From the NCBI RefSeq assembly GCF_001577525.1, contig NZ_CP013015.1, positions 388,632 through 452,631 on the forward strand: 64,000 nt of DNA, written 5' to 3'. Positions 1 to 64,000 of the stretch are shown piece after piece. A program made the translations under genes and the position numbers. This DNA comes from Candidatus Desulfofervidus auxilii. Its GTDB lineage: Bacteria > Desulfobacterota > Desulfofervidia > Desulfofervidales > Desulfofervidaceae. The notes beneath the pieces were generated by a model. The model had not been told where the DNA came from, did not search any database, and saw only the letters and a list, made by a program, of their open reading frames with translations. Each line of letters opens with the position of its first letter. Within the stretch, counting starts at the first letter, position 1.

Positions 1-567
1 ATCATAGAACTCTTTACTGGTCACTATTACTATGCATTTAGAAAAGCGGCACAATTTGTTAAAAATAATTTTGGAACTGAAATAGTGCCTAAAGCTGATA
101 TAGTAATTTCTAATGCTTATCCTTTAGATACTTCAGGTATTGTTATTGGAAAAAGTTTATGGCCATTTCGTTATTATAAAAATTCAAATGTTAAAATCAT
201 TATAGCAGCACTTTGTGAAGGATTTGGTACGCGTTACTTTGCTTGTATATCCACAAAGGAAAAATTTCTCTATTATCTTAAAAAAATAACAATGGCATCT
301 TATCTTAGGAATAAATGGAAAGAATACAAAACTTTACAAAAAATTATTTCTAATCCTGATTTTAAATGGAAATTAAATTATGTTATTTTTGTGCCTTTCA
401 TTCAAAATAAAGTAAAATTAAAAAAAGTATGGAATAATAAATTCATATTTTATTCCTGGGATAACCTATTAAAAGAACTTAAATCTAAATTTTCACAAAA
501 ACAAGTTGTTAAAGTAGTAGTTTATCCATGTTCTCCCTTACAATTCCCTCTTTTCTCAAACTTCTAA
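1..567 (+). CDS. LarA/DUF2088-like protein, C-terminal part (cut by window start)
   Basis: The frame is open to the first base, so the N-terminus lies outside the window; the GTG at 85 is only an internal candidate start. The visible 188 residues contain a KADIVISNAYPLD stretch, an AALCEGFGTRYF stretch and a VVVYPCSPLQ tail. These recall the C-terminal half of lactate-racemase-like (LarA, DUF2088) proteins, some of which bind a nickel-pincer cofactor, but no cofactor residues can be checked here. It is followed within 20 bases by a glycosyltransferase fragment in another frame, so the downstream border looks recombined. The family call is a similarity judgement and could be wrong. Confidence 0.45.
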   Translation: MIELFTGHYYYAFRKAAQFVKNNFGTEIVPKADIVISNAYPLDTSGIVIGKSLWPFRYYKNSNVKIIIAALCEGFGTRYFACISTKEKFLYYLKKITMASYLRNKWKEYKTLQKIISNPDFKWKLNYVIFVPFIQNKVKLKKVWNNKFIFYSWDNLLKELKSKFSQKQVVKVVVYPCSPLQFPLFSNF

Positions 568-581
568 ATGAAACATTTTGA

Positions 582-863
582 ATAAAAATATTCCTAATTG
601 AAGCCATGGCTAGCAAAGTGCCTGTTGTTTGTACTAATGTAGGAGGTATTCCTGAAGTAATTGAGGATGGTATAAATGGTTTCCTTGTTCCTGTTGCTAA
701 CTCAAGTACATTAGCTGAAAAAATAATATATCTTTTAAAAAACAAAACACTATCAAACAACTTTACCCTTTATGGCTACCACAAAATTAAACAGCGATTT
801 AGTTTACAATCCATGCTTGATAAATATGCAGAAATTTACTCAGACTTAATGACCATGAACTAA
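582..863 (+). pseudogene. C-terminal fragment of a GT4 glycosyltransferase
   Basis: The reading frame begins after a stop at 579-581 and translates at once as the donor-binding part of a family 4 glycosyltransferase: LIEAMASKVPVV, then GGIPEVIEDGINGFLVP, the usual EX7E region, and a C-terminal helix. The N-terminal Rossmann half and about 250 residues are missing. It abuts the end of the LarA-like gene, so it is best read as a remnant left by recombination. The ATG at 606 lies inside the conserved motif and is unlikely to be a functional start. Confidence 0.75.
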
Positions 864-965
864 GTACAAAGGACTAAGCCCAACGCAATCAACTCAACAA
901 ACACAACAAACATGTTAACGTGTCAACGTACTTACGTTCCAACGTTCTAACGTGTAAACGCGCAA
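859..965 (+). repeat. Short-unit repeat array A (octamer AACGTNNN type)
   Basis: The tract starts with ACTAAGC-like and CAACAAAC-like units and passes into about six octamers of the form AACGTNNN (for example AACGTTCT, AACGTGTA). It ends three bases before the ATG of the downstream epimerase gene and occupies its whole 5' leader, where no Shine-Dalgarno sequence is visible. Confidence 0.85.
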
Positions 966-967
966 AA

Positions 968-2293
968 ATGAAAATAGTTAGCGTTGTAGGTGCAAGGCCA
1001 AATTTCATGAAGGTAGCTCCAATTATCAGAGCCATTGAAAAGTATAATGAATCTTATTACCAGTCACCAATCACTAATCACTATTCACTAAACCCTATTC
1101 ACCACATCCTTGCCCACACAGGCCAGCACTATGATAACCACATGTCCGATGCCTTCTTTAAAGACCTAGGGCTTCCAAAGCCTGATATTTATTTAGGTAT
1201 AGGCTCAGCTTCTCACGCAGTTCAAACGGCCGAAATTATGAAACGATTTGAACAAATTTTATTAAAAGAAAAGCCAAATATAGTGATTGTAGTAGGTGAT
1301 GTAAACTCTACCCTTGCCTGTGCCCTCGTTGCCTCCAAAATCGAATATCCAACTTCTAACTTGCAACTTGTAACTTGCAACTTAAAGCAGCGGAAGCCGC
1401 TGATTGCCCACGTAGAAGCCGGCCTCCGTTCCTTTGACCGTTCTATGCCTGAAGAGATTAATCGCATATTAACCGACCATATTTCCGATTTTCTTTTTGT
1501 CACAGAACCTAGTGGAATAGAAAACCTTAAAAATGAAGGCTTTAAAAACTTTCTTGATTGCCAATCACTAACTACTAATCACCAATCACCAATTACCAAT
1601 TACCAACTGCCACTTGTAGCATATGTCGGCAACACCATGATAGATACTCTTCTCAAGCATCGCCAAAAAGCCCAAAAATCAGATATTCTTTATCGTCTCG
1701 GCCTAATAAAGGATTTTTCAACTGACAACGGTCAACCGACTACTGACTACTGTGTGTTAACGCTTCACCGCCCTTCAAATGTTGATAATAAAGAAACCTT
1801 CTTAAATATAATTGAAGCCCTAAAAGAAATTTCAAAACATATCCCTATCATATTTCCAGCCCATCCCCGCACTCAAACCCGTATCAAACAATTCAGACTT
1901 GAACAATATTTTAAAAGATTTTCAACTTCAAACTTGCAACTTGCAACTTGCAACTCTGGTATTTACTGCATAGAACCTCTCGGTTATCTTGACTTTCTTT
2001 GTCTTATGTCAAACGCAAAAATTGTCTTAACAGACTCTGGAGGCATTCAAGAAGAAACCACTATTTTAGGTATTCCCTGTGTAACCATTAGAAAAAATAC
2101 CGAACGCCCAATTACTGTAAAAATGGGCACAAATATTATTGCTGGAACTAAAAAAGAAAACATTGTCAATGCTACGTTTTCGCAACTCAATAAACGCAAT
2201 AACGCAACAAACCCAATCCCCCTTTGGGACGGCCAAGCCGCTAAACGCATCGTAAAAATTCTGGTAGAAAATTATCAACATTCTTACGTGTAA
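968..2293 (+). CDS. wecB: UDP-N-acetylglucosamine 2-epimerase carrying in-frame repeat-derived insertions
   Basis: This enzyme family interconverts UDP-GlcNAc and UDP-ManNAc in the cytoplasm to supply ManNAc-type sugars for surface glycans. The start at 968 is chosen because the protein then opens with the conserved MKIVSVVGARPNFMK; the upstream ATG at 920 is inside a repeat. Expected active-site motifs are present: VVGDVNST, HVEAGLRS, MPEEINR, LHRPSN and LTDSGGIQEE. At about 441 residues it is some 70 longer than the second epimerase of this window. The excess falls in about six places rich in S, T, N, Q and P, such as SPITNHY, TSNLQLVTCN and LTTNHQSPITNYQ. These are translations of the same heptamer-type repeats found between genes. 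The last codons and the stop lie in the next repeat array. Confidence 0.9.
   Translation: MKIVSVVGARPNFMKVAPIIRAIEKYNESYYQSPITNHYSLNPIHHILAHTGQHYDNHMSDAFFKDLGLPKPDIYLGIGSASHAVQTAEIMKRFEQILLKEKPNIVIVVGDVNSTLACALVASKIEYPTSNLQLVTCNLKQRKPLIAHVEAGLRSFDRSMPEEINRILTDHISDFLFVTEPSGIENLKNEGFKNFLDCQSLTTNHQSPITNYQLPLVAYVGNTMIDTLLKHRQKAQKSDILYRLGLIKDFSTDNGQPTTDYCVLTLHRPSNVDNKETFLNIIEALKEISKHIPIIFPAHPRTQTRIKQFRLEQYFKRFSTSNLQLATCNSGIYCIEPLGYLDFLCLMSNAKIVLTDSGGIQEETTILGIPCVTIRKNTERPITVKMGTNIIAGTKKENIVNATFSQLNKRNNATNPIPLWDGQAAKRIVKILVENYQHSYV
1055..2212 (+). repeat. Heptamer-type repeat segments inside the epimerase coding sequence
   Basis: Repeat-like tracts lie at about 1055-1104 (CCAATCA/CTAATCA units), 1345-1398 (AACTTGC/AACTTGT units), 1555-1610 (CTAATCA/CCAATCA/CCAATTA units), 1718-1752 (CAACTGA/CGGTCAA-like), 1920-1956 (AACTTGC units) and 2180-2212 (AACGCAAC-like). 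All keep the reading frame. Borders are approximate and were judged by comparison with the repeat-free epimerase at 12615-13730. Confidence 0.8.
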
Positions 2294-2382
2294 ACGTTCA
2301 AACGTGCTGACGTGCAAACGTGTAAACTTGCAAACTTTCTAACTTGCTAACTTGTAACTTTATATTAAAAAACGTTTTAACG
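2284..2382 (+). repeat. Short-unit repeat array B
   Basis: Octamers of the AACGTNNN type (AACGTTCA, AACGTGCT, AACGTGTA) are followed by AACTTGC/AACTTTCT units, then one more octamer pair just before the next gene. The array overlaps the last codons and stop codon of the epimerase gene and ends eight bases before the ATG at 2390. Confidence 0.85.
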
Positions 2383-2389
2383 TAAAATC

Positions 2390-3664
2390 ATGAAAAAAAT
2401 CCTCATAATTTCTTACTACTATCCACCTCTAAATGATGTAGGGGGATTGCGGGCACTTGCCTTTTCAAAATACCTGCCTGAATTTGGCTGGCAGCCTTAT
2501 GTACTTTCTGTAAAAAATCCAGATAAAGGCTGGTGCACTTTAGGAAATAGCAAACCACCTGATAGAGTAAAAGTATATTATACTTGGTCACTTATTAATC
2601 TAACACGGGCTACAGGCAAACTGAATGGTCTTTTGGCTAAAATTTTACATCCTTTTGGTATAAATTTAAACAAACCACTTATAAGAGACCTTTTTTGTAT
2701 TCCTGACCAATTTATCGGTTGGATTCCATTAACTTTTATTAAAGCCCTAAATTTAATAAGAAAGAATAATATTGACATAATCTACGTCTCATGTAAACCA
2801 TTCAGTTCTGCCATTATTGGAGCTTTACTTAAATATGTAACAAAAAAGCCTTTAGTGCTAGATTTTCGAGATCCTGTTTCTCCCTTATTTTCACGCCATG
2901 ATGGTTGTTACAAACATTTACCAACCTTTCAATTGACAAAAAGGATGGAAGAAATAATCCTCCAAAACACAGATAAATTTATTGTAGTAACAAAAGAAAC
3001 AAAGGAATTATATCTATCCAATTTCCCAGTTCTGAATAACAAAATACATGTAATCTATAATGGTTTCATGGAAGAATATTTTTCTTTAAATCCTGAGCCT
3101 TTTGAAAAATTTACTATTGTTTATAGTGGAAATTTTTATGCTGGAATAATTCCACCAGACCCATTTTTTAAAGCACTTCAAGTAATTATTAATGAAAATA
3201 ATTCTTTAAAAGATGAAATTCAATTTCTATACGTTGGTAAAAATGCTGATTGGCTAAAAACAATGGTAAAAAAATATAATCTTCATGATGTTGTAAAAGT
3301 AACAGGTTATGTCTCTCGCCCAAAATCCATAGAATATATCTTTAAATCCTCAATATTACTTTTAAGGATAGTCCCAGCCATGATTAGCACAAAGCTTTTT
3401 GAAGGCCTAGCTGCGGGTTTACCTATTTTAGCCCTTATAAACAAAGGAGAAGTAGAACAAATTATAAAAACATATTCAAAAACTCCATATTATATAGTTA
3501 AGCCAGATGATATTTTAGGTATTGCACAAGCCATAAAAGATGCCTATAAAAAATGGCAAAATGGGAAATTAGAAAAAAAGAAAAACCCTGCATTTTACCG
3601 TGACTTTAGCAAAAAAAATTTAACTGCCAAATTTGTTGAAATTTTAAACAAACTTTCAGGATAG
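2390..3664 (+). CDS. Glycosyltransferase, GT4-like
   Basis: A 424-residue GT-B-fold glycosyltransferase, probably cytoplasmic and acting on a lipid-linked glycan intermediate. The N-terminus MKKILIISYYYPPLNDVGG has the glycine-rich acceptor loop usual for this family. The C-terminal half has IVYSGNFYAG, FLYVGKNADWLKTM and STKLFEGLAAGLPI, the last being the donor-binding region with the conserved Glu. The internal DFRDPVSP stretch is typical of sugar transferases from exopolysaccharide loci. Donor and acceptor cannot be read from sequence. It stands between a repeat array and the methyltransferase gene in the same direction. Confidence 0.85.
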   Translation: MKKILIISYYYPPLNDVGGLRALAFSKYLPEFGWQPYVLSVKNPDKGWCTLGNSKPPDRVKVYYTWSLINLTRATGKLNGLLAKILHPFGINLNKPLIRDLFCIPDQFIGWIPLTFIKALNLIRKNNIDIIYVSCKPFSSAIIGALLKYVTKKPLVLDFRDPVSPLFSRHDGCYKHLPTFQLTKRMEEIILQNTDKFIVVTKETKELYLSNFPVLNNKIHVIYNGFMEEYFSLNPEPFEKFTIVYSGNFYAGIIPPDPFFKALQVIINENNSLKDEIQFLYVGKNADWLKTMVKKYNLHDVVKVTGYVSRPKSIEYIFKSSILLLRIVPAMISTKLFEGLAAGLPILALINKGEVEQIIKTYSKTPYYIVKPDDILGIAQAIKDAYKKWQNGKLEKKKNPAFYRDFSKKNLTAKFVEILNKLSG

Positions 3665-3691
3665 CTCAAACTCTGCTGGATTTTAAAGTAT

Positions 3692-4294
3692 ATGAAACTT
3701 TCTCATAAAGAAATAACCCGAATTAAAGAAACATTAGAAATGATACCTTCAGATGTGGTTTCAATTCTTGAAGTTGGATGTGGGGATGGCCGAATTACTA
3801 ATTCTATTTGCCACAAACATAAACTAACTGGCATTGATATAGACAAAGAAAGAATTAAATCATTTCGAGGGATAAAAATAATCGCAGATGCTTGCTGCCT
3901 ACCATTCAGAGATTCTCATTTTGATTTAGTCCTAGCTGCGGAAATTCTTGAACATCTTCCTGAGCACATATTCTACAAAACAGTTTGTGAAATAAATAGA
4001 GTTGCCAAAAGATATATTTTAGTTACAGTTCCTTACAAAGAAATACTTCCAGCCCAATGGCTTAAATGTTCTAAATGTGGACATATATTTCATGCATGGG
4101 GACATTTAAGAAAATTTGATTTGCGAATGCTAAAAAACTTATTTGAACATACATATTTAATGAAAAAAAATTTTTACTCCAAAAAAGCAAAAATTCCTTC
4201 TTTATTATATGTAATTGCTAAAAAAATCGGAAATGTATGGGAATCATATTCTACAAATCCTGCTAGATGTCCTAAATGTGGTGCTAACCGTTAA
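3692..4294 (+). CDS. SAM-dependent methyltransferase, probably C-terminally frameshifted
   Basis: A class I methyltransferase (Methyltransf_11-like) with SAM-binding motif LEVGCGDGRI near residue 27, the acidic motif TGIDIDKERI, and post-motif AAEILEHLPEH. The second half has two cysteine pairs, CSKCGHIFHAWGH and CPKCGANR, which could bind zinc. The protein stops at 4294. Downstream, other frames continue plausibly with GWILIRLIWQFGKVCP and then KKPIWIGCLYRR, ending at a TAA at 4415-4417, two bases before a flippase-type ATG. So the gene probably once ran to 4417 and now carries frameshifts in an A/T run near 4294 and in the A8 run near 4366. The truncated protein keeps its catalytic core. 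Confidence 0.75.
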   Translation: MKLSHKEITRIKETLEMIPSDVVSILEVGCGDGRITNSICHKHKLTGIDIDKERIKSFRGIKIIADACCLPFRDSHFDLVLAAEILEHLPEHIFYKTVCEINRVAKRYILVTVPYKEILPAQWLKCSKCGHIFHAWGHLRKFDLRMLKNLFEHTYLMKKNFYSKKAKIPSLLYVIAKKIGNVWESYSTNPARCPKCGANR

Positions 4295-4310
4295 ATAATA
4301 AAGGCAATAT

Positions 4311-4466
4311 TTTAGGTTGGATTTTAATTAGACTTATCTGGCAATTTGGAAAAGTCTGCCCCTCAAAAAAAACCAATCTGGATTGGATGCCTATATCGAA
4401 GAATGGATACGAATTAAAAATGGATTTATTAAAAGAAAAAACTATCAAAGGTATCTTTTGGGTAGG
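4311..4466 (+). repeat. Duplicated methyltransferase-flippase junction, copy 1
   Basis: About 156 bases that recur, with few changes and a 2-base length difference, at 6379-6532. The segment holds the 3' end of the methyltransferase gene and the first codons of a Wzx-type flippase. The pair flanks the asparagine-synthase-like gene as direct repeats. Copy 1 is itself bordered by a 13-base direct repeat, GGCAATATTTTAG, at 4303-4315 and 4465-4477. Confidence 0.85.
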
Positions 4467-4536
4467 CAATATTTTAGCTGTTGATGTAGGAATGAAGGAA
4501 GAAGTAGATATAGCTCTACTACTATTGGGAAGATAA
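4420..4536 (+). pseudogene. 5' remnant of a Wzx-type flippase gene
   Basis: A 38-residue reading frame starting MDLLKEKTIKGIFWVG, nearly the same as the first residues of the full flippase at 6486 (MDSLREKTIKGIFWVG). It departs after 16 residues into unrelated sequence and a stop. It is the truncated copy made when the junction was duplicated. Confidence 0.8.
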
Positions 4537-4616
4537 TTAATACTTTCACTGAAAGAGCTTACATCTTGAAAGTACAACAGGTGTATATAAAAAAACAGAG
4601 GAGGTAAAAAGAACTT

Positions 4617-6374
4617 ATGTCGATATTAGCAGGTGTTGTAACTAGGTATAAAGGTGTGCAACTTATAGATGCTCTTTGTGAATCCATTAAACGGACGATT
4701 TCACGGTTTCCAGATGATAAGGTTATAGAATACCGAGATTCCCGGGCGCTGTTAACTAAAATAGACATTGGTGCATATAACTCTCCAGGGTTTTTAGTGG
4801 GAAAGACGGGGTCGGTTTCTATGCTTGCAGGTGAGCCATTACTCAATATTAATAATGAAGAAAATATCCACACTCGCTGGAGCGATTTACAAATTCTTCA
4901 ACGGTATTGGGATGAGGAAAAATGGGACATCGGAGCGGCCACATGCGGTGTATTTTGCGCTGTACATTACGAGCCCGCAAAAGGCCGAATTTCCTTGATC
5001 ACCGACAGGCTTGGGATTCGCCCTCTGTACTATTGGATAGGGGAACAATATATAGTTTTTGCAACTGCTTTGCGTATATTAGAAGAGATTCCCATAATTC
5101 CAAAATGTATGGACCTAAGGGCAGTTACTGAGATTGCGTCTTTCGGCTTTCCGCTCAGCAATCGAACTCCTTACTGGAATATTTTTGTTCTGAAAGCAGC
5201 CGAAATCGTTCAGATCGATGAAAAAGGCGTATATAAGCGCCAATATTGGCGCTGGGATCAGCTTCAGCAATTAAATCTTTCCGAGAGTGATCTGTTAACT
5301 GAGGCTTACACACGTTTCGTTAAAGCAGTAAAACGTAGACTTCGAACAGACAAAACCACAGTCGCATTTCTAAGCGGCGGTCTTGACTCTCGATGTGTTG
5401 TCAGCATTCTACGTGATAAGAATGTAACTGTACACACCTTCAACTTCGCGCTGCCTAGAACACAAGATCATGTCTTTGCGGCTGAATTTGCAAAAAAAGT
5501 AAAGACTATACATACCCATGTGCCAATAAATCCTGGAAGTTGTGATGTACCAGGCTATGCCAAAACACTATCTTATGCATGGAGCACTTCCAAGTATAGA
5601 AATGCATATCCCCCGGAGCGACCAAGGTTAGTGTGGTCTGGTGAAGGCGGAAGCGTCGCGATAGGTCATGTTTATCTTAATAGAGAAATGTGTAAATTGC
5701 TTCAATCTGGTAAAGACGATCTTGCAATCGACATGTATCTTAACAAGCAGTACATAGGAGTACCTCTCAAGCTATTTAGCCCTAATATCGTCCATAGAAT
5801 TGCTATGATCCCAAAACAAGGGATAGTAGAAGAGTTAAATGACATTCATTGTGAGGATCGGTGCCGTGGCTTTCACCTATTTTTGATGTTAAACGATCAG
5901 CGTCGACATCTTAGCAATCACTTTGAAGGGATCGATCTTCACAGAACAGAATTTCACTTACCTTTCTTTGATGGACATCTTCTGGAGTTAATCCTTGCGA
6001 GCCCAATTGATCTCTTTTTGGAACACCGCTTTTACCATAAATGGCTATATTGCTTTCCGAGTGCCGTTACAGCAGTTCCCTGGCAAACTTATCCAGGCCA
6101 TGCGAAGTGCCCTCTTCCGATCCCGAACAACTTGGCTTACCAGTGGGGAAAGGAGAGCACACACACACAGAGGCGCCGTAATCGCTCGCTCGTTCATGAA
6201 ACAGTTAGCTGGTTAAGGGCTGATGATTTCTCACATAAAATAATAAGGAAAGAACGTCTGTGGCTTGCAACATTGCTCACTTGGATGGGTTTACGGGATT
6301 ATGGCTATGTCATGAAGAAAGCTAGAATTTTCTACAAATATTGGAAGCGCTGCAATGGAAATTATATCCTTTAA
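4617..6374 (+). CDS. Asparagine synthase-family protein lacking the N-terminal glutaminase cysteine
   Basis: 585 residues in the AsnB / beta-lactam-synthetase superfamily: an N-terminal Ntn-like domain (GVFCAVHYEP, TDRLGIRPLYY) and a C-terminal ATP-pyrophosphatase domain with PP-loop SGGLDSR at residues 253-259. The protein begins MSILAG, so Cys2, the glutaminase nucleophile of true AsnB, is absent. It may use free ammonia or another amine, or join two substrates as in beta-lactam synthetases; this is inference. The start is supported by GAGGAGGT 12 bases upstream of the ATG. Base composition is richer in G+C than its neighbours, and the gene sits between two direct copies of a methyltransferase-flippase junction, which suggests acquisition as a cassette. 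It differs clearly from the canonical AsnB at 14990. Confidence 0.75.
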   Translation: MSILAGVVTRYKGVQLIDALCESIKRTISRFPDDKVIEYRDSRALLTKIDIGAYNSPGFLVGKTGSVSMLAGEPLLNINNEENIHTRWSDLQILQRYWDEEKWDIGAATCGVFCAVHYEPAKGRISLITDRLGIRPLYYWIGEQYIVFATALRILEEIPIIPKCMDLRAVTEIASFGFPLSNRTPYWNIFVLKAAEIVQIDEKGVYKRQYWRWDQLQQLNLSESDLLTEAYTRFVKAVKRRLRTDKTTVAFLSGGLDSRCVVSILRDKNVTVHTFNFALPRTQDHVFAAEFAKKVKTIHTHVPINPGSCDVPGYAKTLSYAWSTSKYRNAYPPERPRLVWSGEGGSVAIGHVYLNREMCKLLQSGKDDLAIDMYLNKQYIGVPLKLFSPNIVHRIAMIPKQGIVEELNDIHCEDRCRGFHLFLMLNDQRRHLSNHFEGIDLHRTEFHLPFFDGHLLELILASPIDLFLEHRFYHKWLYCFPSAVTAVPWQTYPGHAKCPLPIPNNLAYQWGKESTHTQRRRNRSLVHETVSWLRADDFSHKIIRKERLWLATLLTWMGLRDYGYVMKKARIFYKYWKRCNGNYIL

Positions 6375-6378
6375 CTTT

Positions 6379-6532
6379 TTTAGGTTGGATCTTAATCGAA
6401 CGTATCTGCGATTTGGAAAAGTCTGCCCCCTCAAAAAACCTATCTGGATTGGATGCCTATATCGAAGAATGGATACGAATTAAAAATGGATTCATTAAGA
6501 GAGAAAACCATCAAAGGAATCTTTTGGGTAGG
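6379..6532 (+). repeat. Duplicated methyltransferase-flippase junction, copy 2
   Basis: The second copy of the segment at 4311-4466. It contains only the last codons of the methyltransferase-type frame, ending KKPIWIGCLYRRMDTN with a TAA two bases before the flippase ATG at 6486. The intact flippase start lies in this copy. Confidence 0.85.
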
Positions 6533-7940
6533 TTCTACTCAATTTGTAGCTCAAGTAATATCTTGGGCAATCACAATTTTTGTAGCTAGGCTCTTGTCAC
6601 CTTCTGATTACGGTTTGATGGGAATGGCCATGATATTTATAGGTTTTGCCCAATTTTTAAATGAACTTGGAATCGGTACTGCTTTAATTCAGAAACAGAA
6701 TCTACAAAGGATTGAAATAGATAGCCTCTTTTGGCTTGTTGTCCTTAACAGTTTATTCCTTTATTCAATTACCTTTCTTTCAGCCCCCCTCATTGCTCAA
6801 TTCTTCAATGCGCCACGACTTATTTCGATCCTACGAGTCTTAGGGCTAAATTTTGTACTTGGGGCCTTAATAGCTATACCCTTTGCCCTTTTAACCAAAG
6901 AGCTCACATTTGACAAAAGATGTAGAGCAGAATTATTTTCTAATATCTTATCAAGTGTTACTGTTTTAATTCTTGCTCTGCTAAAATTTGGTGTATGGAG
7001 TTTGGTTTTCGGCTCATTAAGTAGAAATTTTTTGTTAATTCTTTTTTTAAACTATTATTCAAAATGGATACCAAAGCTTTGTTTCTCTATTAAGAAAGTT
7101 ATAGAACTCCTTAAATTTGGTGCAAATGTTACTGGTTCTCGCGTCTTTTGGTACTTATATTCAAATTCAGACTACTTCATAGTAGGTAAAGTCCTGGGTG
7201 AAAAAATATTAGGATTTTATTCCTTGGCATTCCAACTTTCTTCTATTCCAATTAACAAAATAGCTTCTATAATAAATCCTGTTGCTTTACCAACTTTTTC
7301 TAAATTACAAAATGAGGAAGAGGAGTTGAAAAGATATTTTTTAAAATTCACTAGAGGTGTTAGTTTTATTACCTTTCCAGCATTAATAGGATTGATGTTT
7401 ATAGCCGATGAGTTTGTTAACATAGTTTTAACAAAAAAATGGACACCTATAATTTTCCCATTAAGACTACTTTGCCTAGTTGGACTTATTAAATCCATGG
7501 CCTTTCTTATTCCTCCACTTTTAAATGCAAGAGGGAAAGCCTATTTAAACCTTCGGTATAGTCTTTTGTGTTTTTTAATATTACCACCTGCATTTTTAAT
7601 TGGTAGTAAATTTGGACTTAAAGGTGTTGTATTAGCATGGATAATAGGGTATCCGTTTGTAGCTAGCTATATTTTTTATTTAGGATTAAAAGAGATACAC
7701 TTGTCTTTATCAGAGTATATGAATAACATGATTCACATCATTATAAGCGTAATGGTAATGTTATTAGTTTTGTTAATCTTCAAACATACATGTGCACATA
7801 TTTTAAATAACTGGCTGAGACTTATCGGTTACATATTTTTGGGTGCCTTATCTTACTTATCTACTTTAAGTATATTCTTCCCAATTGTGAAGAAAGATAT
7901 TACTGCATTTCTTGTTTTTAAAACAAATATGCACCAATAG
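6486..7940 (+). CDS. Polysaccharide flippase, Wzx/WzxC-like (MOP superfamily)
   Basis: About 484 residues with 12 or more hydrophobic segments, typical of inner-membrane exporters that flip undecaprenyl-linked repeat units to the periplasm. Family features include an N-terminal TIKGIFWVGSTQF segment, FVARLLSPSDYGLMGMA, and FNELGIG-like and LGFYSLAFQLSSIP stretches. The ATG at 6486 is preferred over the in-frame ATG at 6453, because 6453 lies in the former methyltransferase tail and the truncated copy at 4420 starts at the matching position. Together with the ligase/polymerase at 8227 it indicates a Wzx/Wzy-dependent pathway. Confidence 0.88.
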   Translation: MDSLREKTIKGIFWVGSTQFVAQVISWAITIFVARLLSPSDYGLMGMAMIFIGFAQFLNELGIGTALIQKQNLQRIEIDSLFWLVVLNSLFLYSITFLSAPLIAQFFNAPRLISILRVLGLNFVLGALIAIPFALLTKELTFDKRCRAELFSNILSSVTVLILALLKFGVWSLVFGSLSRNFLLILFLNYYSKWIPKLCFSIKKVIELLKFGANVTGSRVFWYLYSNSDYFIVGKVLGEKILGFYSLAFQLSSIPINKIASIINPVALPTFSKLQNEEEELKRYFLKFTRGVSFITFPALIGLMFIADEFVNIVLTKKWTPIIFPLRLLCLVGLIKSMAFLIPPLLNARGKAYLNLRYSLLCFLILPPAFLIGSKFGLKGVVLAWIIGYPFVASYIFYLGLKEIHLSLSEYMNNMIHIIISVMVMLLVLLIFKHTCAHILNNWLRLIGYIFLGALSYLSTLSIFFPIVKKDITAFLVFKTNMHQ

Positions 7941-8056
7941 GCATAATTTAAAAGATTTAACTCAACTTTAACAGCAACCCCTCCCTGTCTACTGCAGGCA
8001 GAGGTAAAAAATGCCCAAATAAGACAATTTTGATTTTCAGGTGTCAAAGCTGGGTA

Positions 8057-8127
8057 TTAACGTGCAAAACGTTTTAACGTTCCAACGTTTTAACGTGTAA
8101 ACGTTTTAACGTCCTAACATGCTAACC
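8057..8127 (+). repeat. Short-unit repeat array C (octamers)
   Basis: About eight AACGTNNN units (AACGTGCA, AACGTTTT, AACGTTCC, AACGTGTA), directly followed by a glycosyltransferase family 2 remnant whose first codons begin in the last unit. A short CTAATTACTAGGCACTA heptamer-like tract at 8203-8225 precedes the next gene. Confidence 0.85.
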
Positions 8128-8212
8128 TTATCCATCCTCATGCCCTGTTATAAAGGGGAAACTTTATAGGAAATTCTATTAAAACTGTAGAAAAAGCTTC
8201 CTATTCACTAAT
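8119..8212 (+). pseudogene. N-terminal remnant of a GT2 glycosyltransferase
   Basis: Translation from the ATG at 8119 gives LTLSILMPCYKGETL, then a one-base frame change gives GNSIKTVEKAS. This is the typical opening beta-strand and helix of family 2 glycosyltransferases. The remaining 200 or more residues are gone. It lies directly between repeat array C and the ligase gene, so loss may be linked to repeat activity (inference). Confidence 0.65.
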
Positions 8213-8226
8213 TACTAGGCACTAAA

Positions 8227-9495
8227 ATGGCTATCCCCATTAGTGAAAGAGATATAAGAGTAAAGGCCCAAAAAGGCCTTTTTGACCTCCCATTCTATTT
8301 AATTTTAATTCATCTTTTCTTTGACTACGGCCGACCCCAAAGCTTTTTCCCCATTATTGGTGCCCTTCATCCAGGATATATATTACATACCTTACTCTTT
8401 TTGTGCCTCTTTTTAAAAGGTAAACTTTTAAATTTTAAAAACATCCAGACAAAATGCTTTTTAGGTTTGCTTTTATTGATGATGCTTCATGGCCCAATTG
8501 CGGTAAACAATTACTGGGCTTATCAAGTATGGAGAACCATTACTTTATATTTCATTGTTTATCTAAGTATTATAAGTTTTGTTGATTCGTTTCCTAAAAT
8601 TGAAAAATACATCAATATATGGATAGTGATTAATTTACTTGGGGCGATTATTGGTATAAAAAATGGTGGTAAAATTCCAAATTCTGGTTTTATGGGTGAT
8701 GAAAATGACTTTGCCTTAGTGATGAATATGGCCATTCCCTTTGCCTATTTTATGTTTTTGGAAACAAATTCTACAAAAAAGAAAATACTTTATCTTTCTG
8801 CTTGTTGCATTTTTATTGCCGCCAATGTGGCCTCCTTTTCTCGTGGAGGATTTGTCGGCTTAGTGCCTGTCATCCTTTATTGCTGGTATAAAACACCCAA
8901 AAAAGTTTTATCTACTGTAATTGTGGCCATTATGATAAGTATTCTCTATTTCAGTGCCTCTTCAAAATACTGGCAAGAAGTAAAAAGCATAAAAGAAGAA
9001 AATATTCAAAAAGGCACTGGAGAAGAAAGAATTTATCAATGGAAAATAGGTTGGAATATGTTTTTAGACAATCCTCTCATAGGAGTTGGTCAAGGGAATT
9101 TCCCCTTTAGATTTAGGGAATACGAAATAGCAGCTGGATTCTATGAAGGTTTACATGGACGTTCCAGAGCTGGGAGAGCAGCTCATTCTATCTATTTTAC
9201 TCTAATCCCAGAATTAGGGATCCTAGGTATCTTACTGTTTGGGGGTATGATATACTTTTCTTACAAAGATTTAAAATGGATATTAAAAATAGAAAAAGAT
9301 TTTCTTTTTAAACAGCAATCTGATAAAACAATTCAGAAATTACATAAAATAAGATTTATCATTTTTGGCATTACAGGTGCCATGCTTGGCTATTTAATAT
9401 CTGGTATATTCCTTTCTGTCCTCTATTATCCCCATTTTTGGCTATTGATTGCTCTTTGCGTAGCTTTAAGAAATATAGTGCAAAATCGGGTATGA
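8227..9495 (+). CDS. O-antigen ligase / Wzy-type polymerase family membrane protein
   Basis: 422 residues with about ten hydrophobic segments. The large periplasmic loop carries the family pattern GVGQGNFPFRF followed by GRAAHSIYFTLIPELGILG (Wzy_C/WaaL region with the conserved His). Such proteins either polymerise O-units or attach glycan to lipid A or protein in the periplasm; sequence alone does not separate these roles. The N-terminal stretch LFFDYGRPQSFFPIIG is shared by many EPS-locus members. Ten bases separate it from the radical SAM gene. Confidence 0.82.
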   Translation: MAIPISERDIRVKAQKGLFDLPFYLILIHLFFDYGRPQSFFPIIGALHPGYILHTLLFLCLFLKGKLLNFKNIQTKCFLGLLLLMMLHGPIAVNNYWAYQVWRTITLYFIVYLSIISFVDSFPKIEKYINIWIVINLLGAIIGIKNGGKIPNSGFMGDENDFALVMNMAIPFAYFMFLETNSTKKKILYLSACCIFIAANVASFSRGGFVGLVPVILYCWYKTPKKVLSTVIVAIMISILYFSASSKYWQEVKSIKEENIQKGTGEERIYQWKIGWNMFLDNPLIGVGQGNFPFRFREYEIAAGFYEGLHGRSRAGRAAHSIYFTLIPELGILGILLFGGMIYFSYKDLKWILKIEKDFLFKQQSDKTIQKLHKIRFIIFGITGAMLGYLISGIFLSVLYYPHFWLLIALCVALRNIVQNRV

Positions 9496-9505
9496 AAAAT
9501 TAAAA

Positions 9506-10576
9506 ATGATATCTAAATTTTTGACAAAATTATCACGTGCAAGGGATCAAGGTGGTATCATTAATTATTATTGGTCAAGACTACTTCAAGAAGTGGCGAA
9601 AAGAACAAAATCATCTTTTGGCAAGCCCACAGATGTTATAGTCCTTCTAACAAATCGTTGTAATGCCAGATGCTTACACTGTCATAGTTGGAAGCTCGAT
9701 TTGAGAATTACTGAATTAACCACTAATGAATGGAAGAAAACACTTAAAGAATTGCGCAAATGGCTTGGCCCCATCTTTTTATCCATTACTGGTGGTGAAA
9801 CTTTATTAAGAAATGACTCTGTAGAAATTGCAGAATATGCAGCTCAATTAGGCTTTTGGATAGAGTTTTTAACCAATGGCTATTTTATGGATAATAAAAA
9901 GGCTGTTCAATTAGTTAAGAGTGGTGTTAAAAGAATCAAAATTTCTTTAGATGGAAGTAAGTCTGAAATACATGATTTAATTAGAGGTAGAAGAGGATTT
10001 TTTGAAAAAGCCACAAAAGCATTAAAAACACTAGCAAAAGAAAAGCATAAAACAGGTAAAAAAATACAAATCTGGGCAAAAACAACCATAATGAGTCATA
10101 ATGTCAAAGACCTTGCTAATATAGTACTTTTAGTTCAAAAATTAGGGATAGATGGTGTTGAGTTTCAGGCCCTTGAACCTGTTTATTATTCAGAACAATT
10201 AAATGACCCTAATTGGTATAAAGATAATCCCCTTTGGATAGAGGACAAGTTAACTATGATTGATTATCTTGAGAGATTAAAAACACTAAAAAAAGAGGGA
10301 TATCCCATCCTAAACTCAATTGAAAACATAGAATTAATGAAACAATATTTCTTAAACCCTGATAAACTTGCATTTAAAATCCATAGCCATACGTATAAAA
10401 AGAAAAGACCAGAATGCACATCTTGGGTAGCTGGTCTCCAAATTATGCCAGATGGTGGCATGAAAATGTGTCATCGAATGGAACCATTTGCCAACGTCAA
10501 ACAAGGCAATTTAAAAAAACTATGGAGAACAAGAAAAAGGTGCTGGAAAAGTGGCTGTGTATTAAATAGCAGTTAA
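9506..10576 (+). CDS. Radical SAM protein with SPASM-like C-terminus
   Basis: 356 residues with the radical SAM cluster motif CNARCLHC (Cys52, Cys56, Cys59), which binds a [4Fe-4S] cluster and SAM. The glycine-rich TGGETLLR motif follows. The C-terminal region, EC at about 306 then MPDGGMKMCHR and a final GCVLNSS, has spaced cysteines as in SPASM-type auxiliary-cluster domains. Members of this group modify peptides, sugars or small molecules; the substrate cannot be inferred. It is nearly contiguous with a flavin reductase-like gene, and both lie in the polysaccharide locus. Confidence 0.82.
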   Translation: MISKFLTKLSRARDQGGIINYYWSRLLQEVAKRTKSSFGKPTDVIVLLTNRCNARCLHCHSWKLDLRITELTTNEWKKTLKELRKWLGPIFLSITGGETLLRNDSVEIAEYAAQLGFWIEFLTNGYFMDNKKAVQLVKSGVKRIKISLDGSKSEIHDLIRGRRGFFEKATKALKTLAKEKHKTGKKIQIWAKTTIMSHNVKDLANIVLLVQKLGIDGVEFQALEPVYYSEQLNDPNWYKDNPLWIEDKLTMIDYLERLKTLKKEGYPILNSIENIELMKQYFLNPDKLAFKIHSHTYKKKRPECTSWVAGLQIMPDGGMKMCHRMEPFANVKQGNLKKLWRTRKRCWKSGCVLNSS

Positions 10577-10577
10577 A

Positions 10578-11138
10578 ATGAGAAAAATAGATAAACCAAT
10601 AAAACATATATACAAATGTGGCATTGATAACATGATTACCTTAATTACCACAAGGGTTGATAACAAAAATTTTGTTATGACAAGCAGTACAGTGGCAGAA
10701 GTTTCACATTCCCCACCCATTCTTGTAGTAAGTATATCACCAGAGCGTTACACTCATGATAAAATAATTAAAAGGGGAGCATTTGCAGTAAATATTTTAA
10801 GTATAAAGCAAAAGACTCTGGCTAAAATCTGTGGCGGTTGTTCTGGAAGAAATGTAGATAAATTTGAAAAATATAAAATTCCCTATCATATAAGTAAGGG
10901 AGGATTGCCCTTTATTGAAGGATGCTTTGCTAACATAGGCTGCAAATTGATTGCCACCCATAGATATGGAGACCATACCATCTTTGTAGGTGAAATGTTT
11001 GAAGCAGAAGTATATGGCGAAAGAACTACAAGACACTTACTTTTAAGTGATATGAAGCATCCTTTACCAAGTTGGCTATATAATTTTTTAAGAAAAATTC
11101 CCATATTACATAAATTAAAAAGAACACTTAAATTGTGA
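10578..11138 (+). CDS. Flavin reductase-like (FMN-binding) protein
   Basis: 186 residues matching the flavin reductase-like split-barrel fold: VTLITTRV-type opening, FVMTSSTVAEVSHSPPILVVSISP, HDKIIKRGAFAVNIL, and IGCKLIATHRYGDHTIFVGEM near the C-terminus. Such proteins bind FMN and pass electrons from NAD(P)H or other donors. The start ATG follows the radical SAM stop directly, so the two are probably co-translated and may act as a redox pair (inference). The last four bases overlap the next gene. Confidence 0.8.
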   Translation: MRKIDKPIKHIYKCGIDNMITLITTRVDNKNFVMTSSTVAEVSHSPPILVVSISPERYTHDKIIKRGAFAVNILSIKQKTLAKICGGCSGRNVDKFEKYKIPYHISKGGLPFIEGCFANIGCKLIATHRYGDHTIFVGEMFEAEVYGERTTRHLLLSDMKHPLPSWLYNFLRKIPILHKLKRTLKL

Positions 11139-12268
11139 AATTCAAAACAGACATAATATTTTGGGCAAATATAAATCCTAATAAAAGGGGATCTTTTGAA
11201 GATTTTATCTCAAAACTTTCTAAAGAATGTAAAAAGGAAGGAATTAAAATAATATTTGTACTTGGAAATGATATATGTTCTATAGTAAAAAAACAATTCT
11301 TAGAAAATTTTGTCCAGTATGATTTAATTTCTTCAAAATCTAGCAATTTTTTAAAACAAGTAAGAAATATGGTTACTAAATATAAGCCTAAAATAATCCA
11401 TTTTAATTTTACACCTTTTTGTCATCCAGCCATAATTTATTGTAAAAAAATAGTAAAGACCAAAATAATTTTTACCGACCATGATTCCCGAGAAAGAATT
11501 GGACAAGATAGCAGTATATATAATTACTTTAAGCTTTTAAGAAGAAGATTTTATGCTTATTTTGTTGATAAATTTGTAGCTGTGTCAGATTATATCAAAA
11601 ATAACATTGTCAATGAGAGTCTTACAGAAAAAGACAAAAATAAAGTTGTTTTAATATACAATGGTGTTGATGTTGATAGATTTTCACCTTCAAAAGATAA
11701 AACAAAATTAAAAAGAGAATTCTTAGGTATAAAAGACACTACCAATGTTGTAACTTTTATAGGACAATTGATTTATGAAAAAGGAGCAGATTTACTTTTT
11801 GACTGTGCAGTGTCAATTCTTAGAGAAGGTTTGGATGTCTTATTCTTATTCATAGGTGATGGTGTTTTACATAATGAGTTAAAACATAAGGCAAAATCCT
11901 TATCTAAAAATATCCGATTCTTAGGTGTTAGAAATGATGTTGATAAACTTTTAAAAATTTCTGACTTATTGGTTCTTCCTTCTAGATGGGGAGAGGCCTT
12001 TGGATTGGCTATTGCCGAAGCCATGGCTTGTGAAATACCTGTCATAGCCACCAAAGTAGGTGCAATACCTGAGTTAGTTAATGATGAAACAGGTATATTA
12101 GTACCTGTGGAAGATGTGTTTTCACTAAAAAACAGTATTACATTTTTATTATCGCACCCTGAAAAAAGAAAATTATTAGGTCAAGTTAGCCGTGAAAGAG
12201 TATTACGCTTATTCAACATAGAAAAAATGGTCAAAAAGACAATATCCCTTTATCTAGAGCTTTTATGA
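11135..12268 (+). CDS. Glycosyltransferase family 4
   Basis: 377 residues, GT-B fold. The GTG start overlaps the previous stop (GTGA), which indicates translational coupling. The donor-site motif EAFGLAIAEAMACEIPVIA gives the EX7E signature, followed by GAIPELVNDETGILVP. The N-terminal half has an IIHFNFTPFCHPA acceptor-side stretch. It overlaps the following truncated gene by four bases. The specific sugar is unknown. Confidence 0.88.
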   Translation: MKFKTDIIFWANINPNKRGSFEDFISKLSKECKKEGIKIIFVLGNDICSIVKKQFLENFVQYDLISSKSSNFLKQVRNMVTKYKPKIIHFNFTPFCHPAIIYCKKIVKTKIIFTDHDSRERIGQDSSIYNYFKLLRRRFYAYFVDKFVAVSDYIKNNIVNESLTEKDKNKVVLIYNGVDVDRFSPSKDKTKLKREFLGIKDTTNVVTFIGQLIYEKGADLLFDCAVSILREGLDVLFLFIGDGVLHNELKHKAKSLSKNIRFLGVRNDVDKLLKISDLLVLPSRWGEAFGLAIAEAMACEIPVIATKVGAIPELVNDETGILVPVEDVFSLKNSITFLLSHPEKRKLLGQVSRERVLRLFNIEKMVKKTISLYLELL

Positions 12269-12606
12269 ACATCCTTTGGCTTTTACATATCTTACCCTAT
12301 CCGCCAAAAGGTGGTGTTATGCAAAGAAGTTATAATTTAATTAAAGAAGTGGCGAAGGAAAATGAGGTTTATTTATTTGCCTTCAACCAAAAGGCATGGT
12401 TACCAACAAAAGAAGACATAATCAAAGCAAAAAAGGAATTTGAGCGTTTTTGCAAAAAAGTTGAAATTTTTGCACTCCCTTCGGACAAATCAAAATTTGC
12501 TTGGCATAAATTGGCAATAAAAAGCTTTTTTAGCAAAGATGCTTATACTATAAACCGGACAAAGTCAAAAATAATGGTGAAACTTAATAGTGCCAAAATA
12601 CATTAA
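12265..12606 (+). pseudogene. N-terminal fragment of a GT4 glycosyltransferase
   Basis: The 113-residue frame starts MNILWLLHILPYPPKGG, the acceptor-loop opening common in EPS-locus GT4 enzymes (YPPKGGVMQRSYNLIKEVA). It stops after about 110 residues without any donor-binding domain. The epimerase gene follows within nine bases. It is best read as a 3'-deleted gene; a functional short protein is unlikely. Confidence 0.7.
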
Positions 12607-12614
12607 GTTATAAA

Positions 12615-13730
12615 ATGATGAAAAAAATATTATTTATTTTTGGTACTAGACCTGAAGCTATTAAGATGGCCCCAGTAATAAAAAAATTCGAAAATTATAT
12701 AAACACATTTAGACCTATTGTTGTTGTTACCGCTCAACATAGGGACATGTTAGACCAAATTTTGGAAATATTTCACATTAAACCTGATTATGATCTTGAC
12801 ATTATGCGAAAAAATCAATCTCTCGAAGATATAACTATTCGTTCTTTAAAAAGATTGACGAAAATAATTCAGTTGGAAAAACCAAAAATGATTTTAGTTC
12901 AAGGAGATACTACAACGACATTTGTTGGAGCTTTAGCTGGTTTTTATAATAAAATCCCAGTGGGACATATTGAAGCTGGTTTAAGAACTTATGACAAATT
13001 TCAGCCGTTTCCTGAAGAAATAAATCGAAAATTGACTACGGTGCTTGCAGATATTCACTTTGCTCCTACAAAATCCGCAGCAGAAAATCTTAAAAAGGAG
13101 GGAGTTCCTTCGTCTCAAATATTTGTCACAGGTAACACTGTAATAGATGCATTATTAGAAGTGGTTGGCCAAAACTATAAATTTAAAGGCTCTTTGGAGA
13201 GAATTATTAACAACAATTGTAAACTTATTTTAGTTACTACTCATCGTCGAGAAAATTTTGGGAAACCTTTAAAAAATATTTGTTTAGCATTAAATGAAAT
13301 TACCCAAGAACTTGAAGATGTCCAAATTCTATTTTCAGTTCACCCAAATCCGAAAGTTCGAAACGTAGTGTTAAATGTACTTCATAATAACAAAAAAATT
13401 CATTTATTTCCGCCACTAGACTACGTAACGTTTGCACACCTTATGGCTAAAGCTTATCTAATATTAACCGATTCAGGAGGAATCCAAGAAGAAGCTCCTT
13501 CTCTTGGTAAACCTGTTTTAGTATTGCGAAATAAAACAGAAAGGCCAGAAGCAATTGAGGCTGGTACTGTAAAATTAGTAGGAACAAATGTTAAGAAAAT
13601 TATAGAAGAGACTTGCAAACTTTTAAAAGATGAAAGTGAATATAATAAAATGGCTAAGGCTATAAATCCTTATGGAGATGGAAAAGCAGCAGAAAGAATA
13701 TTTAATATAATTTGTGGTAAACTTGTTTAG
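12615..13730 (+). CDS. wecB: UDP-N-acetylglucosamine 2-epimerase (second copy, repeat-free)
   Basis: 371 residues, the usual length for the family. It opens MMKKILFIFGTRPEAIKMAP and keeps the active-site motifs: QGDTTTTF, HIEAGLRT, PEEINR, THRRENFG and LTDSGGIQEEAP. It makes UDP-ManNAc from UDP-GlcNAc. The copy is only distantly similar to the one at 968-2293 and has none of its S/T/N/Q-rich insertions. A second epimerase in one locus suggests two ManNAc-type sugars or gene clusters merged by recombination (inference). Confidence 0.93.
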   Translation: MMKKILFIFGTRPEAIKMAPVIKKFENYINTFRPIVVVTAQHRDMLDQILEIFHIKPDYDLDIMRKNQSLEDITIRSLKRLTKIIQLEKPKMILVQGDTTTTFVGALAGFYNKIPVGHIEAGLRTYDKFQPFPEEINRKLTTVLADIHFAPTKSAAENLKKEGVPSSQIFVTGNTVIDALLEVVGQNYKFKGSLERIINNNCKLILVTTHRRENFGKPLKNICLALNEITQELEDVQILFSVHPNPKVRNVVLNVLHNNKKIHLFPPLDYVTFAHLMAKAYLILTDSGGIQEEAPSLGKPVLVLRNKTERPEAIEAGTVKLVGTNVKKIIEETCKLLKDESEYNKMAKAINPYGDGKAAERIFNIICGKLV

Positions 13731-13737
13731 TTAGAAA

Positions 13738-14979
13738 ATGCAATTTTTAAAAAAAGAAAAAAAACTAAAAGTTTGTTATATTTATCAAGATCAATATCCG
13801 TGGGAAGTACGCACCGAAAAAATTGCCACTACATTGGCAAAAGAAGGTATTGAAGTTCATATAATTTGTGGAAATAGGAACGGTTTGCCTCGTAAGGAAA
13901 AAATCTTGCGAAATTTGTATATACATCGTCTGTCAAAAGGATTAAACAAATTAACTAATAATTTATTTAATTTTCCTGCTTTTTTTTCGCCTTTTTGGAT
14001 TGCAAAAATTTTATATGTAGTAAGAAAATATTCTATTGATATAATTATTGTAAGAGATTTACCACTCTCCCCAGCAGCTTTTGCTGCAGCAAAGATTACC
14101 GGCAAGCCAATAATTATGGATATGGCTGAAAATTATCCTGCAATGATAAAAGACACTTGGATTTATAGAGGACCTAAGCCCTTGGATTACATAATACGAA
14201 ATCCTATTTTCTTAAGATGGTTAGAAAAAATAGTTATTCCTTTGATGGATGGTATTATTGTGGTCTCTGAGTATAGTGCTAAACGTGTAAAAAAAATGAT
14301 AAGAGATAATAAAAATAAAAATAAAATATGGATTGTTAGTAACACTCCTATGCTTGACACAATTAAAACTCAATGTATATCACCTTTAGCAAAAGAAATT
14401 CGTAAGCGTTCAAATTTCGTATTACTTTATGTAGGTGGACTTGAAGAATCTAGAGGACTTGAGAGCGGAATAAAGGCAATTCCATACCTTAGTAAAATTA
14501 TACCTGATATTCTATTTGTGATTGTCGGCAAAGGATCGTCTGAAACAAAACTACGTAAATTAGTGAGTGAATTAAATATAAGCAAACATATTTTTTTCAC
14601 TGGGTGGATACCGCATAAAGAGATTTCTTCTATTATAGCCAATTCTGATGTATGTCTCATACCTCATTATGTAACAGAACATACGGATACCACTATACCT
14701 AACAAGATATTTGACTATATGGCTCAAAAAAAGCCAATTGTTGTAACTCAAGCGAACCCTCTTGTAAAAATAGTAAAGACGGCAAAGTGTGGTTTAGTCT
14801 ACTATGACAAATCTCCTCTAAGTTTATATAAAGCAATATTACAATTAGTAGATTCAAAATATAGAAAAAGATTAGGAATAAATGGTTGGATAGCTGTTCA
14901 AAAACGATTTAACTGGAATTATGACAAAAGGTACCTTTTTAAAGCTTTGGAATTTGTGCTCGGTTTAAGTATCAATTAG
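13738..14979 (+). CDS. Glycosyltransferase family 4-like
   Basis: 413 residues. The opening KVCYIYQDQYPWEVRTEKIATTLAKEG is typical for EPS-type GT4 members, with an IIVRDLPLSPAAFAAAK stretch. The C-terminal domain has LLYVGGLEESRGLESGIKA, IVGKGSSETKL and PNKIFDYMAQKKPIV for nucleotide-sugar binding. It lies seven bases after the epimerase and ten before asnB, consistent with one operon. Confidence 0.86.
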   Translation: MQFLKKEKKLKVCYIYQDQYPWEVRTEKIATTLAKEGIEVHIICGNRNGLPRKEKILRNLYIHRLSKGLNKLTNNLFNFPAFFSPFWIAKILYVVRKYSIDIIIVRDLPLSPAAFAAAKITGKPIIMDMAENYPAMIKDTWIYRGPKPLDYIIRNPIFLRWLEKIVIPLMDGIIVVSEYSAKRVKKMIRDNKNKNKIWIVSNTPMLDTIKTQCISPLAKEIRKRSNFVLLYVGGLEESRGLESGIKAIPYLSKIIPDILFVIVGKGSSETKLRKLVSELNISKHIFFTGWIPHKEISSIIANSDVCLIPHYVTEHTDTTIPNKIFDYMAQKKPIVVTQANPLVKIVKTAKCGLVYYDKSPLSLYKAILQLVDSKYRKRLGINGWIAVQKRFNWNYDKRYLFKALEFVLGLSIN

Positions 14980-14989
14980 GATAAAATAA

Positions 14990-16876
14990 ATGTGTGGAAT
15001 ATGCGGAATAGTTAGTCTCTCCAATCAGATTATTGAACAAAGTTTCATAAAAAAAATGTGCCATCAAATCTATCACCGAGGGCCTGATGCAGAAGGATAT
15101 TATGTTAAAGAAAATGTTGCTTTAGGTATGCGCCGTTTAAGAATCATTGACCTTAATACTGGTGATCAGCCAATTTTTAATGAAGATAAAAGTATATGTA
15201 TTGTATTTAATGGTGAAATTTATAATTTTAAAGAACTTAAAAAAGATTTAATTCAAAAAGGACATAAATTTTACACTCTTTCAGATACAGAGGTGATTCT
15301 TCATCTATACGAAGAATATAGTGAAAAATGTTTGGATAAATTAAGAGGGATGTTTACCTTTGCTATTTGGGACAAAAGAGAAAAAAAATTATTTTTGGCC
15401 CGTGACCGTCTGGGCATTAAGCCCCTTTATTATACTATTTTACCAAAACATTTCTTATTTGCTTCTGAATTAAAAAGCATTTTAATCTTCCCTGATATTA
15501 AAAAAGAACTTGATTTTACTGCAGTGAGTGATTTCTTCACCTTTCTCTATGTTCCCGCCCCCAGGACTATTTTTAAAAATATTTATAAACTTTTGCCAGG
15601 TCATTATTTGACAGTAAAAGAAAATGGGAAAATGGAAATTAGAAAATACTGGGATTTAAATTTTGAAGAAAAATCTTTAGGAAATGAAAATGATTATATA
15701 GAAAAATTTTTAGAATTATTTGAAGAAGCTGTAAAACTTCGTCTTATAAGTGATGTCCCTTTAGGCGCTTTTTTAAGTGGAGGCACTGATTCTAGCCTTG
15801 TAGTCGCTATGATGAGTAAATTATCAAATAAACCTGTTGAAACCTTTTCTATTGGTTATGAAGGTAGAGATAAATATTTTGATGAAAGACAATATTCAAG
15901 GATTGTGGCTAAAAAATTTAATACTCATCATCATGAATTCATCCTTAAACCAAACAACATTGATGAATTAGTTGAAAAAATCATTACTCATTTTGATGAA
16001 CCATTTGCCGATGCATCAGCCATACCAAATTATATTTTATCAAAACAAACCAGAAAATATGTCATTGTCGCCCTCTCAGGCCTAGGTGGAGATGAATTAT
16101 GTGCAGGATATGAAAGATACCTTGGCTGCTTATTAGCTGAAAAATACCGCAGATTACCGAGTTTTTTAACAAAAAAAATAATTCCTGCCTTAATAAACCA
16201 TCTACCTGATTCAAGCCAAGGTAATCATTTTAATGAAAGATTAAAAAGATTTGTAAAAAGTGCTAATTATCCTTTCCTACAAAAATACTTTCAAATAGTA
16301 GCCACATTTAATGAAGAAGAAAAAAAACAGCTCTTTACGCCTGAGGTGCAAAAACTTATAGAAAGACCAAGTGATGAAATTTTTTATGATTATTGTCCAA
16401 GTACTAACCATCCTCATCTCAATAATATGTCACTAATTGATTTCAAAACTTACTTAGTAGATGATTTACTTACCTTAACAGATAGGATGAGTATGGCCCA
16501 TGCCTTAGAAGCAAGAGTACCTTTTCTTGACCATAAGTTGGTCGAATTTTTCGCTACTATTCCTGCTCATTTAAAACTTAAAGGATTAACCAAAAAATAT
16601 TTTTTAAAAAAAGCCGCCGAAAGACTTTTACCAAAAGAAGTTATTTATAGAAAAAAAATGGGATTTTCTGTGCCATTGGTTATTTGGTTTAGAAATGAAT
16701 TAAAAGATTATATTAATGACATCCTTTCTGAAAAAAACATAAAAAGAGTTGGTTATTTTAATCATTCCTTTATCTTAAAAACCTTAAATATCCATCAAAA
16801 TAGAAAAGCCAATTATGATGAAAAATTATGGGCTTTAGTTAATTTCATAAAATGGTATGATAAATATTTAAAATAA
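14990..16876 (+). CDS. asnB: Asparagine synthase (glutamine-hydrolysing) family amidotransferase
   Basis: 628 residues with a complete class II glutaminase domain (MCGICGIVS, so Cys2 is present; RGPDAEGYY; FNGEIYN; RDRLGIKPLYY) and an ATP-pyrophosphatase domain (PP-loop SGGTDSS at residues 263-268, LSGLGGDELCAGY, RMSMAHALEARVPFLD). It makes asparagine from aspartate and glutamine, or amidates a sugar or peptide substrate. Its place at the end of a polysaccharide operon matches the EPS-associated amidotransferases. It contrasts with the Cys-less relative at 4617. Confidence 0.9.
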   Translation: MCGICGIVSLSNQIIEQSFIKKMCHQIYHRGPDAEGYYVKENVALGMRRLRIIDLNTGDQPIFNEDKSICIVFNGEIYNFKELKKDLIQKGHKFYTLSDTEVILHLYEEYSEKCLDKLRGMFTFAIWDKREKKLFLARDRLGIKPLYYTILPKHFLFASELKSILIFPDIKKELDFTAVSDFFTFLYVPAPRTIFKNIYKLLPGHYLTVKENGKMEIRKYWDLNFEEKSLGNENDYIEKFLELFEEAVKLRLISDVPLGAFLSGGTDSSLVVAMMSKLSNKPVETFSIGYEGRDKYFDERQYSRIVAKKFNTHHHEFILKPNNIDELVEKIITHFDEPFADASAIPNYILSKQTRKYVIVALSGLGGDELCAGYERYLGCLLAEKYRRLPSFLTKKIIPALINHLPDSSQGNHFNERLKRFVKSANYPFLQKYFQIVATFNEEEKKQLFTPEVQKLIERPSDEIFYDYCPSTNHPHLNNMSLIDFKTYLVDDLLTLTDRMSMAHALEARVPFLDHKLVEFFATIPAHLKLKGLTKKYFLKKAAERLLPKEVIYRKKMGFSVPLVIWFRNELKDYINDILSEKNIKRVGYFNHSFILKTLNIHQNRKANYDEKLWALVNFIKWYDKYLK

Positions 16877-16956
16877 CCCCTATCAACATTACTTGGCACA
16901 ATAATTGCTTACTAAATCTTTGAGATTTGAAAAATCCTTTAGGAGGGGAATTATAT

Positions 16957-19900
16957 ATGAAATTTAAATTTTTCAGTTGGATAAGTATTTTGCTTTTAAT
17001 ATTCTTTCTTACTGCTGCATCGGTTAATGCAGCTATTTATTATGTGGATCAAAATCATCCCAAAGCAAGTGATGAAAATCCTGGAACAGAGGATTTGCCT
17101 TGGAAAACAATTAACAAAGCTGCCCAAACTTTAGAAGCAGGGGATACGGTTTTAATTAAACAGGGAGAATATCATGCAGGAGGAGACCCAGCAAAGTGGG
17201 CAACTCCTGCCCTTAATCCTGTAAACTCTGGAACCCAGACAAACCCAATTATTTTTAAGGCATATCCTGGGCATTGGGTAAAAATAAGGGGAAATCCAAC
17301 GCCCATTGGAGCTAATAATAGAGACTACATAGTATGGGATGGATTTATATTAGAAACTGGGGAGGAAACTCTTAAAAGTGACCATCCGGAACGTGAGGGC
17401 GGGGTTAGAATTTCTAATGCAACGGGTGTGATTATTCAAAACTGCGAAATCATAGGGCATTATATTCCTACAACCGACAATCATAGTGGGATTTCATTAG
17501 GTAATACTTATAATACAATTATCCGGAACTGCATTATTCATGGTTTTAAAGGAGACAGTAAGAACTCTGCCGGCATTAAGTATTACGATAATAAAAATGT
17601 CACAGTAGAAAACTGCGAAATCTACGATTGTACAACTGGGATTCATGATAAAAGGGATGGGGAGAATAATATCTATCGATACAATATCATCCATGATTGC
17701 TATGTTGCCTATCGTGGCAATAGCGCTGGTGGTGGCCCTGAGGATGGGCATGATAACTGTAAGTTCTACCAAAATATTATTTGTGATTGCTCCTACGGAG
17801 GAATAGAGGTAGTCTCACATGTTCGAAATTTTGAAGTATTCAATAATGTCTTTTATAATATTACTTCTGATGGAATTGCCTATGCACTTGGAGAGTCTTC
17901 AATAGAGGCATATAACAATATCTTCGTAAATGTAACGGAAAAATCGTATACCACTTCTGTTACTCAAAAAATCACCTATTCTGACTACAACGATTTTTAT
18001 CAATCTGGAGGATTTGGCTCATATGCTACACTTACAGAATGGCAATCCGCTACAGGCTTTGACCTCCATTCTATCGAAGCCGACCCTCTCTTTGTCAACC
18101 CCGAAGCAGGTGATTTTCATTTAAGATCAGATTCACCTTGTATTAATGCAGGTATAGACAGGCAGGATTATGATGGGGATGAAGATACTACAGAAAGAAT
18201 CAATATGGGTTGCTATATTACAGGCAATGAAATCATTGGGCCGATTTTGAATCAGGGGCCACAGGTGAGCAATGAATCACCCGCCAGAAATGCCACAGAT
18301 GTGCCTAGAAATACTAATATCTCTTTTGATATCACTGATTCAGACGGAGTAAATCAATCCTCTATCTCAGTGAGTGTAAATGGAAATAATGTCACCTCAA
18401 GTTGCGCCATTACTGCCATTTCAAATGGTTTTCATGTCCTCTATGACCCACCCCAGGATTTTGATTATCGGCAAGATATAACTGTTTTAGTCACGGCCAC
18501 GGATGGCCTTGGCAATACAACAAATGATTCCTGGTCATTTAAGATAAAGCAGTTATCGGATGTGATAGGGTTTGACGCCTCTCTGAATGGGAGTTCAGTA
18601 AAGCTTACCTGGGAGGTGCCAGATGACCCTGACTATGCAGGGGTTGAGATAAGATGTTTTTCAAGTCCAGACCACAATTATGAAGTATACCCTGCAAATC
18701 ATACAGAAGGCACCTTTGTTTGCCGAGTGAATAAACCTGGTGAGTCTTGTATTCATAATGGTGTAATAGAAAACCATCGCTATAATTATTCTGCCTTCTC
18801 TTATGATGCCCAAAACAATTATACCGAAACAGTGCATACCCATGTCATTGTTGATGTGTCACCAGTTATTTCTGAGGTCGACTCTCAACCATCCACTAAC
18901 AGTGCAGTCATTACCTGGACCACAGATGAGCCAGCTACTTCCCAGGTAGAATATGGGCTAAACACAGATTACGGCTCTTTAACTGATCTGGATAGCAATT
19001 TGGTCACCAGCCATTCGGTTACTATTACCGGTTTAGTTCCAGAAACCTTATATCATTATCGGGTTAGGTCTCAAGATGCCAATGGCAATGAGGCCATCTC
19101 AATCGATCATACCTTTACTACTCATCCTTTAGAACCAGGCACCTACACAGTAATACTTGGGGATACCCCTGATAGTGATTATCCAGGCACTTTAGAAGAT
19201 ACCTTTATCAATATCAATGAAGAAAATAACTCCAATTCTCAGTATCTCAATACCTACACCTGGCCAGAAAATTCTATAGCCAATGCCATTATAATGAAGT
19301 GGGATTTATCAAACATACCCAGTTCTGCAACTATCCATAATGCTACATTATATCTATACCTAAGTCGTATGGGTGGCGATGGTGGAGATGACCTTTATGA
19401 CCTCTCTGTCCACAAAATCATCAATTACAATCCTGTAATTTCTGCGTGCAATGGTTACACCTATGATGGAATTAATCCCTGGACTCCTTACAGTGGACTT
19501 TACAATGACATCCCTCTTGCCCAGGCAGATATTGCAGAAGCAGAGGACACAAAATCCATAGACAAGACCTATGGCTACAAATCCTGGAGTGTTACCAATA
19601 TGGTGCAGGAATGGGTATCTAATCCTGACTCTAACTATGGTATGTTGGTCAATTCAGACCCTGTAGCCTCTCAAGATAGCAATAGATACTTTAGCTCTAC
19701 AGAATCTCCAAACCCTGACCAAAGGCCAAAATTAGTAATCACTTACACTATAAGTAATGCAGAACCAGACATCACTCCACCAGGTGAGGTCTCAAGCTTC
19801 AGTGTCACTCCTGGTAATGGTCAGATTACCTTAAGCTGGGTCAATCCCACAGATGATGACTTTACAGGCACCATGATTCGTTACAGAACAGATACTTATC

Positions 19901-20466
19901 CAACTAACTTTAGTGATGGAATCCTGGTTTGCAACAAAACTGCTTCTCCTGGCTGTAGTGACAGCTTCATTCACACTGGGTTACAAAATGGCACAACTTA
20001 CTATTATTCTGCTTTCACCTATGATGAGGTGCCTAACTACTCTGAAGGTGTGCACATAAGCGCCACTCCTACAGAACCTAGCCCGCCGCCAGATACCACT
20101 AACCCCACGGTTACCATAACTCAGCCTACATCAGCAGATACCTATTCCACCCAAAATAGTTCAATAACTCTGGGTGGCACTGCCTCAGATAATGTAGGAG
20201 TAACCAGCATTACTTGGGAAAATAACCGTGGTGGCAATGGAACAGCCTCAGGAACAGACAATTGGAGCATTCCTAACATCTCATTACAAGAAGGTGAAAA
20301 TGTAATTACTGTCACTGCCCATGATGAGGCTGGAAATACTGCCACTGATAGCATAACAGTAACCTATACCAACCCGCTGGCTATCACTACTGAAAGCCCA
20401 CTCCCAGATGCCATGGAAGGGGAAGAATACCACATCCAACTCAAAGCCACTGGAGGCTCAGAATAG
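16957..20466 (+). CDS. Secreted multidomain beta-helix / FN3 / DNRLRE protein, C-terminally truncated
   Basis: About 1,169 residues. The start at 16957 is chosen because TAGGAGGGG lies 9 bases upstream and a signal peptide follows (cleavage near SVNA). Domains by residue, approximate: 29-75 a DUF1565-like start (YYVDQNHPKASDENPGTED); 80-370 a right-handed parallel beta-helix; 430-520 a Big-type Ig-like domain; 530-720 fibronectin-like domains including TTDEPATSQVEYG; 725-920 a DNRLRE-like domain; 930-1030 FN3 (VTPGNGQITLSWVNP); 1045-1135 an Ig-like domain (PTVTITQPTS); then the first strands of a putative Ig (He_PIG) domain ending ATGGSE. The stop is three bases before an inverted-repeat element at 20471, so the C-terminus seems cut off. 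Likely an extracellular adhesion or glycan-binding protein; catalysis is not evident. Confidence 0.8.
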   Translation: MKFKFFSWISILLLIFFLTAASVNAAIYYVDQNHPKASDENPGTEDLPWKTINKAAQTLEAGDTVLIKQGEYHAGGDPAKWATPALNPVNSGTQTNPIIFKAYPGHWVKIRGNPTPIGANNRDYIVWDGFILETGEETLKSDHPEREGGVRISNATGVIIQNCEIIGHYIPTTDNHSGISLGNTYNTIIRNCIIHGFKGDSKNSAGIKYYDNKNVTVENCEIYDCTTGIHDKRDGENNIYRYNIIHDCYVAYRGNSAGGGPEDGHDNCKFYQNIICDCSYGGIEVVSHVRNFEVFNNVFYNITSDGIAYALGESSIEAYNNIFVNVTEKSYTTSVTQKITYSDYNDFYQSGGFGSYATLTEWQSATGFDLHSIEADPLFVNPEAGDFHLRSDSPCINAGIDRQDYDGDEDTTERINMGCYITGNEIIGPILNQGPQVSNESPARNATDVPRNTNISFDITDSDGVNQSSISVSVNGNNVTSSCAITAISNGFHVLYDPPQDFDYRQDITVLVTATDGLGNTTNDSWSFKIKQLSDVIGFDASLNGSSVKLTWEVPDDPDYAGVEIRCFSSPDHNYEVYPANHTEGTFVCRVNKPGESCIHNGVIENHRYNYSAFSYDAQNNYTETVHTHVIVDVSPVISEVDSQPSTNSAVITWTTDEPATSQVEYGLNTDYGSLTDLDSNLVTSHSVTITGLVPETLYHYRVRSQDANGNEAISIDHTFTTHPLEPGTYTVILGDTPDSDYPGTLEDTFININEENNSNSQYLNTYTWPENSIANAIIMKWDLSNIPSSATIHNATLYLYLSRMGGDGGDDLYDLSVHKIINYNPVISACNGYTYDGINPWTPYSGLYNDIPLAQADIAEAEDTKSIDKTYGYKSWSVTNMVQEWVSNPDSNYGMLVNSDPVASQDSNRYFSSTESPNPDQRPKLVITYTISNAEPDITPPGEVSSFSVTPGNGQITLSWVNPTDDDFTGTMIRYRTDTYPTNFSDGILVCNKTASPGCSDSFIHTGLQNGTTYYYSAFTYDEVPNYSEGVHISATPTEPSPPPDTTNPTVTITQPTSADTYSTQNSSITLGGTASDNVGVTSITWENNRGGNGTASGTDNWSIPNISLQEGENVITVTAHDEAGNTATDSITVTYTNPLAITTESPLPDAMEGEEYHIQLKATGGSE

Positions 20467-20470
20467 CTTT

Positions 20471-20640
20471 GGGGTCAAACCTACAAAATACAGTTAAGAA
20501 AATAGAAAACAGGAAACGGAAAATAGAAATTCCCATTTTCCATTTCCCAGTTCCCAGTTCCCATGTGCTAACATTCCAACGTGTTAACGTTTAAACGTGT
20601 GAACGTTCTAACGTGCAAACGTTCTAACGTCCTATTGTAA
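20471..20640 (+). mobile_element. Small inverted-repeat element with short-unit repeats (copy D)
   Basis: It starts with the 15-base end GGGGTCAAACCTACA at 20471-20485, then an AATAG/GGAAAAC heptamer block, a TTCCCAG heptamer block and an AACGTNNN octamer block. The far inverted repeat is degraded, ending near CCTATTGTAA. The near end coincides with the truncation of the secreted protein gene. The order of blocks matches copies at 21670, 27268 and 27993. Confidence 0.75.
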
Positions 20641-20699
20641 ATGAGATTGAGAATAAAAACATAATAATTTATTATTTTATTAATTAAAAGGAGTTAAAC

Positions 20700-20930
20700 A
20701 TGGCTACTAAAATACTGACAATAGCGGTTTCAGAGGAAATTTGGAAGAAAATTAAACAAATCGCGGCTTTACAGGGAAAAAGTATATCAGCCTTGATGAG
20801 AGAGCAAATAGAAAAATTTTTAGGGGAAGAAAACAGATATACAGAGGTTCATGAAAGGATTGCAAAGATAGCCAAGGAGAACAGGGGTAAGTTAGAAAAG
20901 TGGGAAAGAAAAGAGCTTTACGATGTATAA
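20700..20930 (+). CDS. Ribbon-helix-helix-type antitoxin
   Basis: 76 residues opening TKILTIAVSEEIWKKIKQIAALQGKSIS, the beta-strand plus helix pattern of CopG/Arc-type DNA-binding antitoxins, followed by a charged C-terminal toxin-binding tail. AAAAGGAGTTAA precedes the ATG. The stop overlaps the ATG of a truncated PIN toxin frame, the usual vapBC coupling. With the toxin truncated, it is probably an orphan antitoxin. Confidence 0.7.
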   Translation: MATKILTIAVSEEIWKKIKQIAALQGKSISALMREQIEKFLGEENRYTEVHERIAKIAKENRGKLEKWERKELYDV

Positions 20931-21072
20931 AATTTCTTTTTGGGATGCATTGATAGTGGCAGCAGCTCAAAGAGCAGTGTGTAAAATCCTTTTTACAGAA
21001 GATCTTTCTCACGGGATGAAAATAGCAGGTATAGAAATAGTTAATCCATTTTTTAAATTCGCTGTTTTGTAG
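20923..21072 (+). pseudogene. C-terminal fragment of a VapC (PIN-domain) toxin
   Basis: The ATG overlaps the antitoxin stop. The 49-residue product MYKISFWDALIVAAAQR, then LFTEDLSHG and GIEIVNPF, is the last third of a PIN domain, including the Asp-containing WDALI and TEDL motifs. The N-terminal part with the first catalytic Asp is missing, so it is not expected to be an active nuclease. Confidence 0.7.
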
Positions 21073-21103
21073 TCTCCTCTCTTGTTATTTTGAAATTCTT
21101 CCT

Positions 21104-21185
21104 TCGTGCTAACGTGTCAACGTTCAAACGTGTTAACGTGCAAACGTTTTAACGTGCAAACGTGTGAACGTTCTAACGTTCCAGA
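21104..21185 (+). repeat. Short-unit repeat array E (octamers)
   Basis: About nine consecutive AACGTNNN octamers (AACGTGTC, AACGTTCA, AACGTGTT, AACGTGCA, AACGTTTT and others). The array is read in frame into the next PIN-domain fragment, giving a SNVLTCKR-like 8-residue periodic peptide. Confidence 0.9.
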
Positions 21186-21417
21186 GAAATATGGAAGAGA
21201 AGTAAGAGTTGATTTGAAAGAAGCAAGAAAAAGAGCTGAAGAGTTGATAAAGTTTGGCTTTGGAATTGCAGATGCAGCTCATGTGGCATTTGCAGAAATG
21301 GTGGGAGCTGAATTTATTTCATGTGATAAAAAGCTTGTAAGAAAATGTAAAAGGTATAAAATAAGAGTTTGGTGCAGTAATCCTGTAGCTTTTTGTGTAA
21401 AGGAGGATTTAAAGTGA
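21186..21417 (+). pseudogene. PIN-domain toxin C-terminal fragment fused to a repeat-encoded leader
   Basis: The open frame can be extended to an ATG at 21106, but its first 26 or so residues come from octamer array E. Recognisable PIN sequence begins near EKYGREVRVDLKEA and continues GIADAAHVAFAEMVGAEFISCDKKLVRKC, the C-terminal half with the conserved DAAH and CDKK positions. The N-terminal catalytic Asp is missing. It overlaps the following small gene by four bases (GTGA). Confidence 0.65.
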
Positions 21418-21614
21418 AAACCGAGAGATATATGGATGAAAATACATTAATTAGAAAGTCTATAAAAGTCCTAATAGATACTTTAGGTCCTGTAGAAACT
21501 GTCAGATTTTTAAATTTGCCAAGAAAAAAAAGAGTTGAAAGTGTGAAGCGTCATAGAGAGTGGCAAAAAACGCTGGATAAAAATAAATTTTTTGACGAGA
21601 TTTTTGGTAAGTAA
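21414..21614 (+). CDS. Small putative antitoxin, partner of the PIN fragment
   Basis: 66 residues from a GTG start preceded by AAAGGAGG. The sequence VKTERYMDENTLIRKSIKVLIDTLGPVETVRFLNLPRK is helical and charged, without a clear DNA-binding motif by eye. Overlap with the upstream PIN frame suggests a former toxin-antitoxin pair in reverse order (toxin first). I do not recognise a named family with certainty. Confidence 0.5.
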   Translation: MKTERYMDENTLIRKSIKVLIDTLGPVETVRFLNLPRKKRVESVKRHREWQKTLDKNKFFDEIFGK

Positions 21615-21669
21615 ATAAGTAAATTGTTATTTTCATCCGTTGTGAATTATGGCTAGCTTTGGTAGCTTT

Positions 21670-21832
21670 GGGGTCAAACCTACAAAATACATTTAAGAAA
21701 ATAGAAAACGGAAAACAGAAATTCCCAGTTCCCAATTCCCATTTCCCATTTCCCAATTCCCATTTCCAACATTCCAACGTGTTAACGTTTAAACGTGCAA
21801 ACGTTCTAACGTGCAAACGTTCTAACGTTTTA
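21670..21832 (+). mobile_element. Small inverted-repeat element with short-unit repeats (copy F)
   Basis: Left end GGGGTCAAACCTACA at 21670-21684, followed by the AGAAAATAG/GGAAAAC block, a long run of TTCCCAA/TTCCCAT heptamers and six AACGTNNN octamers. The right inverted repeat is not recognisable; the array instead runs into the 3' end of the gene on the opposite strand. Confidence 0.75.
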
Positions 21833-22145
21833 CATACATAGCATGGATTATAGAATATGGAGTAGAAGAGCTAATATAAACCACAACATTCATATTATTA
21901 GTCATTGCTGTTAGGGCTGTGGCCAGCATTTCCTTTTTTTGGCTATCACGAGCTATAAACCACTTATTTTTAAAAGCCGGAGAGTCAGCAGTGTCTGACA
22001 ATTTAATATAACAATGTTTCCCCCAACCAGCACCAGCCATATTAACTGTGCAAGTATACCATTCGCCAGCATGAACGCTTACAACAAAAACCGCCACCAT
22101 GCTAAATACTAATACTATTGCCAAAAATACCTTCTTTACTCTCAT
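21822..22145 (-). CDS. Small secreted protein, unknown function
   Basis: 107 residues with a clear signal peptide (MRVKKVFLAIVLVFSMVAVFVVSVHA, then GEWYT). The mature part has CTVNMAGAGWGKHCYIKLSD and two cysteines that could form a disulfide. GAGGAGG precedes the ATG. The final residues MYVKR are encoded by the edge of repeat copy F, so the original C-terminus may have been replaced. No family recognised. Confidence 0.6.
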   Translation of the reverse strand: MRVKKVFLAIVLVFSMVAVFVVSVHAGEWYTCTVNMAGAGWGKHCYIKLSDTADSPAFKNKWFIARDSQKKEMLATALTAMTNNMNVVVYISSSTPYSIIHAMYVKR

Positions 22146-22199
22146 ATCATCCTCCTCTTTTTATTATTTATTTAAAAAGCATTAAAAATCGCCATCTAT

Positions 22200-22817
22200 T
22201 TATAAATAATCAGGTGGTGTCGGTTCTATACTTTTTATCTCAATTTCATTTTGTTGTTTTATAATTTCCTCCATCTCCCTTACAGTAAACCCTCTTTCAC
22301 CTGAGTGCTCAGGTGGGGTTACCTCCATATCTTCTATATCCATATCCTTTTGCTGGCTAATAATGCTTTCTACTTTTGCTAAAGTAACGCCTCGTTCACT
22401 TGGTTTTTCAGGGGGTGTAACCTCAATTTCTGTTGGGTCTATCTGATTTTGTTGATTAATAATCTCTTCAACTTCTGCCAAAGTAAGCCCTTTTTTACCA
22501 TCTTCAGGAGGGATTGCCTCTATGTTTCTTGGATCAATCTTTTCTGCCTGCTCAAGACTTTTTGCAACATCAGCCAAGCTAATGCCTATTTCACCATTCC
22601 CTGGGGGTGTGACCTCAATCCAATCTTTCTCTTCTGGGAAATCAGCTTCAAATTTGAATTTTGCCTTCTTTCTTTCATGTGAAATGGGCATTTCCTTTAA
22701 AGGTTTATCCCTTCTTAGGAAAGGACCAATGTCTCTAGATGGTTTACCTAACCTAATAGTAATAATAAATATTACTCCAAGAGAGATAAACACTATTCCC
22801 AAAATCCATGTTCTCAT
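22200..22817 (-). CDS. Membrane-anchored protein with four tandem TPPE-type repeats
   Basis: About 205 residues. The ATG at 22817 is preferred: GGGAGAG lies just upstream, while the longer frame needs a TTG inside that site. A single hydrophobic segment (WILGIVFISLGVIFIITI) is followed by a charged linker and four units of about 33 residues. Each starts with IEVTPPE or close variants (IEAIPPED, MEVTPPEH) and continues G.(T/S)LAEVE.II.QQ..ID. The last unit stops at IEPTPPDYL. The topology suggests a periplasmic or surface rod tethered to the inner membrane. I do not recognise the repeat. It follows the He_PIG/FN3 gene by about 33 bases. Confidence 0.65.
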   Translation of the reverse strand: MRTWILGIVFISLGVIFIITIRLGKPSRDIGPFLRRDKPLKEMPISHERKKAKFKFEADFPEEKDWIEVTPPGNGEIGISLADVAKSLEQAEKIDPRNIEAIPPEDGKKGLTLAEVEEIINQQNQIDPTEIEVTPPEKPSERGVTLAKVESIISQQKDMDIEDMEVTPPEHSGERGFTVREMEEIIKQQNEIEIKSIEPTPPDYL

Positions 22818-22850
22818 GCAACTCTCTCCCAATTTACCTCTTTTATCTAA

Positions 22851-23477
22851 TCATTCCCCAAGCAACAAATACAACCAAGGCATGGGCTTAACTTCTGAAA
22901 CATTACAATTGCTGCCAGGTGTGGCCATAGCTTTAGCCGCCTGTGAATAATTTCCTGCCTCATCATAAGCAAAGGCCGCATAATAATATTGATTACAATT
23001 TTGTAATCCTAAGTGCAGAATGCTAACCTCAGCACCTGGCGTTACATTAATATTATCAAGCAAGATAGCATCATCATCGTTGTAATCTATCGGGTAAGTA
23101 TTATTCTTATATAAAACCAAGATGCCAACCAGGTCTTCATCCTCTGGATTTATCCAAGAGAGTTTTATTTGTCCATCGCCCGGTGTAGCAGTAAAATTGG
23201 AGGGTTTACTTGGTGGTTGAACGTCCTGTTCTTTTACAGTCAGTGTAAAATCCTTAAAGGCTTCATTGGATGCAGAGTCGGTTACTTTAACTTTAAAGGT
23301 ATATGTACCTGCCTTTGTGGGAATGCCAGAGATAACACCATCGGTGCTTAAGTTCAAACCCGGAGGAAGATTGCCTGAAACAACTGAAAAGGTGTATGCT
23401 AAACTTAAAGAATGAAGGATAAAAAATGAACTTAAAAAAGATATTAAAAAACTCGCTATTTTGCAAAATGCACGCAT
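22851..23477 (-). CDS. Secreted He_PIG / FN3 protein beginning in mid-domain
   Basis: About 208 residues; the ATG at 23477 has GGAG seven bases upstream. A signal peptide (MRAFCKIASFLISFLSSFFI, ending near SLA) is followed at once by YTFSVVSGNLPPGLNLS and GVISGIPTKAGTYTFKV, the second half of a putative Ig (He_PIG) domain. Next is an FN3 domain (ATPGDGQIKLSWINPEDEDL) closely similar to the one at about residue 940 of the protein at 16957. The missing first half of the He_PIG domain is just the piece that ends that protein. The two may derive from one gene or related genes by rearrangement. Confidence 0.7.
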   Translation of the reverse strand: MRAFCKIASFLISFLSSFFILHSLSLAYTFSVVSGNLPPGLNLSTDGVISGIPTKAGTYTFKVKVTDSASNEAFKDFTLTVKEQDVQPPSKPSNFTATPGDGQIKLSWINPEDEDLVGILVLYKNNTYPIDYNDDDAILLDNINVTPGAEVSILHLGLQNCNQYYYAAFAYDEAGNYSQAAKAMATPGSNCNVSEVKPMPWLYLLLGE

Positions 23478-23544
23478 GGTCACTCCTTCCTGATATTCTA
23501 TGAATTATAAGAGCAATAAGCGTGCCAATTTGCCCTGTTTCGTG

Positions 23545-23993
23545 TAAACGTGCCAACGTGTTAACGTGCTAACGTTCTAACGTGGATAAAGAAGGAAAGG
23601 GAAACGGGAAACGGAAAATGGAAAACGGAAAACGGAAAACGGAAAACGGAAAATGGAAAATAGAAAACGGAAAATAGAAATTCCCATTTCCCAGTTCCCA
23701 GTTCCTAATTCCCAGTTCCTAATTCCCAGTTCCTAATTCCAATGTGCCAATTTGCAAACGTTCAGACGTTCTAACTTGCAAACTTTCTAACTTACAACTG
23801 TGTAATGCCTCAATCAAAAAGAAGACTAGAATTGACTAGAGACTAAGGACTAGGGACTAAGCACTAGGGACTAAGCACCAAGCACTAAGGACTAAGCACG
23901 TCTCATCGTTCCAACGTGCTAACGTGCAAACGTTCCAACGTGTAAACGTGCAAACGTGCAAACGTTCTAACGTAAATTGTAGGTTTGACCCCC
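23545..23993 (+). repeat. Large composite array of heptamer and octamer repeats (array G)
   Basis: In order: AACGTNNN octamers (23545-23584); GGAAAAC/GGAAAAT heptamers (23592-23672); TTCCCAG/TTCCTAA heptamers (23681-23740); mixed AACGTTC/AACTTGC units (23741-23798); GGACTAAGCACTA heptamers (23822-23898); octamers again (23899-23974). It ends in TGTAGGTTTGACCCC at 23979-23993, the same inverted-repeat end that bounds copies H and I. No coding sequence is seen in 23484-24218. Confidence 0.9.
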
Positions 23994-24218
23994 AAATGCC
24001 CCCAAATGAATATGTAGGGTATTTCCTACACTACTACACTAACTAAAGGTTACAAGGCCATTAGTTTAAATGCGTAGGTTTTTTATACGGAGCAATAATT
24101 AATAAAAGAGTCCCAAGTATACTGAATAACGTTAAAAAGCAGGCATGTATGAATTTTCATACAGTTTAGAAAACATTACAATGTTTACACATTGGATTTT
24201 AACAGGGAGGCCGGTATC

Positions 24219-25754
24219 ATGACTGGTATTTTTTCCTTGACAAACCAAGGTTCATTATTTTATATTGATTTTAAGAAATTTTCCTGCATTATAGGCCTTG
24301 TTAAGTTGAAGAAATTTATTTTTATAGTAAGTGTTATTTTTTTAATCAGAGGGTTATACCTTACAAGATATGTAAATGCGGGAAAGTTTATATTTGTCCC
24401 TGGCTTTTCAATCTATGAAATTTATGATGATAATATCTTCTTTTTGGAAGAAGACCGGATTGATGATTTAATTACTGTGGTTTCCCCAAGCTTTGTGAGT
24501 TCTTATGAAACTAAAAAAGCAAAGGTATCTGCAACTTATATGTCAGGTTTTGAATTTTACTCTAAATACCCTGAATTAAACACCACGATGAATCAGAATG
24601 CTTCCTTAAGATTAAATATCACACCCACAAAGAGAATAACTCTGGATGTAATAGATAATATGTCTTACTATGCTGCTGAATATGGTAGGGGATATGGCGC
24701 ATGGGGGGGTGGATTAGGCTACTTTGGATATTATGGGAGGTATAGAAGGACAGAATACTTAGAGCTGCCAAGGGAAGAGAGGATACGGACCTATTTAGAT
24801 ATGCTCACCTATCCCACTGATTATTGGAGTAATTCTGCAGATGCCACTCTACATTATAGGGTTTCTCCTAGTATTGATACTTATGCAGGATACTTTAATA
24901 GGTTCTATAAATATCACGAGAGAGAGAGGAGGCCATTTCCCTATGCTTTAGAAAATAGTTGGGAACAGGGGGGAAGGACAGGTATAGACTACAGAACCAG
25001 TCCAAGAAATACCTTTAACCTGGAGTATGAATACCGGAGATTTTCCTATACTAGGGAGATAGACACAGAGATTCATACTGCTACTATGGGATGGAGACAT
25101 GAAGTTTCACCCACTTTGTTTTGGGAAATTAGTGCTGGGCCTTTGTTTATTTCTTGGGGAGATGGAAATGGGGATGAAACAAACTGGCATGCATCTGCTG
25201 AAATTAGCAAATCCTTTAAGAGAATTGATATTGGGTTAGGATATACAAGGGATGTAAGCACTTATGGAGGGATGGGAGGGACAGGTATCTATCAAACCTG
25301 GTGGGGAGACATTACCAGCAGAATTACCCCTCATTTTACTGCAAGTTTAACAGGAAATTATAGCAGACAGAAACCAATTGCAGAAGGTGAAGGGGATTAC
25401 TATCAAAAAATGCACTACTATACTGTGGGATTAGACCTTACTTATCTTTTTACCCCTCGCTTGATCGGATTTTCTTCTTATTTTTATACCCACCAGTATT
25501 TAGAAATAACAAAGGAGAATTTGGATTATCATCAGGCAATGTTGGCATTGAGTTATAGCTTCACGCGGTGGTTAAGTGGGCATTTCCAATATATTTATTC
25601 AAATTTTAGTTATCCACTTTTTTATAACGCCACTGAGGAGGATGTAAGCGTTTATGACAATAGAGTTATGTTAGGGCTTTCACTCACCTGGCCCTGGGCT
25701 AAAGTCCCTATAAGACCCCCCTCCCCTCCTCTGACCCAGGGAGTTGGGCGTTGA
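24219..25754 (+). CDS. Outer-membrane beta-barrel protein, EPS-associated type
   Basis: About 511 residues. GGGAGG lies nine bases before the ATG at 24219; a TTG near 24306 (LKKFIFIVSVIFLI) would place the signal sequence at the very N-terminus and is an alternative start. The rest is rich in alternating aromatic/polar strands (YDDNIFFLEEDRIDDLIT, FNLEYEYRRFSYTRE, YFYTHQYLEI) and lacks long hydrophobic helices. This fits an outer-membrane barrel such as those encoded beside exopolysaccharide export genes (PEP-CTERM/XrtA-associated type). The C-terminal PPSPPLTQGVGR after WAKVPIR is probably added by read-through of non-barrel DNA. Confidence 0.7.
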   Translation: MTGIFSLTNQGSLFYIDFKKFSCIIGLVKLKKFIFIVSVIFLIRGLYLTRYVNAGKFIFVPGFSIYEIYDDNIFFLEEDRIDDLITVVSPSFVSSYETKKAKVSATYMSGFEFYSKYPELNTTMNQNASLRLNITPTKRITLDVIDNMSYYAAEYGRGYGAWGGGLGYFGYYGRYRRTEYLELPREERIRTYLDMLTYPTDYWSNSADATLHYRVSPSIDTYAGYFNRFYKYHERERRPFPYALENSWEQGGRTGIDYRTSPRNTFNLEYEYRRFSYTREIDTEIHTATMGWRHEVSPTLFWEISAGPLFISWGDGNGDETNWHASAEISKSFKRIDIGLGYTRDVSTYGGMGGTGIYQTWWGDITSRITPHFTASLTGNYSRQKPIAEGEGDYYQKMHYYTVGLDLTYLFTPRLIGFSSYFYTHQYLEITKENLDYHQAMLALSYSFTRWLSGHFQYIYSNFSYPLFYNATEEDVSVYDNRVMLGLSLTWPWAKVPIRPPSPPLTQGVGR

Positions 25755-25862
25755 TTTTCTTAAAATCAATGGCGGATTTTGGGCCTCTTCTTAATTGCTA
25801 AGAGCTTGCCTTTATGCTAAGCTAAAAAGAAGAGCATCCATTAACAAATCAAGTGTTTAATT

Positions 25863-26708
25863 ATGTATAAACACTTTTATGGTCTTAAAAAAGAACCCTT
25901 TAATATCACACCTGACCCTAACTTCCTTTATCTCAGTCCTACTCATCGTGAGGCCTTAGCACAGATAATCTATGGTGTGAAAGCTAAAAAGGGATTTATT
26001 GTGATTACTGGTGAGGTAGGTGTGGGAAAGACCACTGTACTTAATGCCTCCCTAAAAAAATTAGAAGAAAACGGTAGCATTACCGCTTTTATCTTTAACC
26101 CTGAACTAAAACTAATGGACTTTTTTTATATTATCTGTAACGAGTTAGGACTTCCTAAACCAAGAACCAAGGCTGAATTTCTCATTAATTTAAACGATTT
26201 TTTGATTGATTGCCTAGCCAAGGGAAAGGGGCCTGTAGTGCTTTTTATTGATGAGGCCCAGAGGTTAAGTAGTAAACTTTTAGAGGAAATAAGGCTGCTT
26301 TTAAACTTAGAAACCGGTGCTGAAAAGTTGTTACAAATTGTGCTTTCTGGTCAACCAGAGCTTTGGGAAAAAATAAATTCAACAGAACTCAGGCAGCTAA
26401 AGCAGAGAATTAGCTTAAGGCATACTATCAAGCCACTAAATAGCAAAGAGGTAAAAATGTATGTTAAGGAAAGATTGACCAAGGCTGGCGGGAGAGATGA
26501 TATATTCAATGACAAAGCAATAGACAAAATCTATAAGTATTCTGGTGGGATTCCTCGATTGATAAATATAATATGCAGTAATGCCCTGATTACAGGTTAT
26601 GTTGCAGAAAAAAAGGTCATTAATGCTAAAATCATTAAAGAAACAGTGAATGACTTAGATTTAGTAAGCCATAAACCTAAAAGGAGTTGGTTCCTTTTCA
26701 AATGGTAA
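25863..26708 (+). CDS. ExeA/GspA-like AAA ATPase
   Basis: 281 residues opening MYKHFYGLKKEPFNITPDPNFLYLSPTH-type sequence, diagnostic for the ExeA/XrtA-associated ATPase family. Walker A GEVGVGKTT lies near residue 50 and Walker B VVLFIDEAQRL near 125; the LLNLETGAEKLLQIVLSGQPEL and GGIPRLINIICSNALI motifs are as expected. It is cytoplasmic; relatives act in secretion assembly or in exopolysaccharide loci. Its place after a beta-barrel gene supports the latter, but no exosortase gene is in the window. Confidence 0.85.
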   Translation: MYKHFYGLKKEPFNITPDPNFLYLSPTHREALAQIIYGVKAKKGFIVITGEVGVGKTTVLNASLKKLEENGSITAFIFNPELKLMDFFYIICNELGLPKPRTKAEFLINLNDFLIDCLAKGKGPVVLFIDEAQRLSSKLLEEIRLLLNLETGAEKLLQIVLSGQPELWEKINSTELRQLKQRISLRHTIKPLNSKEVKMYVKERLTKAGGRDDIFNDKAIDKIYKYSGGIPRLINIICSNALITGYVAEKKVINAKIIKETVNDLDLVSHKPKRSWFLFKW

Positions 26709-27037
26709 TGGTCACCCATCTTATCGGTTCTGGCCAACCCTTTTATGGCTCACCACATGGCCAGGCTAAATATCGGTCACCATTCTTCTTATTGTTTTTT
26801 TCCTCTTTGCCGACAGGCATCCCTGCCTGGCGTTTCGGGCAGGAATGCTCCTTTGGTGGAAGAGCTGTCCAATATACCCATTTTTACTGCATTTTCTTCT
26901 TCAGATAAAACCAAAATAGCTGTTTTGCTGTCAAAGTTGAGCTTAAGCTTGAAAGGGCAACACTCTGCTTGATAGTGAATTTTTGAAATCGAACCGCTCT
27001 TGACAAGTACTATTTAACTTGATAATTTTAGATTATT
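26709..27037. other. Intergenic stretch with one GC-rich palindrome
   Basis: No convincing gene. A GC-rich repeat (CAGGCAT..CCTGCCTGG..GGGCAGG) lies at 26811-26847. Short open frames have no recognisable product. The end of the stretch holds a promoter-like pair (TTGACA at 27000, GATAAT at 27021, spacing 15) upstream of the tRNA genes. Confidence 0.5.
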
Positions 27038-27112
27038 GGGCGGGTAGCTCAGCGGGAGAGCGTCGGCCTTACAAGCCGAAGGTCACAGGTTCGAAACCTG
27101 TTCCGCCCACCA
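27038..27112 (+). tRNA. tRNA-Val (anticodon TAC)
   Basis: A 75-base cloverleaf with encoded CCA. Acceptor stem GGGCGGG pairs with the TCCGCCC side. The anticodon loop is CTTACAA with anticodon TAC, and the T-loop is TTCGAAA. A TTGACA box lies 38 bases upstream. Confidence 0.95.
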
Positions 27113-27115
27113 TGC

Positions 27116-27192
27116 GGGGTCGTAGTTCAGATGGAGAGAACGCCGGCCTGTCACGCCGGAGGTCGTGGGTTCAAGTCCCATCGGCCCCGCCA
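27116..27192 (+). tRNA. tRNA-Asp (anticodon GTC)
   Basis: A 77-base cloverleaf. Acceptor stem GGGGTCG pairs with CGGCCCC, discriminator G, encoded CCA. The anticodon loop is CTGTCAC with anticodon GTC. It lies three bases after tRNA-Val, so both are probably one transcript. Confidence 0.95.
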
Positions 27193-27267
27193 TAAAAAGA
27201 CCATACTCTATCTCCCATTCCAAAGTCCGCTATTATTCTAAAAGGTGAAATACACTTGCGGGTTATA

Positions 27268-27386
27268 GGGTCTAACCTACAATTTATACGTTTGCACGTT
27301 AGAACGTTAGCACATGGGAACTGGGAATTGGGAATTTCTATTTTCCGTTTTCTATTTTCTTAACTGTATTTTGTAGGTTTGACCCC
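27268..27386 (-). mobile_element. Complete small inverted-repeat element (copy H), 119 bases
   Basis: Bounded by GGGTCTAACCTACA (27268-27281) and TGTAGGTTTGACCCC (27372-27386), imperfect inverted repeats. Inside, in reverse orientation to copies D and F: an octamer block (complements of AACGTGCA), a GGGAACT/GGGAATT heptamer block, then TATTTTC/CGTTTTC heptamers and TTAACTGTATTT. No coding capacity. Confidence 0.85.
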
Positions 27387-27417
27387 AATCCCGCCAATTC
27401 CGGAACCAATTCCGGAA

Positions 27418-27445
27418 TTGACAAGTAATAAATTTTAAATATAAA
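27418..27445 (+). promoter_or_regulatory. Sigma-70-type promoter
   Basis: TTGACA at 27418-27423 and TATAAA at 27440-27445 with a 16-base spacer, about 60 bases upstream of the secreted protein gene at 27508 and just outside the border of element H. Confidence 0.65.
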
Positions 27446-27507
27446 AAAGAATAGTTTGGCAATGTCAAATGTTGGCATACAATCATTAAATTTAAAGGGA
27501 GGTTAAA

Positions 27508-27966
27508 ATGCGACCTTTAAAAGCAATGTTGGTTATAGGGATTATGGTTTTTTTCACTTGGGTTAGTGTGTCAACTGTGAATGCAGGAACCTATATTGGA
27601 GATTATTGTTGGCGGGGTGAAGTTACACATAATGGGGACACTGATACTGGCATTATTCAAGTTGCCGTTACAGATATGGGAAACGGCCATTATTTTCTAA
27701 ATGGAAAAGTTACTGAAGAAGGCGAGCCAACAATACAAGCTACACATGGCAATGCAGAGATAGCTGGTAATAAAGTGTATTTGACACTTAATGTTGCGCG
27801 GGCAGACCATGAGGAAATGTGTGCAGATACAATATATATAGTCCTAGATTGGCCCAGTCTTAATGGTACCTTTGAAGTTATTGGGATATGTTATGAATAT
27901 GATTCGCAAGAAATAGAAAGAGAACACGTTGGCCCTGGGACGGTAACTTTTATAACGTGTCCATGA
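27508..27966 (+). CDS. Secreted protein of unknown function
   Basis: 152 residues. AAGGGAGG precedes the ATG. The signal peptide is MRPLKAMLVIGIMVFFTWVS, with cleavage near VNA. The mature domain starts GTYIGDYCWRGEV and reads as beta-rich (GIIQVAVTDMGNGHYFLNGKV, GNKVYLTLNVARA) with cysteines near residues 34, 110, 127 and the C-terminus. Element I begins 26 bases after the stop. I do not recognise a family. Confidence 0.65.
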   Translation: MRPLKAMLVIGIMVFFTWVSVSTVNAGTYIGDYCWRGEVTHNGDTDTGIIQVAVTDMGNGHYFLNGKVTEEGEPTIQATHGNAEIAGNKVYLTLNVARADHEEMCADTIYIVLDWPSLNGTFEVIGICYEYDSQEIEREHVGPGTVTFITCP

Positions 27967-27992
27967 TTCAAAATTTAGAATTTAAGAATTTA

Positions 27993-28125
27993 GGGTCAAA
28001 CCTACAATTTATACGTTTGCACGTTAGAACGTTAGCACATGGGAACTGGGAAATGGGAATTGGAAATTTCTATTTTCTATTTTCCGTTTTCTATTTTCTT
28101 AACTGTATTTTGTAGGTTTGACCCC
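27993..28125 (-). mobile_element. Complete small inverted-repeat element (copy I), 133 bases
   Basis: Bounded by GGGTCAAACCTACA (27993-28006) and TGTAGGTTTGACCCC (28111-28125). Block order and orientation are as in copy H. The octamer core is identical; the heptamer region has one more GGGAAAT-type unit and one more TATTTTC unit, giving a 14-base difference in length. Confidence 0.87.
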
Positions 28126-28208
28126 ATTTCCGCTACAAAATCTTGAATATTCTCTGATTTTATGCTAGTTTCTTGTTTCTTGTATATAAAAGGTGGGAGT
28201 GTTATTTA

Positions 28209-28808
28209 GTGCGCCCCAAAAACTGTGAGATAAGTGAATATTCCACGTATTTTAAAATTGTTATCCTCATTTTGGGCTTTTTTCTATCTTCTTGCAGCAC
28301 TACAAGATATATCACTCAAACAAAGAGAAGTGTGATTGAGCAACTTCTGCTTACTAAATCTATTGATAAAGCCGTTGCAAAAATTGATAATCTTAAAATC
28401 CAGGGTTCAAAGGTTTACATAGAGATTGTTTCTTTAGCACCTGCTGAGGAAAATTATTTAAGAAAGGCAGTCTCCCTTTGGTTCTTACAAAATAAGGCAG
28501 TGGTTGTGGAAACAAAAGATAAGGCTGATTATATAGCTTCTATACTAGTTAAATCAGTGGGCACAGATAAAATTGATACTAACTATTTAGGAATTCCATC
28601 TTTGCCTGTGCCATTTGTGGGAATTTTCACCCCTGAAGTGGAAATACTGGCTAGTAAGCACCAAAAGGGATATACAGAAATGCAAATTACTCTTTGTTAT
28701 GCATCTACAGGAGAATTTATTTATAAGACCAAACCATTGATTGGCAAAACTCATTTTAGCACTTACAAGATTTTTTTGATTCCTATTAGACAAGATGATA
28801 TCTTTTGA
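28209..28808 (+). CDS. Putative lipoprotein (DUF6655-like)
   Basis: About 199 residues from a GTG at 28209 (GGTGGGAG upstream). The N-terminal hydrophobic stretch ends in the lipobox LSSC, followed by STTRYITQTKRSVIEQLLLTKSIDKAV. The SARS/KRS-IEQLLL pattern after the lipid Cys resembles a small family of uncharacterised lipoproteins (DUF6655 by memory, not checked). Later segments alternate as in a small alpha/beta domain. Probably anchored in the outer or inner membrane facing the periplasm. Confidence 0.6.
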   Translation: MRPKNCEISEYSTYFKIVILILGFFLSSCSTTRYITQTKRSVIEQLLLTKSIDKAVAKIDNLKIQGSKVYIEIVSLAPAEENYLRKAVSLWFLQNKAVVVETKDKADYIASILVKSVGTDKIDTNYLGIPSLPVPFVGIFTPEVEILASKHQKGYTEMQITLCYASTGEFIYKTKPLIGKTHFSTYKIFLIPIRQDDIF

Positions 28809-28897
28809 ATTCTTGGGTAAGTTTACCTCTTCAAACCTCACACTCCATTTTTATACCAGCGGTAAGTGAAGACAGAACCAAAATCTGCTAATAAAAT

Positions 28898-29815
28898 TTA
28901 CAAAAATGCTTCCACTCTGTTTCGGCCCTTTTCTTTTGCTTTATATAAAGCCTTATCTGATGCCTTGATTAAGGCTTGTTTATCCTCAATTTCAGCATGA
29001 GGGATGGCTGCTACTCCAAAACTCATGGTAATAGAAATATGCCCAGTGGGAATCTTAAAGGGGTGTTCAGCAACAGCCTTTCTCAATCTTTCTGCCACCT
29101 TAATTGCCCTAGACAGTTCAGTGTGTGGCAAAATAATAGCAAACTCCTCCCCCCCATATCGAGCAGGGGTATCAATCTCCTTTCGTGTTGACCCCCTGAG
29201 CATAGAACCTATCCCTTTAAGGATAATATCACCTGCTGCATGTCCATAGGTATCGTTAATCTTTTTGAAAAAATCTATATCCATCAAGATGTTGGATAAT
29301 GGAAGTTTATATCTTTTAGCCCGAGCAAACTCTTCGGCCAGTTTGTCTTGATAATATCGGTGATTGTACAAACCAGTCAGTCCATCCCTATCAGCCATTT
29401 TGCTCAGCTTTTTTGTCTTTTCTAACAATTCATCATGAAGTGTTTTTAAACGCAGTTGGGTATTGACCCGCGCAATTAGTTCCCCAGCATCAAAGGGCTT
29501 TGTAATGTAATCCACAGCCCCTAATTCTAGCCCTTTAACTTTATCTACTGCCTCTGTCTTGGAGCTGAGCATAATCACTGGAACGTCAGAAGTAGTTTGG
29601 AACTGCTTTAATCTTTGAAGGGTTTCATACCCATCCAAATTAGGCATAACTACATCAAGCAAGATTAAATCAGGCTTCACCCTTTTTACCTCTTCCAGTC
29701 CTTTTAACCCATCAGGTGACCAAATTACATGAAATCCCTTTGGGTCAAGGATCTGACGGCAAAACTGGGCTATCAACTTACTATCATCTATGATTAGAAT
29801 AACGGGTTTTCGCAT
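28898..29815 (-). CDS. Response regulator with GGDEF domain (diguanylate cyclase)
   Basis: 305 residues. REC domain 1-120: ILIIDDSK start, LILLDVVMPNLDG with the phospho-Asp, PVIMLSSK and the conserved DYITKPF Lys. GGDEF domain from about 150: DRDGLTGLYNHRYYQ and RYGGEEFAIILP, an active-type GGEEF signature. It should make c-di-GMP when phosphorylated. An allosteric I-site RxxD is not obvious ahead of GGEEF. As the last gene of the chemotaxis operon it probably links sensory input to c-di-GMP output. It overlaps cheD by 32 bases. Confidence 0.92.
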   Translation of the reverse strand: MRKPVILIIDDSKLIAQFCRQILDPKGFHVIWSPDGLKGLEEVKRVKPDLILLDVVMPNLDGYETLQRLKQFQTTSDVPVIMLSSKTEAVDKVKGLELGAVDYITKPFDAGELIARVNTQLRLKTLHDELLEKTKKLSKMADRDGLTGLYNHRYYQDKLAEEFARAKRYKLPLSNILMDIDFFKKINDTYGHAAGDIILKGIGSMLRGSTRKEIDTPARYGGEEFAIILPHTELSRAIKVAERLRKAVAEHPFKIPTGHISITMSFGVAAIPHAEIEDKQALIKASDKALYKAKEKGRNRVEAFL

Positions 29816-30374
29816 TTTTCTTTATTCTGAGTAATCTTTCTGTATATCGTGCTTCTACATATTTAAATTCAGTGTATTGTTGAGGCAATAATTTTTTCAC
29901 GAAGACCTTACCTGTATCACTAAAAAAATACAATTTACGCCCAAAATCCCCCCCTACATCTTTACTAATGATAGGGATTTGCTCCATTTTAAGAAAATGA
30001 TTTATAAATTTGATGTTAAATTGAGGAATGTTATCATGAGAAAGCCGATAATTTAATAATCGTCCGCCCCCAAAAACCTTGGCTTTTAAAAGTTGCCTCT
30101 GTCCTCCTGATTTCATAATTTCAGCTATAAGGAGCTCCATAGCATATAAACCATAACGCCCCATCTCCGTGGTTAAAATCTCGTGAGATTTAAGGGAAGC
30201 AGGGAGCATAAAGTGATTAACACCTCCCACTGCATGAACAGGGTCATATAAACAAGTACAAATACAAGAGCCCACTATGGTTGAAATAATTTCTCCTTGA
30301 GTAGAAATATAGTATTCTCCTGCTTCTATAACAATTACCGGCCTTTGATATTTTGAACTAAAGCATTTATACAT
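29784..30374 (-). CDS. cheD: Chemoreceptor glutamine deamidase CheD
   Basis: 196 residues, slightly longer than usual CheD. The catalytic Cys lies in TIVGSCICTCLYDP (Cys37) and the His in GGVNHFMLP (His54); KAKVFGGGRLL follows. CheD deamidates glutamines of chemoreceptors and may interact with CheC, which is not seen here. The gene follows cheR by four bases. Confidence 0.92.
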   Translation of the reverse strand: MYKCFSSKYQRPVIVIEAGEYYISTQGEIISTIVGSCICTCLYDPVHAVGGVNHFMLPASLKSHEILTTEMGRYGLYAMELLIAEIMKSGGQRQLLKAKVFGGGRLLNYRLSHDNIPQFNIKFINHFLKMEQIPIISKDVGGDFGRKLYFFSDTGKVFVKKLLPQQYTEFKYVEARYTERLLRIKKNAKTRYSNHR

Positions 30375-30378
30375 TTTT

Positions 30379-31233
30379 TTATGTTTCTAAAGGTTTCTTT
30401 CGGTAAATACTAGGTGCAAATAATAAAAAAGGAGCATTATTAAAAGCTAACAGAGATTCCGCTTGGCCTAAAAAGAGAAAACCATCTTCAGAGAGGGTCT
30501 TATAAAAACCCTGGATTACTCTCTGCTTTACCTCTAAATCAAGATAAATAATCACATTTCGGCAAAAAATAATATCAAATTTCCTTTCAAAAATAAAAGA
30601 ATCTGTAGATAAATTGAAATATTTAAATACAATTAGTTTCTTAAGGATATCTTTAACCTTGAATAAATCTTGCCCTTTAACCTTTTGAAAATATCTCTTA
30701 CCATAGCTAGAAGGTAGAGAGGCTATTTCCTTTGATGTATAAATGCCTGACTTGGCCTTATTTAGGGCTTTCATATCTATATCAGTAGCTAATATTTCAA
30801 TCTCCCACTGGGGATAAATGCTAAAGTAATCATTTGCTACCATAGCCAGAGAGTAAGCCTCCTCACCACTGGAACAACCTGCACTCCATATATAGAGCTT
30901 AGGTATTTTTTGCTTTGCTATTGCTTTTTTCAAAAAATAGGGGAATACCTTATTGGTTAAGTATTCAAAGTGCTCTTTTTCTCTAAAAAATTGAGTTTTC
31001 CCGGTAGTGATTAAACTTATCATGTGCATCATTTCTTTTTGGCCTGCAGGGTGCTTAGTTAGATAATTATAGTATTCCTCAAAGGAGTTAAGGCGAAGGG
31101 AAGTTAGCCGTTTTCTGAGCCGAGAGACTAAAAATGGTTTTTTATATTCAGCAAGACAAATGCCTGTTTGCTGATAAATAAAGGTTTTTAAAAGCTTAAA
31201 CTCAGTATCTGTAAATTCAAGACCATAGTTCAT
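30379..31233 (-). CDS. cheR: Chemotaxis protein methyltransferase CheR
   Basis: 284 residues: an N-terminal helical domain (FKLLKTFIYQQTGICL), then a SAM-binding domain with IWSAGCSSGEEAYSLAM, ILATDIDMKALNKAK, YFNLS and FDIIFCRNVIIYLD. It methylates glutamates of the chemoreceptor. No cheB is visible in the operon, so demethylation would depend on a gene elsewhere. It overlaps cheW by four bases. Confidence 0.95.
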   Translation of the reverse strand: MNYGLEFTDTEFKLLKTFIYQQTGICLAEYKKPFLVSRLRKRLTSLRLNSFEEYYNYLTKHPAGQKEMMHMISLITTGKTQFFREKEHFEYLTNKVFPYFLKKAIAKQKIPKLYIWSAGCSSGEEAYSLAMVANDYFSIYPQWEIEILATDIDMKALNKAKSGIYTSKEIASLPSSYGKRYFQKVKGQDLFKVKDILKKLIVFKYFNLSTDSFIFERKFDIIFCRNVIIYLDLEVKQRVIQGFYKTLSEDGFLFLGQAESLLAFNNAPFLLFAPSIYRKKPLET

Positions 31234-31712
31234 TTTATACTATCTATTTCTTCTAATTCTTCTATACTTAAAATTTTATCTAGGTCTAATAAAATAATCA
31301 AATCGTCATTCTTTTTACCAAAGGCTTTAATAAAATCTGTTCTGACCTTAGGACTTAAAGGTGGACTAAGCTGGAGATTGGCTTGTTCTAAGTATATTAC
31401 ATCAATTACATCATCTACTAATACCCCCATGACCCTTCCTAAGATTTCTACTACTACAATTACACCTTTAGTATCGTCTTTTCTGGGTTCCAAATCAAAT
31501 TTAGCTCTTAAGTCAAAAATAGGAAGGATTGTCCCCCGAAGATTGATTATACCTTTTACTACAGGTGAAAGCCGGGGTATACGGGTAGCTCTCTGGAATC
31601 TGGTTACCTCCTTTACTTTAAGTGCGTTCACCCCATATACCTCATTTGCCAGATAAAAAGTAAGGTAATAGCCTTCTACCTGCTCTGCTGTCTTTTCCTT
31701 ATTTTCTTCCAT
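31230..31712 (-). CDS. cheW: Chemotaxis coupling protein CheW
   Basis: 160 residues, a single CheW domain: YYLTFYLANEVYGVNALKVKEVTR, IPRLSPVVKGIINLRGTILPIFDLR and GVLVDDVIDVIYL, as in typical adaptors coupling receptors to CheA. It lies two bases downstream of the receptor gene. Confidence 0.95.
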   Translation of the reverse strand: MEENKEKTAEQVEGYYLTFYLANEVYGVNALKVKEVTRFQRATRIPRLSPVVKGIINLRGTILPIFDLRAKFDLEPRKDDTKGVIVVVEILGRVMGVLVDDVIDVIYLEQANLQLSPPLSPKVRTDFIKAFGKKNDDLIILLDLDKILSIEELEEIDSIK

Positions 31713-31714
31713 TT

Positions 31715-33949
31715 TTAAAATTCCTCAAATTTATCTTCTAAATCTAAGTCAGGAGGACCACTTCCCATTTCTTCTTTTGGTTCAGCCTTTTTTACTAACT
31801 CTTCAGGCAAAGACCGGGGCTGAGTTTCTTTAGTGGACATTTCGGAGGTAATAAATCCTCGAGTCAACTCTAATAAAACTTCTGCTTCATCTGCTAGTTT
31901 TTCACTTGCCGAGGCAAGTTCTTCCACAAAGGCAGCATTTTGTTGTATTACCTTATTTATCTCCATCACCGTTTTATTTATTTGTTCAATTCCTTCTGTT
32001 TGTTGTCCACTTGCTGAAGTAATTTCAGCTATGACATCTGATACTTTGGTAATATGACCAATAATTTTTTGTAAATTCTCAGATGTAGAGTTAACAAAGC
32101 TTATTCCTTCACCCACCTTGACTGCACTTTCTTCAATTAGGGCCTGAATATCCTTGGCTGCCTCTGTACTTCTGATAGCTAAATCCTTTATTTCTGCAGC
32201 AATAACAGCAAATCCCTTCCCTTGTTCTCCTGCCCTTGCAGCTTCCACCGCGGCGTTTAAAGAAAGAAGTTTGGTCTGGAAGGTAATATCGTTGACTAAA
32301 TTGACAATCTCTGTAATCCGATTACTTGTTTCCTTAATACGTTCCATAGAAGATATGGCATCCCCAGCTACTTTACCTCCTTCTTTAGCTGCATCTACGG
32401 CCCACTTTGCCAATTCATTAACTTTAGCGGTATTTTTTGCATTTTGATTTATGATAGCTGTCATTTCTTGAATAGACGCACTCACTTCCTCCACTGAGAC
32501 TGCTTGTTTTTGTGTCCGCTCGGAAAGGTCTTGATTGTTGGCCGAGATCTCAGATGCCCTTTCAGCTACAGCTAAGGCTTCTTCCTTGGCTTGTTGAATA
32601 ATATTAGACATATTATCTAGCATTTGGTTAACGTGTTGAGCTAGCCTATCCATCATATCTTCTTTACCTTCTATTTCTGCCCTTCTTGTTAAGTCCCCTT
32701 TAGCTATCTTACCCAAGAGCTCAACCAATTTCTCCACTCGTTTTTCCAAATAAAGCCTTTGCGCTTCTTCTCTAGCAGCCGCTTCCTTTATAGTCTTTTC
32801 AGCCTCTACCTCCATAGTAATATCTCTGATAAAATGGAACCCACCCCATATCTTACCTGTAGAATCTTTCAGAGGTGCCCCACTAGTGATTACAGGAACT
32901 TCTTTGCCATCCATTTGTCTTACTATACCCCTTTTGCCTATAATAGTCTCCCCGCTTTGAACAGCCTTTTTAAAAAAACAATCGGTTTCGCAGAAATCGC
33001 TTTTGATTATTTCATAGCATTTCTTTTTTCCTTCTACTTCTGACTTACTGTATCCTGTCAATTTCTCTAAGGCTTTATTCATATAAGTAACAGTAAAATT
33101 GGGGTCTGTAATAAAAAAAGGTTCCGAGATACTAAATTTTAGACTATTAGCATATTCAATCTGATCCTTGATCTTTTTAGTCATGATATTGAAATTCTTA
33201 ATCAAAATACCAATAGAGTCTTCTCTATCGGTAGTCATAGAAACAGAGAAATCGCCTTTAGCCACCCGGGCTGTCTTTTCAGCTAGTTCTCTAGTAGGTT
33301 TAGAAATCCATTTCACGGAAAAAAAGGAACCAAGCAAAATAAGAGCCAAAATACCCATAACACCAATTAACAAATTCTGATTTCTTAAACTGTGGATGGT
33401 ATTATAAATACCAGCAATAGACTGTTTTACCACCAAAGCACCTAGGACCTTTCTTGAACTGCCATGACAATGATAACATCCCTTTTCATTTAAAATGGGC
33501 AAAAGTACTGTAAGACCAGGTTGTTTACCTATCTTTTCCTCAAAGGCCATAGATGGCGCATGTCCTGTTTCAAGCATTTTTTCTAACTGTTTTATGGCCT
33601 TTTCATTAAAAATAAATTCAGAAAGCGAAAGGTTAATGGCCTTTGGCTGACTGGCATAGACAATGTTTTTATTAAAGTCGCAAATATAGGCTTCTACCCC
33701 TTCCATACTCTCTTTTATATACATTAGTTGCTTCTCTACCATTTCACTATTTCCTCTAGCCATAGGCCTCTTAATACTGGCATAAGTGAGCCTAGCGATA
33801 TCTAAACCAAATTCATGTGCTTTTTCAAATAGGGTCTTCTCCTGACTATGGATGTTCATATAGATTGTTACACCCATGATCAAGGTTACTAACACGATCA
33901 AGGCTAATAGAATTTTCACCCTTAAATATTTTCTCACTAAATGGAACAT
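31715..33949 (-). CDS. Methyl-accepting chemotaxis protein with periplasmic CxxCH heme motif and PAS domain
   Basis: About 744 residues; the ATG at 33949 has GGAGG six bases upstream. Transmembrane segment at 10-30; periplasmic domain about 31-190 with CYHCH at 158-162, a c-type heme binding motif, as in DUF3365/Tll0287-like heme sensor domains; second membrane segment (LLIGVMGILALILLG); HAMP; PAS (ITDPNFTVTYMNKALEKLTG) at about 280-390 with a CETDCFFKK stretch; a second HAMP-like linker; then the MCP signalling domain with hairpin EAARAGEQGKGFAVIAAEIK. It probably senses redox state or a gas/electron acceptor. The C-terminal tail shows no canonical CheR-binding NWETF. Confidence 0.92.
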   Translation of the reverse strand: MFHLVRKYLRVKILLALIVLVTLIMGVTIYMNIHSQEKTLFEKAHEFGLDIARLTYASIKRPMARGNSEMVEKQLMYIKESMEGVEAYICDFNKNIVYASQPKAINLSLSEFIFNEKAIKQLEKMLETGHAPSMAFEEKIGKQPGLTVLLPILNEKGCYHCHGSSRKVLGALVVKQSIAGIYNTIHSLRNQNLLIGVMGILALILLGSFFSVKWISKPTRELAEKTARVAKGDFSVSMTTDREDSIGILIKNFNIMTKKIKDQIEYANSLKFSISEPFFITDPNFTVTYMNKALEKLTGYSKSEVEGKKKCYEIIKSDFCETDCFFKKAVQSGETIIGKRGIVRQMDGKEVPVITSGAPLKDSTGKIWGGFHFIRDITMEVEAEKTIKEAAAREEAQRLYLEKRVEKLVELLGKIAKGDLTRRAEIEGKEDMMDRLAQHVNQMLDNMSNIIQQAKEEALAVAERASEISANNQDLSERTQKQAVSVEEVSASIQEMTAIINQNAKNTAKVNELAKWAVDAAKEGGKVAGDAISSMERIKETSNRITEIVNLVNDITFQTKLLSLNAAVEAARAGEQGKGFAVIAAEIKDLAIRSTEAAKDIQALIEESAVKVGEGISFVNSTSENLQKIIGHITKVSDVIAEITSASGQQTEGIEQINKTVMEINKVIQQNAAFVEELASASEKLADEAEVLLELTRGFITSEMSTKETQPRSLPEELVKKAEPKEEMGSGPPDLDLEDKFEEF

Positions 33950-33960
33950 AACCAACCTCC

Positions 33961-34407
33961 TTAATGGGCACCCCCATAAAGCATGGGTTTATATTCAAAG
34001 GCCTCTATTCTTTCTGCTACATGACAAGAAGCACAATCTTTAAGAGTAGGTTTTTTAATATCTTCAATAGATTGAGATTCTATATGTTCACTCCCAGGAC
34101 CATGACAGACCTCACATCCAGGAAATTTTAGTTCAGGTGTTTTTTCCACACTGACAAAACCGCTTGGTTTCCCATAGCCAGTAGTATGACACTGAAAACA
34201 CCTTTGGAATTCCTCTTTTGTTAATCCTTTTTTTAGTCTAACTATTTTTTCATAAGACCTTGCCTTCTTTGCATAGCGCATAAAGTTTTGATATTCAAAT
34301 TCATGGCATTCTTTACATGCTTCAGAACCCACATACATAGGCTCGGCTGAGACTGAAAAAGGAAAGCTAAGAATAATAAAAAACATTATTATCACAAAAT
34401 TTCTCAT
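33961..34407 (-). CDS. Tetraheme c-type cytochrome
   Basis: 148 residues with signal peptide (MRNFVIIMFFIILSFPFSVSA) and four CxxCH sites: CKECH, CFQCH, CEVCH, CASCH. This is cytochrome c554-like spacing, with extra histidines that may be distal ligands. Periplasmic. It lies between cheA and the heme receptor gene, so it could pass electrons to, or be sampled by, the sensor domain (inference). GGAGG precedes the start. Confidence 0.92.
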   Translation of the reverse strand: MRNFVIIMFFIILSFPFSVSAEPMYVGSEACKECHEFEYQNFMRYAKKARSYEKIVRLKKGLTKEEFQRCFQCHTTGYGKPSGFVSVEKTPELKFPGCEVCHGPGSEHIESQSIEDIKKPTLKDCASCHVAERIEAFEYKPMLYGGAH

Positions 34408-34416
34408 AATAACCTC

Positions 34417-36498
34417 CTAGCTAAAGGCTAATTCTTCAAGTCCTGCAATATCTATAACTAATGAGATAGAACCATCTCCCAAAACAGTAGCACCTGCTAT
34501 GCCCTTAATGTTCCGAAAATTTTTTTCCAGACTTTTTATCACTACTCTTTGTTCTCCTAATATCTCATCAATGACCAATCCAAATTTTTTACTCCCTTTA
34601 AGGATGGCTACTAATTGCGGTTGGGAAATATCCTTCCTGAGGTTAAAGACCTTATCAAGCCTGACCAAAGGTAAAAACTCTCCTCTCACATTCACTAATT
34701 CTTCACGTTCTTCAACACTTTTTAAATGACGAGGATATGGTTTAAAAAATTCCACAATAAAATCCATAGGAATAGTAAATATCTGCCCATCAGTTTTTAC
34801 CATAGTCCCATCAATGATGGCTAAGGTAAGGGGTAATTCAATAACAAAGGCTGCGCCCTTTCCTGCTTCTGAAAAGACTTTTATTCTACCACCTGCCTTA
34901 GTAATATTGTGTTTGACCACATCTAGGCCCACTCCTCTACCTGAAACCTCTGTAACTTCCTTGGCTGTTGACATATAAGGGTGAAATATTAGTTCATATA
35001 TCTCTTCATCAGAAAGGGTGGTTCCATTCTTGATAAGACCTTGCTCCAGTGCTTTTTGTAAAATAGCTTCCTTGTCAAGACCTCTTCCATCATCCTTAAT
35101 CTCAATATAAATTTTACCCTCTTTTTGATAGCCTTTAAGCCAAATAGTTCCTTCACTTGGTTTTCCAAGACGAGTCCTTTCCTGAGGTAACTCTATCCCA
35201 TGGTCTACTGCATTTCTTACTAAGTGTTTTAGGGGATCACTAATAAATTCAATCATTTCTTTGTCAAGCTCTGTATCTGCTCCTGATACCACTACCCGAA
35301 TGCGTTTTTTTTGCTCATAGGCCAGATCACGTATCAAGCGTTGAAGGCGATAAAAAGTCCCCTCTAATGGGAACATTCGCATTCTCATTACATGCTCTTC
35401 CAATTGTTGACATATTTTATGAATATCTCCTAATGCTACTTCAAGTTTTCTCCTAACAGATGACCCTATTTTACTCACCAATTCATCCATTTGGGTCAGG
35501 GCAATAGTCATTTCTTCAACAAGGTCTAAAACTTTATCCACTTTTTCAAGATTTATGCGAATAGTGGAACGACGGTGGACAACCCTTGCCTTTTTCTGAT
35601 ATTCTACTACCTTTTCTACTTCTGATGGAGGTACTATTCCTTTTTCAACTAAAACTTCTCCAACTTTTTTTGTCCCTTTTTCCTTTATCACAGTATGAAT
35701 GTCCTTTTCAGAAACCGCTCCTTCTTCCAACAGTAATTCCCCAAGAAGCTTATCTGCATCCTTCAAGTTGATCCCGTCTTTGAATTCCTTGGTAACATCT
35801 TCAATTTGGATATCGTTTTCGTCTTTCACAAAAATAAAAATATCCTCTATTTTAGAAAGGGGTTCGCGGGTCTTAAACACTAGTTTCCAAGAAATATATA
35901 GCTTATACATATCTATTTTATCAAATTCAGGTAGCTGAGATATATCAGGTATAACCTTTATTATCTCACCCCATTCATCTAACTCTAGTAATAACATCAA
36001 TGGGTCTTGCCCTTTATTAAATAAATCCTCTCTGAATTTCATAGAAATTTTAAAAAAAGAATCCATTGACCTTTTTGGTTCTAAGAAGGCCTCTTTAGTC
36101 GGTTCTTCAGGGGTCAGTCCCAGGAAACGTTTCAGTTTTGCTTGCATTTCTGAAATTTCTTCTGACTGGCATTCAGGTTTGCCTGCACTGATATTATCCT
36201 GCATTGTTTTCAGAAAGTCTACTGCTTCTAAAAGAAGGGAGATTAAGTTTTTGGTTACCGGGAGTTCCTTTTTACGAAGCCTGTCAAATACTTCCTCTAA
36301 GGCATGACTAAATTTGCTGGTATGCATAAATCCCATCATAGCCGATGCCCCTTTTAGACTATGGGCAGCCCGAAACATTTCTTGGAGGGGTTCAGAGGCT
36401 TGTGGGTTAGATTCTAAGGCAATCAATTGATTTTCTAAAATGGTTAATAATTCTTCTGCTTCGGCAAAATATGTATCTAGAAGTTCAGATTTTTCCAT
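34417..36498 (-). CDS. cheA: Chemotaxis histidine kinase CheA with unusual internal linker domain
   Basis: 693 residues: P1/Hpt domain with phospho-His46 in AAHSLKGASAMMG; a region of unclear type at about 150-240; then LLGELLLEEGAVSEKDI and VGEVLVEKGIVPPSEVEK at about 250-310, resembling the small helical domain found at the start of GspE/PilB ATPases; dimerisation; ATP-binding domain with LVRNAVDHGIE, DDGRGLD and GRGVGLDVV; and a C-terminal CheW-like domain. It should phosphorylate the CheY next door and perhaps the REC-GGDEF protein. Confidence 0.95.
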   Translation of the reverse strand: MEKSELLDTYFAEAEELLTILENQLIALESNPQASEPLQEMFRAAHSLKGASAMMGFMHTSKFSHALEEVFDRLRKKELPVTKNLISLLLEAVDFLKTMQDNISAGKPECQSEEISEMQAKLKRFLGLTPEEPTKEAFLEPKRSMDSFFKISMKFREDLFNKGQDPLMLLLELDEWGEIIKVIPDISQLPEFDKIDMYKLYISWKLVFKTREPLSKIEDIFIFVKDENDIQIEDVTKEFKDGINLKDADKLLGELLLEEGAVSEKDIHTVIKEKGTKKVGEVLVEKGIVPPSEVEKVVEYQKKARVVHRRSTIRINLEKVDKVLDLVEEMTIALTQMDELVSKIGSSVRRKLEVALGDIHKICQQLEEHVMRMRMFPLEGTFYRLQRLIRDLAYEQKKRIRVVVSGADTELDKEMIEFISDPLKHLVRNAVDHGIELPQERTRLGKPSEGTIWLKGYQKEGKIYIEIKDDGRGLDKEAILQKALEQGLIKNGTTLSDEEIYELIFHPYMSTAKEVTEVSGRGVGLDVVKHNITKAGGRIKVFSEAGKGAAFVIELPLTLAIIDGTMVKTDGQIFTIPMDFIVEFFKPYPRHLKSVEEREELVNVRGEFLPLVRLDKVFNLRKDISQPQLVAILKGSKKFGLVIDEILGEQRVVIKSLEKNFRNIKGIAGATVLGDGSISLVIDIAGLEELAFS

Positions 36499-36499
36499 T

Positions 36500-36880
36500 T
36501 TATCTTACAAACTTTTTTATTACCCAGAGTAATTGTTGCGGTTTAAAGGGTTTAACCAACCACCCTGCTGCCCCAGCTTTCCTTCCCTCCTGTTTTTTAG
36601 CCTCATCACGCTCACTAGTCAGGATTATGATAGGTGTATAGCAAAATGCTGTTTTTTTGACTTTCTTAACGAAGGTAATACCATCCATCTTGGGCATAAC
36701 AACATCCGAAATAATCAAAGATACGCGTGAACCTTCTCGCTTTAGACGATTTAGTTTTTTGAGTCCATCAAGTCCATCCTCCGCCTCAATTATATCATAG
36801 CCCGCTTTTTTCAAACAAAGACGAAGCGATGCCCTTAGTGTTGGAGAATCGTCAACAATAAGTATACGCTTAGAACCCAT
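36500..36880 (-). CDS. cheY: Response regulator CheY-like
   Basis: 126 residues, a single receiver domain: ILIVDDSPTLRASL, LIISDVVMPKMDG with the phospho-Asp, PIIILTSERD and GWLVKPFKPQQL. There is no output domain. It lies two bases before cheA and one base after the STAS gene. Confidence 0.93.
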   Translation of the reverse strand: MGSKRILIVDDSPTLRASLRLCLKKAGYDIIEAEDGLDGLKKLNRLKREGSRVSLIISDVVMPKMDGITFVKKVKKTAFCYTPIIILTSERDEAKKQEGRKAGAAGWLVKPFKPQQLLWVIKKFVR

Positions 36881-37177
36881 TTAGTTTAAATATCGGCTTA
36901 ATCCAGAAATTGTTAACATTTTTTCTAATGCAGGATGAAAATGGGCGATTTTAAACTTACGCTCTTTAGGAAGTGATTTTTTAAACGAAATTAACAGCTG
37001 GAGAGCAGCAGTATCCATACTTCTTACATCCCCAAAATCAAGAATAATTGCTTCTTTAGGAAAAAGTTCAGTTAAAATTTGATGAAAATCCTCTAAATCA
37101 TAAATATCAATCTCGCCAGAAAATTTATATACCCCTTCCTCTACATTGACATCAAACATTATTAATAAAAATAACAT
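36881..37177 (-). CDS. STAS-domain protein (anti-sigma-factor antagonist-like)
   Basis: 98 residues, or 92 from the second ATG (MFDVNVEEGVYKFSGEIDI), which looks more like the family start. IILDFGDVRSMDTAALQLLISF is the STAS core loop, with Thr at the position usually phosphorylated. It is first in the chemotaxis operon. Such stand-alone STAS proteins also occur in chemosensory and partner-switch clusters. Confidence 0.85.
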   Translation of the reverse strand: MLFLLIMFDVNVEEGVYKFSGEIDIYDLEDFHQILTELFPKEAIILDFGDVRSMDTAALQLLISFKKSLPKERKFKIAHFHPALEKMLTISGLSRYLN

Positions 37178-37305
37178 AAAATGTAAACATCGTCAATATA
37201 GCCAAAATTTACAAAATCCGCGATTGATTTTTGGAGAAGGATATTTTTAATAAGGAAATGAGAAAAAAATTAAGAAAGAACACCAGAATTATCCCCTACG
37301 AAGTA

Positions 37306-37326
37306 CCTGCCTGCCGTCAGGCAGGA
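37306..37326. repeat. GC-rich palindromic repeat
   Basis: CCTGCCTGCCGTCAGGCAGG-type perfect hairpin in AT-rich DNA just downstream of the transposase remnant. It belongs to the same family as those at 37988, 38111, 38300, 48691, 48830 and 49343. Confidence 0.8.
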
Positions 37327-37444
37327 ATGTTTTATGACAATTCCCTTAAATTAGGCAAAAAAACGCTCCTTTAAGACCCACTTAAGACACTCTTCTGCCT
37401 TAGAAAAAAATAATTGCACTGTTTTTTCAATATAACAAAACTAC

Positions 37445-38225
37445 CTATGAACTATCACAGCAAAATATCCATGTCTTATGGCGAATCTCTTTAAATATAG
37501 AATAGGCGTAGTTTCTCACTTTAAGAAAAATCTTCCTGCTATGATACACAATCCTGCCTGCGATGTTATATAACTTCCAGCGAATGGTCTTTATTTGATG
37601 CTTTTTATATTCTTTAGGCAAAATATTTAGCTGAAACATCCGAAAAAGATTATAGGCTAGGACCCCTATCCTAAAAAATACAGCATTTGCCTTAAAATAA
37701 GATGAAGGCATCCTTTCCATTGAAAATCCAATCTTTAGCTCCTTTATCCGATTTTCACTATATTCTCCCCTAGCATCATACCATTTGACTACTTCCTCTG
37801 ACTCAAAATCAAGGTTTGTTGCTATCACTTTATATCTTTCCTTTAAATCAATTTCTTCTTCACCAAATAGCCTTGGCTGATATGGTCTTCTTACCACAAT
37901 TAGCCTAAATGCCTGATTTGTCTTTTCCATACAATGGACTGTCTTGGCAATATGTCTATTTTCGTATGGCCTCCATTCATCTTCTTTCCTGCCTGTCCCC
38001 GCCTGCCTGCTGGCAGGGGCAGACAGGTTGCCTTTAGGCATCTGCCTTTCACACTGCTTTATAAACTCATGAAGAAACTCACCAAATAAAACTAAACCTG
38101 CTCTGGGAGTCCTGCCTGCCCTGTCTACCAACAGGCAGGCGTCAGGCAGGGATAATTTCGTAAGTCCTCTCTAAAACAAATGGCAAAACAGCTTGCTTTA
38201 CTTTAGATCTTTTTTGTTTTATCAT
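37445..38225 (-). pseudogene. IS1380-type transposase, internally deleted and invaded by palindromic repeats
   Basis: The N-terminus is readable from the ATG at 38225 (IKQKRSKVKQAVLPFVLERT), then interrupted by a GC-rich palindrome at 38111-38150 that brings a stop. The frame resumes LVLFGEFLHEFIKQC, is broken again by an in-frame palindrome at 37988-38028 (read as SAPASRQAGTG), and continues to the C-terminus (RLIVVRRPYQ, KVIATNL, VVKWYDARGEYSENRIKEL, MPSSYFKANAVFFRIGVLAYNLF), typical of the IS1380 group. The middle of the DDE domain is missing, so it is inactive. Confidence 0.8.
37988..38150. repeat. Two GC-rich palindromes inserted in the transposase remnant
   Basis: At 37988-38028 and 38111-38150, each built from CCTGCCTG and CAGGCAGG arms around short loops. 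The first keeps the transposase frame; the second ends it. Confidence 0.8.
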
Positions 38226-38227
38226 TG

Positions 38228-38376
38228 TTCTTACCCCGTGAGTGTGTTTTCACCTTTTAGGTGAAAGGTATTTTTTCAAAATCGCTTTATTATAGCACAC
38301 CTGCCTGTTCCCTGCCCGACGGCAGGCGGGGGCAGACAGGCTTGCGGGGTTTCTTGTAGGACAAACAAGGATTTTG
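38228..38376 (-). mobile_element. 5' end region of the IS1380-type element
   Basis: Upstream DNA of the transposase start: a short palindrome TTCACCTTTTAGGTGAA at about 38249, an AT-rich stretch, a GC-rich hairpin at 38300-38340 and CTTGCGGGGTTTCTTGTAGG near the outer end. The whole stretch recurs in opposite orientation at 48658-48820. Confidence 0.75.
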
Positions 38377-38390
38377 GGGATTTTGGGATC

Positions 38391-38418
38391 TTGACAGAAT
38401 TGTGTATTTGTGTTAAAT
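38391..38418 (+). promoter_or_regulatory. Sigma-70-type promoter
   Basis: TTGACA at 38391-38396 and TTAAAT at 38413-38418 with a 16-base spacer, 45 bases upstream of the caspase-like gene. It lies just outside the IS1380-type end. Confidence 0.55.
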
Positions 38419-38462
38419 AGCTTTCTCTTAGTTTTCTTCCTTAAACCGAAAGGAGGAAAACA

Positions 38463-41400
38463 ATGTCTATCTTATTCAAAAAAATTTTTTTAATAGGTAT
38501 CATGGTAGCTGTCATTACAAGTATGTCTTTCTCATCCATAGCCGCTGTTAATTTTTTACCTTACTACAATGTATTAACTCAAGAAGGAAATAACTTAGTT
38601 TACCAAGTAAATGATGGTACTACAACTTACACTGAGACTTTTAGTGTGCTATCAGGTACTACTAATATTAATGGTATAACTGCTACAGTACTACAGGTTT
38701 CTAGGGAAGATGATCCCTCTCAATATACTTCTTATTTTTTTAGTAATAATGAGGAGGGTTTAGATTATCTTGGAATGACAGTTCGCCAGGAGCTTGGAGA
38801 AGGAAATTTTATAGAAAAGTCTTATATTTTTGATCCGCCTATTAGGTATCTCAATTCAGAAGTTTCTATCGGTGATAGTATCAACAGTTCAGGAAGAGTA
38901 ATATACACTTATACTGATTCTCAGGGCAGTAGACAGGAAGAATTGAGTTACACCAATACGGTGAACATAGAAGCTGCGGAATCTATTTATGTTCAAAGTG
39001 CAAGCTATAATACAATTAGAGTGAAGACAACTCTTACCATGTCAGATACTAGTAATACTGAAAATCAAACACAAACAAATGTTTCTAGTTATTGGTATGC
39101 TCCTTTTATTGGGATTGTCAAAAGTACAACTCAGCTTTCTGACGATCGACAAAAGATTAGAGAATTACTTACTTCTAATATATATGCTCCAGATATAGAA
39201 CCTAAAATATATGTCAATGATCAAAGGTGGGCAATAGTTGCAGGCGAGAACGAACCAATTTCTGCCATAATTGGACTTAATGCCTGGAATTTTGAGGGAA
39301 TTGTCGGAGACTGGTGGGTTGCGGCTGAAAGTGATGGGACTTGGTATTCTTATGTCTATCCTACTGGCTGGGAGGAAGGTATAAAGCCTGCTTATCAAGG
39401 CCCTTTCTTTAGTTTTTCAGAGTTTACTGTTTTTAATGCTAATCTACCACAAGGGCTTTATAATATTTATTTTGCAGTAGACACCAACCCTAATGGTGTC
39501 GTAGATTTTCCGATGTTATGGTATGATAGCGCTCAAGTCCATGTGGCAGGATCTTTATCTGAAGAGGTTCGCCAAGCAGCAAATATCCTTTTAAGTAAAC
39601 TTACGGTAAGCCCACCTTCTGAGGTCATGGTTACTGGTCCTGTAGAGCCAGGGACCGTGATGAGAGAAATTGTAGTTTCAGATGAGACGCCAGTTGAACT
39701 AACTGTGCCTGAAACCGCAGGAACTTATTATCTATTTTTTATTGATGATGAACCTCAAGCCAGGTATGAGCACCCGGTGCGATATGCTTGGGTGGAACTA
39801 AATACCGAGCAAATGCAATATGTCTCTGCTAATGAAAGGCCATTCATTGAAAGACCTGGCAAAGAACCAGGGCCTTTTGTACTTCAAGGAGCAGAGGTTA
39901 TTTCAGATGTGCATTTTATGTATATGACAGGAGAAGGTGGACAACTAGATATTGGAGAGTCTTTTGATGTAAGTGAAATGAATTTAAATAACAAGAAAGG
40001 TTTAAATAGTGTTAATAAATATTTACAATATCAAAAACAACATCAAAATGCTACTAATTCATCTAATGCTTGTAAAAAATTGGCTTTAGTCTTGGATGGT
40101 GGTGATCATTGGAAATGGAAGATGTTGGGTGGAGAAGGTATAGAGTTAAAGTGTAAAGCTTTAAATATAGCTAAAGCTTGTTATGATGATGCCGAGATGA
40201 TAGCAAAATGGCTAGCAGGGAATGGATTTGAAGTAACAAGGATTAGCAATTTTGGTGGAGTAGGGGTTCCCCCAGGTGTACCGAGTATAGACACTAGTGA
40301 TGATTTTTTGACTCAGCTAGAAAATTTAGCTATAAATTTTGAAAAAAATGGTTGCCGTAAAGATTGTTGTCATGAGCTTTTTATCTTCATGACTGGACAC
40401 GGTTCAAGCGAGAACACAGGCTTCATTATTTGTCCCAAACTTACTTATGGTATTATAGGAAAATCTGGTGAATGGAAACCTCTCAACCCTTGCAAGCTAA
40501 TACTTTACTATGATATTTTTGAAAAACTTAAACAAGTTCTCCCTTCCTGTGTAAAGGTAACGTTATTTATTGATGCATGTTATAGTGGTAAGGCTATTTT
40601 TTCTTCCTCATATTTAGAACAATTTTGTGAAGAGCACTGTGCATTAACTATAATAACTTCTACAGATAGGGAGCATAAAAGTCATGCCTTTAAGTCTGCA
40701 GCAAAAGCTTTTATTAATTTTGGTTTTGGATCTGTTGAACAAGCCAAATTAAAAAAAGATTGGGATGAAGATGGCAACGTCGGAGATATACGGGACAGAT
40801 GTACGGCTATGGAAAAATCTATCAAAGGTTTTAAAAAATATGGCACTCCTCAGTTTTACCACTGCCCAGAACCTACCTGCTGGTGTAGCCTTGATGGTCC
40901 AGATAAGGAACATCCTATGCCTACACCTCCTCAAGAGCCAGAGCCTGAACCACAGCCTCCTGCTGCTCCTTCGGAATTAAAGGCGAATAGGGCTGAGTGT
41001 AAGATTATTTTGAATTGGAAAGATAATTCAGATGATGAAGAGTATTTTCTAATTGAAAGGCTGGATGAAGACAAACTAAGTGTTGGAGAATGGAAAGTGA
41101 TAGGTATAGCTGACAGAAATAAAACTACTTATACTGACAATGACCCAGGTTTAGTACACAATAAGTTATATTGCTATAGAGTTAGAGCAGTAAAATGGGT
41201 TGAAGACTATCCAGGTGGAACTGGAGATTATGTACTTTCTGAAAGTGACATATCCTGCACTAGATATGAATGTCCATCTTTTTCCATTCCTACTATAAGC
41301 CTAAATAACCAAGAACAAGATCTACATCTACACTTTGAACACAGGGTATGTAGTATAACTGGCAGAGATATTGATCCATGTCCACACACTATTGGTACAT

Positions 41401-41654
41401 TTACTATTTCAAACTCTGGTGGAGGGACCCTTTCTTGGGAAATTCAGCAAGAATTAGCTAGTGGGTTATTTACATTTATTCCTGATCAAGAGACAGCTCC
41501 GACGACAGTAACGGTTCAGTATAACTGTAATGCTGAATATACTTATTTTGAGGAAAGTTTCCCTGTGATAGGTTATAATCTTGAGACAAACGAGGATGCT
41601 ACGAATAGTGGAGAGATAAATATCGTTATTCATGGCTCAATTGTTTATCAATAG
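38463..41654 (+). CDS. Secreted caspase-like (C14-type) cysteine peptidase with FN3 domain
   Basis: 1,063 residues; AAAGGAGG precedes the ATG. Signal peptide at 1-28 (cleavage near SSIAA). Residues 29-250 form a beta-rich domain of unknown family; 265-370 and 375-480 are further beta domains. A caspase-like domain lies at about 540-780: LALVLDGGD, CYDDAEMIAKWLAGNGFEV, FIFMTGHGSS (His646) and VTLFIDACYSG (Cys706), the expected His/Cys dyad. FN3 domain at about 845-945 (PAAPSELKANRAECKIILNW), then a C-terminal beta domain. It probably acts outside the cytoplasm; the target is unknown. Unusually rich in cysteine around 610-740. Confidence 0.82.
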   Translation: MSILFKKIFLIGIMVAVITSMSFSSIAAVNFLPYYNVLTQEGNNLVYQVNDGTTTYTETFSVLSGTTNINGITATVLQVSREDDPSQYTSYFFSNNEEGLDYLGMTVRQELGEGNFIEKSYIFDPPIRYLNSEVSIGDSINSSGRVIYTYTDSQGSRQEELSYTNTVNIEAAESIYVQSASYNTIRVKTTLTMSDTSNTENQTQTNVSSYWYAPFIGIVKSTTQLSDDRQKIRELLTSNIYAPDIEPKIYVNDQRWAIVAGENEPISAIIGLNAWNFEGIVGDWWVAAESDGTWYSYVYPTGWEEGIKPAYQGPFFSFSEFTVFNANLPQGLYNIYFAVDTNPNGVVDFPMLWYDSAQVHVAGSLSEEVRQAANILLSKLTVSPPSEVMVTGPVEPGTVMREIVVSDETPVELTVPETAGTYYLFFIDDEPQARYEHPVRYAWVELNTEQMQYVSANERPFIERPGKEPGPFVLQGAEVISDVHFMYMTGEGGQLDIGESFDVSEMNLNNKKGLNSVNKYLQYQKQHQNATNSSNACKKLALVLDGGDHWKWKMLGGEGIELKCKALNIAKACYDDAEMIAKWLAGNGFEVTRISNFGGVGVPPGVPSIDTSDDFLTQLENLAINFEKNGCRKDCCHELFIFMTGHGSSENTGFIICPKLTYGIIGKSGEWKPLNPCKLILYYDIFEKLKQVLPSCVKVTLFIDACYSGKAIFSSSYLEQFCEEHCALTIITSTDREHKSHAFKSAAKAFINFGFGSVEQAKLKKDWDEDGNVGDIRDRCTAMEKSIKGFKKYGTPQFYHCPEPTCWCSLDGPDKEHPMPTPPQEPEPEPQPPAAPSELKANRAECKIILNWKDNSDDEEYFLIERLDEDKLSVGEWKVIGIADRNKTTYTDNDPGLVHNKLYCYRVRAVKWVEDYPGGTGDYVLSESDISCTRYECPSFSIPTISLNNQEQDLHLHFEHRVCSITGRDIDPCPHTIGTFTISNSGGGTLSWEIQQELASGLFTFIPDQETAPTTVTVQYNCNAEYTYFEESFPVIGYNLETNEDATNSGEINIVIHGSIVYQ

Positions 41655-41972
41655 ATACTCAACTATAACCGTCCTTGGCGGATTTTGAGTTACACACTCA
41701 GAATTTTCTCTAGATTTTTCAGAAACTTTCTGCAAACAAGCAAAGAGAGCTAGATGAATTTAGCGTTTTAAGACAAAGAGTGTTAAATTCTTTACCAAAA
41801 TGAAGTATGCTTTTATTTATAGCATATCATTGAGGTTATTTTTGTTTCATAAGATGAAAATTCTCTTCCCATTTCCATCTTGTAAGATAAATCTCAAATA
41901 TCTTTAAAACATCCTTTTTCCTTCTATTTCCTATTTGACAACTAGCTGAATTCCTTTATATAATCTGCAAAA
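41655..41972. other. Intergenic stretch, nothing recognised
   Basis: 318 AT-rich bases between the caspase-like gene and the GT39-type gene. No frame with a recognisable product, no clear terminator hairpin and no member of the repeat families. Confidence 0.5.
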
Positions 41973-43523
41973 GTGACAAAAAGCTTCTTTGAACAATATG
42001 AAAAATACATTTTGTTTGTTGTCATTCTCTTTGCTATTGGTATTCGCCTTCCTTATTTAAATTGTCCTATTCAAGTAGATGAAGGGGCCTACACTTATAT
42101 GGCTCATTTCTGGCTCAAAGGAGAGAGTCTTTATAAGACCCGATTTTTTAATGTCCTACCTGGACTTCCCTTTCTTTACGTTATTATCCTCAAATTCTTT
42201 GGAGAAAGCCCAGTAGCTATTCGTGTGTTTATTTCTTTTTATAACGCTTTAACCCTGGTTTTTCTATATTTTGCTGCCAAAAAACTTTTTGGGATAAAAG
42301 AGGCAGTTATTACAGCCTCTATTTATGCCTACCTCTCTTGGCTACCCCATATTCGAGGAATCAGCGGTAAAGAACTATTCATGCTCTTACCTTGTGTTGT
42401 GGCGCTTTATTTTTTTCTTTGTTATGACCCCAAAAAACAATACCATCTCTTTTTGTGTGGTGTTTTTTCGGCATTAGCCATATTTATTAGACAATCAGCC
42501 TTACCTTTGGTGGGACATTTTGCCCTTTTCTCATTCTTACAGACCCCTAAAAAACCATTAAAAGCTGTAGTTATCTATTTGCTAGGTGTGGGAATCCCTT
42601 TTGTTTTTATATTGACCTATGGATATTTCACCATGGGAAAAGAGCGTTTTTTATACCAGGTTTTTACCTATCGTATTGATACAAATTCTATCTTTGTAGG
42701 TCCTGTTTTATACCATATTCTGCGCTGCCTTTATTCTCTGGGTGTTTCTGGAGTTGTCTTTTTAATCTTGGCTGTGATTGTGGCTAATTTTTATTTACCT
42801 TCAAAGTTGCCTCAAAAGATGTTTCTTTTTTCTTACTTCCTATTTTCCTTCTTGGGAGCTATTATCGGAGGAAACTGGTTTTTTCACTATTATCTTCAAC
42901 TTATTCCCATCTTTTCTCTCTGGCTAGGATGGGGTACAGTAGCTATTATGGAAAAAACCACACTCAAAATTAAGGCTATTTATGTTGGCCTGTTAATAAT
43001 TCCTTTTATCTTCTATCTATTGGCAGTTGCTTACACTAAAGACCACTGTCTTGGCCCTGAGGAAGGAAATGCTGTGAACAAAAAAGTAGTTTCTTATATA
43101 ACCCATCATACCACCCCTGAAGAAACAATTTATGGTCTTTTCTATCATAATCCAAGCATTTATTTTTTAGCTAAAAGAAAAGCAGGTGCGCCTTATCTCT
43201 TCCGAGACGAACTTCTTTTTGTGCCTAAAAGACTTGAAGAAATAGAAAAATACATAAAAGATAAGAAAATAGACCATTTGATTACTTACGATTTGGATTA
43301 TACATTATCTATCGTTAGGATGCATTGTGAGTATGATAAAAATAATACTATGAACTTCGTCAAAAGATGTTTTATGCCAAATTTTACTCCATTTTGCCAG
43401 GACTATCCTCTGCAAATAACCTTAGTTAGGAATATTTTTAAGGCTATTCCGCAGCAATATGTCAAAAGCAAAATTTTGGCCTTTCCTAAATTTAAAGTGA
43501 TTATCTGGAATAGGAGGGAATAA
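41973..43523 (+). CDS. Glycosyltransferase family 39-like (PMT/ArnT-type) membrane protein
   Basis: 516 residues from a GTG start. Multi-pass membrane protein with the family opening IGIRLPYLNCPIQVDEGAYTYMA, where the Asp-Glu pair in the first periplasmic loop is catalytic in GT39/GT83 enzymes, followed by GGNWFFHYYLQLIPIFSLW. It uses a polyprenyl-phosphate sugar to glycosylate a lipid or protein in the periplasm (family knowledge). The stop overlaps the leader of galU, so the two are probably co-transcribed. Confidence 0.82.
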   Translation: MTKSFFEQYEKYILFVVILFAIGIRLPYLNCPIQVDEGAYTYMAHFWLKGESLYKTRFFNVLPGLPFLYVIILKFFGESPVAIRVFISFYNALTLVFLYFAAKKLFGIKEAVITASIYAYLSWLPHIRGISGKELFMLLPCVVALYFFLCYDPKKQYHLFLCGVFSALAIFIRQSALPLVGHFALFSFLQTPKKPLKAVVIYLLGVGIPFVFILTYGYFTMGKERFLYQVFTYRIDTNSIFVGPVLYHILRCLYSLGVSGVVFLILAVIVANFYLPSKLPQKMFLFSYFLFSFLGAIIGGNWFFHYYLQLIPIFSLWLGWGTVAIMEKTTLKIKAIYVGLLIIPFIFYLLAVAYTKDHCLGPEEGNAVNKKVVSYITHHTTPEETIYGLFYHNPSIYFLAKRKAGAPYLFRDELLFVPKRLEEIEKYIKDKKIDHLITYDLDYTLSIVRMHCEYDKNNTMNFVKRCFMPNFTPFCQDYPLQITLVRNIFKAIPQQYVKSKILAFPKFKVIIWNRRE

Positions 43524-43524
43524 A

Positions 43525-44403
43525 ATGAAAAAAATAAAGTCCATAAAAAAAGCGGTTATTCCGGTAGCTGGTTTGGGCACACGGACCCTTCCTGCTACTA
43601 AGGCTATACCTAAAGAAATGCTACCTGTAGTGGACAAACCCCTAATTCAATATATTGTAGAAGAGGCCCTGGCTAGTGGAATTGAAGAAATCATATTAGT
43701 TACCCGTCAAGGAAAAGACAGTATAGAAAATCATTTTGATAGTGACTATGAATTAGAAACTCTTTTGGCCCAAAGGGAAAAGGGTGAGACATTAGCCACC
43801 ATTAAAAATATTGTGGATATGATAAACATTATCTCTGTCCGTCAGAAACACCCTCTGGGGTTGGGACATGCTATTTTATGCGCCAAATCCTTGATATTTA
43901 ATGAACCTTTTGCTGTGCTCTTGCCCGATGACTTAGTAGATAGCGAAACTCCTTGTATTGGCCAGCTTCTAGAGGTATACCAAGAAACAGGGTCTCCGGT
44001 AATAGCAGTAGAGCGAATCTCTCCTGAGGAGATTTGGCGATATGGTGTGATTAATCCTGAAGAAGAAAGAGAACGTCTTTACAGAGTTAAAGGTTTAATA
44101 GAAAAACCTAGGCCAGAAGAAGCACCTTCTGATTTGGGAGTGATTGGTCGGTATATATTAATACCTCAAATCTTTGACATTTTAGAACACATTCCTTTTG
44201 GACGTGGTGGGGAATTACAGTTAACTGATGCCTTACATAGACAGACCCAAATGAATAGTGTTTATGCTTATGAGTTTGAAGGAAAACGCTATGATGCTGG
44301 AAATAAATTGGGTTACTTAGAAGCCAATGTAGTCTTTGGCCTGAAACACCCTAAATTAGGAAAGGCCTTTAAGAAGTTCTTGAAGGAAATAATTATTCGC
44401 TAA
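43525..44403 (+). CDS. galU: UTP-glucose-1-phosphate uridylyltransferase
   Basis: 292 residues. AGGAGGGAA precedes the ATG. Signature AVIPVAGLGTRTLPATKAIPKEMLPVVDKP; IILVTRQGKDSIENHFD; LLPDDLVD; GLIEKPRPEEAPSDLGVIGRYI; GGELQLTDA. It makes UDP-glucose from UTP and glucose 1-phosphate in the cytoplasm for glycan synthesis. Confidence 0.97.
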   Translation: MKKIKSIKKAVIPVAGLGTRTLPATKAIPKEMLPVVDKPLIQYIVEEALASGIEEIILVTRQGKDSIENHFDSDYELETLLAQREKGETLATIKNIVDMINIISVRQKHPLGLGHAILCAKSLIFNEPFAVLLPDDLVDSETPCIGQLLEVYQETGSPVIAVERISPEEIWRYGVINPEEERERLYRVKGLIEKPRPEEAPSDLGVIGRYILIPQIFDILEHIPFGRGGELQLTDALHRQTQMNSVYAYEFEGKRYDAGNKLGYLEANVVFGLKHPKLGKAFKKFLKEIIIR

Positions 44404-44825
44404 GCTAATATACACCCAATATGGAACCTATCTGGACACCAAAAAAGTGAAATGAGTGGGGGATGAGGTAAAATATGGTTTGGATAAGGCTTAATTGCCT
44501 ACACATATTAAACCCTTTCTTTTTCCTTTTTCCAAAAATAAATATGGGTTTCCACTGGGCTTTTTGAAAATCCGAGTAACTTCTGGGGCACACCTCAAAC
44601 CCCTTTTAGAACTAGGAACCCACTAAATACAAGGGTGGGATAAAAACCTTTCTTATCCCAAGGGGAGTTCTTTTAAAAACTCCAATAATGCTTTTGCCTT
44701 TTTACTGTCCTGCATATCTAATATCACTTCCATAACTTACTCCTTTTGCTTTCCATATTTTAACAAAAATACCATACATAACTGAATTTTTCAAATTAAA
44801 GGAAAAAAAGCAGATACTGTCAGGT
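44404..44825. other. Intergenic stretch with decayed DNA
   Basis: No intact gene apart from the 26-residue frame at 44653-44733. Short frames on the minus strand have no recognisable product. The stretch ends where the 107-base repeat at 44826 starts. Confidence 0.4.
44653..44733 (-). CDS. Very small ORF, antitoxin-like remnant
   Basis: 26 residues, MEVILDMQDSKKAKALLEFLK and a short tail, with AAAGGAG eight bases before the ATG. The strand-then-helix pattern recalls the N-terminus of small toxin-antitoxin partner proteins. Its short length suggests a truncated gene; expression is unproven. Confidence 0.35.
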   Translation of the reverse strand: MEVILDMQDSKKAKALLEFLKELPLG

Positions 44826-44932
44826 TGTTGAAAAAGTCATTTTTTCTTCAGACCAGTTCATAGGCTAACAAAAGCAAAATATTATCCGCAGGGCCACCTG
44901 GGGCAGCCAGGAGTGTTAAGGTATAATCCCAA
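44826..44932 (+). repeat. 107-base noncoding repeat, copy 1 (IS110-type left end)
   Basis: Nearly identical to 47947-48052: starts TGTTGAAAAAGTCA, contains GGGCCACCTGGGGCAGCCAGG (hairpin-forming) and ends GTATAATCCCAA. Here no transposase follows; the stop codon of the ParE gene lies immediately beyond. Confidence 0.85.
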
Positions 44933-44933
44933 A

Positions 44934-45221
44934 CTACTTAATTTCCTGCTTGCTGTGCCAGACGCGGAGGATGTGAATCTCTGAACTAACTACACGATAG
45001 ACAACTCGATACGGAGGAACAATGACTTCTCTCAGGGCTGGACTTTGAAATTCTGGAACCACTCGTCCAGATGTGGGAAAATCTTTGAGGCGTTCTACCT
45101 TGTTTCTGATGGTCTTGATCATGTTTTCAGCGGCAGATGGATTATCCTCAGATATTGTTCTTTTGATATTGTTCATGTCCTCTATGGCAAGGTGTGTCCA
45201 TTTCAGCTTTTTCTTTGGCAC
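44934..45221 (-). CDS. ParE/RelE-family toxin
   Basis: 95 residues: LKWTHLAIEDMNNIKRTISEDNP, ERLKDFPTSGRVVPEF, REVIVPPYRVVYRV and ILRVWHSKQ, the typical ParE/RelE fold and C-terminal basic strand. ParE poisons gyrase and RelE cleaves mRNA on ribosomes; the ParE-like spacing makes the first more likely. It is coupled to the upstream Phd-type antitoxin (four-base gap). Confidence 0.88.
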   Translation of the reverse strand: MPKKKLKWTHLAIEDMNNIKRTISEDNPSAAENMIKTIRNKVERLKDFPTSGRVVPEFQSPALREVIVPPYRVVYRVVSSEIHILRVWHSKQEIK

Positions 45222-45225
45222 TGTA

Positions 45226-45495
45226 TCAAAGCCCCAGTTTTTTCATTGCTTCAGCGTGTGAAATCAATTCCCCTTTTTCAGCAGCTTCCATCCCTTTTAC
45301 TATGGCTTCCATAAAGGCAATTTTTTCCTGTTGCTTCTCAAACTCGGATACCTCCAGAAGCACAGCCACACCACGGCCTCTTTGAGTAATCAGAATGGGT
45401 CTTTTAGTTGTCTTGACTTGATTGATAATCTCCGCCCCTTTTGCTCTTAGGTCAGATATGGGTTTTATATCTTCACTAAATTTTATTCTTTGCAT
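45226..45495 (-). CDS. Phd/YefM-type antitoxin
   Basis: 89 residues: IKPISDLRAKGAEIINQVKTTKRPILITQRGRGVAVLLEVSEFE, the Phd/YefM N-terminal DNA-binding domain, plus an acidic C-terminal helix that would wrap the toxin. First gene of a two-gene operon, probably autoregulated (family knowledge). Confidence 0.9.
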   Translation of the reverse strand: MQRIKFSEDIKPISDLRAKGAEIINQVKTTKRPILITQRGRGVAVLLEVSEFEKQQEKIAFMEAIVKGMEAAEKGELISHAEAMKKLGL

Positions 45496-45919
45496 TTAAG
45501 CCTCCAACTAATTGTAGTTTTAATGGTATAGTTAAAATATCATTAGAGAATACCCTTTGTCAAGGCAAGTAAGCCGGATAAAACTTCTGGTAGCCTTTAT
45601 AGAACTGCCGTCCCAAACTTCCTTATTTTGACTTCTCCTACAGCTAAAGCCACAGAATTCTGAAGGTCGAGCTGCCTTCACAACCTCGTCTTTAATATAG
45701 GCGAGGAATTCGGTGCGCAGCCTCTATTAAGTGTTTATTCCACTCATGAGAAACTCCCACCAGGCCAGTTGGGGGACAGTAGATGGTTTTTAAGAGATGC
45801 TTTGAAAATAAAAGTTTTTAAATAAAAGGGTTTTTGTCATTCATCCCACGACTGAAGTAATGGGCTTTCTGGTGGAAGCTTTGGTAAATAGAGTGGGTTA
45901 GATAAAAAGTCACCATTTA
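45496..45919. other. Intergenic stretch with degraded coding-like DNA
   Basis: No intact reading frame. On the minus strand a short open segment (EFLAYIKDEVVKAARPSEF) looks like a piece of a former gene, but its family cannot be named. Confidence 0.35.
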
Positions 45920-46129
45920 TTAGAGAGATGTTTCCAACCACTCAACGCTAACAATCTTTTCAATTTGTTTAAAGTCAGGGTCTCCAGTAATGATGGTTGC
46001 CTTTTCCTTAATCGCAGTAGCAACCGCAAAACAGTCCGCGTATGACATGGGATATCGAGCCTTGATTTTTGCTGCGTGGATTACGTCTTGCAGGGTGTTT
46101 TTAACATTAGTTATGGGCAAGGCAGGCAA
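45920..46129 (-). pseudogene. VapC (PIN) C-terminal fragment
   Basis: Residues ADCFAVATAIKEKATIITGDPDFKQIEKIVSVEWL form the C-terminal half of a PIN domain with the conserved DCF and GDPDF acidic residues. The N-terminal half is not contiguous; it appears at the end of the AbrB-type frame at 46262. Confidence 0.7.
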
Positions 46130-46261
46130 GATGACGGTTAAAAGGTATTCACCTTTTTCTAAACCTCACTTTTTGCAAGGATATAAAATGTTTCACCAAT
46201 GTTAATATCATTCATTAATAGAAGGGTTTTTATCTGATGAAAGAAGATTTTTCACTTTCTC

Positions 46262-46552
46262 CTAACCATCTTCCTGGCATAAATATGCCAGAAGGGGGAA
46301 AGAATCAAGCAATATTTTTTCTTCACGCCTTTTATCCTCATTTCGTTCTCTCAGTAATGCTCTTGTTAGTGAAGTCCCCTCTTTGAAAATACCGCAGAAA
46401 TACTCAACAGGGTCCTCTGGAAGTGGTTCTATTACAATATGGCCTTTTACCACCTTTAAAAGTAACTTCTGTTTTGGCTTTATGCCAAGGGCATCTCTTA
46501 CCTCTTTTGGTATTACTAACTGTCCTTTTGATGATAGAGTAGATATTGGCAT
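46262..46552 (-). pseudogene. AbrB/VapB-type antitoxin fused to the start of a PIN toxin
   Basis: Residues 1-45 are an AbrB/SpoVT swapped-hairpin domain (STLSSKGQLVIPKEVRDALGIKPKQKLLL). The tail reads EEKILLDSFPLLAYLCQEDG, and from ILLDSF it matches the opening strand and catalytic Asp of a VapC. The toxin start has been joined in frame to the antitoxin, the frame then stops, and the middle of the toxin is missing. The antitoxin domain itself may still fold. Confidence 0.65.
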
Positions 46553-46936
46553 TTCTTACCTCTATTTATTAGTCTTACCTTATTATTAAGTACAACTATT
46601 TTGCACTATTTGTCAAACTTTCAAATCTTTTATTTACTCCCAGTTTCCATAAAATACATAGACAGTTACAGTTATTACAGTATCACCTTTTTTACTAAGG
46701 AAAATGTGACAAATAAGAAGAAATAATTGCCCCCTCCCTATCTCTTCCACTTACGCAAAAGGGGAAGTTTTTCCCAAACCACAGCCATGTTGACCTATCT
46801 TTTTCCCTAGCTATTTTTATCTTATATTTTTTGATTCTTCATAGCTGATACAGCCATAATTTTCTTGACAAAGAAAATATTATATAGTATTCGAAAACTA
46901 AGATTCGGAAAATTCATTTTTTACAAAGTTCAAATA
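46553..46936. other. Intergenic stretch, nothing recognised
   Basis: AT-rich leader between the divergent AbrB-type gene and the membrane protein gene. It probably holds promoters for both, but no confident -35/-10 pair was picked. Confidence 0.4.
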
Positions 46937-47911
46937 GTGTTAGGAATCATATTGGATGTAGCAATTGGACTTATTTTTACTTATGTGCTTTTGAGCCTCA
47001 TTTGTTCTGGCATAGTAGAATTTTTATCGGCTATTTTTAAATTCAGAGCGAAAAATCTTCAAAAAGTAATTGAAAATATTCTGGGAAGTCATGCGAAAGA
47101 ATTCTGGAAACAACCTCTCATTAAGTCATCAAGCCATCCTTCAAAAAAACCATCTTATATTCCTGTAGAAAACTTTGTAGAAACAATAGAAAATATGATT
47201 TTGTCTGGCTTCTTTGATAAAAATGATAAGACTAATTTCAAAGAAGTTTTGAAGAAGTTAATTGAGGGAAATGGGAAACATATGTGTATCTCTCCGAAAA
47301 CAGAAAGCAGCGGATTTGAAAATACCATTGCTTACTTCCTCTATAAGTCCTCCAGTGTCGAAGAATTTCGCCGTGACCTGGGTAAGTGGTATGAAAATGT
47401 CAGATACAGAGCTCAAGGTTGGTACAAACGAAGGATACTAAAATGGCTTTTTGCTTTCGGATTTATTTTGGCTCTTTTAGGAAATGTAGATACTATGCAG
47501 ATAACGGAAACTTTATATGTTAATTCTATCTTACGGGATTCTATCGTTAAGCAAGCTACGGAATTTTGGGAGCAACATAATCAGCAAGGTGAAAACTCCA
47601 CAGGTTCAGAGAAGGAAAAGATAGCTAATGTAAAATTAAATAGCAGGCAAAATGCTAAAGGTAAACAAGACTTTATCGCTGAGCTTGACACTCATTTAAA
47701 AATTCTGCCTATTGGTTGGCATGGAAGGTCATTTTCAGCCATTACTAAAAGTCCATTATTATTTTTTGAAAAAATTCTTGGCTGGTTAATCACCGCTGTA
47801 GCTGTTTCCTTTGGAGCTCCCTTCTGGTTTGATCTTTTGGGCAAACTGGTTAATTTACGTAGTACCGGGCGGAAACCTGAAGGCATTAAAGAAAGAGATG
47901 AAAGGAAATAA
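46937..47911 (+). CDS. Membrane protein of unknown function
   Basis: About 324 residues from a GTG at 46937 (LGIILDVAIGLIFTYVLLSLICSGIVEFLSAIF); a longer frame from a TTG at 46865 is less likely, because this hydrophobic opening is the usual start in similar proteins. Three predicted membrane segments: N-terminal, middle (ILKWLFAFGFILALLG, followed by NVDTMQITETLY) and C-terminal (ILGWLITAVAVSFGAPFWFDLLGKLVNLRSTG). The loop between the first two is basic and cytoplasmic by the positive-inside rule. I recognise the layout from uncharacterised proteins but no function. Confidence 0.6.
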   Translation: MLGIILDVAIGLIFTYVLLSLICSGIVEFLSAIFKFRAKNLQKVIENILGSHAKEFWKQPLIKSSSHPSKKPSYIPVENFVETIENMILSGFFDKNDKTNFKEVLKKLIEGNGKHMCISPKTESSGFENTIAYFLYKSSSVEEFRRDLGKWYENVRYRAQGWYKRRILKWLFAFGFILALLGNVDTMQITETLYVNSILRDSIVKQATEFWEQHNQQGENSTGSEKEKIANVKLNSRQNAKGKQDFIAELDTHLKILPIGWHGRSFSAITKSPLLFFEKILGWLITAVAVSFGAPFWFDLLGKLVNLRSTGRKPEGIKERDERK

Positions 47912-47944
47912 GGAATAGAAAAAATAGGGGTCGTGTCTTTGCGG

Positions 47945-48593
47945 ACTGTTGAAAAAGTCATTTTTCCTCAGATCCGTTCATAGGCTAACAAAAGCAAAAT
48001 ATTATCCGCAGGGCCACCTGGGACAGCCAGGAGTGTTAAGGTATAATCCCAATACCCCGAAAGACCTGTTGATCTGCTTAAAAAGGAATTAAGACGAGCA
48101 AAAAAGTTGCAGGAGGAAATTGGGCTGCAGATGGAAGAGTATATAGAAAAAAATGATGATTTGAGAGAAAATTACCGTAATCTATTAACAATTGTGGGTA
48201 TTGGGTAAAAATAAGTGCTATAAGTCTATTAAGCTTATTTAGGACCTATAAAAACACCAATCGCTCCCAGATAACTGCGTTGGTTGACTTTGATCCAACA
48301 CGAAAGGAATCGGGAACCTCACTTAAGGGGAGAAGTAAAGATAAGCAAGAGCGGGGATGGACTATACGCAGAATATTATATTTCCCTACCTTAACCGCTA
48401 TAAGATACAATAAGAAGATAAAATCAGTTCACGATAGACTTGTAGACAACCATAAATCTAAGAAATTGGCCATAATAGCTGCAATGAGGAAGCTAGTACT
48501 TGTTGCCCATGCAATCTATAAAAACAAAACGGTATTTGTGCTGCTTGATAAAAAATCATAGGGGGGAGTTTTGGACTTGACTTTTTAGACAGT
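47945..48593 (+). mobile_element. Degenerate IS110-family element
   Basis: Ends ACTGTTGAAAAAGTCA (47945-47960) and TGACTTTTTAGACAGT (48578-48593) are imperfect inverted repeats. The 107-base left noncoding region (47947-48052) also occurs alone at 44826-44932. The remaining interior is a decayed transposase lacking the N-terminal catalytic domain. Confidence 0.7.
48052..48561 (+). pseudogene. IS110-type transposase, C-terminal (Transposase_20) half, frameshifted
   Basis: The first segment reads PERPVDLLKKELRRAKKL and NLLTIVGIG, then a stop at 48206-48208. After a frame change it continues KISAISLLSLFRTYKNTNRSQ, ALVDFDPTRKESGTSL, RRILYFPTLTAIRYN and KKLAIIAAMRKLV, the Transposase_20 domain with its serine region (KESGTSL). 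The DEDD RuvC-like N-terminal domain is absent, so it is inactive. Confidence 0.8.
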
Positions 48594-48657
48594 ATCTGAC
48601 CCCAATGATTCAAAAATTGCATTGATAACAAAAAATTGACACTATCTGCACAACCCT

Positions 48658-48820
48658 AAATCCTCGTTTGCCTTACAAGAAACCCCGTAAGCCTGTCTGC
48701 CCCCGCCTGCCTGTCGGGCAGGGAACAGGCAGGTATGCTATAATAAAGCGATTTTGAAAGATTACCTTTCACCTAAAAGGTGAAAAAATACACTTAAGGG
48801 GTAAAACAATAATAGAACAA
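48658..48820 (+). mobile_element. Solitary IS1380-type end
   Basis: Reverse-oriented copy of 38228-38376: CTTACAAGAAACCCCGTAAG at the outer side, a GC-rich hairpin at 48691-48734, AT-rich stretch, and palindrome TTCACCTAAAAGGTGAA. The transposase ATG is lost and the sequence diverges a few bases later. Confidence 0.75.
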
Positions 48821-48829
48821 AGAAGAGCA

Positions 48830-48873
48830 CCTGTCTGCTTGTTGGCAGACACGGCCGTCGGGGACAGGCAGGT
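48830..48873. repeat. GC-rich palindromic repeat
   Basis: CCTGTCTGC..GCAGACACGGCCGTCGGGGACAGGCAGG-type arms, spaced into two nested hairpins, at the break between the IS1380-type end and the IS256-type remnant. Confidence 0.7.
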
Positions 48874-48904
48874 ATGGATTGTCCCCCTAATCATTGGTCA
48901 AAAA

Positions 48905-49075
48905 TAAGGACCACAAATGGGATAGAGAGGATCTTTAGGAAAGTAAAAAAGATTAAGACCTATTGGGGTATTTAGTAATCAAGCCAGTTGTGAAAGGATA
49001 GCTTATAGTGTTGTTTATCGTTTAAATAAATATTGGGAGGATAACCCTATAAAAGAATTTACACAAAAGAATTGA
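48905..49075 (+). pseudogene. IS256/mutator-type transposase C-terminal remnant
   Basis: RTTNGIERIFRKVKKIKTYWG followed, after a one-base shift, by VFSNQASCERIAYSVVYRLN and KYWEDNPIKEFTQKN to a stop. The IER-F-KVK and ERI-Y-V--LN pattern matches the end of mutator-type transposases. A TTGACACTA(C/T)CTGC motif follows it and also occurs near 48639. Confidence 0.6.
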
Positions 49076-49177
49076 CACTACCTGCTGTCTGTCGGTTGAC
49101 ACATAGTTGACACAACATTATTTGACCTGATGTAATGAAACTTTTGGTTCAGAAGACTCCGATATTTAAGGCACTTC

Positions 49178-49254
49178 TGGTGCCCCCGAGACGATTTGAA
49201 CGTCCGACCTAGGGATTAGGAATCCCTCGCTCTATCCTCCTGAGCTACGGGGGC
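49178..49254 (-). tRNA. tRNA-Arg (anticodon CCT)
   Basis: A 77-base cloverleaf on the minus strand with encoded CCA. Acceptor GCCCCCG pairs with CGGGGGC; anticodon loop TTCCTAA with anticodon CCT; T-loop TTCAAAT. Several IS remnants end just upstream of its 3' end, as is common for tRNA-adjacent integration zones. Confidence 0.95.
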
Positions 49255-49342
49255 ATCTTACTCATTTAACATTTGAAAAGTGCATTTGTCAAGAATCCTG
49301 TTCCTGCCAAAAATCTGCGACCTCTTTTTGGATAAAATTCCA

Positions 49343-49406
49343 ACCTGCCCGACGGCAGGCGGGCCTGCCCGACGGCCGTGTCTGCCCCTGCCCGCAGGCA
49401 GGCGGG
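49343..49406. repeat. Tandem GC-rich palindromes
   Basis: Two joined copies, CCTGCCCGACGGCAGGCGGG then CCTGCCCGACGGCCGTG and the mirrored GCAGGCAGGCGGG. Strong hairpin potential. The rest of 49255-49578 holds no gene. Confidence 0.8.
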
Positions 49407-49578
49407 TTTTAGGACTTTTGCAGGAGCTTCTTTTGGTGTTTGTGGTTTTTCTTTTAAAGCTACTCCGGTTTTTTGGAATTTACTAGGCCTTGCTATTTGT
49501 TTATAAAATGTTTATATTAAATAGCTAAGTTAAGAATATGAACAAGAATGAAATATAAGGAGAAAGGAGGTGAGAAAT

Positions 49579-49914
49579 ATGCCAGCAGGTAATGGAACAG
49601 GACCTTTAGGCTTAGGACCCATGACAGGAAGAGGTATGGGTTATTGTGCTGGATTTGGTGTTCCTGGCTACGCAAACCCTAGACCTAGATTGGGTTTAGG
49701 ATTTGGCTGGGGCAGAGGTAGAGGCTGGCGTTGGTGGTATCGGGCATCTGGTTTGCCAGGATGGGCACGTTTTGGGTATCCTGGAATTGGTCCTGGAGTT
49801 AGGCCCCAAGATGAACTCAGTATGTTAAAAGAGCAAGCTAAGTTTTTAGAACAGCAACTAAACACCATTTCTCAGCGGATGAAAGAACTGGAAAAAACCA
49901 CCCAGGGCCAATAA
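49579..49914 (+). CDS. DUF5320-type small protein
   Basis: 111 residues; AGAAAGGAGG precedes the ATG. The start MPAGNGTGPLGLGPMTGRGMGYC is diagnostic of DUF5320-type proteins. A glycine/arginine/tryptophan-rich middle follows (GFGWGRGRGWRWWYRASGLPG), then a C-terminal coiled coil (ELSMLKEQAKFLEQQLNTISQRMKELE). These often lie beside NifX/NafY-like genes, as here. Function unknown. Confidence 0.85.
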   Translation: MPAGNGTGPLGLGPMTGRGMGYCAGFGVPGYANPRPRLGLGFGWGRGRGWRWWYRASGLPGWARFGYPGIGPGVRPQDELSMLKEQAKFLEQQLNTISQRMKELEKTTQGQ

Positions 49915-49920
49915 TTAAGT

Positions 49921-49955
49921 GAGAGGGGTAGCCATTTCTATCCCCTCTCTTTTTG
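49921..49955 (+). terminator. Intrinsic terminator or attenuator
   Basis: GAGAGGGGTAG pairs with CTATCCCCTCTC across a 6-7 base loop with one bulged base, followed by TTTTT. It lies between the DUF5320-type gene and the NifX-like gene, so expression of the second may be reduced relative to the first. Confidence 0.75.
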
Positions 49956-49978
49956 AAAAAAATTTTAGGAGGATTAAA

Positions 49979-50533
49979 ATGAAAGTAGCGGTGAGTGCTA
50001 ATGCACCTTCTTTGGATGCACAGATTGAACCCAGATTTGGAAGAGCTCCATATTTTGTGTTTGTGGATACAGATACCATGGATGCCGAAATTATAGAGAA
50101 TCCATTTATAAGTCAAATGAGTGGAGTGGGCATTCAGGTAGCGCAGTTAGTGGCAGAAAAGGGTGTTCAGGCAATAATTACAGGCAATGTAGGCCCAAAG
50201 GCCTTTCAAGGCTTAAGTGCAGCAGGTATACAAATTATCACCATAAGTAATGGAACGGTGAGAGAAGCAGTTGAGAAATTTAAACAAGGTAAGTTAACTC
50301 CTACTCCGTCTGCTACTAGCCCTGCTCATACCGGTGGCGGTTGGGGACGTGGTATGGGAAAAGGCATGGGCATGGGTCTAGGAATGGGCCGTGGTATGGG
50401 AGGTTGTGGATACGGTGGGGTATATAGCCCTTCTGCAGAAACAGAGACTCTAAAGCAACAGCTAAATAATATTCAACAAACACTGGAGCAGATTATAAAA
50501 AGATTGGATGCATTAGAAAAGGAAAAGAAATGA
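49979..50533 (+). CDS. NifX/NafY (dinitrogenase FeMo-cofactor biosynthesis)-like protein
   Basis: About 184 residues; TAGGAGGA precedes the ATG. Residues 1-110 are the MTH1175-type fold: MKVAVSANAPSLDAQIEPRFGRAPYFVFVD, then GVGIQVAQLVAEKGVQAIITGNVGPKA. A low-complexity G/M/R linker (GRGMGKGMGMGLGMGRGMGG) and a coiled-coil tail (LKQQLNNIQQTLEQIIKRLDALEK) match the tail of the DUF5320-type neighbour, so the two may pair. Despite the domain name, no nitrogenase gene is near; members often bind iron-sulfur or metal clusters. Confidence 0.88.
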   Translation: MKVAVSANAPSLDAQIEPRFGRAPYFVFVDTDTMDAEIIENPFISQMSGVGIQVAQLVAEKGVQAIITGNVGPKAFQGLSAAGIQIITISNGTVREAVEKFKQGKLTPTPSATSPAHTGGGWGRGMGKGMGMGLGMGRGMGGCGYGGVYSPSAETETLKQQLNNIQQTLEQIIKRLDALEKEKK

Positions 50534-50820
50534 ACCAACAGTTGATGGAACATATTTTCCAAGCTTTGACCCAAGTGATAGACCCCAGTACAGGATTAGA
50601 TGTAGTACGCATGAGGGTTATAGAAGATTTACGCATAGAGGATGGAGGTAGGGTAAAACTGGTTTTACACCCTAGCTCTCCTGTCTGTCCCCTTGCTTAT
50701 AAAGTAGCGGCTGATATTAAGCTGGCCATTAAAGGAGTGCCAGGAGTAAAAGATGTGGAAGTAAAGGTAAAAGAATTTAAAGATGCAGATAGACTTGAAG
50801 CTATGCTCAAAGAGATATAA
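50530..50820 (+). CDS. MIP18/DUF59-type iron-sulfur assembly factor
   Basis: 96 residues: ALTQVIDPSTGLDVVRMRVIEDLRIEDGGRVKL, the HPSSPVCPLAYKVAADIK motif with the conserved Cys, and GVPGVKDVEVKV. The family (PaaD/SufT/MIP18) acts in iron-sulfur cluster delivery. It overlaps the upstream stop by four bases, making a coupled pair with the NifX-like gene. Confidence 0.88.
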   Translation: MNQQLMEHIFQALTQVIDPSTGLDVVRMRVIEDLRIEDGGRVKLVLHPSSPVCPLAYKVAADIKLAIKGVPGVKDVEVKVKEFKDADRLEAMLKEI

Positions 50821-50894
50821 AACAAATATTTCTTAATAGGGGCTTTAGAAATTTTTGTAAAAGGGTTAAAATAAATTATTTTAAGGAGGAATAA

Positions 50895-51407
50895 TTGGCC
50901 ATATTACCTATTGTTAAATATCCTGAACCCATACTTAAAAAAACAGCCAGAACAGTAGCGGAGGTGAATAAACAGATCCGGAAGTTTATTGATAATATGG
51001 CTGAAACTATGTATGAGGCTCCAGGGGTAGGTCTGGCTGCCCCTCAGGTCAACCAGCCTTTACGCATCATTGTAGTTGACCCTACAGGTGAGAAGGCCCA
51101 ACAGCTTACTGCATTAATTAATCCAGAGATTATTGCTGCAGAAGGTGAAATCTCAAGTGAAGAGGGATGTTTGAGTATACCTGGAATTACGTGCCAGTTA
51201 AAGAGATTTGCAAAGGTAAGGATAAGGGGTTATGAACCTATTAAGGGAAAATGGGTAGAAATAGAGGCTGAGGAAATATTAGCCCGTATATTTCAACACG
51301 AGATTGACCATTTGAATGGTACCCTCATTTTAGACAGACTGGGGCCGGTTAAACGAGCGCTTTATAAACGGCGATATTTAAAAAATTTAAAAGAATTAAG
51401 AAAGTGA
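50895..51407 (+). CDS. def: Peptide deformylase
   Basis: 170 residues from a TTG start with AAGGAGGAA upstream. All three motifs are present: GVGLAAPQV, EEGCLSIPG (metal-binding Cys) and HEIDHLNG (metal-binding His residues and catalytic Glu). It removes the formyl group from nascent proteins. It overlaps fmt by four bases, the common def-fmt arrangement. Confidence 0.97.
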   Translation: MAILPIVKYPEPILKKTARTVAEVNKQIRKFIDNMAETMYEAPGVGLAAPQVNQPLRIIVVDPTGEKAQQLTALINPEIIAAEGEISSEEGCLSIPGITCQLKRFAKVRIRGYEPIKGKWVEIEAEEILARIFQHEIDHLNGTLILDRLGPVKRALYKRRYLKNLKELRK

Positions 51408-52342
51408 AGCCTTATAAAATTCTCTTTTTTGGCACTCCTGAATTTGCCCTTCCTTCTCTTAAAGCTTTGATAGAAACTCCAAATGAGATTTTAGGTGTGG
51501 TTACACAGCCAGATAGGCCTAAAGGAAGAGGAAGAAAACTTACTCCTCCACCCATAAAAGTGCTGGCTCAAAAGCACAACCTTCCCATTTACCAGCCAGA
51601 GGCGGTTAGAGACAAATTATTCCTTAAAGAAGTTCAACAGCTAAAGCCTGATCTACTAGTGGTAGTCGCCTTTGGTCAGTTTTTACCTAAGGCTTTATTG
51701 GAAATTCCACCCTTAGGTGGCATCAATGTTCATCCTTCATTGTTACCTAAATACCGGGGAGCAGCTCCTATTAATTGGGCAATTATCAATGGGGAAACCA
51801 TAACCGGTATAAGCATTATTAAGGTATCTCTCCAAATGGATAGTGGTGATATCTTATTCCAAAAAGCCATTTCTATTGAACCAGATGAGACGGCCGGGGA
51901 GTTACATGATAAGCTAGCCACTCTTGGAGCGGAAGCACTTTTGGAAACCATTCGCCAAATGCAATCAGGCACTATTATATCCATTCCTCAAGACGATAGA
52001 CTAGCCACCTATGCCCCAAAATTAAAGAGAGAAGATGGATATATCCATTGGGATAAACCTGCCATAAATATAGCTAATCTCATCCGAGGGCTTGCTCCAT
52101 TTCCTGGTGCATATACATATTTGGATGGAAAGCTTCTAAAGCTTTTTCGTCCTAAAGCCATATCTACCTCAGTAGAGGCTCCTCCCGGAACTATTGTAGA
52201 AGCCACTCACGATGGACTCAAAATTAGCACAGGTCAGGGTGTTTTGTTGATAAAGGAGGTGCAGTTACAAGGGAAAAGGCGTTTACCAGTAAAGGAGTTT
52301 ATAAAGGGCCATCCTGATTTAAAAGGAAAAAAGCTGGGCTAA
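51404..52342 (+). CDS. fmt: Methionyl-tRNA formyltransferase
   Basis: 312 residues, usual length, GTG start overlapping the def stop. Motifs: ILFFGTPEFALPSLKAL, VTQPDRPKGRGRKLTPPPIK, INVHPSLLPKYRGAAPINWAI and the MDSGDIL loop, plus a C-terminal beta-barrel tRNA-binding domain. It formylates initiator Met-tRNA. Confidence 0.97.
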   Translation: MKPYKILFFGTPEFALPSLKALIETPNEILGVVTQPDRPKGRGRKLTPPPIKVLAQKHNLPIYQPEAVRDKLFLKEVQQLKPDLLVVVAFGQFLPKALLEIPPLGGINVHPSLLPKYRGAAPINWAIINGETITGISIIKVSLQMDSGDILFQKAISIEPDETAGELHDKLATLGAEALLETIRQMQSGTIISIPQDDRLATYAPKLKREDGYIHWDKPAINIANLIRGLAPFPGAYTYLDGKLLKLFRPKAISTSVEAPPGTIVEATHDGLKISTGQGVLLIKEVQLQGKRRLPVKEFIKGHPDLKGKKLG

Positions 52343-52360
52343 CTTTTCAAAAAAGGAAAT

Positions 52361-52792
52361 TTAAACTCTTGAAGACCGGAGAACCTTGGCAGGTAATTTG
52401 CTGACAATAGTTTTTTTACATTCCTTTGCTCCAGCTACTTCTATAAGAAGCTGTTCAGTAGCCAATTTTTGGGCATCCTCAAGTCTTAATACACTACCTC
52501 CTTTCACAACATCATATCTTCTGCCTATTCCTTCTGGTAAAGGAGTTGTTTTAAAAACTGTCCAGGTTCTAGTATAAATGTCTTCTCTGAGTGAATATGC
52601 TGTTTGTGTATCAGGATGGGTAATTTTTATTTCTCCATACTTAGTTTTTGTTATTTTTATTTCTTTGATTTCTGAAACAAGTCTAACTTTCTCTATAGGA
52701 GTAGCTTCTTTTCTAAATAATTTATATATATAAGCCGTTTGTTTTTTGTTCCTCATTTCTTTTTTCATAATATTTCTCTCACGTTGATACAT
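52361..52792 (-). CDS. Hypothetical protein
   Basis: Up to 143 residues; an internal ATG (MKKEMRNKKQTAYIYKLF) at 52768 with GAGAG upstream is an equally good start. The middle part (KITKTKYGEIKITHPDTQTAYSLREDIYTRTW) reads as beta-rich and the C-terminus as helical (LRLEDAQKLATEQLLIEVAG). No signal peptide or known domain. It converges on fmt with an 18-base gap. Confidence 0.5.
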   Translation of the reverse strand: MYQRERNIMKKEMRNKKQTAYIYKLFRKEATPIEKVRLVSEIKEIKITKTKYGEIKITHPDTQTAYSLREDIYTRTWTVFKTTPLPEGIGRRYDVVKGGSVLRLEDAQKLATEQLLIEVAGAKECKKTIVSKLPAKVLRSSRV

Positions 52793-53414
52793 ACAAAAAC
52801 TGTTCCAAAAATAAATTTTTGAACACAGTGAAGGGTTTATTCCAGAATTATCCCTTTTTATCAGGAATTTTTGCGCTATAGCTGAAACTCATGCTAGCAT
52901 AACCAGTGGCTCTACTGCTCAAAATTTGTTAATTAAGTGCCCAAATTTGTCACTAAATTCCCATGAGAAAAATAAAACCCAGAAAGATAGACTATTTTAT
53001 CTTGGAACAAAACTTGCTTATAAAAAATAACAGGAGATGAGGACTTTGGTTAACGAAGGGACTTATTGTAAAATGGGATTCAGGAAAGATAAAATTAAAG
53101 GCGTTTTTCAACATCGTTTAAACGAACTGCATCTTTATTGTCGTCTGAGAAAGATTGGTATGCCCCACTTCATGGCCAAAGGCATTGCCAAAATAATAAG
53201 TCCTAAAAAATTGCTCTATGAAAATGGGAAGCCTGTCTGCATCCGCCTTCCTGCTTGCCAGCAAGGTAGGAAAGACTACAACGGCTCTAAGCCAAATTCA
53301 AAACAGACATCTCAAAACTCTAAGAATCTACTATCTTAATTTTAACTCAACTTTTTTCATTTTGTTAATAATTTTAATTAGCAGATATGAGTAGTATATG
53401 TTATAAAAAACACC
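52793..53414. other. Intergenic region with one doubtful ORF and a palindromic repeat
   Basis: A frame at 53037-53339 could encode 100 residues (HRLNELHLYCRLRKIGMPHF), but its middle is the translation of a GC-rich repeat at about 53229-53272 (PVCIRLPACQQG) and no family is recognised. It may be a decayed gene. The 240 bases before it show nothing clear. Confidence 0.4.
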
Positions 53415-54686
53415 ATGAAGTATATAAAAATATTATTATGCCTATTACTGCTTACAACTGCTTGCCAAAAAACACCCAAGTTTACCTTCATGGTAGGAGG
53501 AAGTGCCAATGCTCTTCTTTATTGGGAAAGGGTTACAAAAGAATTTGAGACCAAAAAAGGCATTAAAATTGAGCTTATTCGTCTGCCAGCAGATACTGAA
53601 CAAAGACGTCAAAGGATAGTTATTCCTTTACAAGCAAAGGCCTCTGACCCAGATGTGTTTCTTATGGATGTAATCTGGGTAGGGATGATAGCTGGTGCCA
53701 GGTGGCTTGAACCACTTAATCATTATATAAACCGAGATAATTTTGATATTAATAAATTTTTTAAAAGGGTCATAGAGGATGTGGATACCTTTAAACATAA
53801 AATTATTGCCTTACCTGTTTATGTGGATGGCGGTCTTCTTTATTATAGAAAGGATTTACTTACTAAATATGGTTACCATGAACCACCTTCTACTTGGGAG
53901 ACATTGGTAAATATGGCTAAACAAATCCAGAAAAAAGAAAGGATTCAAAATAAAGCGTTTTGGGGATTTGTATGGCAAGGTGCTATGTATGAAGGACTGA
54001 TTTGCACATTTTTAGAGTTTTGTGCTTCAGGAAATGGGGGAATTTCTTTTGATCCCTTAGGTAAAATCAAGGTAAATACTATGGAAAATCAAAAGGCATT
54101 AAAGTTTATGGTAAAACTCATTCACCAAGAAGGTATTTCTCCTCCAAACACCTTTACTGAACTAAAAGAAGAAGAGGTAAGATTGATTTTTCAACAGGGG
54201 AATGCCCTCTTTGAAAGGAATTGGCCCTATGCCTGGAAATTACACCAGGAAGACCCGTTTTTAAAAGGAAAAGTAGGCATTACTCAATTACCCCACTTTG
54301 AGGGAGGTAAAACTGCTTCTACATTAGGGGGGTGGCATATAGGAATTTCCAAGTTTTCAGATGTAAAAGAGATGGCTTGGGAATTTGTGAAGTTTGTTAC
54401 TTCTTTTGAGCAACAAAAGAGATTTGTCCTTAAATTGAGTTGGAATCCTGGACGTTTGGATGTATATCAAGATTCTGAGATTAGAGAAAAGATGTCTCAT
54501 CTTATTATCTTAAAAAATGTATTTGAAATTGCAGTGGCTAGACCCCTTAGCCCATATTATTCTCAAATCTCTCAGATTCTACAAAGACATATAAACGCTG
54601 CTTTAGCCCTAAAGGAAATCCCTGATGAGGCACTAAAAAAGGCACAGGCTGAAATAGACCAACTTTTTGCTTATTATGGAAATTAG
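53415..54686 (+). CDS. ABC transporter sugar-type substrate-binding lipoprotein
   Basis: 423 residues. Signal peptide with lipobox LLTTAC (Cys at about 17). SBP_bac_1-type sequence: ERVTKEFETKKGIKIELIRLP, DPDVFLMDVIWVGMIAGARWLEPL, ALPVYVDGGLLYYRKDLL, YGYHEPPSTWETL. It should bind a carbohydrate or similar polar solute in the periplasm; family 1 members often take oligosaccharides such as maltose or trehalose. The ligand cannot be read from sequence. Confidence 0.92.
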   Translation: MKYIKILLCLLLLTTACQKTPKFTFMVGGSANALLYWERVTKEFETKKGIKIELIRLPADTEQRRQRIVIPLQAKASDPDVFLMDVIWVGMIAGARWLEPLNHYINRDNFDINKFFKRVIEDVDTFKHKIIALPVYVDGGLLYYRKDLLTKYGYHEPPSTWETLVNMAKQIQKKERIQNKAFWGFVWQGAMYEGLICTFLEFCASGNGGISFDPLGKIKVNTMENQKALKFMVKLIHQEGISPPNTFTELKEEEVRLIFQQGNALFERNWPYAWKLHQEDPFLKGKVGITQLPHFEGGKTASTLGGWHIGISKFSDVKEMAWEFVKFVTSFEQQKRFVLKLSWNPGRLDVYQDSEIREKMSHLIILKNVFEIAVARPLSPYYSQISQILQRHINAALALKEIPDEALKKAQAEIDQLFAYYGN

Positions 54687-55548
54687 ATTCCATAAAAGAA
54701 TAACTACTGCTTATATATTTGTCTCTCCCTTGCTTTTGATAATCTTTTTATTTATTTTGGTGCCTATTTTAGGCACTTGGGTAAATAGCCTTTTCCAAGA
54801 CATCCCTTATCTTCCTAAAAAATTTGTGGGGATGAAAAACTATCTTATTTTAATAAAAAATCCTGACTTTTGGGATGCCTTAAAATTTACTATTTTTTTC
54901 ACCTTGGCATCTGTATCTTTAGAGACCATTTTGGGTATTTCTTTCGCCTTACTTTTAAAGGAGCGATTTCCTGGAAGAGGAATTTTAAGAACCATGTTAC
55001 TTATTCCTTGGGCAATCCCTACTGTAATCAGCGCTAGGATCTGGCAGTTAATTTACAATTATAACTATGGATTGCTCAATTATCTCCTTCAAGGTCTAGG
55101 ATTTTCAGATAAGATAAATTGGTTAGGCACTCCTCAAAGTGCCTTCTGGGCACTGGTATTGGCTGATGTATGGAAAACCACTCCCTTTATGGCCATTATT
55201 ATACTTACAGGACTTCAAGCCATACCTGAGGATATTTACAAACAGGCCAAAGTAGATGGGGCAAGATTTATAAAAAGATTCTTCTTTATCACCCTTCCCT
55301 TGTTACGGCCTGCCTTAATAGTCGCCCTCATATTTAGAACAGCTGATTCCTTAAGAATCTTTGATTTGGTATATGTTCTTACTGGCGGTGGACCAGCCGG
55401 GGCAACTAGGACCATTTCTGTCCTCGGCTTCCAATATTATACTAGTGCCGATTTTGGTTTAGGAGCAGCAGTTTCCTCTCTTACCTTTTTAATAGTCTTT
55501 GGTTTCTCTCTCCTATATATCAGATTGTGGGGAATTAGAAAGCTATGA
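54676..55548 (+). CDS. ABC transporter permease (MalF/UgpA-type)
   Basis: About 290 residues, six membrane segments. The start ATG at 54676 overlaps the binding-protein gene by 11 bases; a TTG at 54667 is an alternative. Permease EAA loop: EDIYKQAKVDGARFIKRFFFITLPLLRPA. The GGGPAGATRTIS stretch is typical of UgpA/MalF types. Confidence 0.92.
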   Translation: MEIRFHKRITTAYIFVSPLLLIIFLFILVPILGTWVNSLFQDIPYLPKKFVGMKNYLILIKNPDFWDALKFTIFFTLASVSLETILGISFALLLKERFPGRGILRTMLLIPWAIPTVISARIWQLIYNYNYGLLNYLLQGLGFSDKINWLGTPQSAFWALVLADVWKTTPFMAIIILTGLQAIPEDIYKQAKVDGARFIKRFFFITLPLLRPALIVALIFRTADSLRIFDLVYVLTGGGPAGATRTISVLGFQYYTSADFGLGAAVSSLTFLIVFGFSLLYIRLWGIRKL

Positions 55549-56372
55549 GCGAAAGAAGAATAAAATCCATTTTTATAGTTACAGGCTCCATCTTTCTATT
55601 TTTGTTTATTATTACTCCTATTTTTTGGATGATGCTTATCTCATTTTCTAAAAATATATCATTTCTCACTGGTGAAACTTACCAATTCAGCTTTTCTAAC
55701 TATATAACTATTCTTACCTCTAAATCTTTGCATATGATGGATTATTTAAAAAATTCCTTGATAGTGGCCTCCATTACTTCTCCTATAGTGCTTATCATAT
55801 CTAGTTTTTCTGCCTATGCTATTACTAGGATAAACTTTGCAGGCAGGCGTATTATTCCCCTTTTGGTGTTATCTATTTCTATTTTTCCTCAAATAAGTAT
55901 TGTGGGTTATCTTTACAAATGGATGGGCAACTTTGGATGGATAAATTCTTATGTAGCCCTGGTGCTTCCATATTTAGCCTGGACATCGCCGTTGGCCTTA
56001 TGGATCCTTTTAAGTTATTTTTCTCAAATACCAAAGGAGCTAGACAGTGCTGCCTTAATAGATGGAGCAAAAAGACCAAAAATCCTTTTCCGCATCATTC
56101 TGCCTTTAGCCACTCCTGGAGTGCTTTCTGGCCTTTTATTGGTTTTTATTGCCTGCTTTAATGAGTTTCTTTTTGCCTTGATGCTTACTTCTGATTATAG
56201 GGCACAGACGATCTCTGTGGGTATATCTCTCTTTCAAGGTTTACATGGAGAAATCCCCTGGGGAGAGTTAATGGCTGCCTCATTTTTTGTCACATTTCCA
56301 TTGATATTACTTACTCTGGTGTTTCAGAGATTTATTATTGAAGGTTTAACCACAGGAGCCATTAAAGAGTGA
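55545..56372 (+). CDS. ABC transporter permease (MalG/UgpE-type)
   Basis: 275 residues, six membrane segments, overlapping the previous gene by four bases. EAA loop: KELDSAALIDGAKRPKILFRIILPLATPG. FNEFLFALMLT near the end is characteristic of MalG-type permeases. Confidence 0.93.
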   Translation: MSERRIKSIFIVTGSIFLFLFIITPIFWMMLISFSKNISFLTGETYQFSFSNYITILTSKSLHMMDYLKNSLIVASITSPIVLIISSFSAYAITRINFAGRRIIPLLVLSISIFPQISIVGYLYKWMGNFGWINSYVALVLPYLAWTSPLALWILLSYFSQIPKELDSAALIDGAKRPKILFRIILPLATPGVLSGLLLVFIACFNEFLFALMLTSDYRAQTISVGISLFQGLHGEIPWGELMAASFFVTFPLILLTLVFQRFIIEGLTTGAIKE

Positions 56373-57430
56373 AAAAAACAGCTATTTTGGTAAGGAATGT
56401 AAAAAAGATATTTTCTACTGCAAAGGGGAGAGTCCTTGCCCTTGACAGGATAAACTTAGAAATAAAACCAGGAGAGTTATTTATCATTTTAGGACCAAGT
56501 GGATGTGGTAAAAGCACACTTTTAAACATTATTGCTGGTTTGGAAGAGCCCACAGAAGGAGAGATTTTTTTTGGGGATAAGGTTGTTTTTTCAGATAAAA
56601 AGCACCTATCTTTAGAACCATTTGAGAGAGATGTGGCTATGGTCTTTCAAAGTTATGCCCTTTATCCTCACATGACAGTTTACCAAAATATGGCCTTTCC
56701 TCTGAAAAACTTAAAATACAAAAAAAAGAAAATAAGAGAACAAGTGATTAAAATAGCTCAAATGTTAAGGATAGAAACTCTCTTAGAAAGAAAACCGGCT
56801 GAACTCTCAGGTGGTCAAAGACAAAGAGTAGCCATTGGGAGGGCATTAGTAAGAACACCCCAGGTATTACTCATGGATGAGCCTCTTTCTAATCTAGATG
56901 CCCAGTTGCGGGCAGAGATGCGAGTAGAACTTAAGGTATTAATTAAAGATTTGGGCATTACCACCATATATGTCACCCATGATCAAACTGAGGCCATGAC
57001 TTTAGGAGACCGCATTGCCCTATTAAAAGAGGGAGTTTTACAACAAACAGGAAGCCCAGATGAATTATTTTATTGCCCTAAAAACACATTTGTAGCAGGT
57101 TTTATAGGCACTCCATCTATGAACTTTCTTTCAGCAGAAATTATTAAATCTATAAAAAAACCCAATATTACCATCGGAATAAGACCCCAGGATATTGAAA
57201 TAAGACCACCAAACAAAGGCATTATAAATGCCTTTGTCAAATTAGTAGAAAAGATTGGGGATAAATATCTGGTGCATGTAGATTATAGGAAACAAAAAAT
57301 TATTATAGAAACCTCAAATTTTTCAAAAGAAAAAGAAGTTTCTCTTTTTTGGCCTAAAGAAAAAATGCACTTTTTTGATAAAAATGGAGAAAGGATAGAA
57401 TCTGTGGAAATAAGGTTTTCATTCGTCTAA
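56369..57430 (+). CDS. ABC transporter ATP-binding protein (MalK/UgpC-type)
   Basis: 353 residues, GTG start overlapping the permease stop. Walker A GPSGCGKST, Q-loop MVFQSYALYPHMTV, signature LSGGQRQRVAIGRAL, Walker B VLLMDEPLSNLD and H-loop VTHDQTEAM; C-terminal TOBE-like regulatory domain (TIGIRPQDIEIRP). It completes a four-gene importer. Confidence 0.95.
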   Translation: MKKTAILVRNVKKIFSTAKGRVLALDRINLEIKPGELFIILGPSGCGKSTLLNIIAGLEEPTEGEIFFGDKVVFSDKKHLSLEPFERDVAMVFQSYALYPHMTVYQNMAFPLKNLKYKKKKIREQVIKIAQMLRIETLLERKPAELSGGQRQRVAIGRALVRTPQVLLMDEPLSNLDAQLRAEMRVELKVLIKDLGITTIYVTHDQTEAMTLGDRIALLKEGVLQQTGSPDELFYCPKNTFVAGFIGTPSMNFLSAEIIKSIKKPNITIGIRPQDIEIRPPNKGIINAFVKLVEKIGDKYLVHVDYRKQKIIIETSNFSKEKEVSLFWPKEKMHFFDKNGERIESVEIRFSFV

Positions 57431-57569
57431 GCTGTATTTCTCCTCTGGATATGGATAATCTCTCAACTCATCGTGAAGGGACACTTCATTAACAGCTAAA
57501 TAAAAATGGCCATGATCACTGAAACCAAATAAAATAGCCTTTTCTTCGCCTCTGAAATAGCAATACCTT
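57419..57569 (-). pseudogene. Possible protein-coding remnant without a start codon
   Basis: A minus-strand frame reads RYCYFRGEEKAILFGFSDHG and HFYLAVNEVSLHDELRDYPY, ending LDE at a TGA (57419-57421). It has no ATG/GTG/TTG in a suitable place and runs back into the 3' end of rplQ. The composition looks coding rather than random. It may be a truncated gene tail; no family recognised. Confidence 0.3.
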
Positions 57570-57947
57570 TTATTTTTGCTCTACCTCTTTTATCTGTTTT
57601 GTTAGCTCTATTAAGGCCGTAGGGGCATTATCTCCTCTTCTCACTCCTAACTTAATAATACGGGTATACCCTCCTTTTACTTCTTGATATCTCTTTCCTA
57701 TCTCGTCAAAAAGTTTTTTAACTACTTTCTTATCTCTCAAAACAGTCAATGCCTGACGTCTAGCATGTAAATCCCCTCTTTTAGATAAGGATACCATTTT
57801 TTCTGCCAAATGACGCAACTCCTTTGCCTTGGCTTCTGTAGTCTGAATACGTTCATGCTTGAATAAAGAGGTTACCATATTACGCAACATAGCTTGACGA
57901 TGGCTGGCTACCCTTCCTAACTTCCTTCCTTGCTTTCTATGTCTCAT
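57570..57947 (-). CDS. rplQ: 50S ribosomal protein L17
   Basis: 125 residues: [25 protein letters not shown] is the universal L17 start, with [22 protein letters not shown] at the C-terminus. It overlaps rpoA by four bases in the conserved alpha operon order. Confidence 0.98.
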
Positions 57948-58963
57948 ACCTGCCCACCTTCTATTTTCTTTAAAATTTCCGGATCCGGAAAGTCTTGTAA
58001 TTCCATTCCCAAACTTAAACCCATTTGGTGAAGAACATTTTTTATTTCATTTAAAGATTTACGACCAAAATTCCTGGTTTTTAAAAGTTCATCTTCTGTC
58101 TTCTGAACCAACTCTCCTATGAGGTGAATATGGGAATTCTTTAAGCAATTCAATGCTCGCACAGAGAGTTCTAACTCATCAATATTTTTATAAAAGACTT
58201 CCTTGGGTATCTCTTCTTCTTCTTTCTCTTCAGGTAATTCAGATAATGTTTCCTCCTCTTCCTCAATCAAAAAGATATCTAATTGATCTCTTAATATTTT
58301 TGCCGCTAAAGAAATGGCCTTTTCTGAAGTGATTGTGCCATCGGTCCAAACTTCTAAGATAAGCTTATCATAATCAGTCATCTGCCCAACCCTAGCATTA
58401 CGCACTGTGAAATTTACCTTTCTTATAGGTGAAAAAATGGCATCAATAGGAACAGTCCCTAATGGCTGGCCTTCCTGTTTATTTCTCTCTGCGGGCACAT
58501 AACCTCTCCCTAAATTAACTGTCATTTCCATAATAAGCTTGGCTTCTTTTGAGGTCAGGGTAGCAATATGTTGCTCAGGGTTTACTATCATTACACTACC
58601 ATCAGTAATAATATCACCTGCTTTAACTTCCCCTTCACCTTCTTTTTCAATCTTAATTGTTCGTGGAGGATTGGCATGAAGTTTAAGTCTCACTTGTTTT
58701 AGATTTAAAACAATATCTGTCACATCTTCTAATACCCCAGAAATAGTTGAAAACTCATGAGCCACACCATCTATCTTTACAGAAGTAATAGCCGCTCCTG
58801 GAATAGAAGAAAGCAACACCCGTCTTAAAGCATTACCTAAGGTAATTCCATAGCCCTTTTCTAAAGGTTCATATATAAATTTCCCATAATATGGAGAATA
58901 GCTCTTTTCGTCTCTTTCTACCTTTTTTGGTTTGATTAACTTTACTCCACCAACTTTGCTCAT
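57944..58963 (-). CDS. rpoA: DNA-directed RNA polymerase subunit alpha
   Basis: About 339 residues. The ATG at 58963 ([16 protein letters not shown]) with TGAGGGA upstream is preferred to a TTG five codons earlier. N-terminal assembly domain: [22 protein letters not shown] and SAYPEQ-like [13 protein letters not shown]-terminal domain: [22 protein letters not shown] and [16 protein letters not shown], which contacts UP elements and activators. An acidic linker of about 25 residues joins them. Confidence 0.98.
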
Positions 58964-58981
58964 GTTAAATTCCCTCAAAAT

Positions 58982-59608
58982 TTATTTAGAATAAAACTCA
59001 ACGATCAGTTGTTCTTGCACTGGAATAGCAATTTCTTCTCGGGTCGGTAGAGCCTTTATTCTTCCCTCAAATTTTTCCTTATCTACCTCCAGCCAAGAAG
59101 GAATCCCTCGGCTGGCTATACCTTCCAAAGCCTCTTTTACAAAAGGTATCTCTTGGCTTTTTTCTCTCAACTTTATCACATCGCCTACCTCTACCAAATA
59201 AGAAGGAATATTGACTTTTTTGTTATTGATTAAAATATGACCATGTCTTACCAATTGTCTTGCTTGATTTCGGGAATGCGCAAAACCCATTTTATAGACT
59301 ACATTATCCAGTCTCCTTTCTAAAAGTATTAATAGTTTTTCTCCTGTTACTCCTTTTTGTTTCTCCGCCTTTTCAAAATAAAGGCGAAATTGCTTTTCTA
59401 AAATGCCATAAATCCTTCTTAGCTTTTGCTTCTCCCTTAAAAGCAAACCATACTCTGTTTTTTTCATTCTTGCCTGACCATGCTGACCCGGGGAATAAGG
59501 TCTCCTTTCTAAAGCACACTTATCTGTGTAACATCTCTCCCCTTTAAGAAATAACTTCACTCCTTCTCGTCGACATAATCGACAAACAGCCTCTCTATAT
59601 CTGGCCAA
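58982..59608 (-). CDS. rpsD: 30S ribosomal protein S4
   Basis: 208 residues: [23 protein letters not shown] with CRLC and the later CYTDKC, a four-cysteine zinc-binding form. [10 protein letters not shown] and the S4 domain [21 protein letters not shown] are present. The intact cysteines mark the C+ type of S4. Confidence 0.98.
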
Positions 59609-59664
59609 AACTAACCTCCTTATACATCTTATTTTTCATCCCCTGACCTCTAAATTCTAAATTT

Positions 59665-60051
59665 TTAAACCCTTCTTCTCTTTGGAGGACGACAACCATT
59701 ATGGGGAATAGGAGTTACATCTTTTATTAAAGTGATTTTTAACCCTGCTGCCTGGATAGCCCGAATAGCAGACTCCCGGCCTGCTCCTGGGCCCTTAACA
59801 TAGGCTTCTAGTCTCTTCATACCGTGTTCCATAGCTTTTTTAGCTGCATCCTGTCCTGCCAATTGGGCAGCAAAGGGTGTACTCTTCCTTGAACCCTTAA
59901 ACCCCTTTATTCCTGCACTTGACCAAGCGATAGTATTACCTTGCTTATCTGTAATGGTTATTATGGTATTATTAAAAGTGGCTTGAATATGAACAATGCC
60001 TTCTTCTACCAGTTTTTTCTCTCTTTTTTTTACTCTTTGTCTTCTAGCCAT
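59665..60051 (-). CDS. rpsK: 30S ribosomal protein S11
   Basis: 128 residues: [62 protein letters not shown] and the C-terminal [12 protein letters not shown], all canonical. Confidence 0.98.
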
Positions 60052-60058
60052 TTATTTC

Positions 60059-60442
60059 TTACTCCTTTGTCTTTTTCTTCCTTTTACCCAAAACAGAACC
60101 GCGAGGACCTTTACGGCATCTAGCATTTGAACGCGTGCGCTGTCCTCTTACAGGAAGACCTCTTATATGTCTTAATCCCCGATAACAACCCATGTCAATA
60201 AGGCGTTTAATATTTGCTGATACCTCAAGCTTTAAATCCCCCTCTACTTTGTATTCCCTATCAATAATTTCTCTGATCTTTGTCAATTCCTCATCTGTTA
60301 AGTCATCTGTTTTTTTATTGAACTCCACTCCGGCTTTCTCCAAAATCTTTTGAGCAGAACTATGCCCAATACCATAAATATTGGTCAAAGCAACCTTTAT
60401 TCCCTTCCCCTTAGGCATTTCTACACCTGCTATTCTAGCCAC
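60059..60442 (-). CDS. rpsM: 30S ribosomal protein S13
   Basis: 127 residues: [54 protein letters not shown] and a basic tail. Seven bases separate it from rpsK. Confidence 0.98.
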
Positions 60443-60456
60443 TTATTTCCTCCCAT

Positions 60457-60570
60457 TTATCCTTGTCTTTGCTTATGCCTAGGATTTTCACAAATAACCC
60501 TAACCACCCCTTTCCTTTTAATAATCTTACACTTACTACAAATCTTCTTAACAGAAGCCCTCACTTTCAT
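60457..60570 (-). CDS. rpmJ: 50S ribosomal protein L36
   Basis: 37 residues: [20 protein letters not shown], then [15 protein letters not shown]. It has the C-x2-C, Cys and His zinc-binding set of the usual L36. The gene is in its conserved place between infA and rpsM. Confidence 0.97.
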
Positions 60571-60580
60571 TTCATACCCC

Positions 60581-60799
60581 TTATTTAATTCTATAAACTA
60601 TCCTCCCTCGGCTTAAATCATAGGGAGAAAGCTCCACCTTCACTCTGTCCCCTGGTAAGACTTTAATAAAATGCATCCTCAACTTTCCAGCAATATGAGC
60701 TAGAACCCGATGTCCATTATCTAACTCCACTCTAAACATGGCGTTAGGTAAAGCCTCTACCACCCTTCCTTCTACTTCTATTGCTTCTTCTTTAGGCAT
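60581..60799 (-). CDS. infA: Translation initiation factor IF-1
   Basis: 72 residues, an OB-fold: [43 protein letters not shown] and [14 protein letters not shown]. Conserved position after map. Confidence 0.98.
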
Positions 60800-60801
60800 C
60801 T

Positions 60802-61548
60802 TTAAATTATAGATAAAATTTCAGGACCATTTTCAGTAATGGCTATAGTATGCTCAAAATGGGCCGAAAGTTTACGGTCTTTTGTCACTGCCGTCCAACC
60901 ATCAGGCAAAATTTCCACTTCATAAGTCCCCTCATTCACCATAGGCTCAATAGCCAATACCATTCCCTCCTTTAACCTTGGACCTTGGCCAGGTTTGCCA
61001 AAGTTAGGCACTTGGGGGTCTTCGTGCAACGAACGGCCAATGCCATGCCCTACAAACTGCCTTACTACTGAATAACCATATTTTTCCACATGGTTTTGAA
61101 TAGCAGCCGAAATATCATAAAGATGATTTCCTGCTTGTGCCTTTCCAATTCCTTTATACAAGGCTTCTTGAGTTACTTTTAACAACCGTTCTGCCCTTTT
61201 AGAAATCTTACCTACTGGCACAGTAATAGCAGCATCTCCATAATAACCATCATAGAGCACACCAAAATCAAAACTTACAATGTCTCCTTCTCTAACTCGC
61301 CGTTTTGAGGGAATCCCATGGACTACTTCTTCGTTTATAGAAACACACAAACTAGAAGGATACCCCATATATCCCTTGAAAGCTGGCTTACCACCTTTTT
61401 TTACACACAACTCTTCTGCAAATCTATCTAATTCTAAAGTAGTTATACCTGGTTTTGTAATCTCTTTCAATCTCTCTAAAACTTGGGCAACAATAGCATT
61501 GCTTTTCCTCATCTTCTGGATTTCCCACCGCGCTTTTAATATAATCAT
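60802..61548 (-). CDS. map: Type I methionine aminopeptidase
   Basis: 248 residues: [26 protein letters not shown] (catalytic His), [21 protein letters not shown] (metal-binding Asp pair), [20 protein letters not shown] (His) and AIEPMVNEG (Glu). Together with def in this window it completes N-terminal Met processing. It follows adk with no gap. Confidence 0.98.
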
Positions 61549-63520
<1,972 letters not shown>

Positions 63521-63967
63521 CTAAATTACCTCTACCCTACCTCCAGCAGCCTCTATTTTTGATTTTGCCTGCTGACTTATTTTGTGAACTTTTATCAATA
63601 AAGGAAAAGAAATATCTCCATCACCCAAGAGTTTTATCCGTTTATTTTTCTTTTTGATCAAACCTACTTCCAAGAGTTTTTCTGGAGTTACCTCCTCATT
63701 CTCTCTAAATTTTTTCACTAAATCTCTTATATTAATAATGGCAAATTCTTCTTTAAAGATATTTTTAAATCCCCGTTTGGGTAAACGTCTATACAAAGGC
63801 ATCTGGCCACCTTCAAAATAAGGCTTCACCTGACCACCGCTTCTAGCTTTTTGCCCTTTCTGACCCCGACCGCAAGTATTGCCATGGCCTGAACCATCAC
63901 CTCGACCAAGTCTCTTTTTCTTTCTTATAGCCCCATAAGGTGGTTTCAAGTTATTCAGAGATATCAC
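63521..63967 (-). CDS. rplO: 50S ribosomal protein L15
   Basis: 148 residues from a GTG start: ISLNNLKPPYGAIRKKKRLGRG, SGHGNTCGRGQKGQKARSGG, FEGGQMPLYRRLPKRGF. One base from secY. Confidence 0.97.
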   Translation of the reverse strand: MISLNNLKPPYGAIRKKKRLGRGDGSGHGNTCGRGQKGQKARSGGQVKPYFEGGQMPLYRRLPKRGFKNIFKEEFAIINIRDLVKKFRENEEVTPEKLLEVGLIKKKNKRIKLLGDGDISFPLLIKVHKISQQAKSKIEAAGGRVEVI

Positions 63968-63976
63968 TATTGCCCC

Positions 63977-64000
63977 CTATTCTAAAACTTTAACTAAATG
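63977..64000 (-). CDS. rpmD: 50S ribosomal protein L30, C-terminal end (cut by window end)
   Basis: The last seven residues HLVKVLE and a TAG stop are visible; this tail and the position directly upstream of rplO fit L30. The rest lies outside the window. Confidence 0.7.
   Translation of the reverse strand, partial: HLVKVLE

Follow-up and report, generated by a model that had tools for sequence, protein, structure and literature searches.

Within the window, that is, the 64,000-nucleotide stretch of the Candidatus Desulfofervidus auxilii genome analyzed here (positions 388632-452631 of a single contig of 2.54 Mb), two short sequences with inverted ends enclose arrays of 7- and 8-bp repeats, and the question they raise is what kind of element they represent, what moved them, and how the arrays came to lie inside. 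The initial annotation had described them as two complete copies with inverted ends and a shared block order, and this description holds, its coordinates being accurate to within one base: once the terminal A is counted, the left ends begin at 27267 and 27992. Both copies are read on the minus strand. Copy 1 (27267-27386, 120 bp) extends from an R-type end at 27372-27386 (minus strand; GGGGTCAAACCTACA, followed inward by AAATACAGTTAAG) to an L-type end at 27267-27281 (plus strand; AGGGTCTAACCTACA, followed inward by ATTTATACG), and copy 2 (27992-28125, 134 bp) from an R-type end at 28111-28125 (minus strand) to an L-type end at 27992-28006 (plus strand). The succession of octamer, GGGAANT heptamer and TATTTTC heptamer blocks is identical in the two, and their net difference of 14 bp amounts to two heptamers. 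Read from the R end, each copy consists of GGGGTCAAACCTACA-AAATACAGTTAAG, GAAAATA/GAAAACG heptamers, TTCCCAN heptamers, AACGTNNN octamers and AAATTG-TAGGTTTGACCCT, a content without coding capacity. Folded as single strands, copies 1 and 2 are predicted to form end-closed hairpins (z -4.0 and -5.4, respectively), in which one end pairs with the other, the single ends not being self-complementary by reading. The small gene lying between the copies (27508-27966, plus strand), with a signal peptide apparent by eye and no Pfam match, is probably a bystander.

A pair of this kind could derive from one local duplication (segmental, or through gene conversion) rather than from two insertions: it is the only complete pair seen, and its members, nearly identical and equally oriented, are separated by only about 600 bp. 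However, the sequences beyond the ends are unrelated on both sides of the two copies, save for a short A/T-rich bias, and the breakpoints fall exactly at the inverted ends; the two copies are not one duplicated 27-28 kb segment, because their outer flanks differ, and we consider a local duplication highly improbable. As for target duplications, which the initial annotation had suggested looking for, none is consistent: copy 1 has none, and copy 2 is bordered only by ATTT as a direct repeat of 4 bp, a sequence also in keeping with the GGAAWTT bias seen generally in the flanks of the ends in this genome.

Partial copies and solitary ends are far more numerous than the complete pair. In the window, the 15-mer end was matched nine times with at most three mismatches, against 1.4 matches expected, and none of 100 shuffles reached nine. 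The half copies previously noted are genuine and share the block order; two of them, both on the plus strand, possess the R end and lack the L end (20471-20636, with GGAAAAC heptamers, TTCCCAN heptamers and AACGTNNN octamers, and 21670-21832, with the same order of blocks), and a third (23545-23992, plus strand) carries octamer, GGAAAAC, TTCCCAN, GACTAAG and octamer arrays, with an L-type end at 23978-23992 and no R end. The genome was examined as stretches around matches, and the copies were surveyed in the loci fetched around the ends. The expectation of many matching ends genome-wide was borne out, the 15-base end TGTAGGTTTGACCCC occurring 56 times with at most two mismatches vs. three times for the reversed control; the search for paired ends returned these 56 single ends but, among the loci around them, no third copy with both ends beyond the two in the window. 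Twenty-one of the 56 lie within a larger repeat and three more share only its last bases; nine R and two L ends have arrays and unique flanks (both window copies included), 18 are without arrays, and three resemble chance matches in genes. The inward sequence differs constantly between R and L ends, as would be expected if they were the 5′ and 3′ termini of a single element. Some fragments with shared ends (L041, L043, L045, L046) carry a small ORF (like MIEYKKFVSPQA...).

In 38 relatives the 15-base end occurred at background level. The extended R end is present 64 times here (at most two mismatches, including ends split by an IS110-family element, discussed below), compared with 0-2 matches per genome in 394 others of the phylum. 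When a large genome collection was scanned for exact matches, this extended end turned up in six further bacteria, belonging to several phyla, and viral contigs contained no match to it.

A counterpart to these ends is found in the terminal-inverted-repeat-associated tyrosine transposases (TIRYTs), whose common end motif is GGGGWSAS (PMC3733652; PMC6006769). Compared with this motif, GGGGTCAA (R ends) and AGGGTCAA/T (L ends) fit at seven of eight positions, the eighth base departing, and at the L ends the first base too; position 8 is A here and C or G in the published motif, and A is also found there in the intact elements L185, L173, L229 and L295. A set of TIRYTs was assembled from matches to the RAYT model in the genomes of relatives, the loci being read individually, and at 80 loci in other genomes a Y1-type gene lies between inverted GGGGTCA-type ends, the 5′ end at a median distance of 53 bp upstream of the start codon and the 3′ end at one of 17 bp downstream of the stop. 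A target duplication score of at least 7 was reached by none of these 80 intact elements, and their ends show an A/T flank bias only, vs. the strong GGAAWTT bias of the ends in the genome studied here. The intact locus closest to the window ends (L162, 316 aa, Pfam Y1_Tnp) has GGGGTCAGACCTACA at both ends, each identical to the window ends at 14 of 15 positions, and the ends of L185 are identical to them at 13 and 14 of 15. At two loci of other genomes an extended-R-like end stands about 60 bp before a truncated TIRYT/RAYT-type gene start (L095, L070/L093; MARRPRIKKKDALYQL, MARQPRKW), and L070 is a gene-less end pair of about 120 bp. Judged by their sequence, the window ends match the TIRYT (HUH) type, a group of elements little studied since it was named, a full-text literature search for the term returning two papers.

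In the genome itself no TIRYT gene was found, the RAYT family model giving one weak match (6e-6), nor was a full-length ancestor of the miniature element. The link therefore rests on the end sequence and on other genomes, and the copies have the appearance of remnants of an HUH-type, non-autonomous element; since an autonomous TIRYT/TIRtron has its transposase gene in the element or in the genome, they are filed as a derivative only. The four Y1_Tnp matches in this genome have no such ends nearby, and its IS200-type Y1_Tnp genes were rejected as drivers for that reason.

The copies had initially been termed MITE-like, which is apt insofar as they are miniature, bounded by inverted repeats and non-coding, and finds no support in the classical DDE-type sense, in which they would be internally deleted insertion sequences of an IS family not seen here. 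Short length, inverted ends, intergenic position and the many solo or partial copies would all suit an ordinary DDE-type MITE, and so would the ATTT repeat at copy 2, but copy 1 is without a target duplication, the genome yielded no transposase gene or insertion sequence bearing these ends (no autonomous one among the loci around the 56 ends), and where near-identical ends flank intact genes in other genomes, those genes are TIRYTs. We regard this origin as very unlikely; a MITE of a DDE insertion sequence residing in the same genome was rejected, none having been found.

The reading that we favor, with a probability of roughly three in four (0.76), is that the two copies are non-autonomous miniatures of the TIRYT/TIRtron type, later captured by a second element, and that their ends were targeted by an IS110-family element. 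The similarity of the ends, the geometry of the end pairs, the failure to find an enzyme gene, the capture and the IS110 site are direct observations, and we infer both the movement of the window copies by a TIRYT and the route by which the arrays entered. The inverted GGGGTC ends are of the type that an HUH tyrosine transposase (Y1_Tnp, RAYT relative, subclass 2.1) would cut and join in single-stranded form, with the degenerate 7- and 8-bp arrays standing where the transposase gene would be. Such an enzyme may have cut both hairpin-paired ends as single-stranded DNA and moved the array-filled unit, which would have spread while a matching TIRYT was present, the enzyme being lost later. Copies minus the L end would have been taken into an element with AGGRCTWCGTCAAAG ends and their cargo multiplied, and an IS110-family element would have hit the remaining GGGGTC end in 20 copies.

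The element family is a known one; what is unusual is that it contains arrays and is nested with two further mobile elements. With the TIRYTs/TIRtrons (Di Nocera et al., 2013, PMC3733652; subclass 2.1 in PMC6006769) the copies share inverted GGGGWSA ends occurring singly and in pairs, the lack of target duplication and the end-to-gene geometry seen in other genomes, whereas they differ in the 7/8-bp arrays between the ends, in the A at the eighth base and in that no transposase gene was found. REPINs and BIMEs, i.e., REP doublets moved by RAYT and thought to be mobilized in trans by an HUH tyrosine transposase (PMC3116915; PMC2817692), are likewise short, non-autonomous inverted pairs forming a single-strand hairpin. 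Unlike REPs, however, the window ends have, by reading, neither the GTAG/GTGG head nor a palindrome within each end, their copy number is far lower, and no tyrosine transposase of the TIRYT kind was found in the genome.

The capturing element is the larger repeat mentioned above, inside which or at whose shared edge about 24 of the 56 ends are situated. It has inverted AGGRCTWCGTCAAAG ends and a length of 180-680 bp, and target duplications scoring at least 7 accompany 13 of 22 copies (mostly 9-14 bp) vs. 1.5% of mismatched flank pairs; this AGGRCTWCGTCAAAG-ended repeat (L007-L056, L220, L221) is a second non-autonomous family, itself mobile. Two of its short copies (L220 and L221) are without the GGGGTC insert, so that the second element most likely took up, and then multiplied, a TIRYT-type piece that carried arrays and lacked the L end. 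Most of the array-bearing copies were apparently spread by this element, which had swallowed the miniature one. An autonomous insertion sequence had also been considered for the AGGRCTWCGTCAAAG repeat, many copies of which measure about 2.1 kb, and was rejected, the extra length being an IS110-family element in the GGGGTC end; no transposase for the AGGRCTWCGTCAAAG family was found among the stretches read.

This IS110-family element (DEDD_Tnp_IS110 and Transposase_20) splits 20 further copies of the end at one identical place, GGGG/TC...TC/AAACC (slashes marking the junctions; L207-L215 among the 20 copies), the right junction having been counted and the left one read in a sample. The split ends fall into three sequence variants, each of which also occurs among unsplit ends, and sharing of this kind suggests that the IS110-family element targeted the GGGGTC end repeatedly; the alternative is that the second element copied a composite. 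Targeting of REPs is known from IS110-family elements (ISPpu9 type, PMC8450116), and the two cases are alike in that the insertion always occupies the same position of a repetitive transposon end, but the target here is a TIRYT-type end instead of a REP palindrome, with 20 copies in one genome. The genome offers in this respect a countable case of transposon ends that would have outlived their transposase, been captured by a second element and become a landing site for an IS110-family element.

The octamer arrays have a wider distribution than the ends. Among the 39 genomes searched, TTCCCAN heptamer arrays were confined to this one, and AACGTNNN octamer arrays were also found in genomes of the same family and the same order that are without the ends. 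Many heptamer and octamer arrays lie far from any such end, and a gene for a polysaccharide deacetylase contains an octamer array at matching positions in this genome (L219, 999-1086) and in another genus (L224, about 2856-2880), with different lengths. Given octamers without ends elsewhere, and inside the deacetylase gene in two genera, the octamer arrays are independent of the miniature element. The earlier proposal that the element spreads arrays is thereby narrowed: arrays do sit between its ends, but they are also present far from ends and in genomes without them, and most array-bearing copies were apparently spread by the second element. One might go further and take the arrays as the functional unit, i.e., slippage-grown regulatory or recombination sequences with the GGGGTC ends as incidental co-copied flanks, in keeping with their abundance without ends, their presence in other genera and their in-frame occurrence inside genes. 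Yet 18 of the 56 ends have unique flanks and no arrays, from which it follows that ends move or persist on their own, and in the window copies the unit stops precisely at the inverted ends, the flanks beyond being unrelated; we attach little probability to this view. For the miniatures of TIRYT type, the plain reading of the array content is a resident array that grew by slippage and ended up between two ends.

A more active role of the enzyme has also to be weighed, in which TIRYT transposases would themselves create short tandem arrays, nicking or re-joining at the GGGGTC end repeatedly copying the tip and/or the next flank bases; the element and its captors would then transport these arrays, and the 7- and 8-bp arrays observed here would be aged products. 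Tandem repeats abut 15 of 62 TIRYT ends vs. 3 of 88 intergenic controls in a first set, on which the tandem-repeat score threshold was set, and, with the threshold unchanged, 16 of 94 ends vs. 2 of 163 controls in a second set from the phylum of a Nitrospira genome (Fisher 3e-6); overall, in two phyla, 17-24% of TIRYT ends adjoin short tandem repeats vs. 1-3% of the intergenic controls. Often a unit spans the tip of the end and about 6-13 flanking bases, and such repeats are seen directly at the ends at L181, L185, L228, L237, L278, L282, L289 and other loci. REPs are known to be reiterated in tandem along with adjoining DNA (PMC3733652), and the repeats at TIRYT ends may be the same phenomenon. 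The excess at TIRYT ends is compatible with array creation and is no proof of it, and we rate the hypothesis as rather unlikely. Were the association causal, the 7-8 bp arrays found in many bacteria and usually credited to polymerase slippage could owe their origin to an enzyme.

Short tandem arrays of 7-8 bp in both intergenic and intragenic positions have been described as TAACTGA arrays (PMC4679880) and as the hepta- and octanucleotide families of Geobacter metallireducens (PMC2700814); unlike these, the window element has several arrays, in one set order, between its transposon ends. Arrays of GCTTG-type words adjoin GGGGTC ends in a Nitrospira genome (L069, 5200-5330 and 6060-6140), in a layout resembling that of the window. 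At the separate locus L075, CRISPR-like repeats (GTTTCAATCGTCCTCAGACTCTTACCATTAGTGCAAC) are found near an IS200-type gene. Within the window, a UDP-N-acetylglucosamine 2-epimerase gene (Epimerase_2, 920-2293) contains several degenerate arrays of the 7-bp type in frame, at about 1057-1108, 1349-1385, 1556-1610 and 1923-1957, translated for example as NLQLVTCNL.

Follow-up and report, generated by a model that had tools for sequence, protein, structure and literature searches.

Receptors that carry a heme in the periplasm have been described since DcrA of Desulfovibrio vulgaris and GSU0935 of Geobacter, and we found no established in-cell reductant or oxidant of their heme in the literature. 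GSU0935 and its relative GSU0582 (3b42 and 3b47; class 40H) each have a periplasmic single-heme c-type sensor domain ahead of a HAMP and an MCP domain, with a conserved distal Met; in the portions of the sources available, no dedicated cytochrome is reported for either (PMC8396549, PMC2577667; the word 'cytochrome' occurs 0 times in the latter). DcrA, a chemoreceptor with a periplasmic c-type heme, is said in the available part of one source to respond to oxygen or redox potential (PMC8396549), and we liken it to the receptor studied here by its description. The receptor studied here is also close to the sCache_heme family (DUF3365/Tll0287), whose CxxCH motif sits inside a Cache fold and whose members occur in fusion with MCPs and kinases. 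According to the accessible text of a 2026 preprint, this family is common in Desulfobacterota and Nitrospirota, its cytochrome fusions occur in Flavobacteria only, and its signalling-fused members are argued to sense NO (PMC12889525). That text contains none of the words 'tetraheme', 'multiheme', 'operon' and 'gene cluster', and 'neighborhood' appears in it in one reference title alone. Similar in its set of components is the Esn electrode-sensing network of Geobacter sulfurreducens, whose MCP, CheW, CheA and diguanylate cyclase are all required for growth on an electrode; its receptor, EsnA, is a GAF-type MCP encoded outside the esnBC gene cluster, and the part of the paper at hand describes no cytochrome partner (PMC5585712). 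For the network's response to electrodes through c-di-GMP, the counterpart in the operon studied here is a REC-GGDEF gene.

Results

The locus lies in a 64,000-nt stretch of HotSeep-1 (Candidatus Desulfofervidus auxilii) DNA, referred to below as the window. Nine genes on the minus strand form a che operon at 28898-37177 (Table 1), with intergenic gaps, read from the STAS gene to the REC-GGDEF gene, of 0, 1, 9, 11, 2, -4, 4 and -32 nt, and all nine are backed by Pfam matches. The initial annotation, which had placed a tetraheme cytochrome between cheA and a CxxCH-bearing MCP in an operon that ends in REC-GGDEF and lacks cheB, agrees in its coordinates and gene content with these data, except that it leaves STAS and CheD unmentioned. 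The core of a Che system (CheA, CheW, MCP and CheR) is complete by Pfam, and a search with PF01339 returned 0 matches to the CheB methylesterase in the operon and in the whole genome (2,540,211 bp); CheB is usual, not universal, in Che systems. The chemoreceptor holds the sole MCP signalling domain of the genome, and the only two CheW domains of the genome are both encoded within the operon. The STAS gene is present in 14 of 15 orthologous che operons, the exception being L090. Residues 252-301 of CheA contain a weak MshE-type c-di-GMP motif (NF053729, 33.2 bits, under the cut-off of 38). Two flagellin genes are found elsewhere in the genome, outside the operon.

Table 1. Genes and domains of the che operon, with positions in the window
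Feature	Position	Strand	Support and remarks
STAS-domain protein	36881..37177	-	Operon gene 1; PF01740, 45.7 bits (cut-off 22.6)
CheY-like single-domain response regulator (REC)	36500..36880	-	PF00072
CheA (Hpt, dimerisation, ATPase and CheW domains)	34417..36498	-	Pfam
Tetraheme periplasmic cytochrome, c554 family, type A	33961..34407	-	PF13435, 65.8 bits (cut-off 20.8)
MCP (periplasmic sCache_heme-type domain, HAMP, cytoplasmic PAS, MCP signalling domain)	31715..33949	-	Pfam; start taken as ATG, ORF caller places a TTG start at 33955
MCP sensor domain, heme motif CYHCHGSSR	33383..33883	-	PF21563, 30.3 bits (cut-off 27)
CheW	31230..31712	-	PF01584, 115.4 bits
CheR methyltransferase	30379..31233	-	PF01739 and PF03705
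CheD deamidase	29784..30374	-	PF03975
REC-GGDEF diguanylate cyclase, GGEEF motif intact	28898..29815	-	PF00072 and PF00990

The cytochrome, which by eye begins with a signal peptide, has four CxxCH motifs (CKECH, CFQCH, CEVCH and CASCH), a number reached in 0 of 20,000 shuffles of its protein sequence; the single such motif of the MCP, CYHCH at residue 158, lies between two predicted membrane spans, and at least one CxxCH arose in 8 of 20,000 shuffles of that protein. Chance origin of the motifs in either protein is thus ruled out by shuffling. The AF2 model of the cytochrome (pLDDT 87) superposes on Nitrosomonas europaea cytochrome c554 (1bvb) with Z 10.0 and rmsd 3.8 over 127 of 148 residues, so that a c554-like fold is present in the predicted structure. 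Both proteins have four hemes, but the window cytochrome is shorter, carries a His at its very end and is encoded next to a receptor gene; against the equivalog of Nitrosomonas c554 (NF043010, cut-off 400) it scores 33 bits. Its C-terminus, GGAH, assigns it to the tail-bearing type A, as opposed to the tail-less type B. A docking tail built around the invariant C-terminal His looks less likely in view of the model, in which the last residue aligns with residue 178 of c554, presumably close to a heme ligand; the pLDDT of that residue is lower, at about 70. H108 and H148 are the only additional His residues conserved across type A, which may leave as many as two of the four hemes without a His distal ligand. 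Near residue 48, where a His is present in the c554-like relatives L070 and L096, type A cytochromes have no conserved His and 40 of 42 have Lys.

The receptor model (pLDDT 95) shows a Cache fold, with the extracellular domains of WalK, TlpA, PctD and CitA as best matches (Z 12 to 15). In this predicted fold CYHCH is part of a short helix (134-140) flanked by two long strands, as expected for the insertion that separates strands 3 and 4 in sCache_heme domains. A sensor profile search retrieved the GSU0935 domain 3b42 (E 9.3e-13) and that of GSU0582, 3b47 (E 1e-9), and because of this homology CYHCH is expected to bind heme. The C, C and H of the motif are invariant across 59 aligned sensors, of which 29 match PF11845; the window receptor does not match PF11845 and does match PF21563. 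The Met of 'RPMARG' aligns with Met60 of GSU0935 and is a candidate distal heme ligand; in alignment A2, which has 21 rows, M63 is shared by 90% of the rows or more. Unlike GSU0935 and GSU0582, whose heme motif is CQSCH, the window receptor belongs with sensors bearing CxHCHG, and it has a cytoplasmic PAS domain in addition.

The conservation of the gene pair was examined by profile searches for the cytochrome in 394 genomes of the host phylum and 245 of a second phylum. All 57 host-phylum cytochromes scoring above 160 bits (14 of which were rows of the search profile) lie directly upstream, on the same strand, of a heme sensor with MCP or histidine kinase output; for 54 the sensor was in the table of listed matches, and for the remaining three (L080, L130 and L131) it was located directly downstream. 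Among the matches listed, the next-best host-phylum cytochrome scored 125 bits and 0 of the 8 lower-scoring ones were paired. Likewise, 23 of 23 second-phylum cytochromes above 188 bits (one a profile row) directly precede a heme sensor, as against 0 of 7 lower-scoring relatives among the listed matches. Taken over both phyla, every one of the 80 high-scoring cytochromes has such a sensor next to it, in che operons, stand-alone MCP pairs and kinase operons, and the receptor CxxCH is kept in every paired case examined. Three further genomes of less than 85% completeness, outside the 394 (G005, G010 and G046), also encode the pair. Four CxxCH motifs are present in 56 of the 57 host-phylum cytochromes; that of G050 is interrupted by a stop. 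The complete pairing of high-scoring members, set against the unpaired lower-scoring ones among the matches listed, eliminates a generic c554-family carrier and shows that the arrangement proposed in the initial annotation, a dedicated multiheme cytochrome with a heme receptor, recurs far beyond the window operon, which strongly supports that proposal. As judged from gene sequences, the cytochrome is not incidental to the sensor.

Cytochromes with at least five hemes are encoded within 8 kb of 5 of 19 kinase modules and of 0 of 38 MCP or unresolved modules. The kinase-type modules of G003 and G287 adjoin genes for cytochromes of 12 to 26 hemes and of 15 and 22 hemes, respectively.

Cytochrome subtype and sensor motif vary together. 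Type A cytochromes accompany CxHCHG sensors in 66 of 66 cases (43 in the host and 23 in the second phylum), with MCP and kinase outputs alike, and type B cytochromes accompany CxKCHG sensors in 14 of 14. Among 117 sensors examined, a set that omits one unpaired sensor (G093:C55) whose locus was absent, all 50 HCHG sensors occur in genomes encoding a type A cytochrome, and HCHG is found in 0 of the 54 sensors from genomes without one. The 40 distant sensors covered by the analysis were picked by rank from the listed matches rather than randomly. The HCHG/KCHG split does not simply follow the output domain, as HCHG occurs with type A in 5 kinase-type modules of the host phylum and in 21 of 23 in the second. 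Trees were built from 79 of the 80 pairs, omitting the broken G050; cytochrome and sensor trees correlate with r = 0.78 over 65 type A pairs, a value reached in 0 of 5000 permutations. This congruence may reflect shared inheritance, and the H/K co-variation may reflect few independent changes. In G118 the matched pairing is no better than the swapped one (0.41/0.42 vs 0.39/0.50), and the nearest relatives of the window proteins are not the same in the two trees.

The initial annotation had held that absence of the cytochrome from orthologous operons would speak against a dedicated role. Of the 15 orthologous che operons, six are indeed without it, and a che system can therefore exist without an adjacent cytochrome. 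The objection holds only in part, however: five of the six receptors have a heme motif other than HCHG, and in the remaining genome a type A cytochrome is encoded at another locus. In cytochrome-less operons Asn is the residue seen in place of the sensor His of CxHCHG.

Discussion

We consider it rather probable that the cytochrome is the dedicated redox partner of the receptor and sets the oxidation state of its heme, the two genes together forming a redox-sensing module. The operon, the pairing, the subtype/motif co-variation and the single chemoreceptor gene are observed; from docking, through electron transfer, its direction and a ligand switch, to outputs, cue and behaviour, we infer the following course. 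The exported tetraheme cytochrome would dock on the periplasmic sCache_heme domain and exchange electrons with its single heme, which would then track the redox state of periplasmic electron carriers. On reduction the conserved Met would bind the heme iron and on oxidation it would be released, as described for GSU0935, and the resulting conformational change would pass via HAMP to CheA. CheA would phosphorylate the CheY-like protein, probably acting on flagella, and probably REC-GGDEF too, with c-di-GMP and attachment as the outcome. A redox cue for the receptor is plausible, and it could be an electron acceptor, a donor or a partner organism. The presence of REC-GGDEF in the operon points to c-di-GMP as an output, and a flagellar output is equally likely.

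An unlikely competitor is a sensor of a gas or other small ligand, most likely NO, which would bind directly to the receptor heme; the part of the cytochrome would then be to deliver, reduce or scavenge NO, or to hold the receptor heme in the ferrous state. GSU0582 and GSU0935 bind NO and CO, as stated in the available part of one source (PMC8396549), and the accessible text of another reports tight NO binding by one tested signalling-fused sCache_heme protein (PMC12889525); the cytochrome hemes, at most two, that may have no His distal ligand would suit such a role as well. A freely diffusing gas has no need of matched cytochrome subtypes and sensor motifs, however, and the conserved Met, which aligns with Met60 of GSU0935, speaks for a ligand switch coupled to redox state. 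We also know of no obvious NO source for hydrothermal-vent sulfate reducers.

One-to-one pairing and co-variation would suit a protein-protein interface as well as electron transfer, and the receptor could accordingly read the presence, or the apo/holo maturation, of a bound cytochrome with no passage of electrons, for which TorC/TorS, where cytochrome maturation is sensed, is a precedent. This we regard as improbable, as such a mechanism needs no CxxCH in the receptor, yet the motif is kept in all paired cases examined. Least credible is an ordinary periplasmic electron carrier co-transcribed with che genes by happenstance and devoid of a signalling role: the six orthologous operons that do without the cytochrome would be in keeping with it, but the same cytochrome always lies directly upstream of heme receptors, in che, stand-alone MCP and kinase settings and in two phyla.

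While the receptor family is already known, we found no report of a cytochrome-sensor pair of this kind in the open-access literature searched. A dedicated, co-varying cytochrome makes the hypothesis of a redox-partnered receptor directly testable with two small proteins. Tentatively, and with more doubt than confidence, we propose a new class of cytochrome-coupled receptors in which a subtype-matched tetraheme cytochrome feeds electrons into the receptor heme; chemotaxis or kinase output would then follow electron flow instead of a ligand, and HotSeep-1 cells would steer and settle by the electrons of their archaeal partner. Electron supply is the likely cue in this organism, in the form of hydrogen or of electrons passed on by the archaeal partner. 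That the pair recurs in two phyla points to a receptor that senses electron flow by way of a dedicated partner. HotSeep-1 takes electrons from methane-oxidising archaea, and the pair, as the front end of its only chemosensory system, thus bears on how the partners of the consortium find and stay with each other.

Gene order and encoded proteins

The minus-strand operon encodes STAS, CheY-like REC, CheA, tetraheme cytochrome, MCP, CheW, CheR, CheD and REC-GGDEF proteins, in that order, and its intergenic gaps (0, 1, 9, 11, 2, -4, 4 and -32 nt) are those of one tight operon. The gene order confirms the initial annotation, which had placed a cytochrome with four CxxCH sites between cheA and a CYHCH-bearing MCP and REC-GGDEF last; its statement that the operon has no cheB can be extended, since a genome-wide search found CheB nowhere in this genome. 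The cytochrome has 148 residues, four CxxCH motifs and, by eye, a signal peptide. The MCP, 744 residues counted from its ATG, carries CYHCH at residue 158 between two membrane spans, and HAMP, PAS and MCP signalling domains follow the sensor stretch. A strong ribosome-binding sequence, again judged by eye, precedes the ATG of each of these two genes. Against NF053729, an MshE-related motif for c-di-GMP binding, residues 252–301 of CheA score 33.2 bits, short of the cut-off of 38; a diguanylate cyclase is encoded in the same operon, and the weak motif hints at feedback. In the intergenic region that precedes the operon, a short GC-rich repeat resembling a palindrome occurs several times, as judged by eye. 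A secreted-looking protein of 1063 residues shows a weak caspase-like match (Peptidase_C14, 20.1 bits, cut-off 21.4) that takes in a DACYSG motif.

Positions of the operon and of further features (L, locus; G, genome; C, contig)
Feature	Sequence	Position
Chemotaxis operon	window, minus strand	28898–37177
cheA	window	34417–36498
Palindrome-like repeats	window	~37300–38350
Secreted-looking protein	window	38463–41654
Third c554-like cytochrome and the genes after it	L070 (G000:C1, ~2,189,300–2,192,950)	4315–7943
Lon-type protease	L069 (G000:C1)	8649–10688
Broken pair	L079 (G050:C131)	~8950–10050
Type B pair beside multiheme genes	L081 (G003:C18)	

Conservation of the cytochrome–sensor pair

A search for conserved cytochrome–MCP pairs, as the initial annotation had proposed, revealed that a heme sensor accompanies the cytochrome in two phyla (57/57 and 23/23). 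The two genes were repeatedly adjacent in an initial survey of 79 relatives. When profiles of the cytochrome (17 rows) and the sensor (21 rows) were run against 394 genomes of the window's own phylum, at least 85% complete, cytochrome scores were bimodal, with 57 proteins from 45 genomes at 162 bits or more and the others at 125 or less among the matches listed. Among the sensor matches listed, 54 of these cytochromes are followed on the same strand by a sensor, at a distance of 0 to 287 nt, and for the other three (L080, L130 and L131), where the receptor is longer, it was found directly downstream, so that all are paired; over-extended sensor ORF starts in three pairs were resolved on re-reading. 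That comparison included eight cytochromes with lower scores, and none of them is paired. The second test, on 245 genomes from the phylum of L005 (a record titled Nitrospira), returned 23 cytochromes scoring at least 188 bits, each followed by the sensor, the next score being 122; of seven lower-scoring relatives none is paired. Profile rows account for 14 of the 57 and 1 of the 23 counted cytochromes.

The pair is constant while outputs vary: 34 MCPs, 19 kinases and four sensors left open by the script in the first phylum (at L075, one of the four, a frame change divides an MCP), and 21 kinases, one MCP and one open case in the second. At L079, stop codons break both members of a pair, perhaps through decay of the module or sequencing error. 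At L081, genes for 12-, 12-, 16- and 26-heme cytochromes adjoin a type B cytochrome–kinase pair, an arrangement that would suit control of an extracellular electron conduit by the pair.

Covariation of cytochrome and sensor

Type A cytochromes (43 + 23) share a conserved tail in which histidine is the very last residue, with GVH instead of GGAH only at L196 among the 66, and type B cytochromes (n = 14) lack this tail. Every type A partner carries CxHCHG (66/66) and every type B partner CxKCHG (14/14). As kinases paired with type A also have HCHG, the heme motif tracks the cytochrome and not the output. Of the 117 sensors that could be read, 57 belong to pairs, 20 are unpaired and 40 are more distant. 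HCHG occurs in 50 of them, every one from a genome with a type A cytochrome, and in none of the 54 sensors from genomes without one; 21 of the 22 with KCHG come from genomes with type B. With related sequences throughout, these counts do not amount to independent events.

Tree distances of the two proteins correlate across 79 pairs (r = 0.87), 65 type A pairs (r = 0.78) and 42 first-phylum type A pairs (r = 0.66), values reached by none of 5000 permutations, and across 14 type B pairs (r = 0.50; reached by 2 of 5000). Where one genome has two such type A modules, the matched pairing exceeded the swapped one in G336 (0.76/0.65 vs 0.24/0.11) and G399 (0.93/0.74 vs 0.21/0.19) and was no better in G118 (0.41/0.42 vs 0.39/0.50). 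Nearest to the window's proteins are cytochromes from the second phylum, but a sensor from G009.

Fifteen operons share the window's gene order. The cytochrome is present in nine (window, L071, L073, L075, L154, L156, L080, L130, L131) and absent from six (L087, L088, L140, L141, L090, L142). Such absence had been named in the initial annotation as counting against the pairing; it does occur, but five of the six receptors also lack HCHG (CYNCHA in four, all of one genus, and CYQCHD in one), and the sixth (L142) retains it in a genome, G383, that has a type A cytochrome elsewhere. HCHG is thus found in 9/9 vs 1/6 receptors (Fisher's exact p = 0.002, four of the six being of one genus, which suggests perhaps two independent losses).

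Predicted structures and possible mechanism

The cytochrome model (pLDDT 87, pTM 0.75) matches Nitrosomonas europaea cytochrome c554 (1bvb; Z 10.0, rmsd 3.8, 127 residues; 1ft6, the same protein, Z 9.8), the next protein scoring 6.8. Outside CxxCH, the only histidines conserved in type A are H108 and the terminal H148, and a position near residue 48 is lysine in 40 of 42 type A proteins and histidine in the c554-like relatives L070 and L096; two hemes may therefore be ligated distally by lysine, by something else or not at all. The sensor model (pLDDT 95) adopts a Cache fold, and its near-invariant methionine in 'PM..G' aligns with Met60 of the Geobacter heme chemoreceptor GSU0935, a heme ligand described in PMC8396549 as binding reduced heme and leaving oxidised heme.

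Probably, the cytochrome comes to equilibrium with carriers in the periplasm and exchanges electrons, in either direction, with the receptor heme, where a methionine switch would alter the receptor; CheA would then phosphorylate the CheY-like protein and perhaps REC-GGDEF too. Beyond the pairing itself we infer each of these steps. The main rival is that the receptor heme senses NO, a function for which PMC12889525 argues in other sCache_heme domains that are fused to signalling domains. The receptor domain, the fold of the cytochrome and the Che system have each been described before; we found no description of the cytochrome–sensor pair in searches of the open-access literature, including passages of PMC2577667, PMC5585712, PMC8235581, PMC7726332, PMC13401364, PMC5539420 and PMC10553843.

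Chemosensory inventory of the genome

The window's genome, one contig of 2,540,211 bases, holds two further cytochrome–sensor pairs, both with kinases and with sigma-54 response regulators nearby. At L069, the DNA upstream of a type B pair encodes a Lon-type protease that contains an internal response-regulator domain. At L070, the same genome encodes a third c554-like tetraheme cytochrome (124 bits), followed by a 278-residue protein that matches no Pfam family and by a kinase that has Cache-like domains and in which no CxxCH was found; this is possibly a different cytochrome–sensor arrangement.

Ca. Desulfofervidus auxilii is a sulfate reducer and partner of methane-oxidising archaea. By genome search, its sole MCP signalling domain and its only two CheW domains are encoded in this operon, and two flagellin genes lie outside it. 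Because the only MCP domain is here and flagellin genes are present elsewhere, the heme receptor is this cell's only chemoreceptor, and the cell is probably flagellated.
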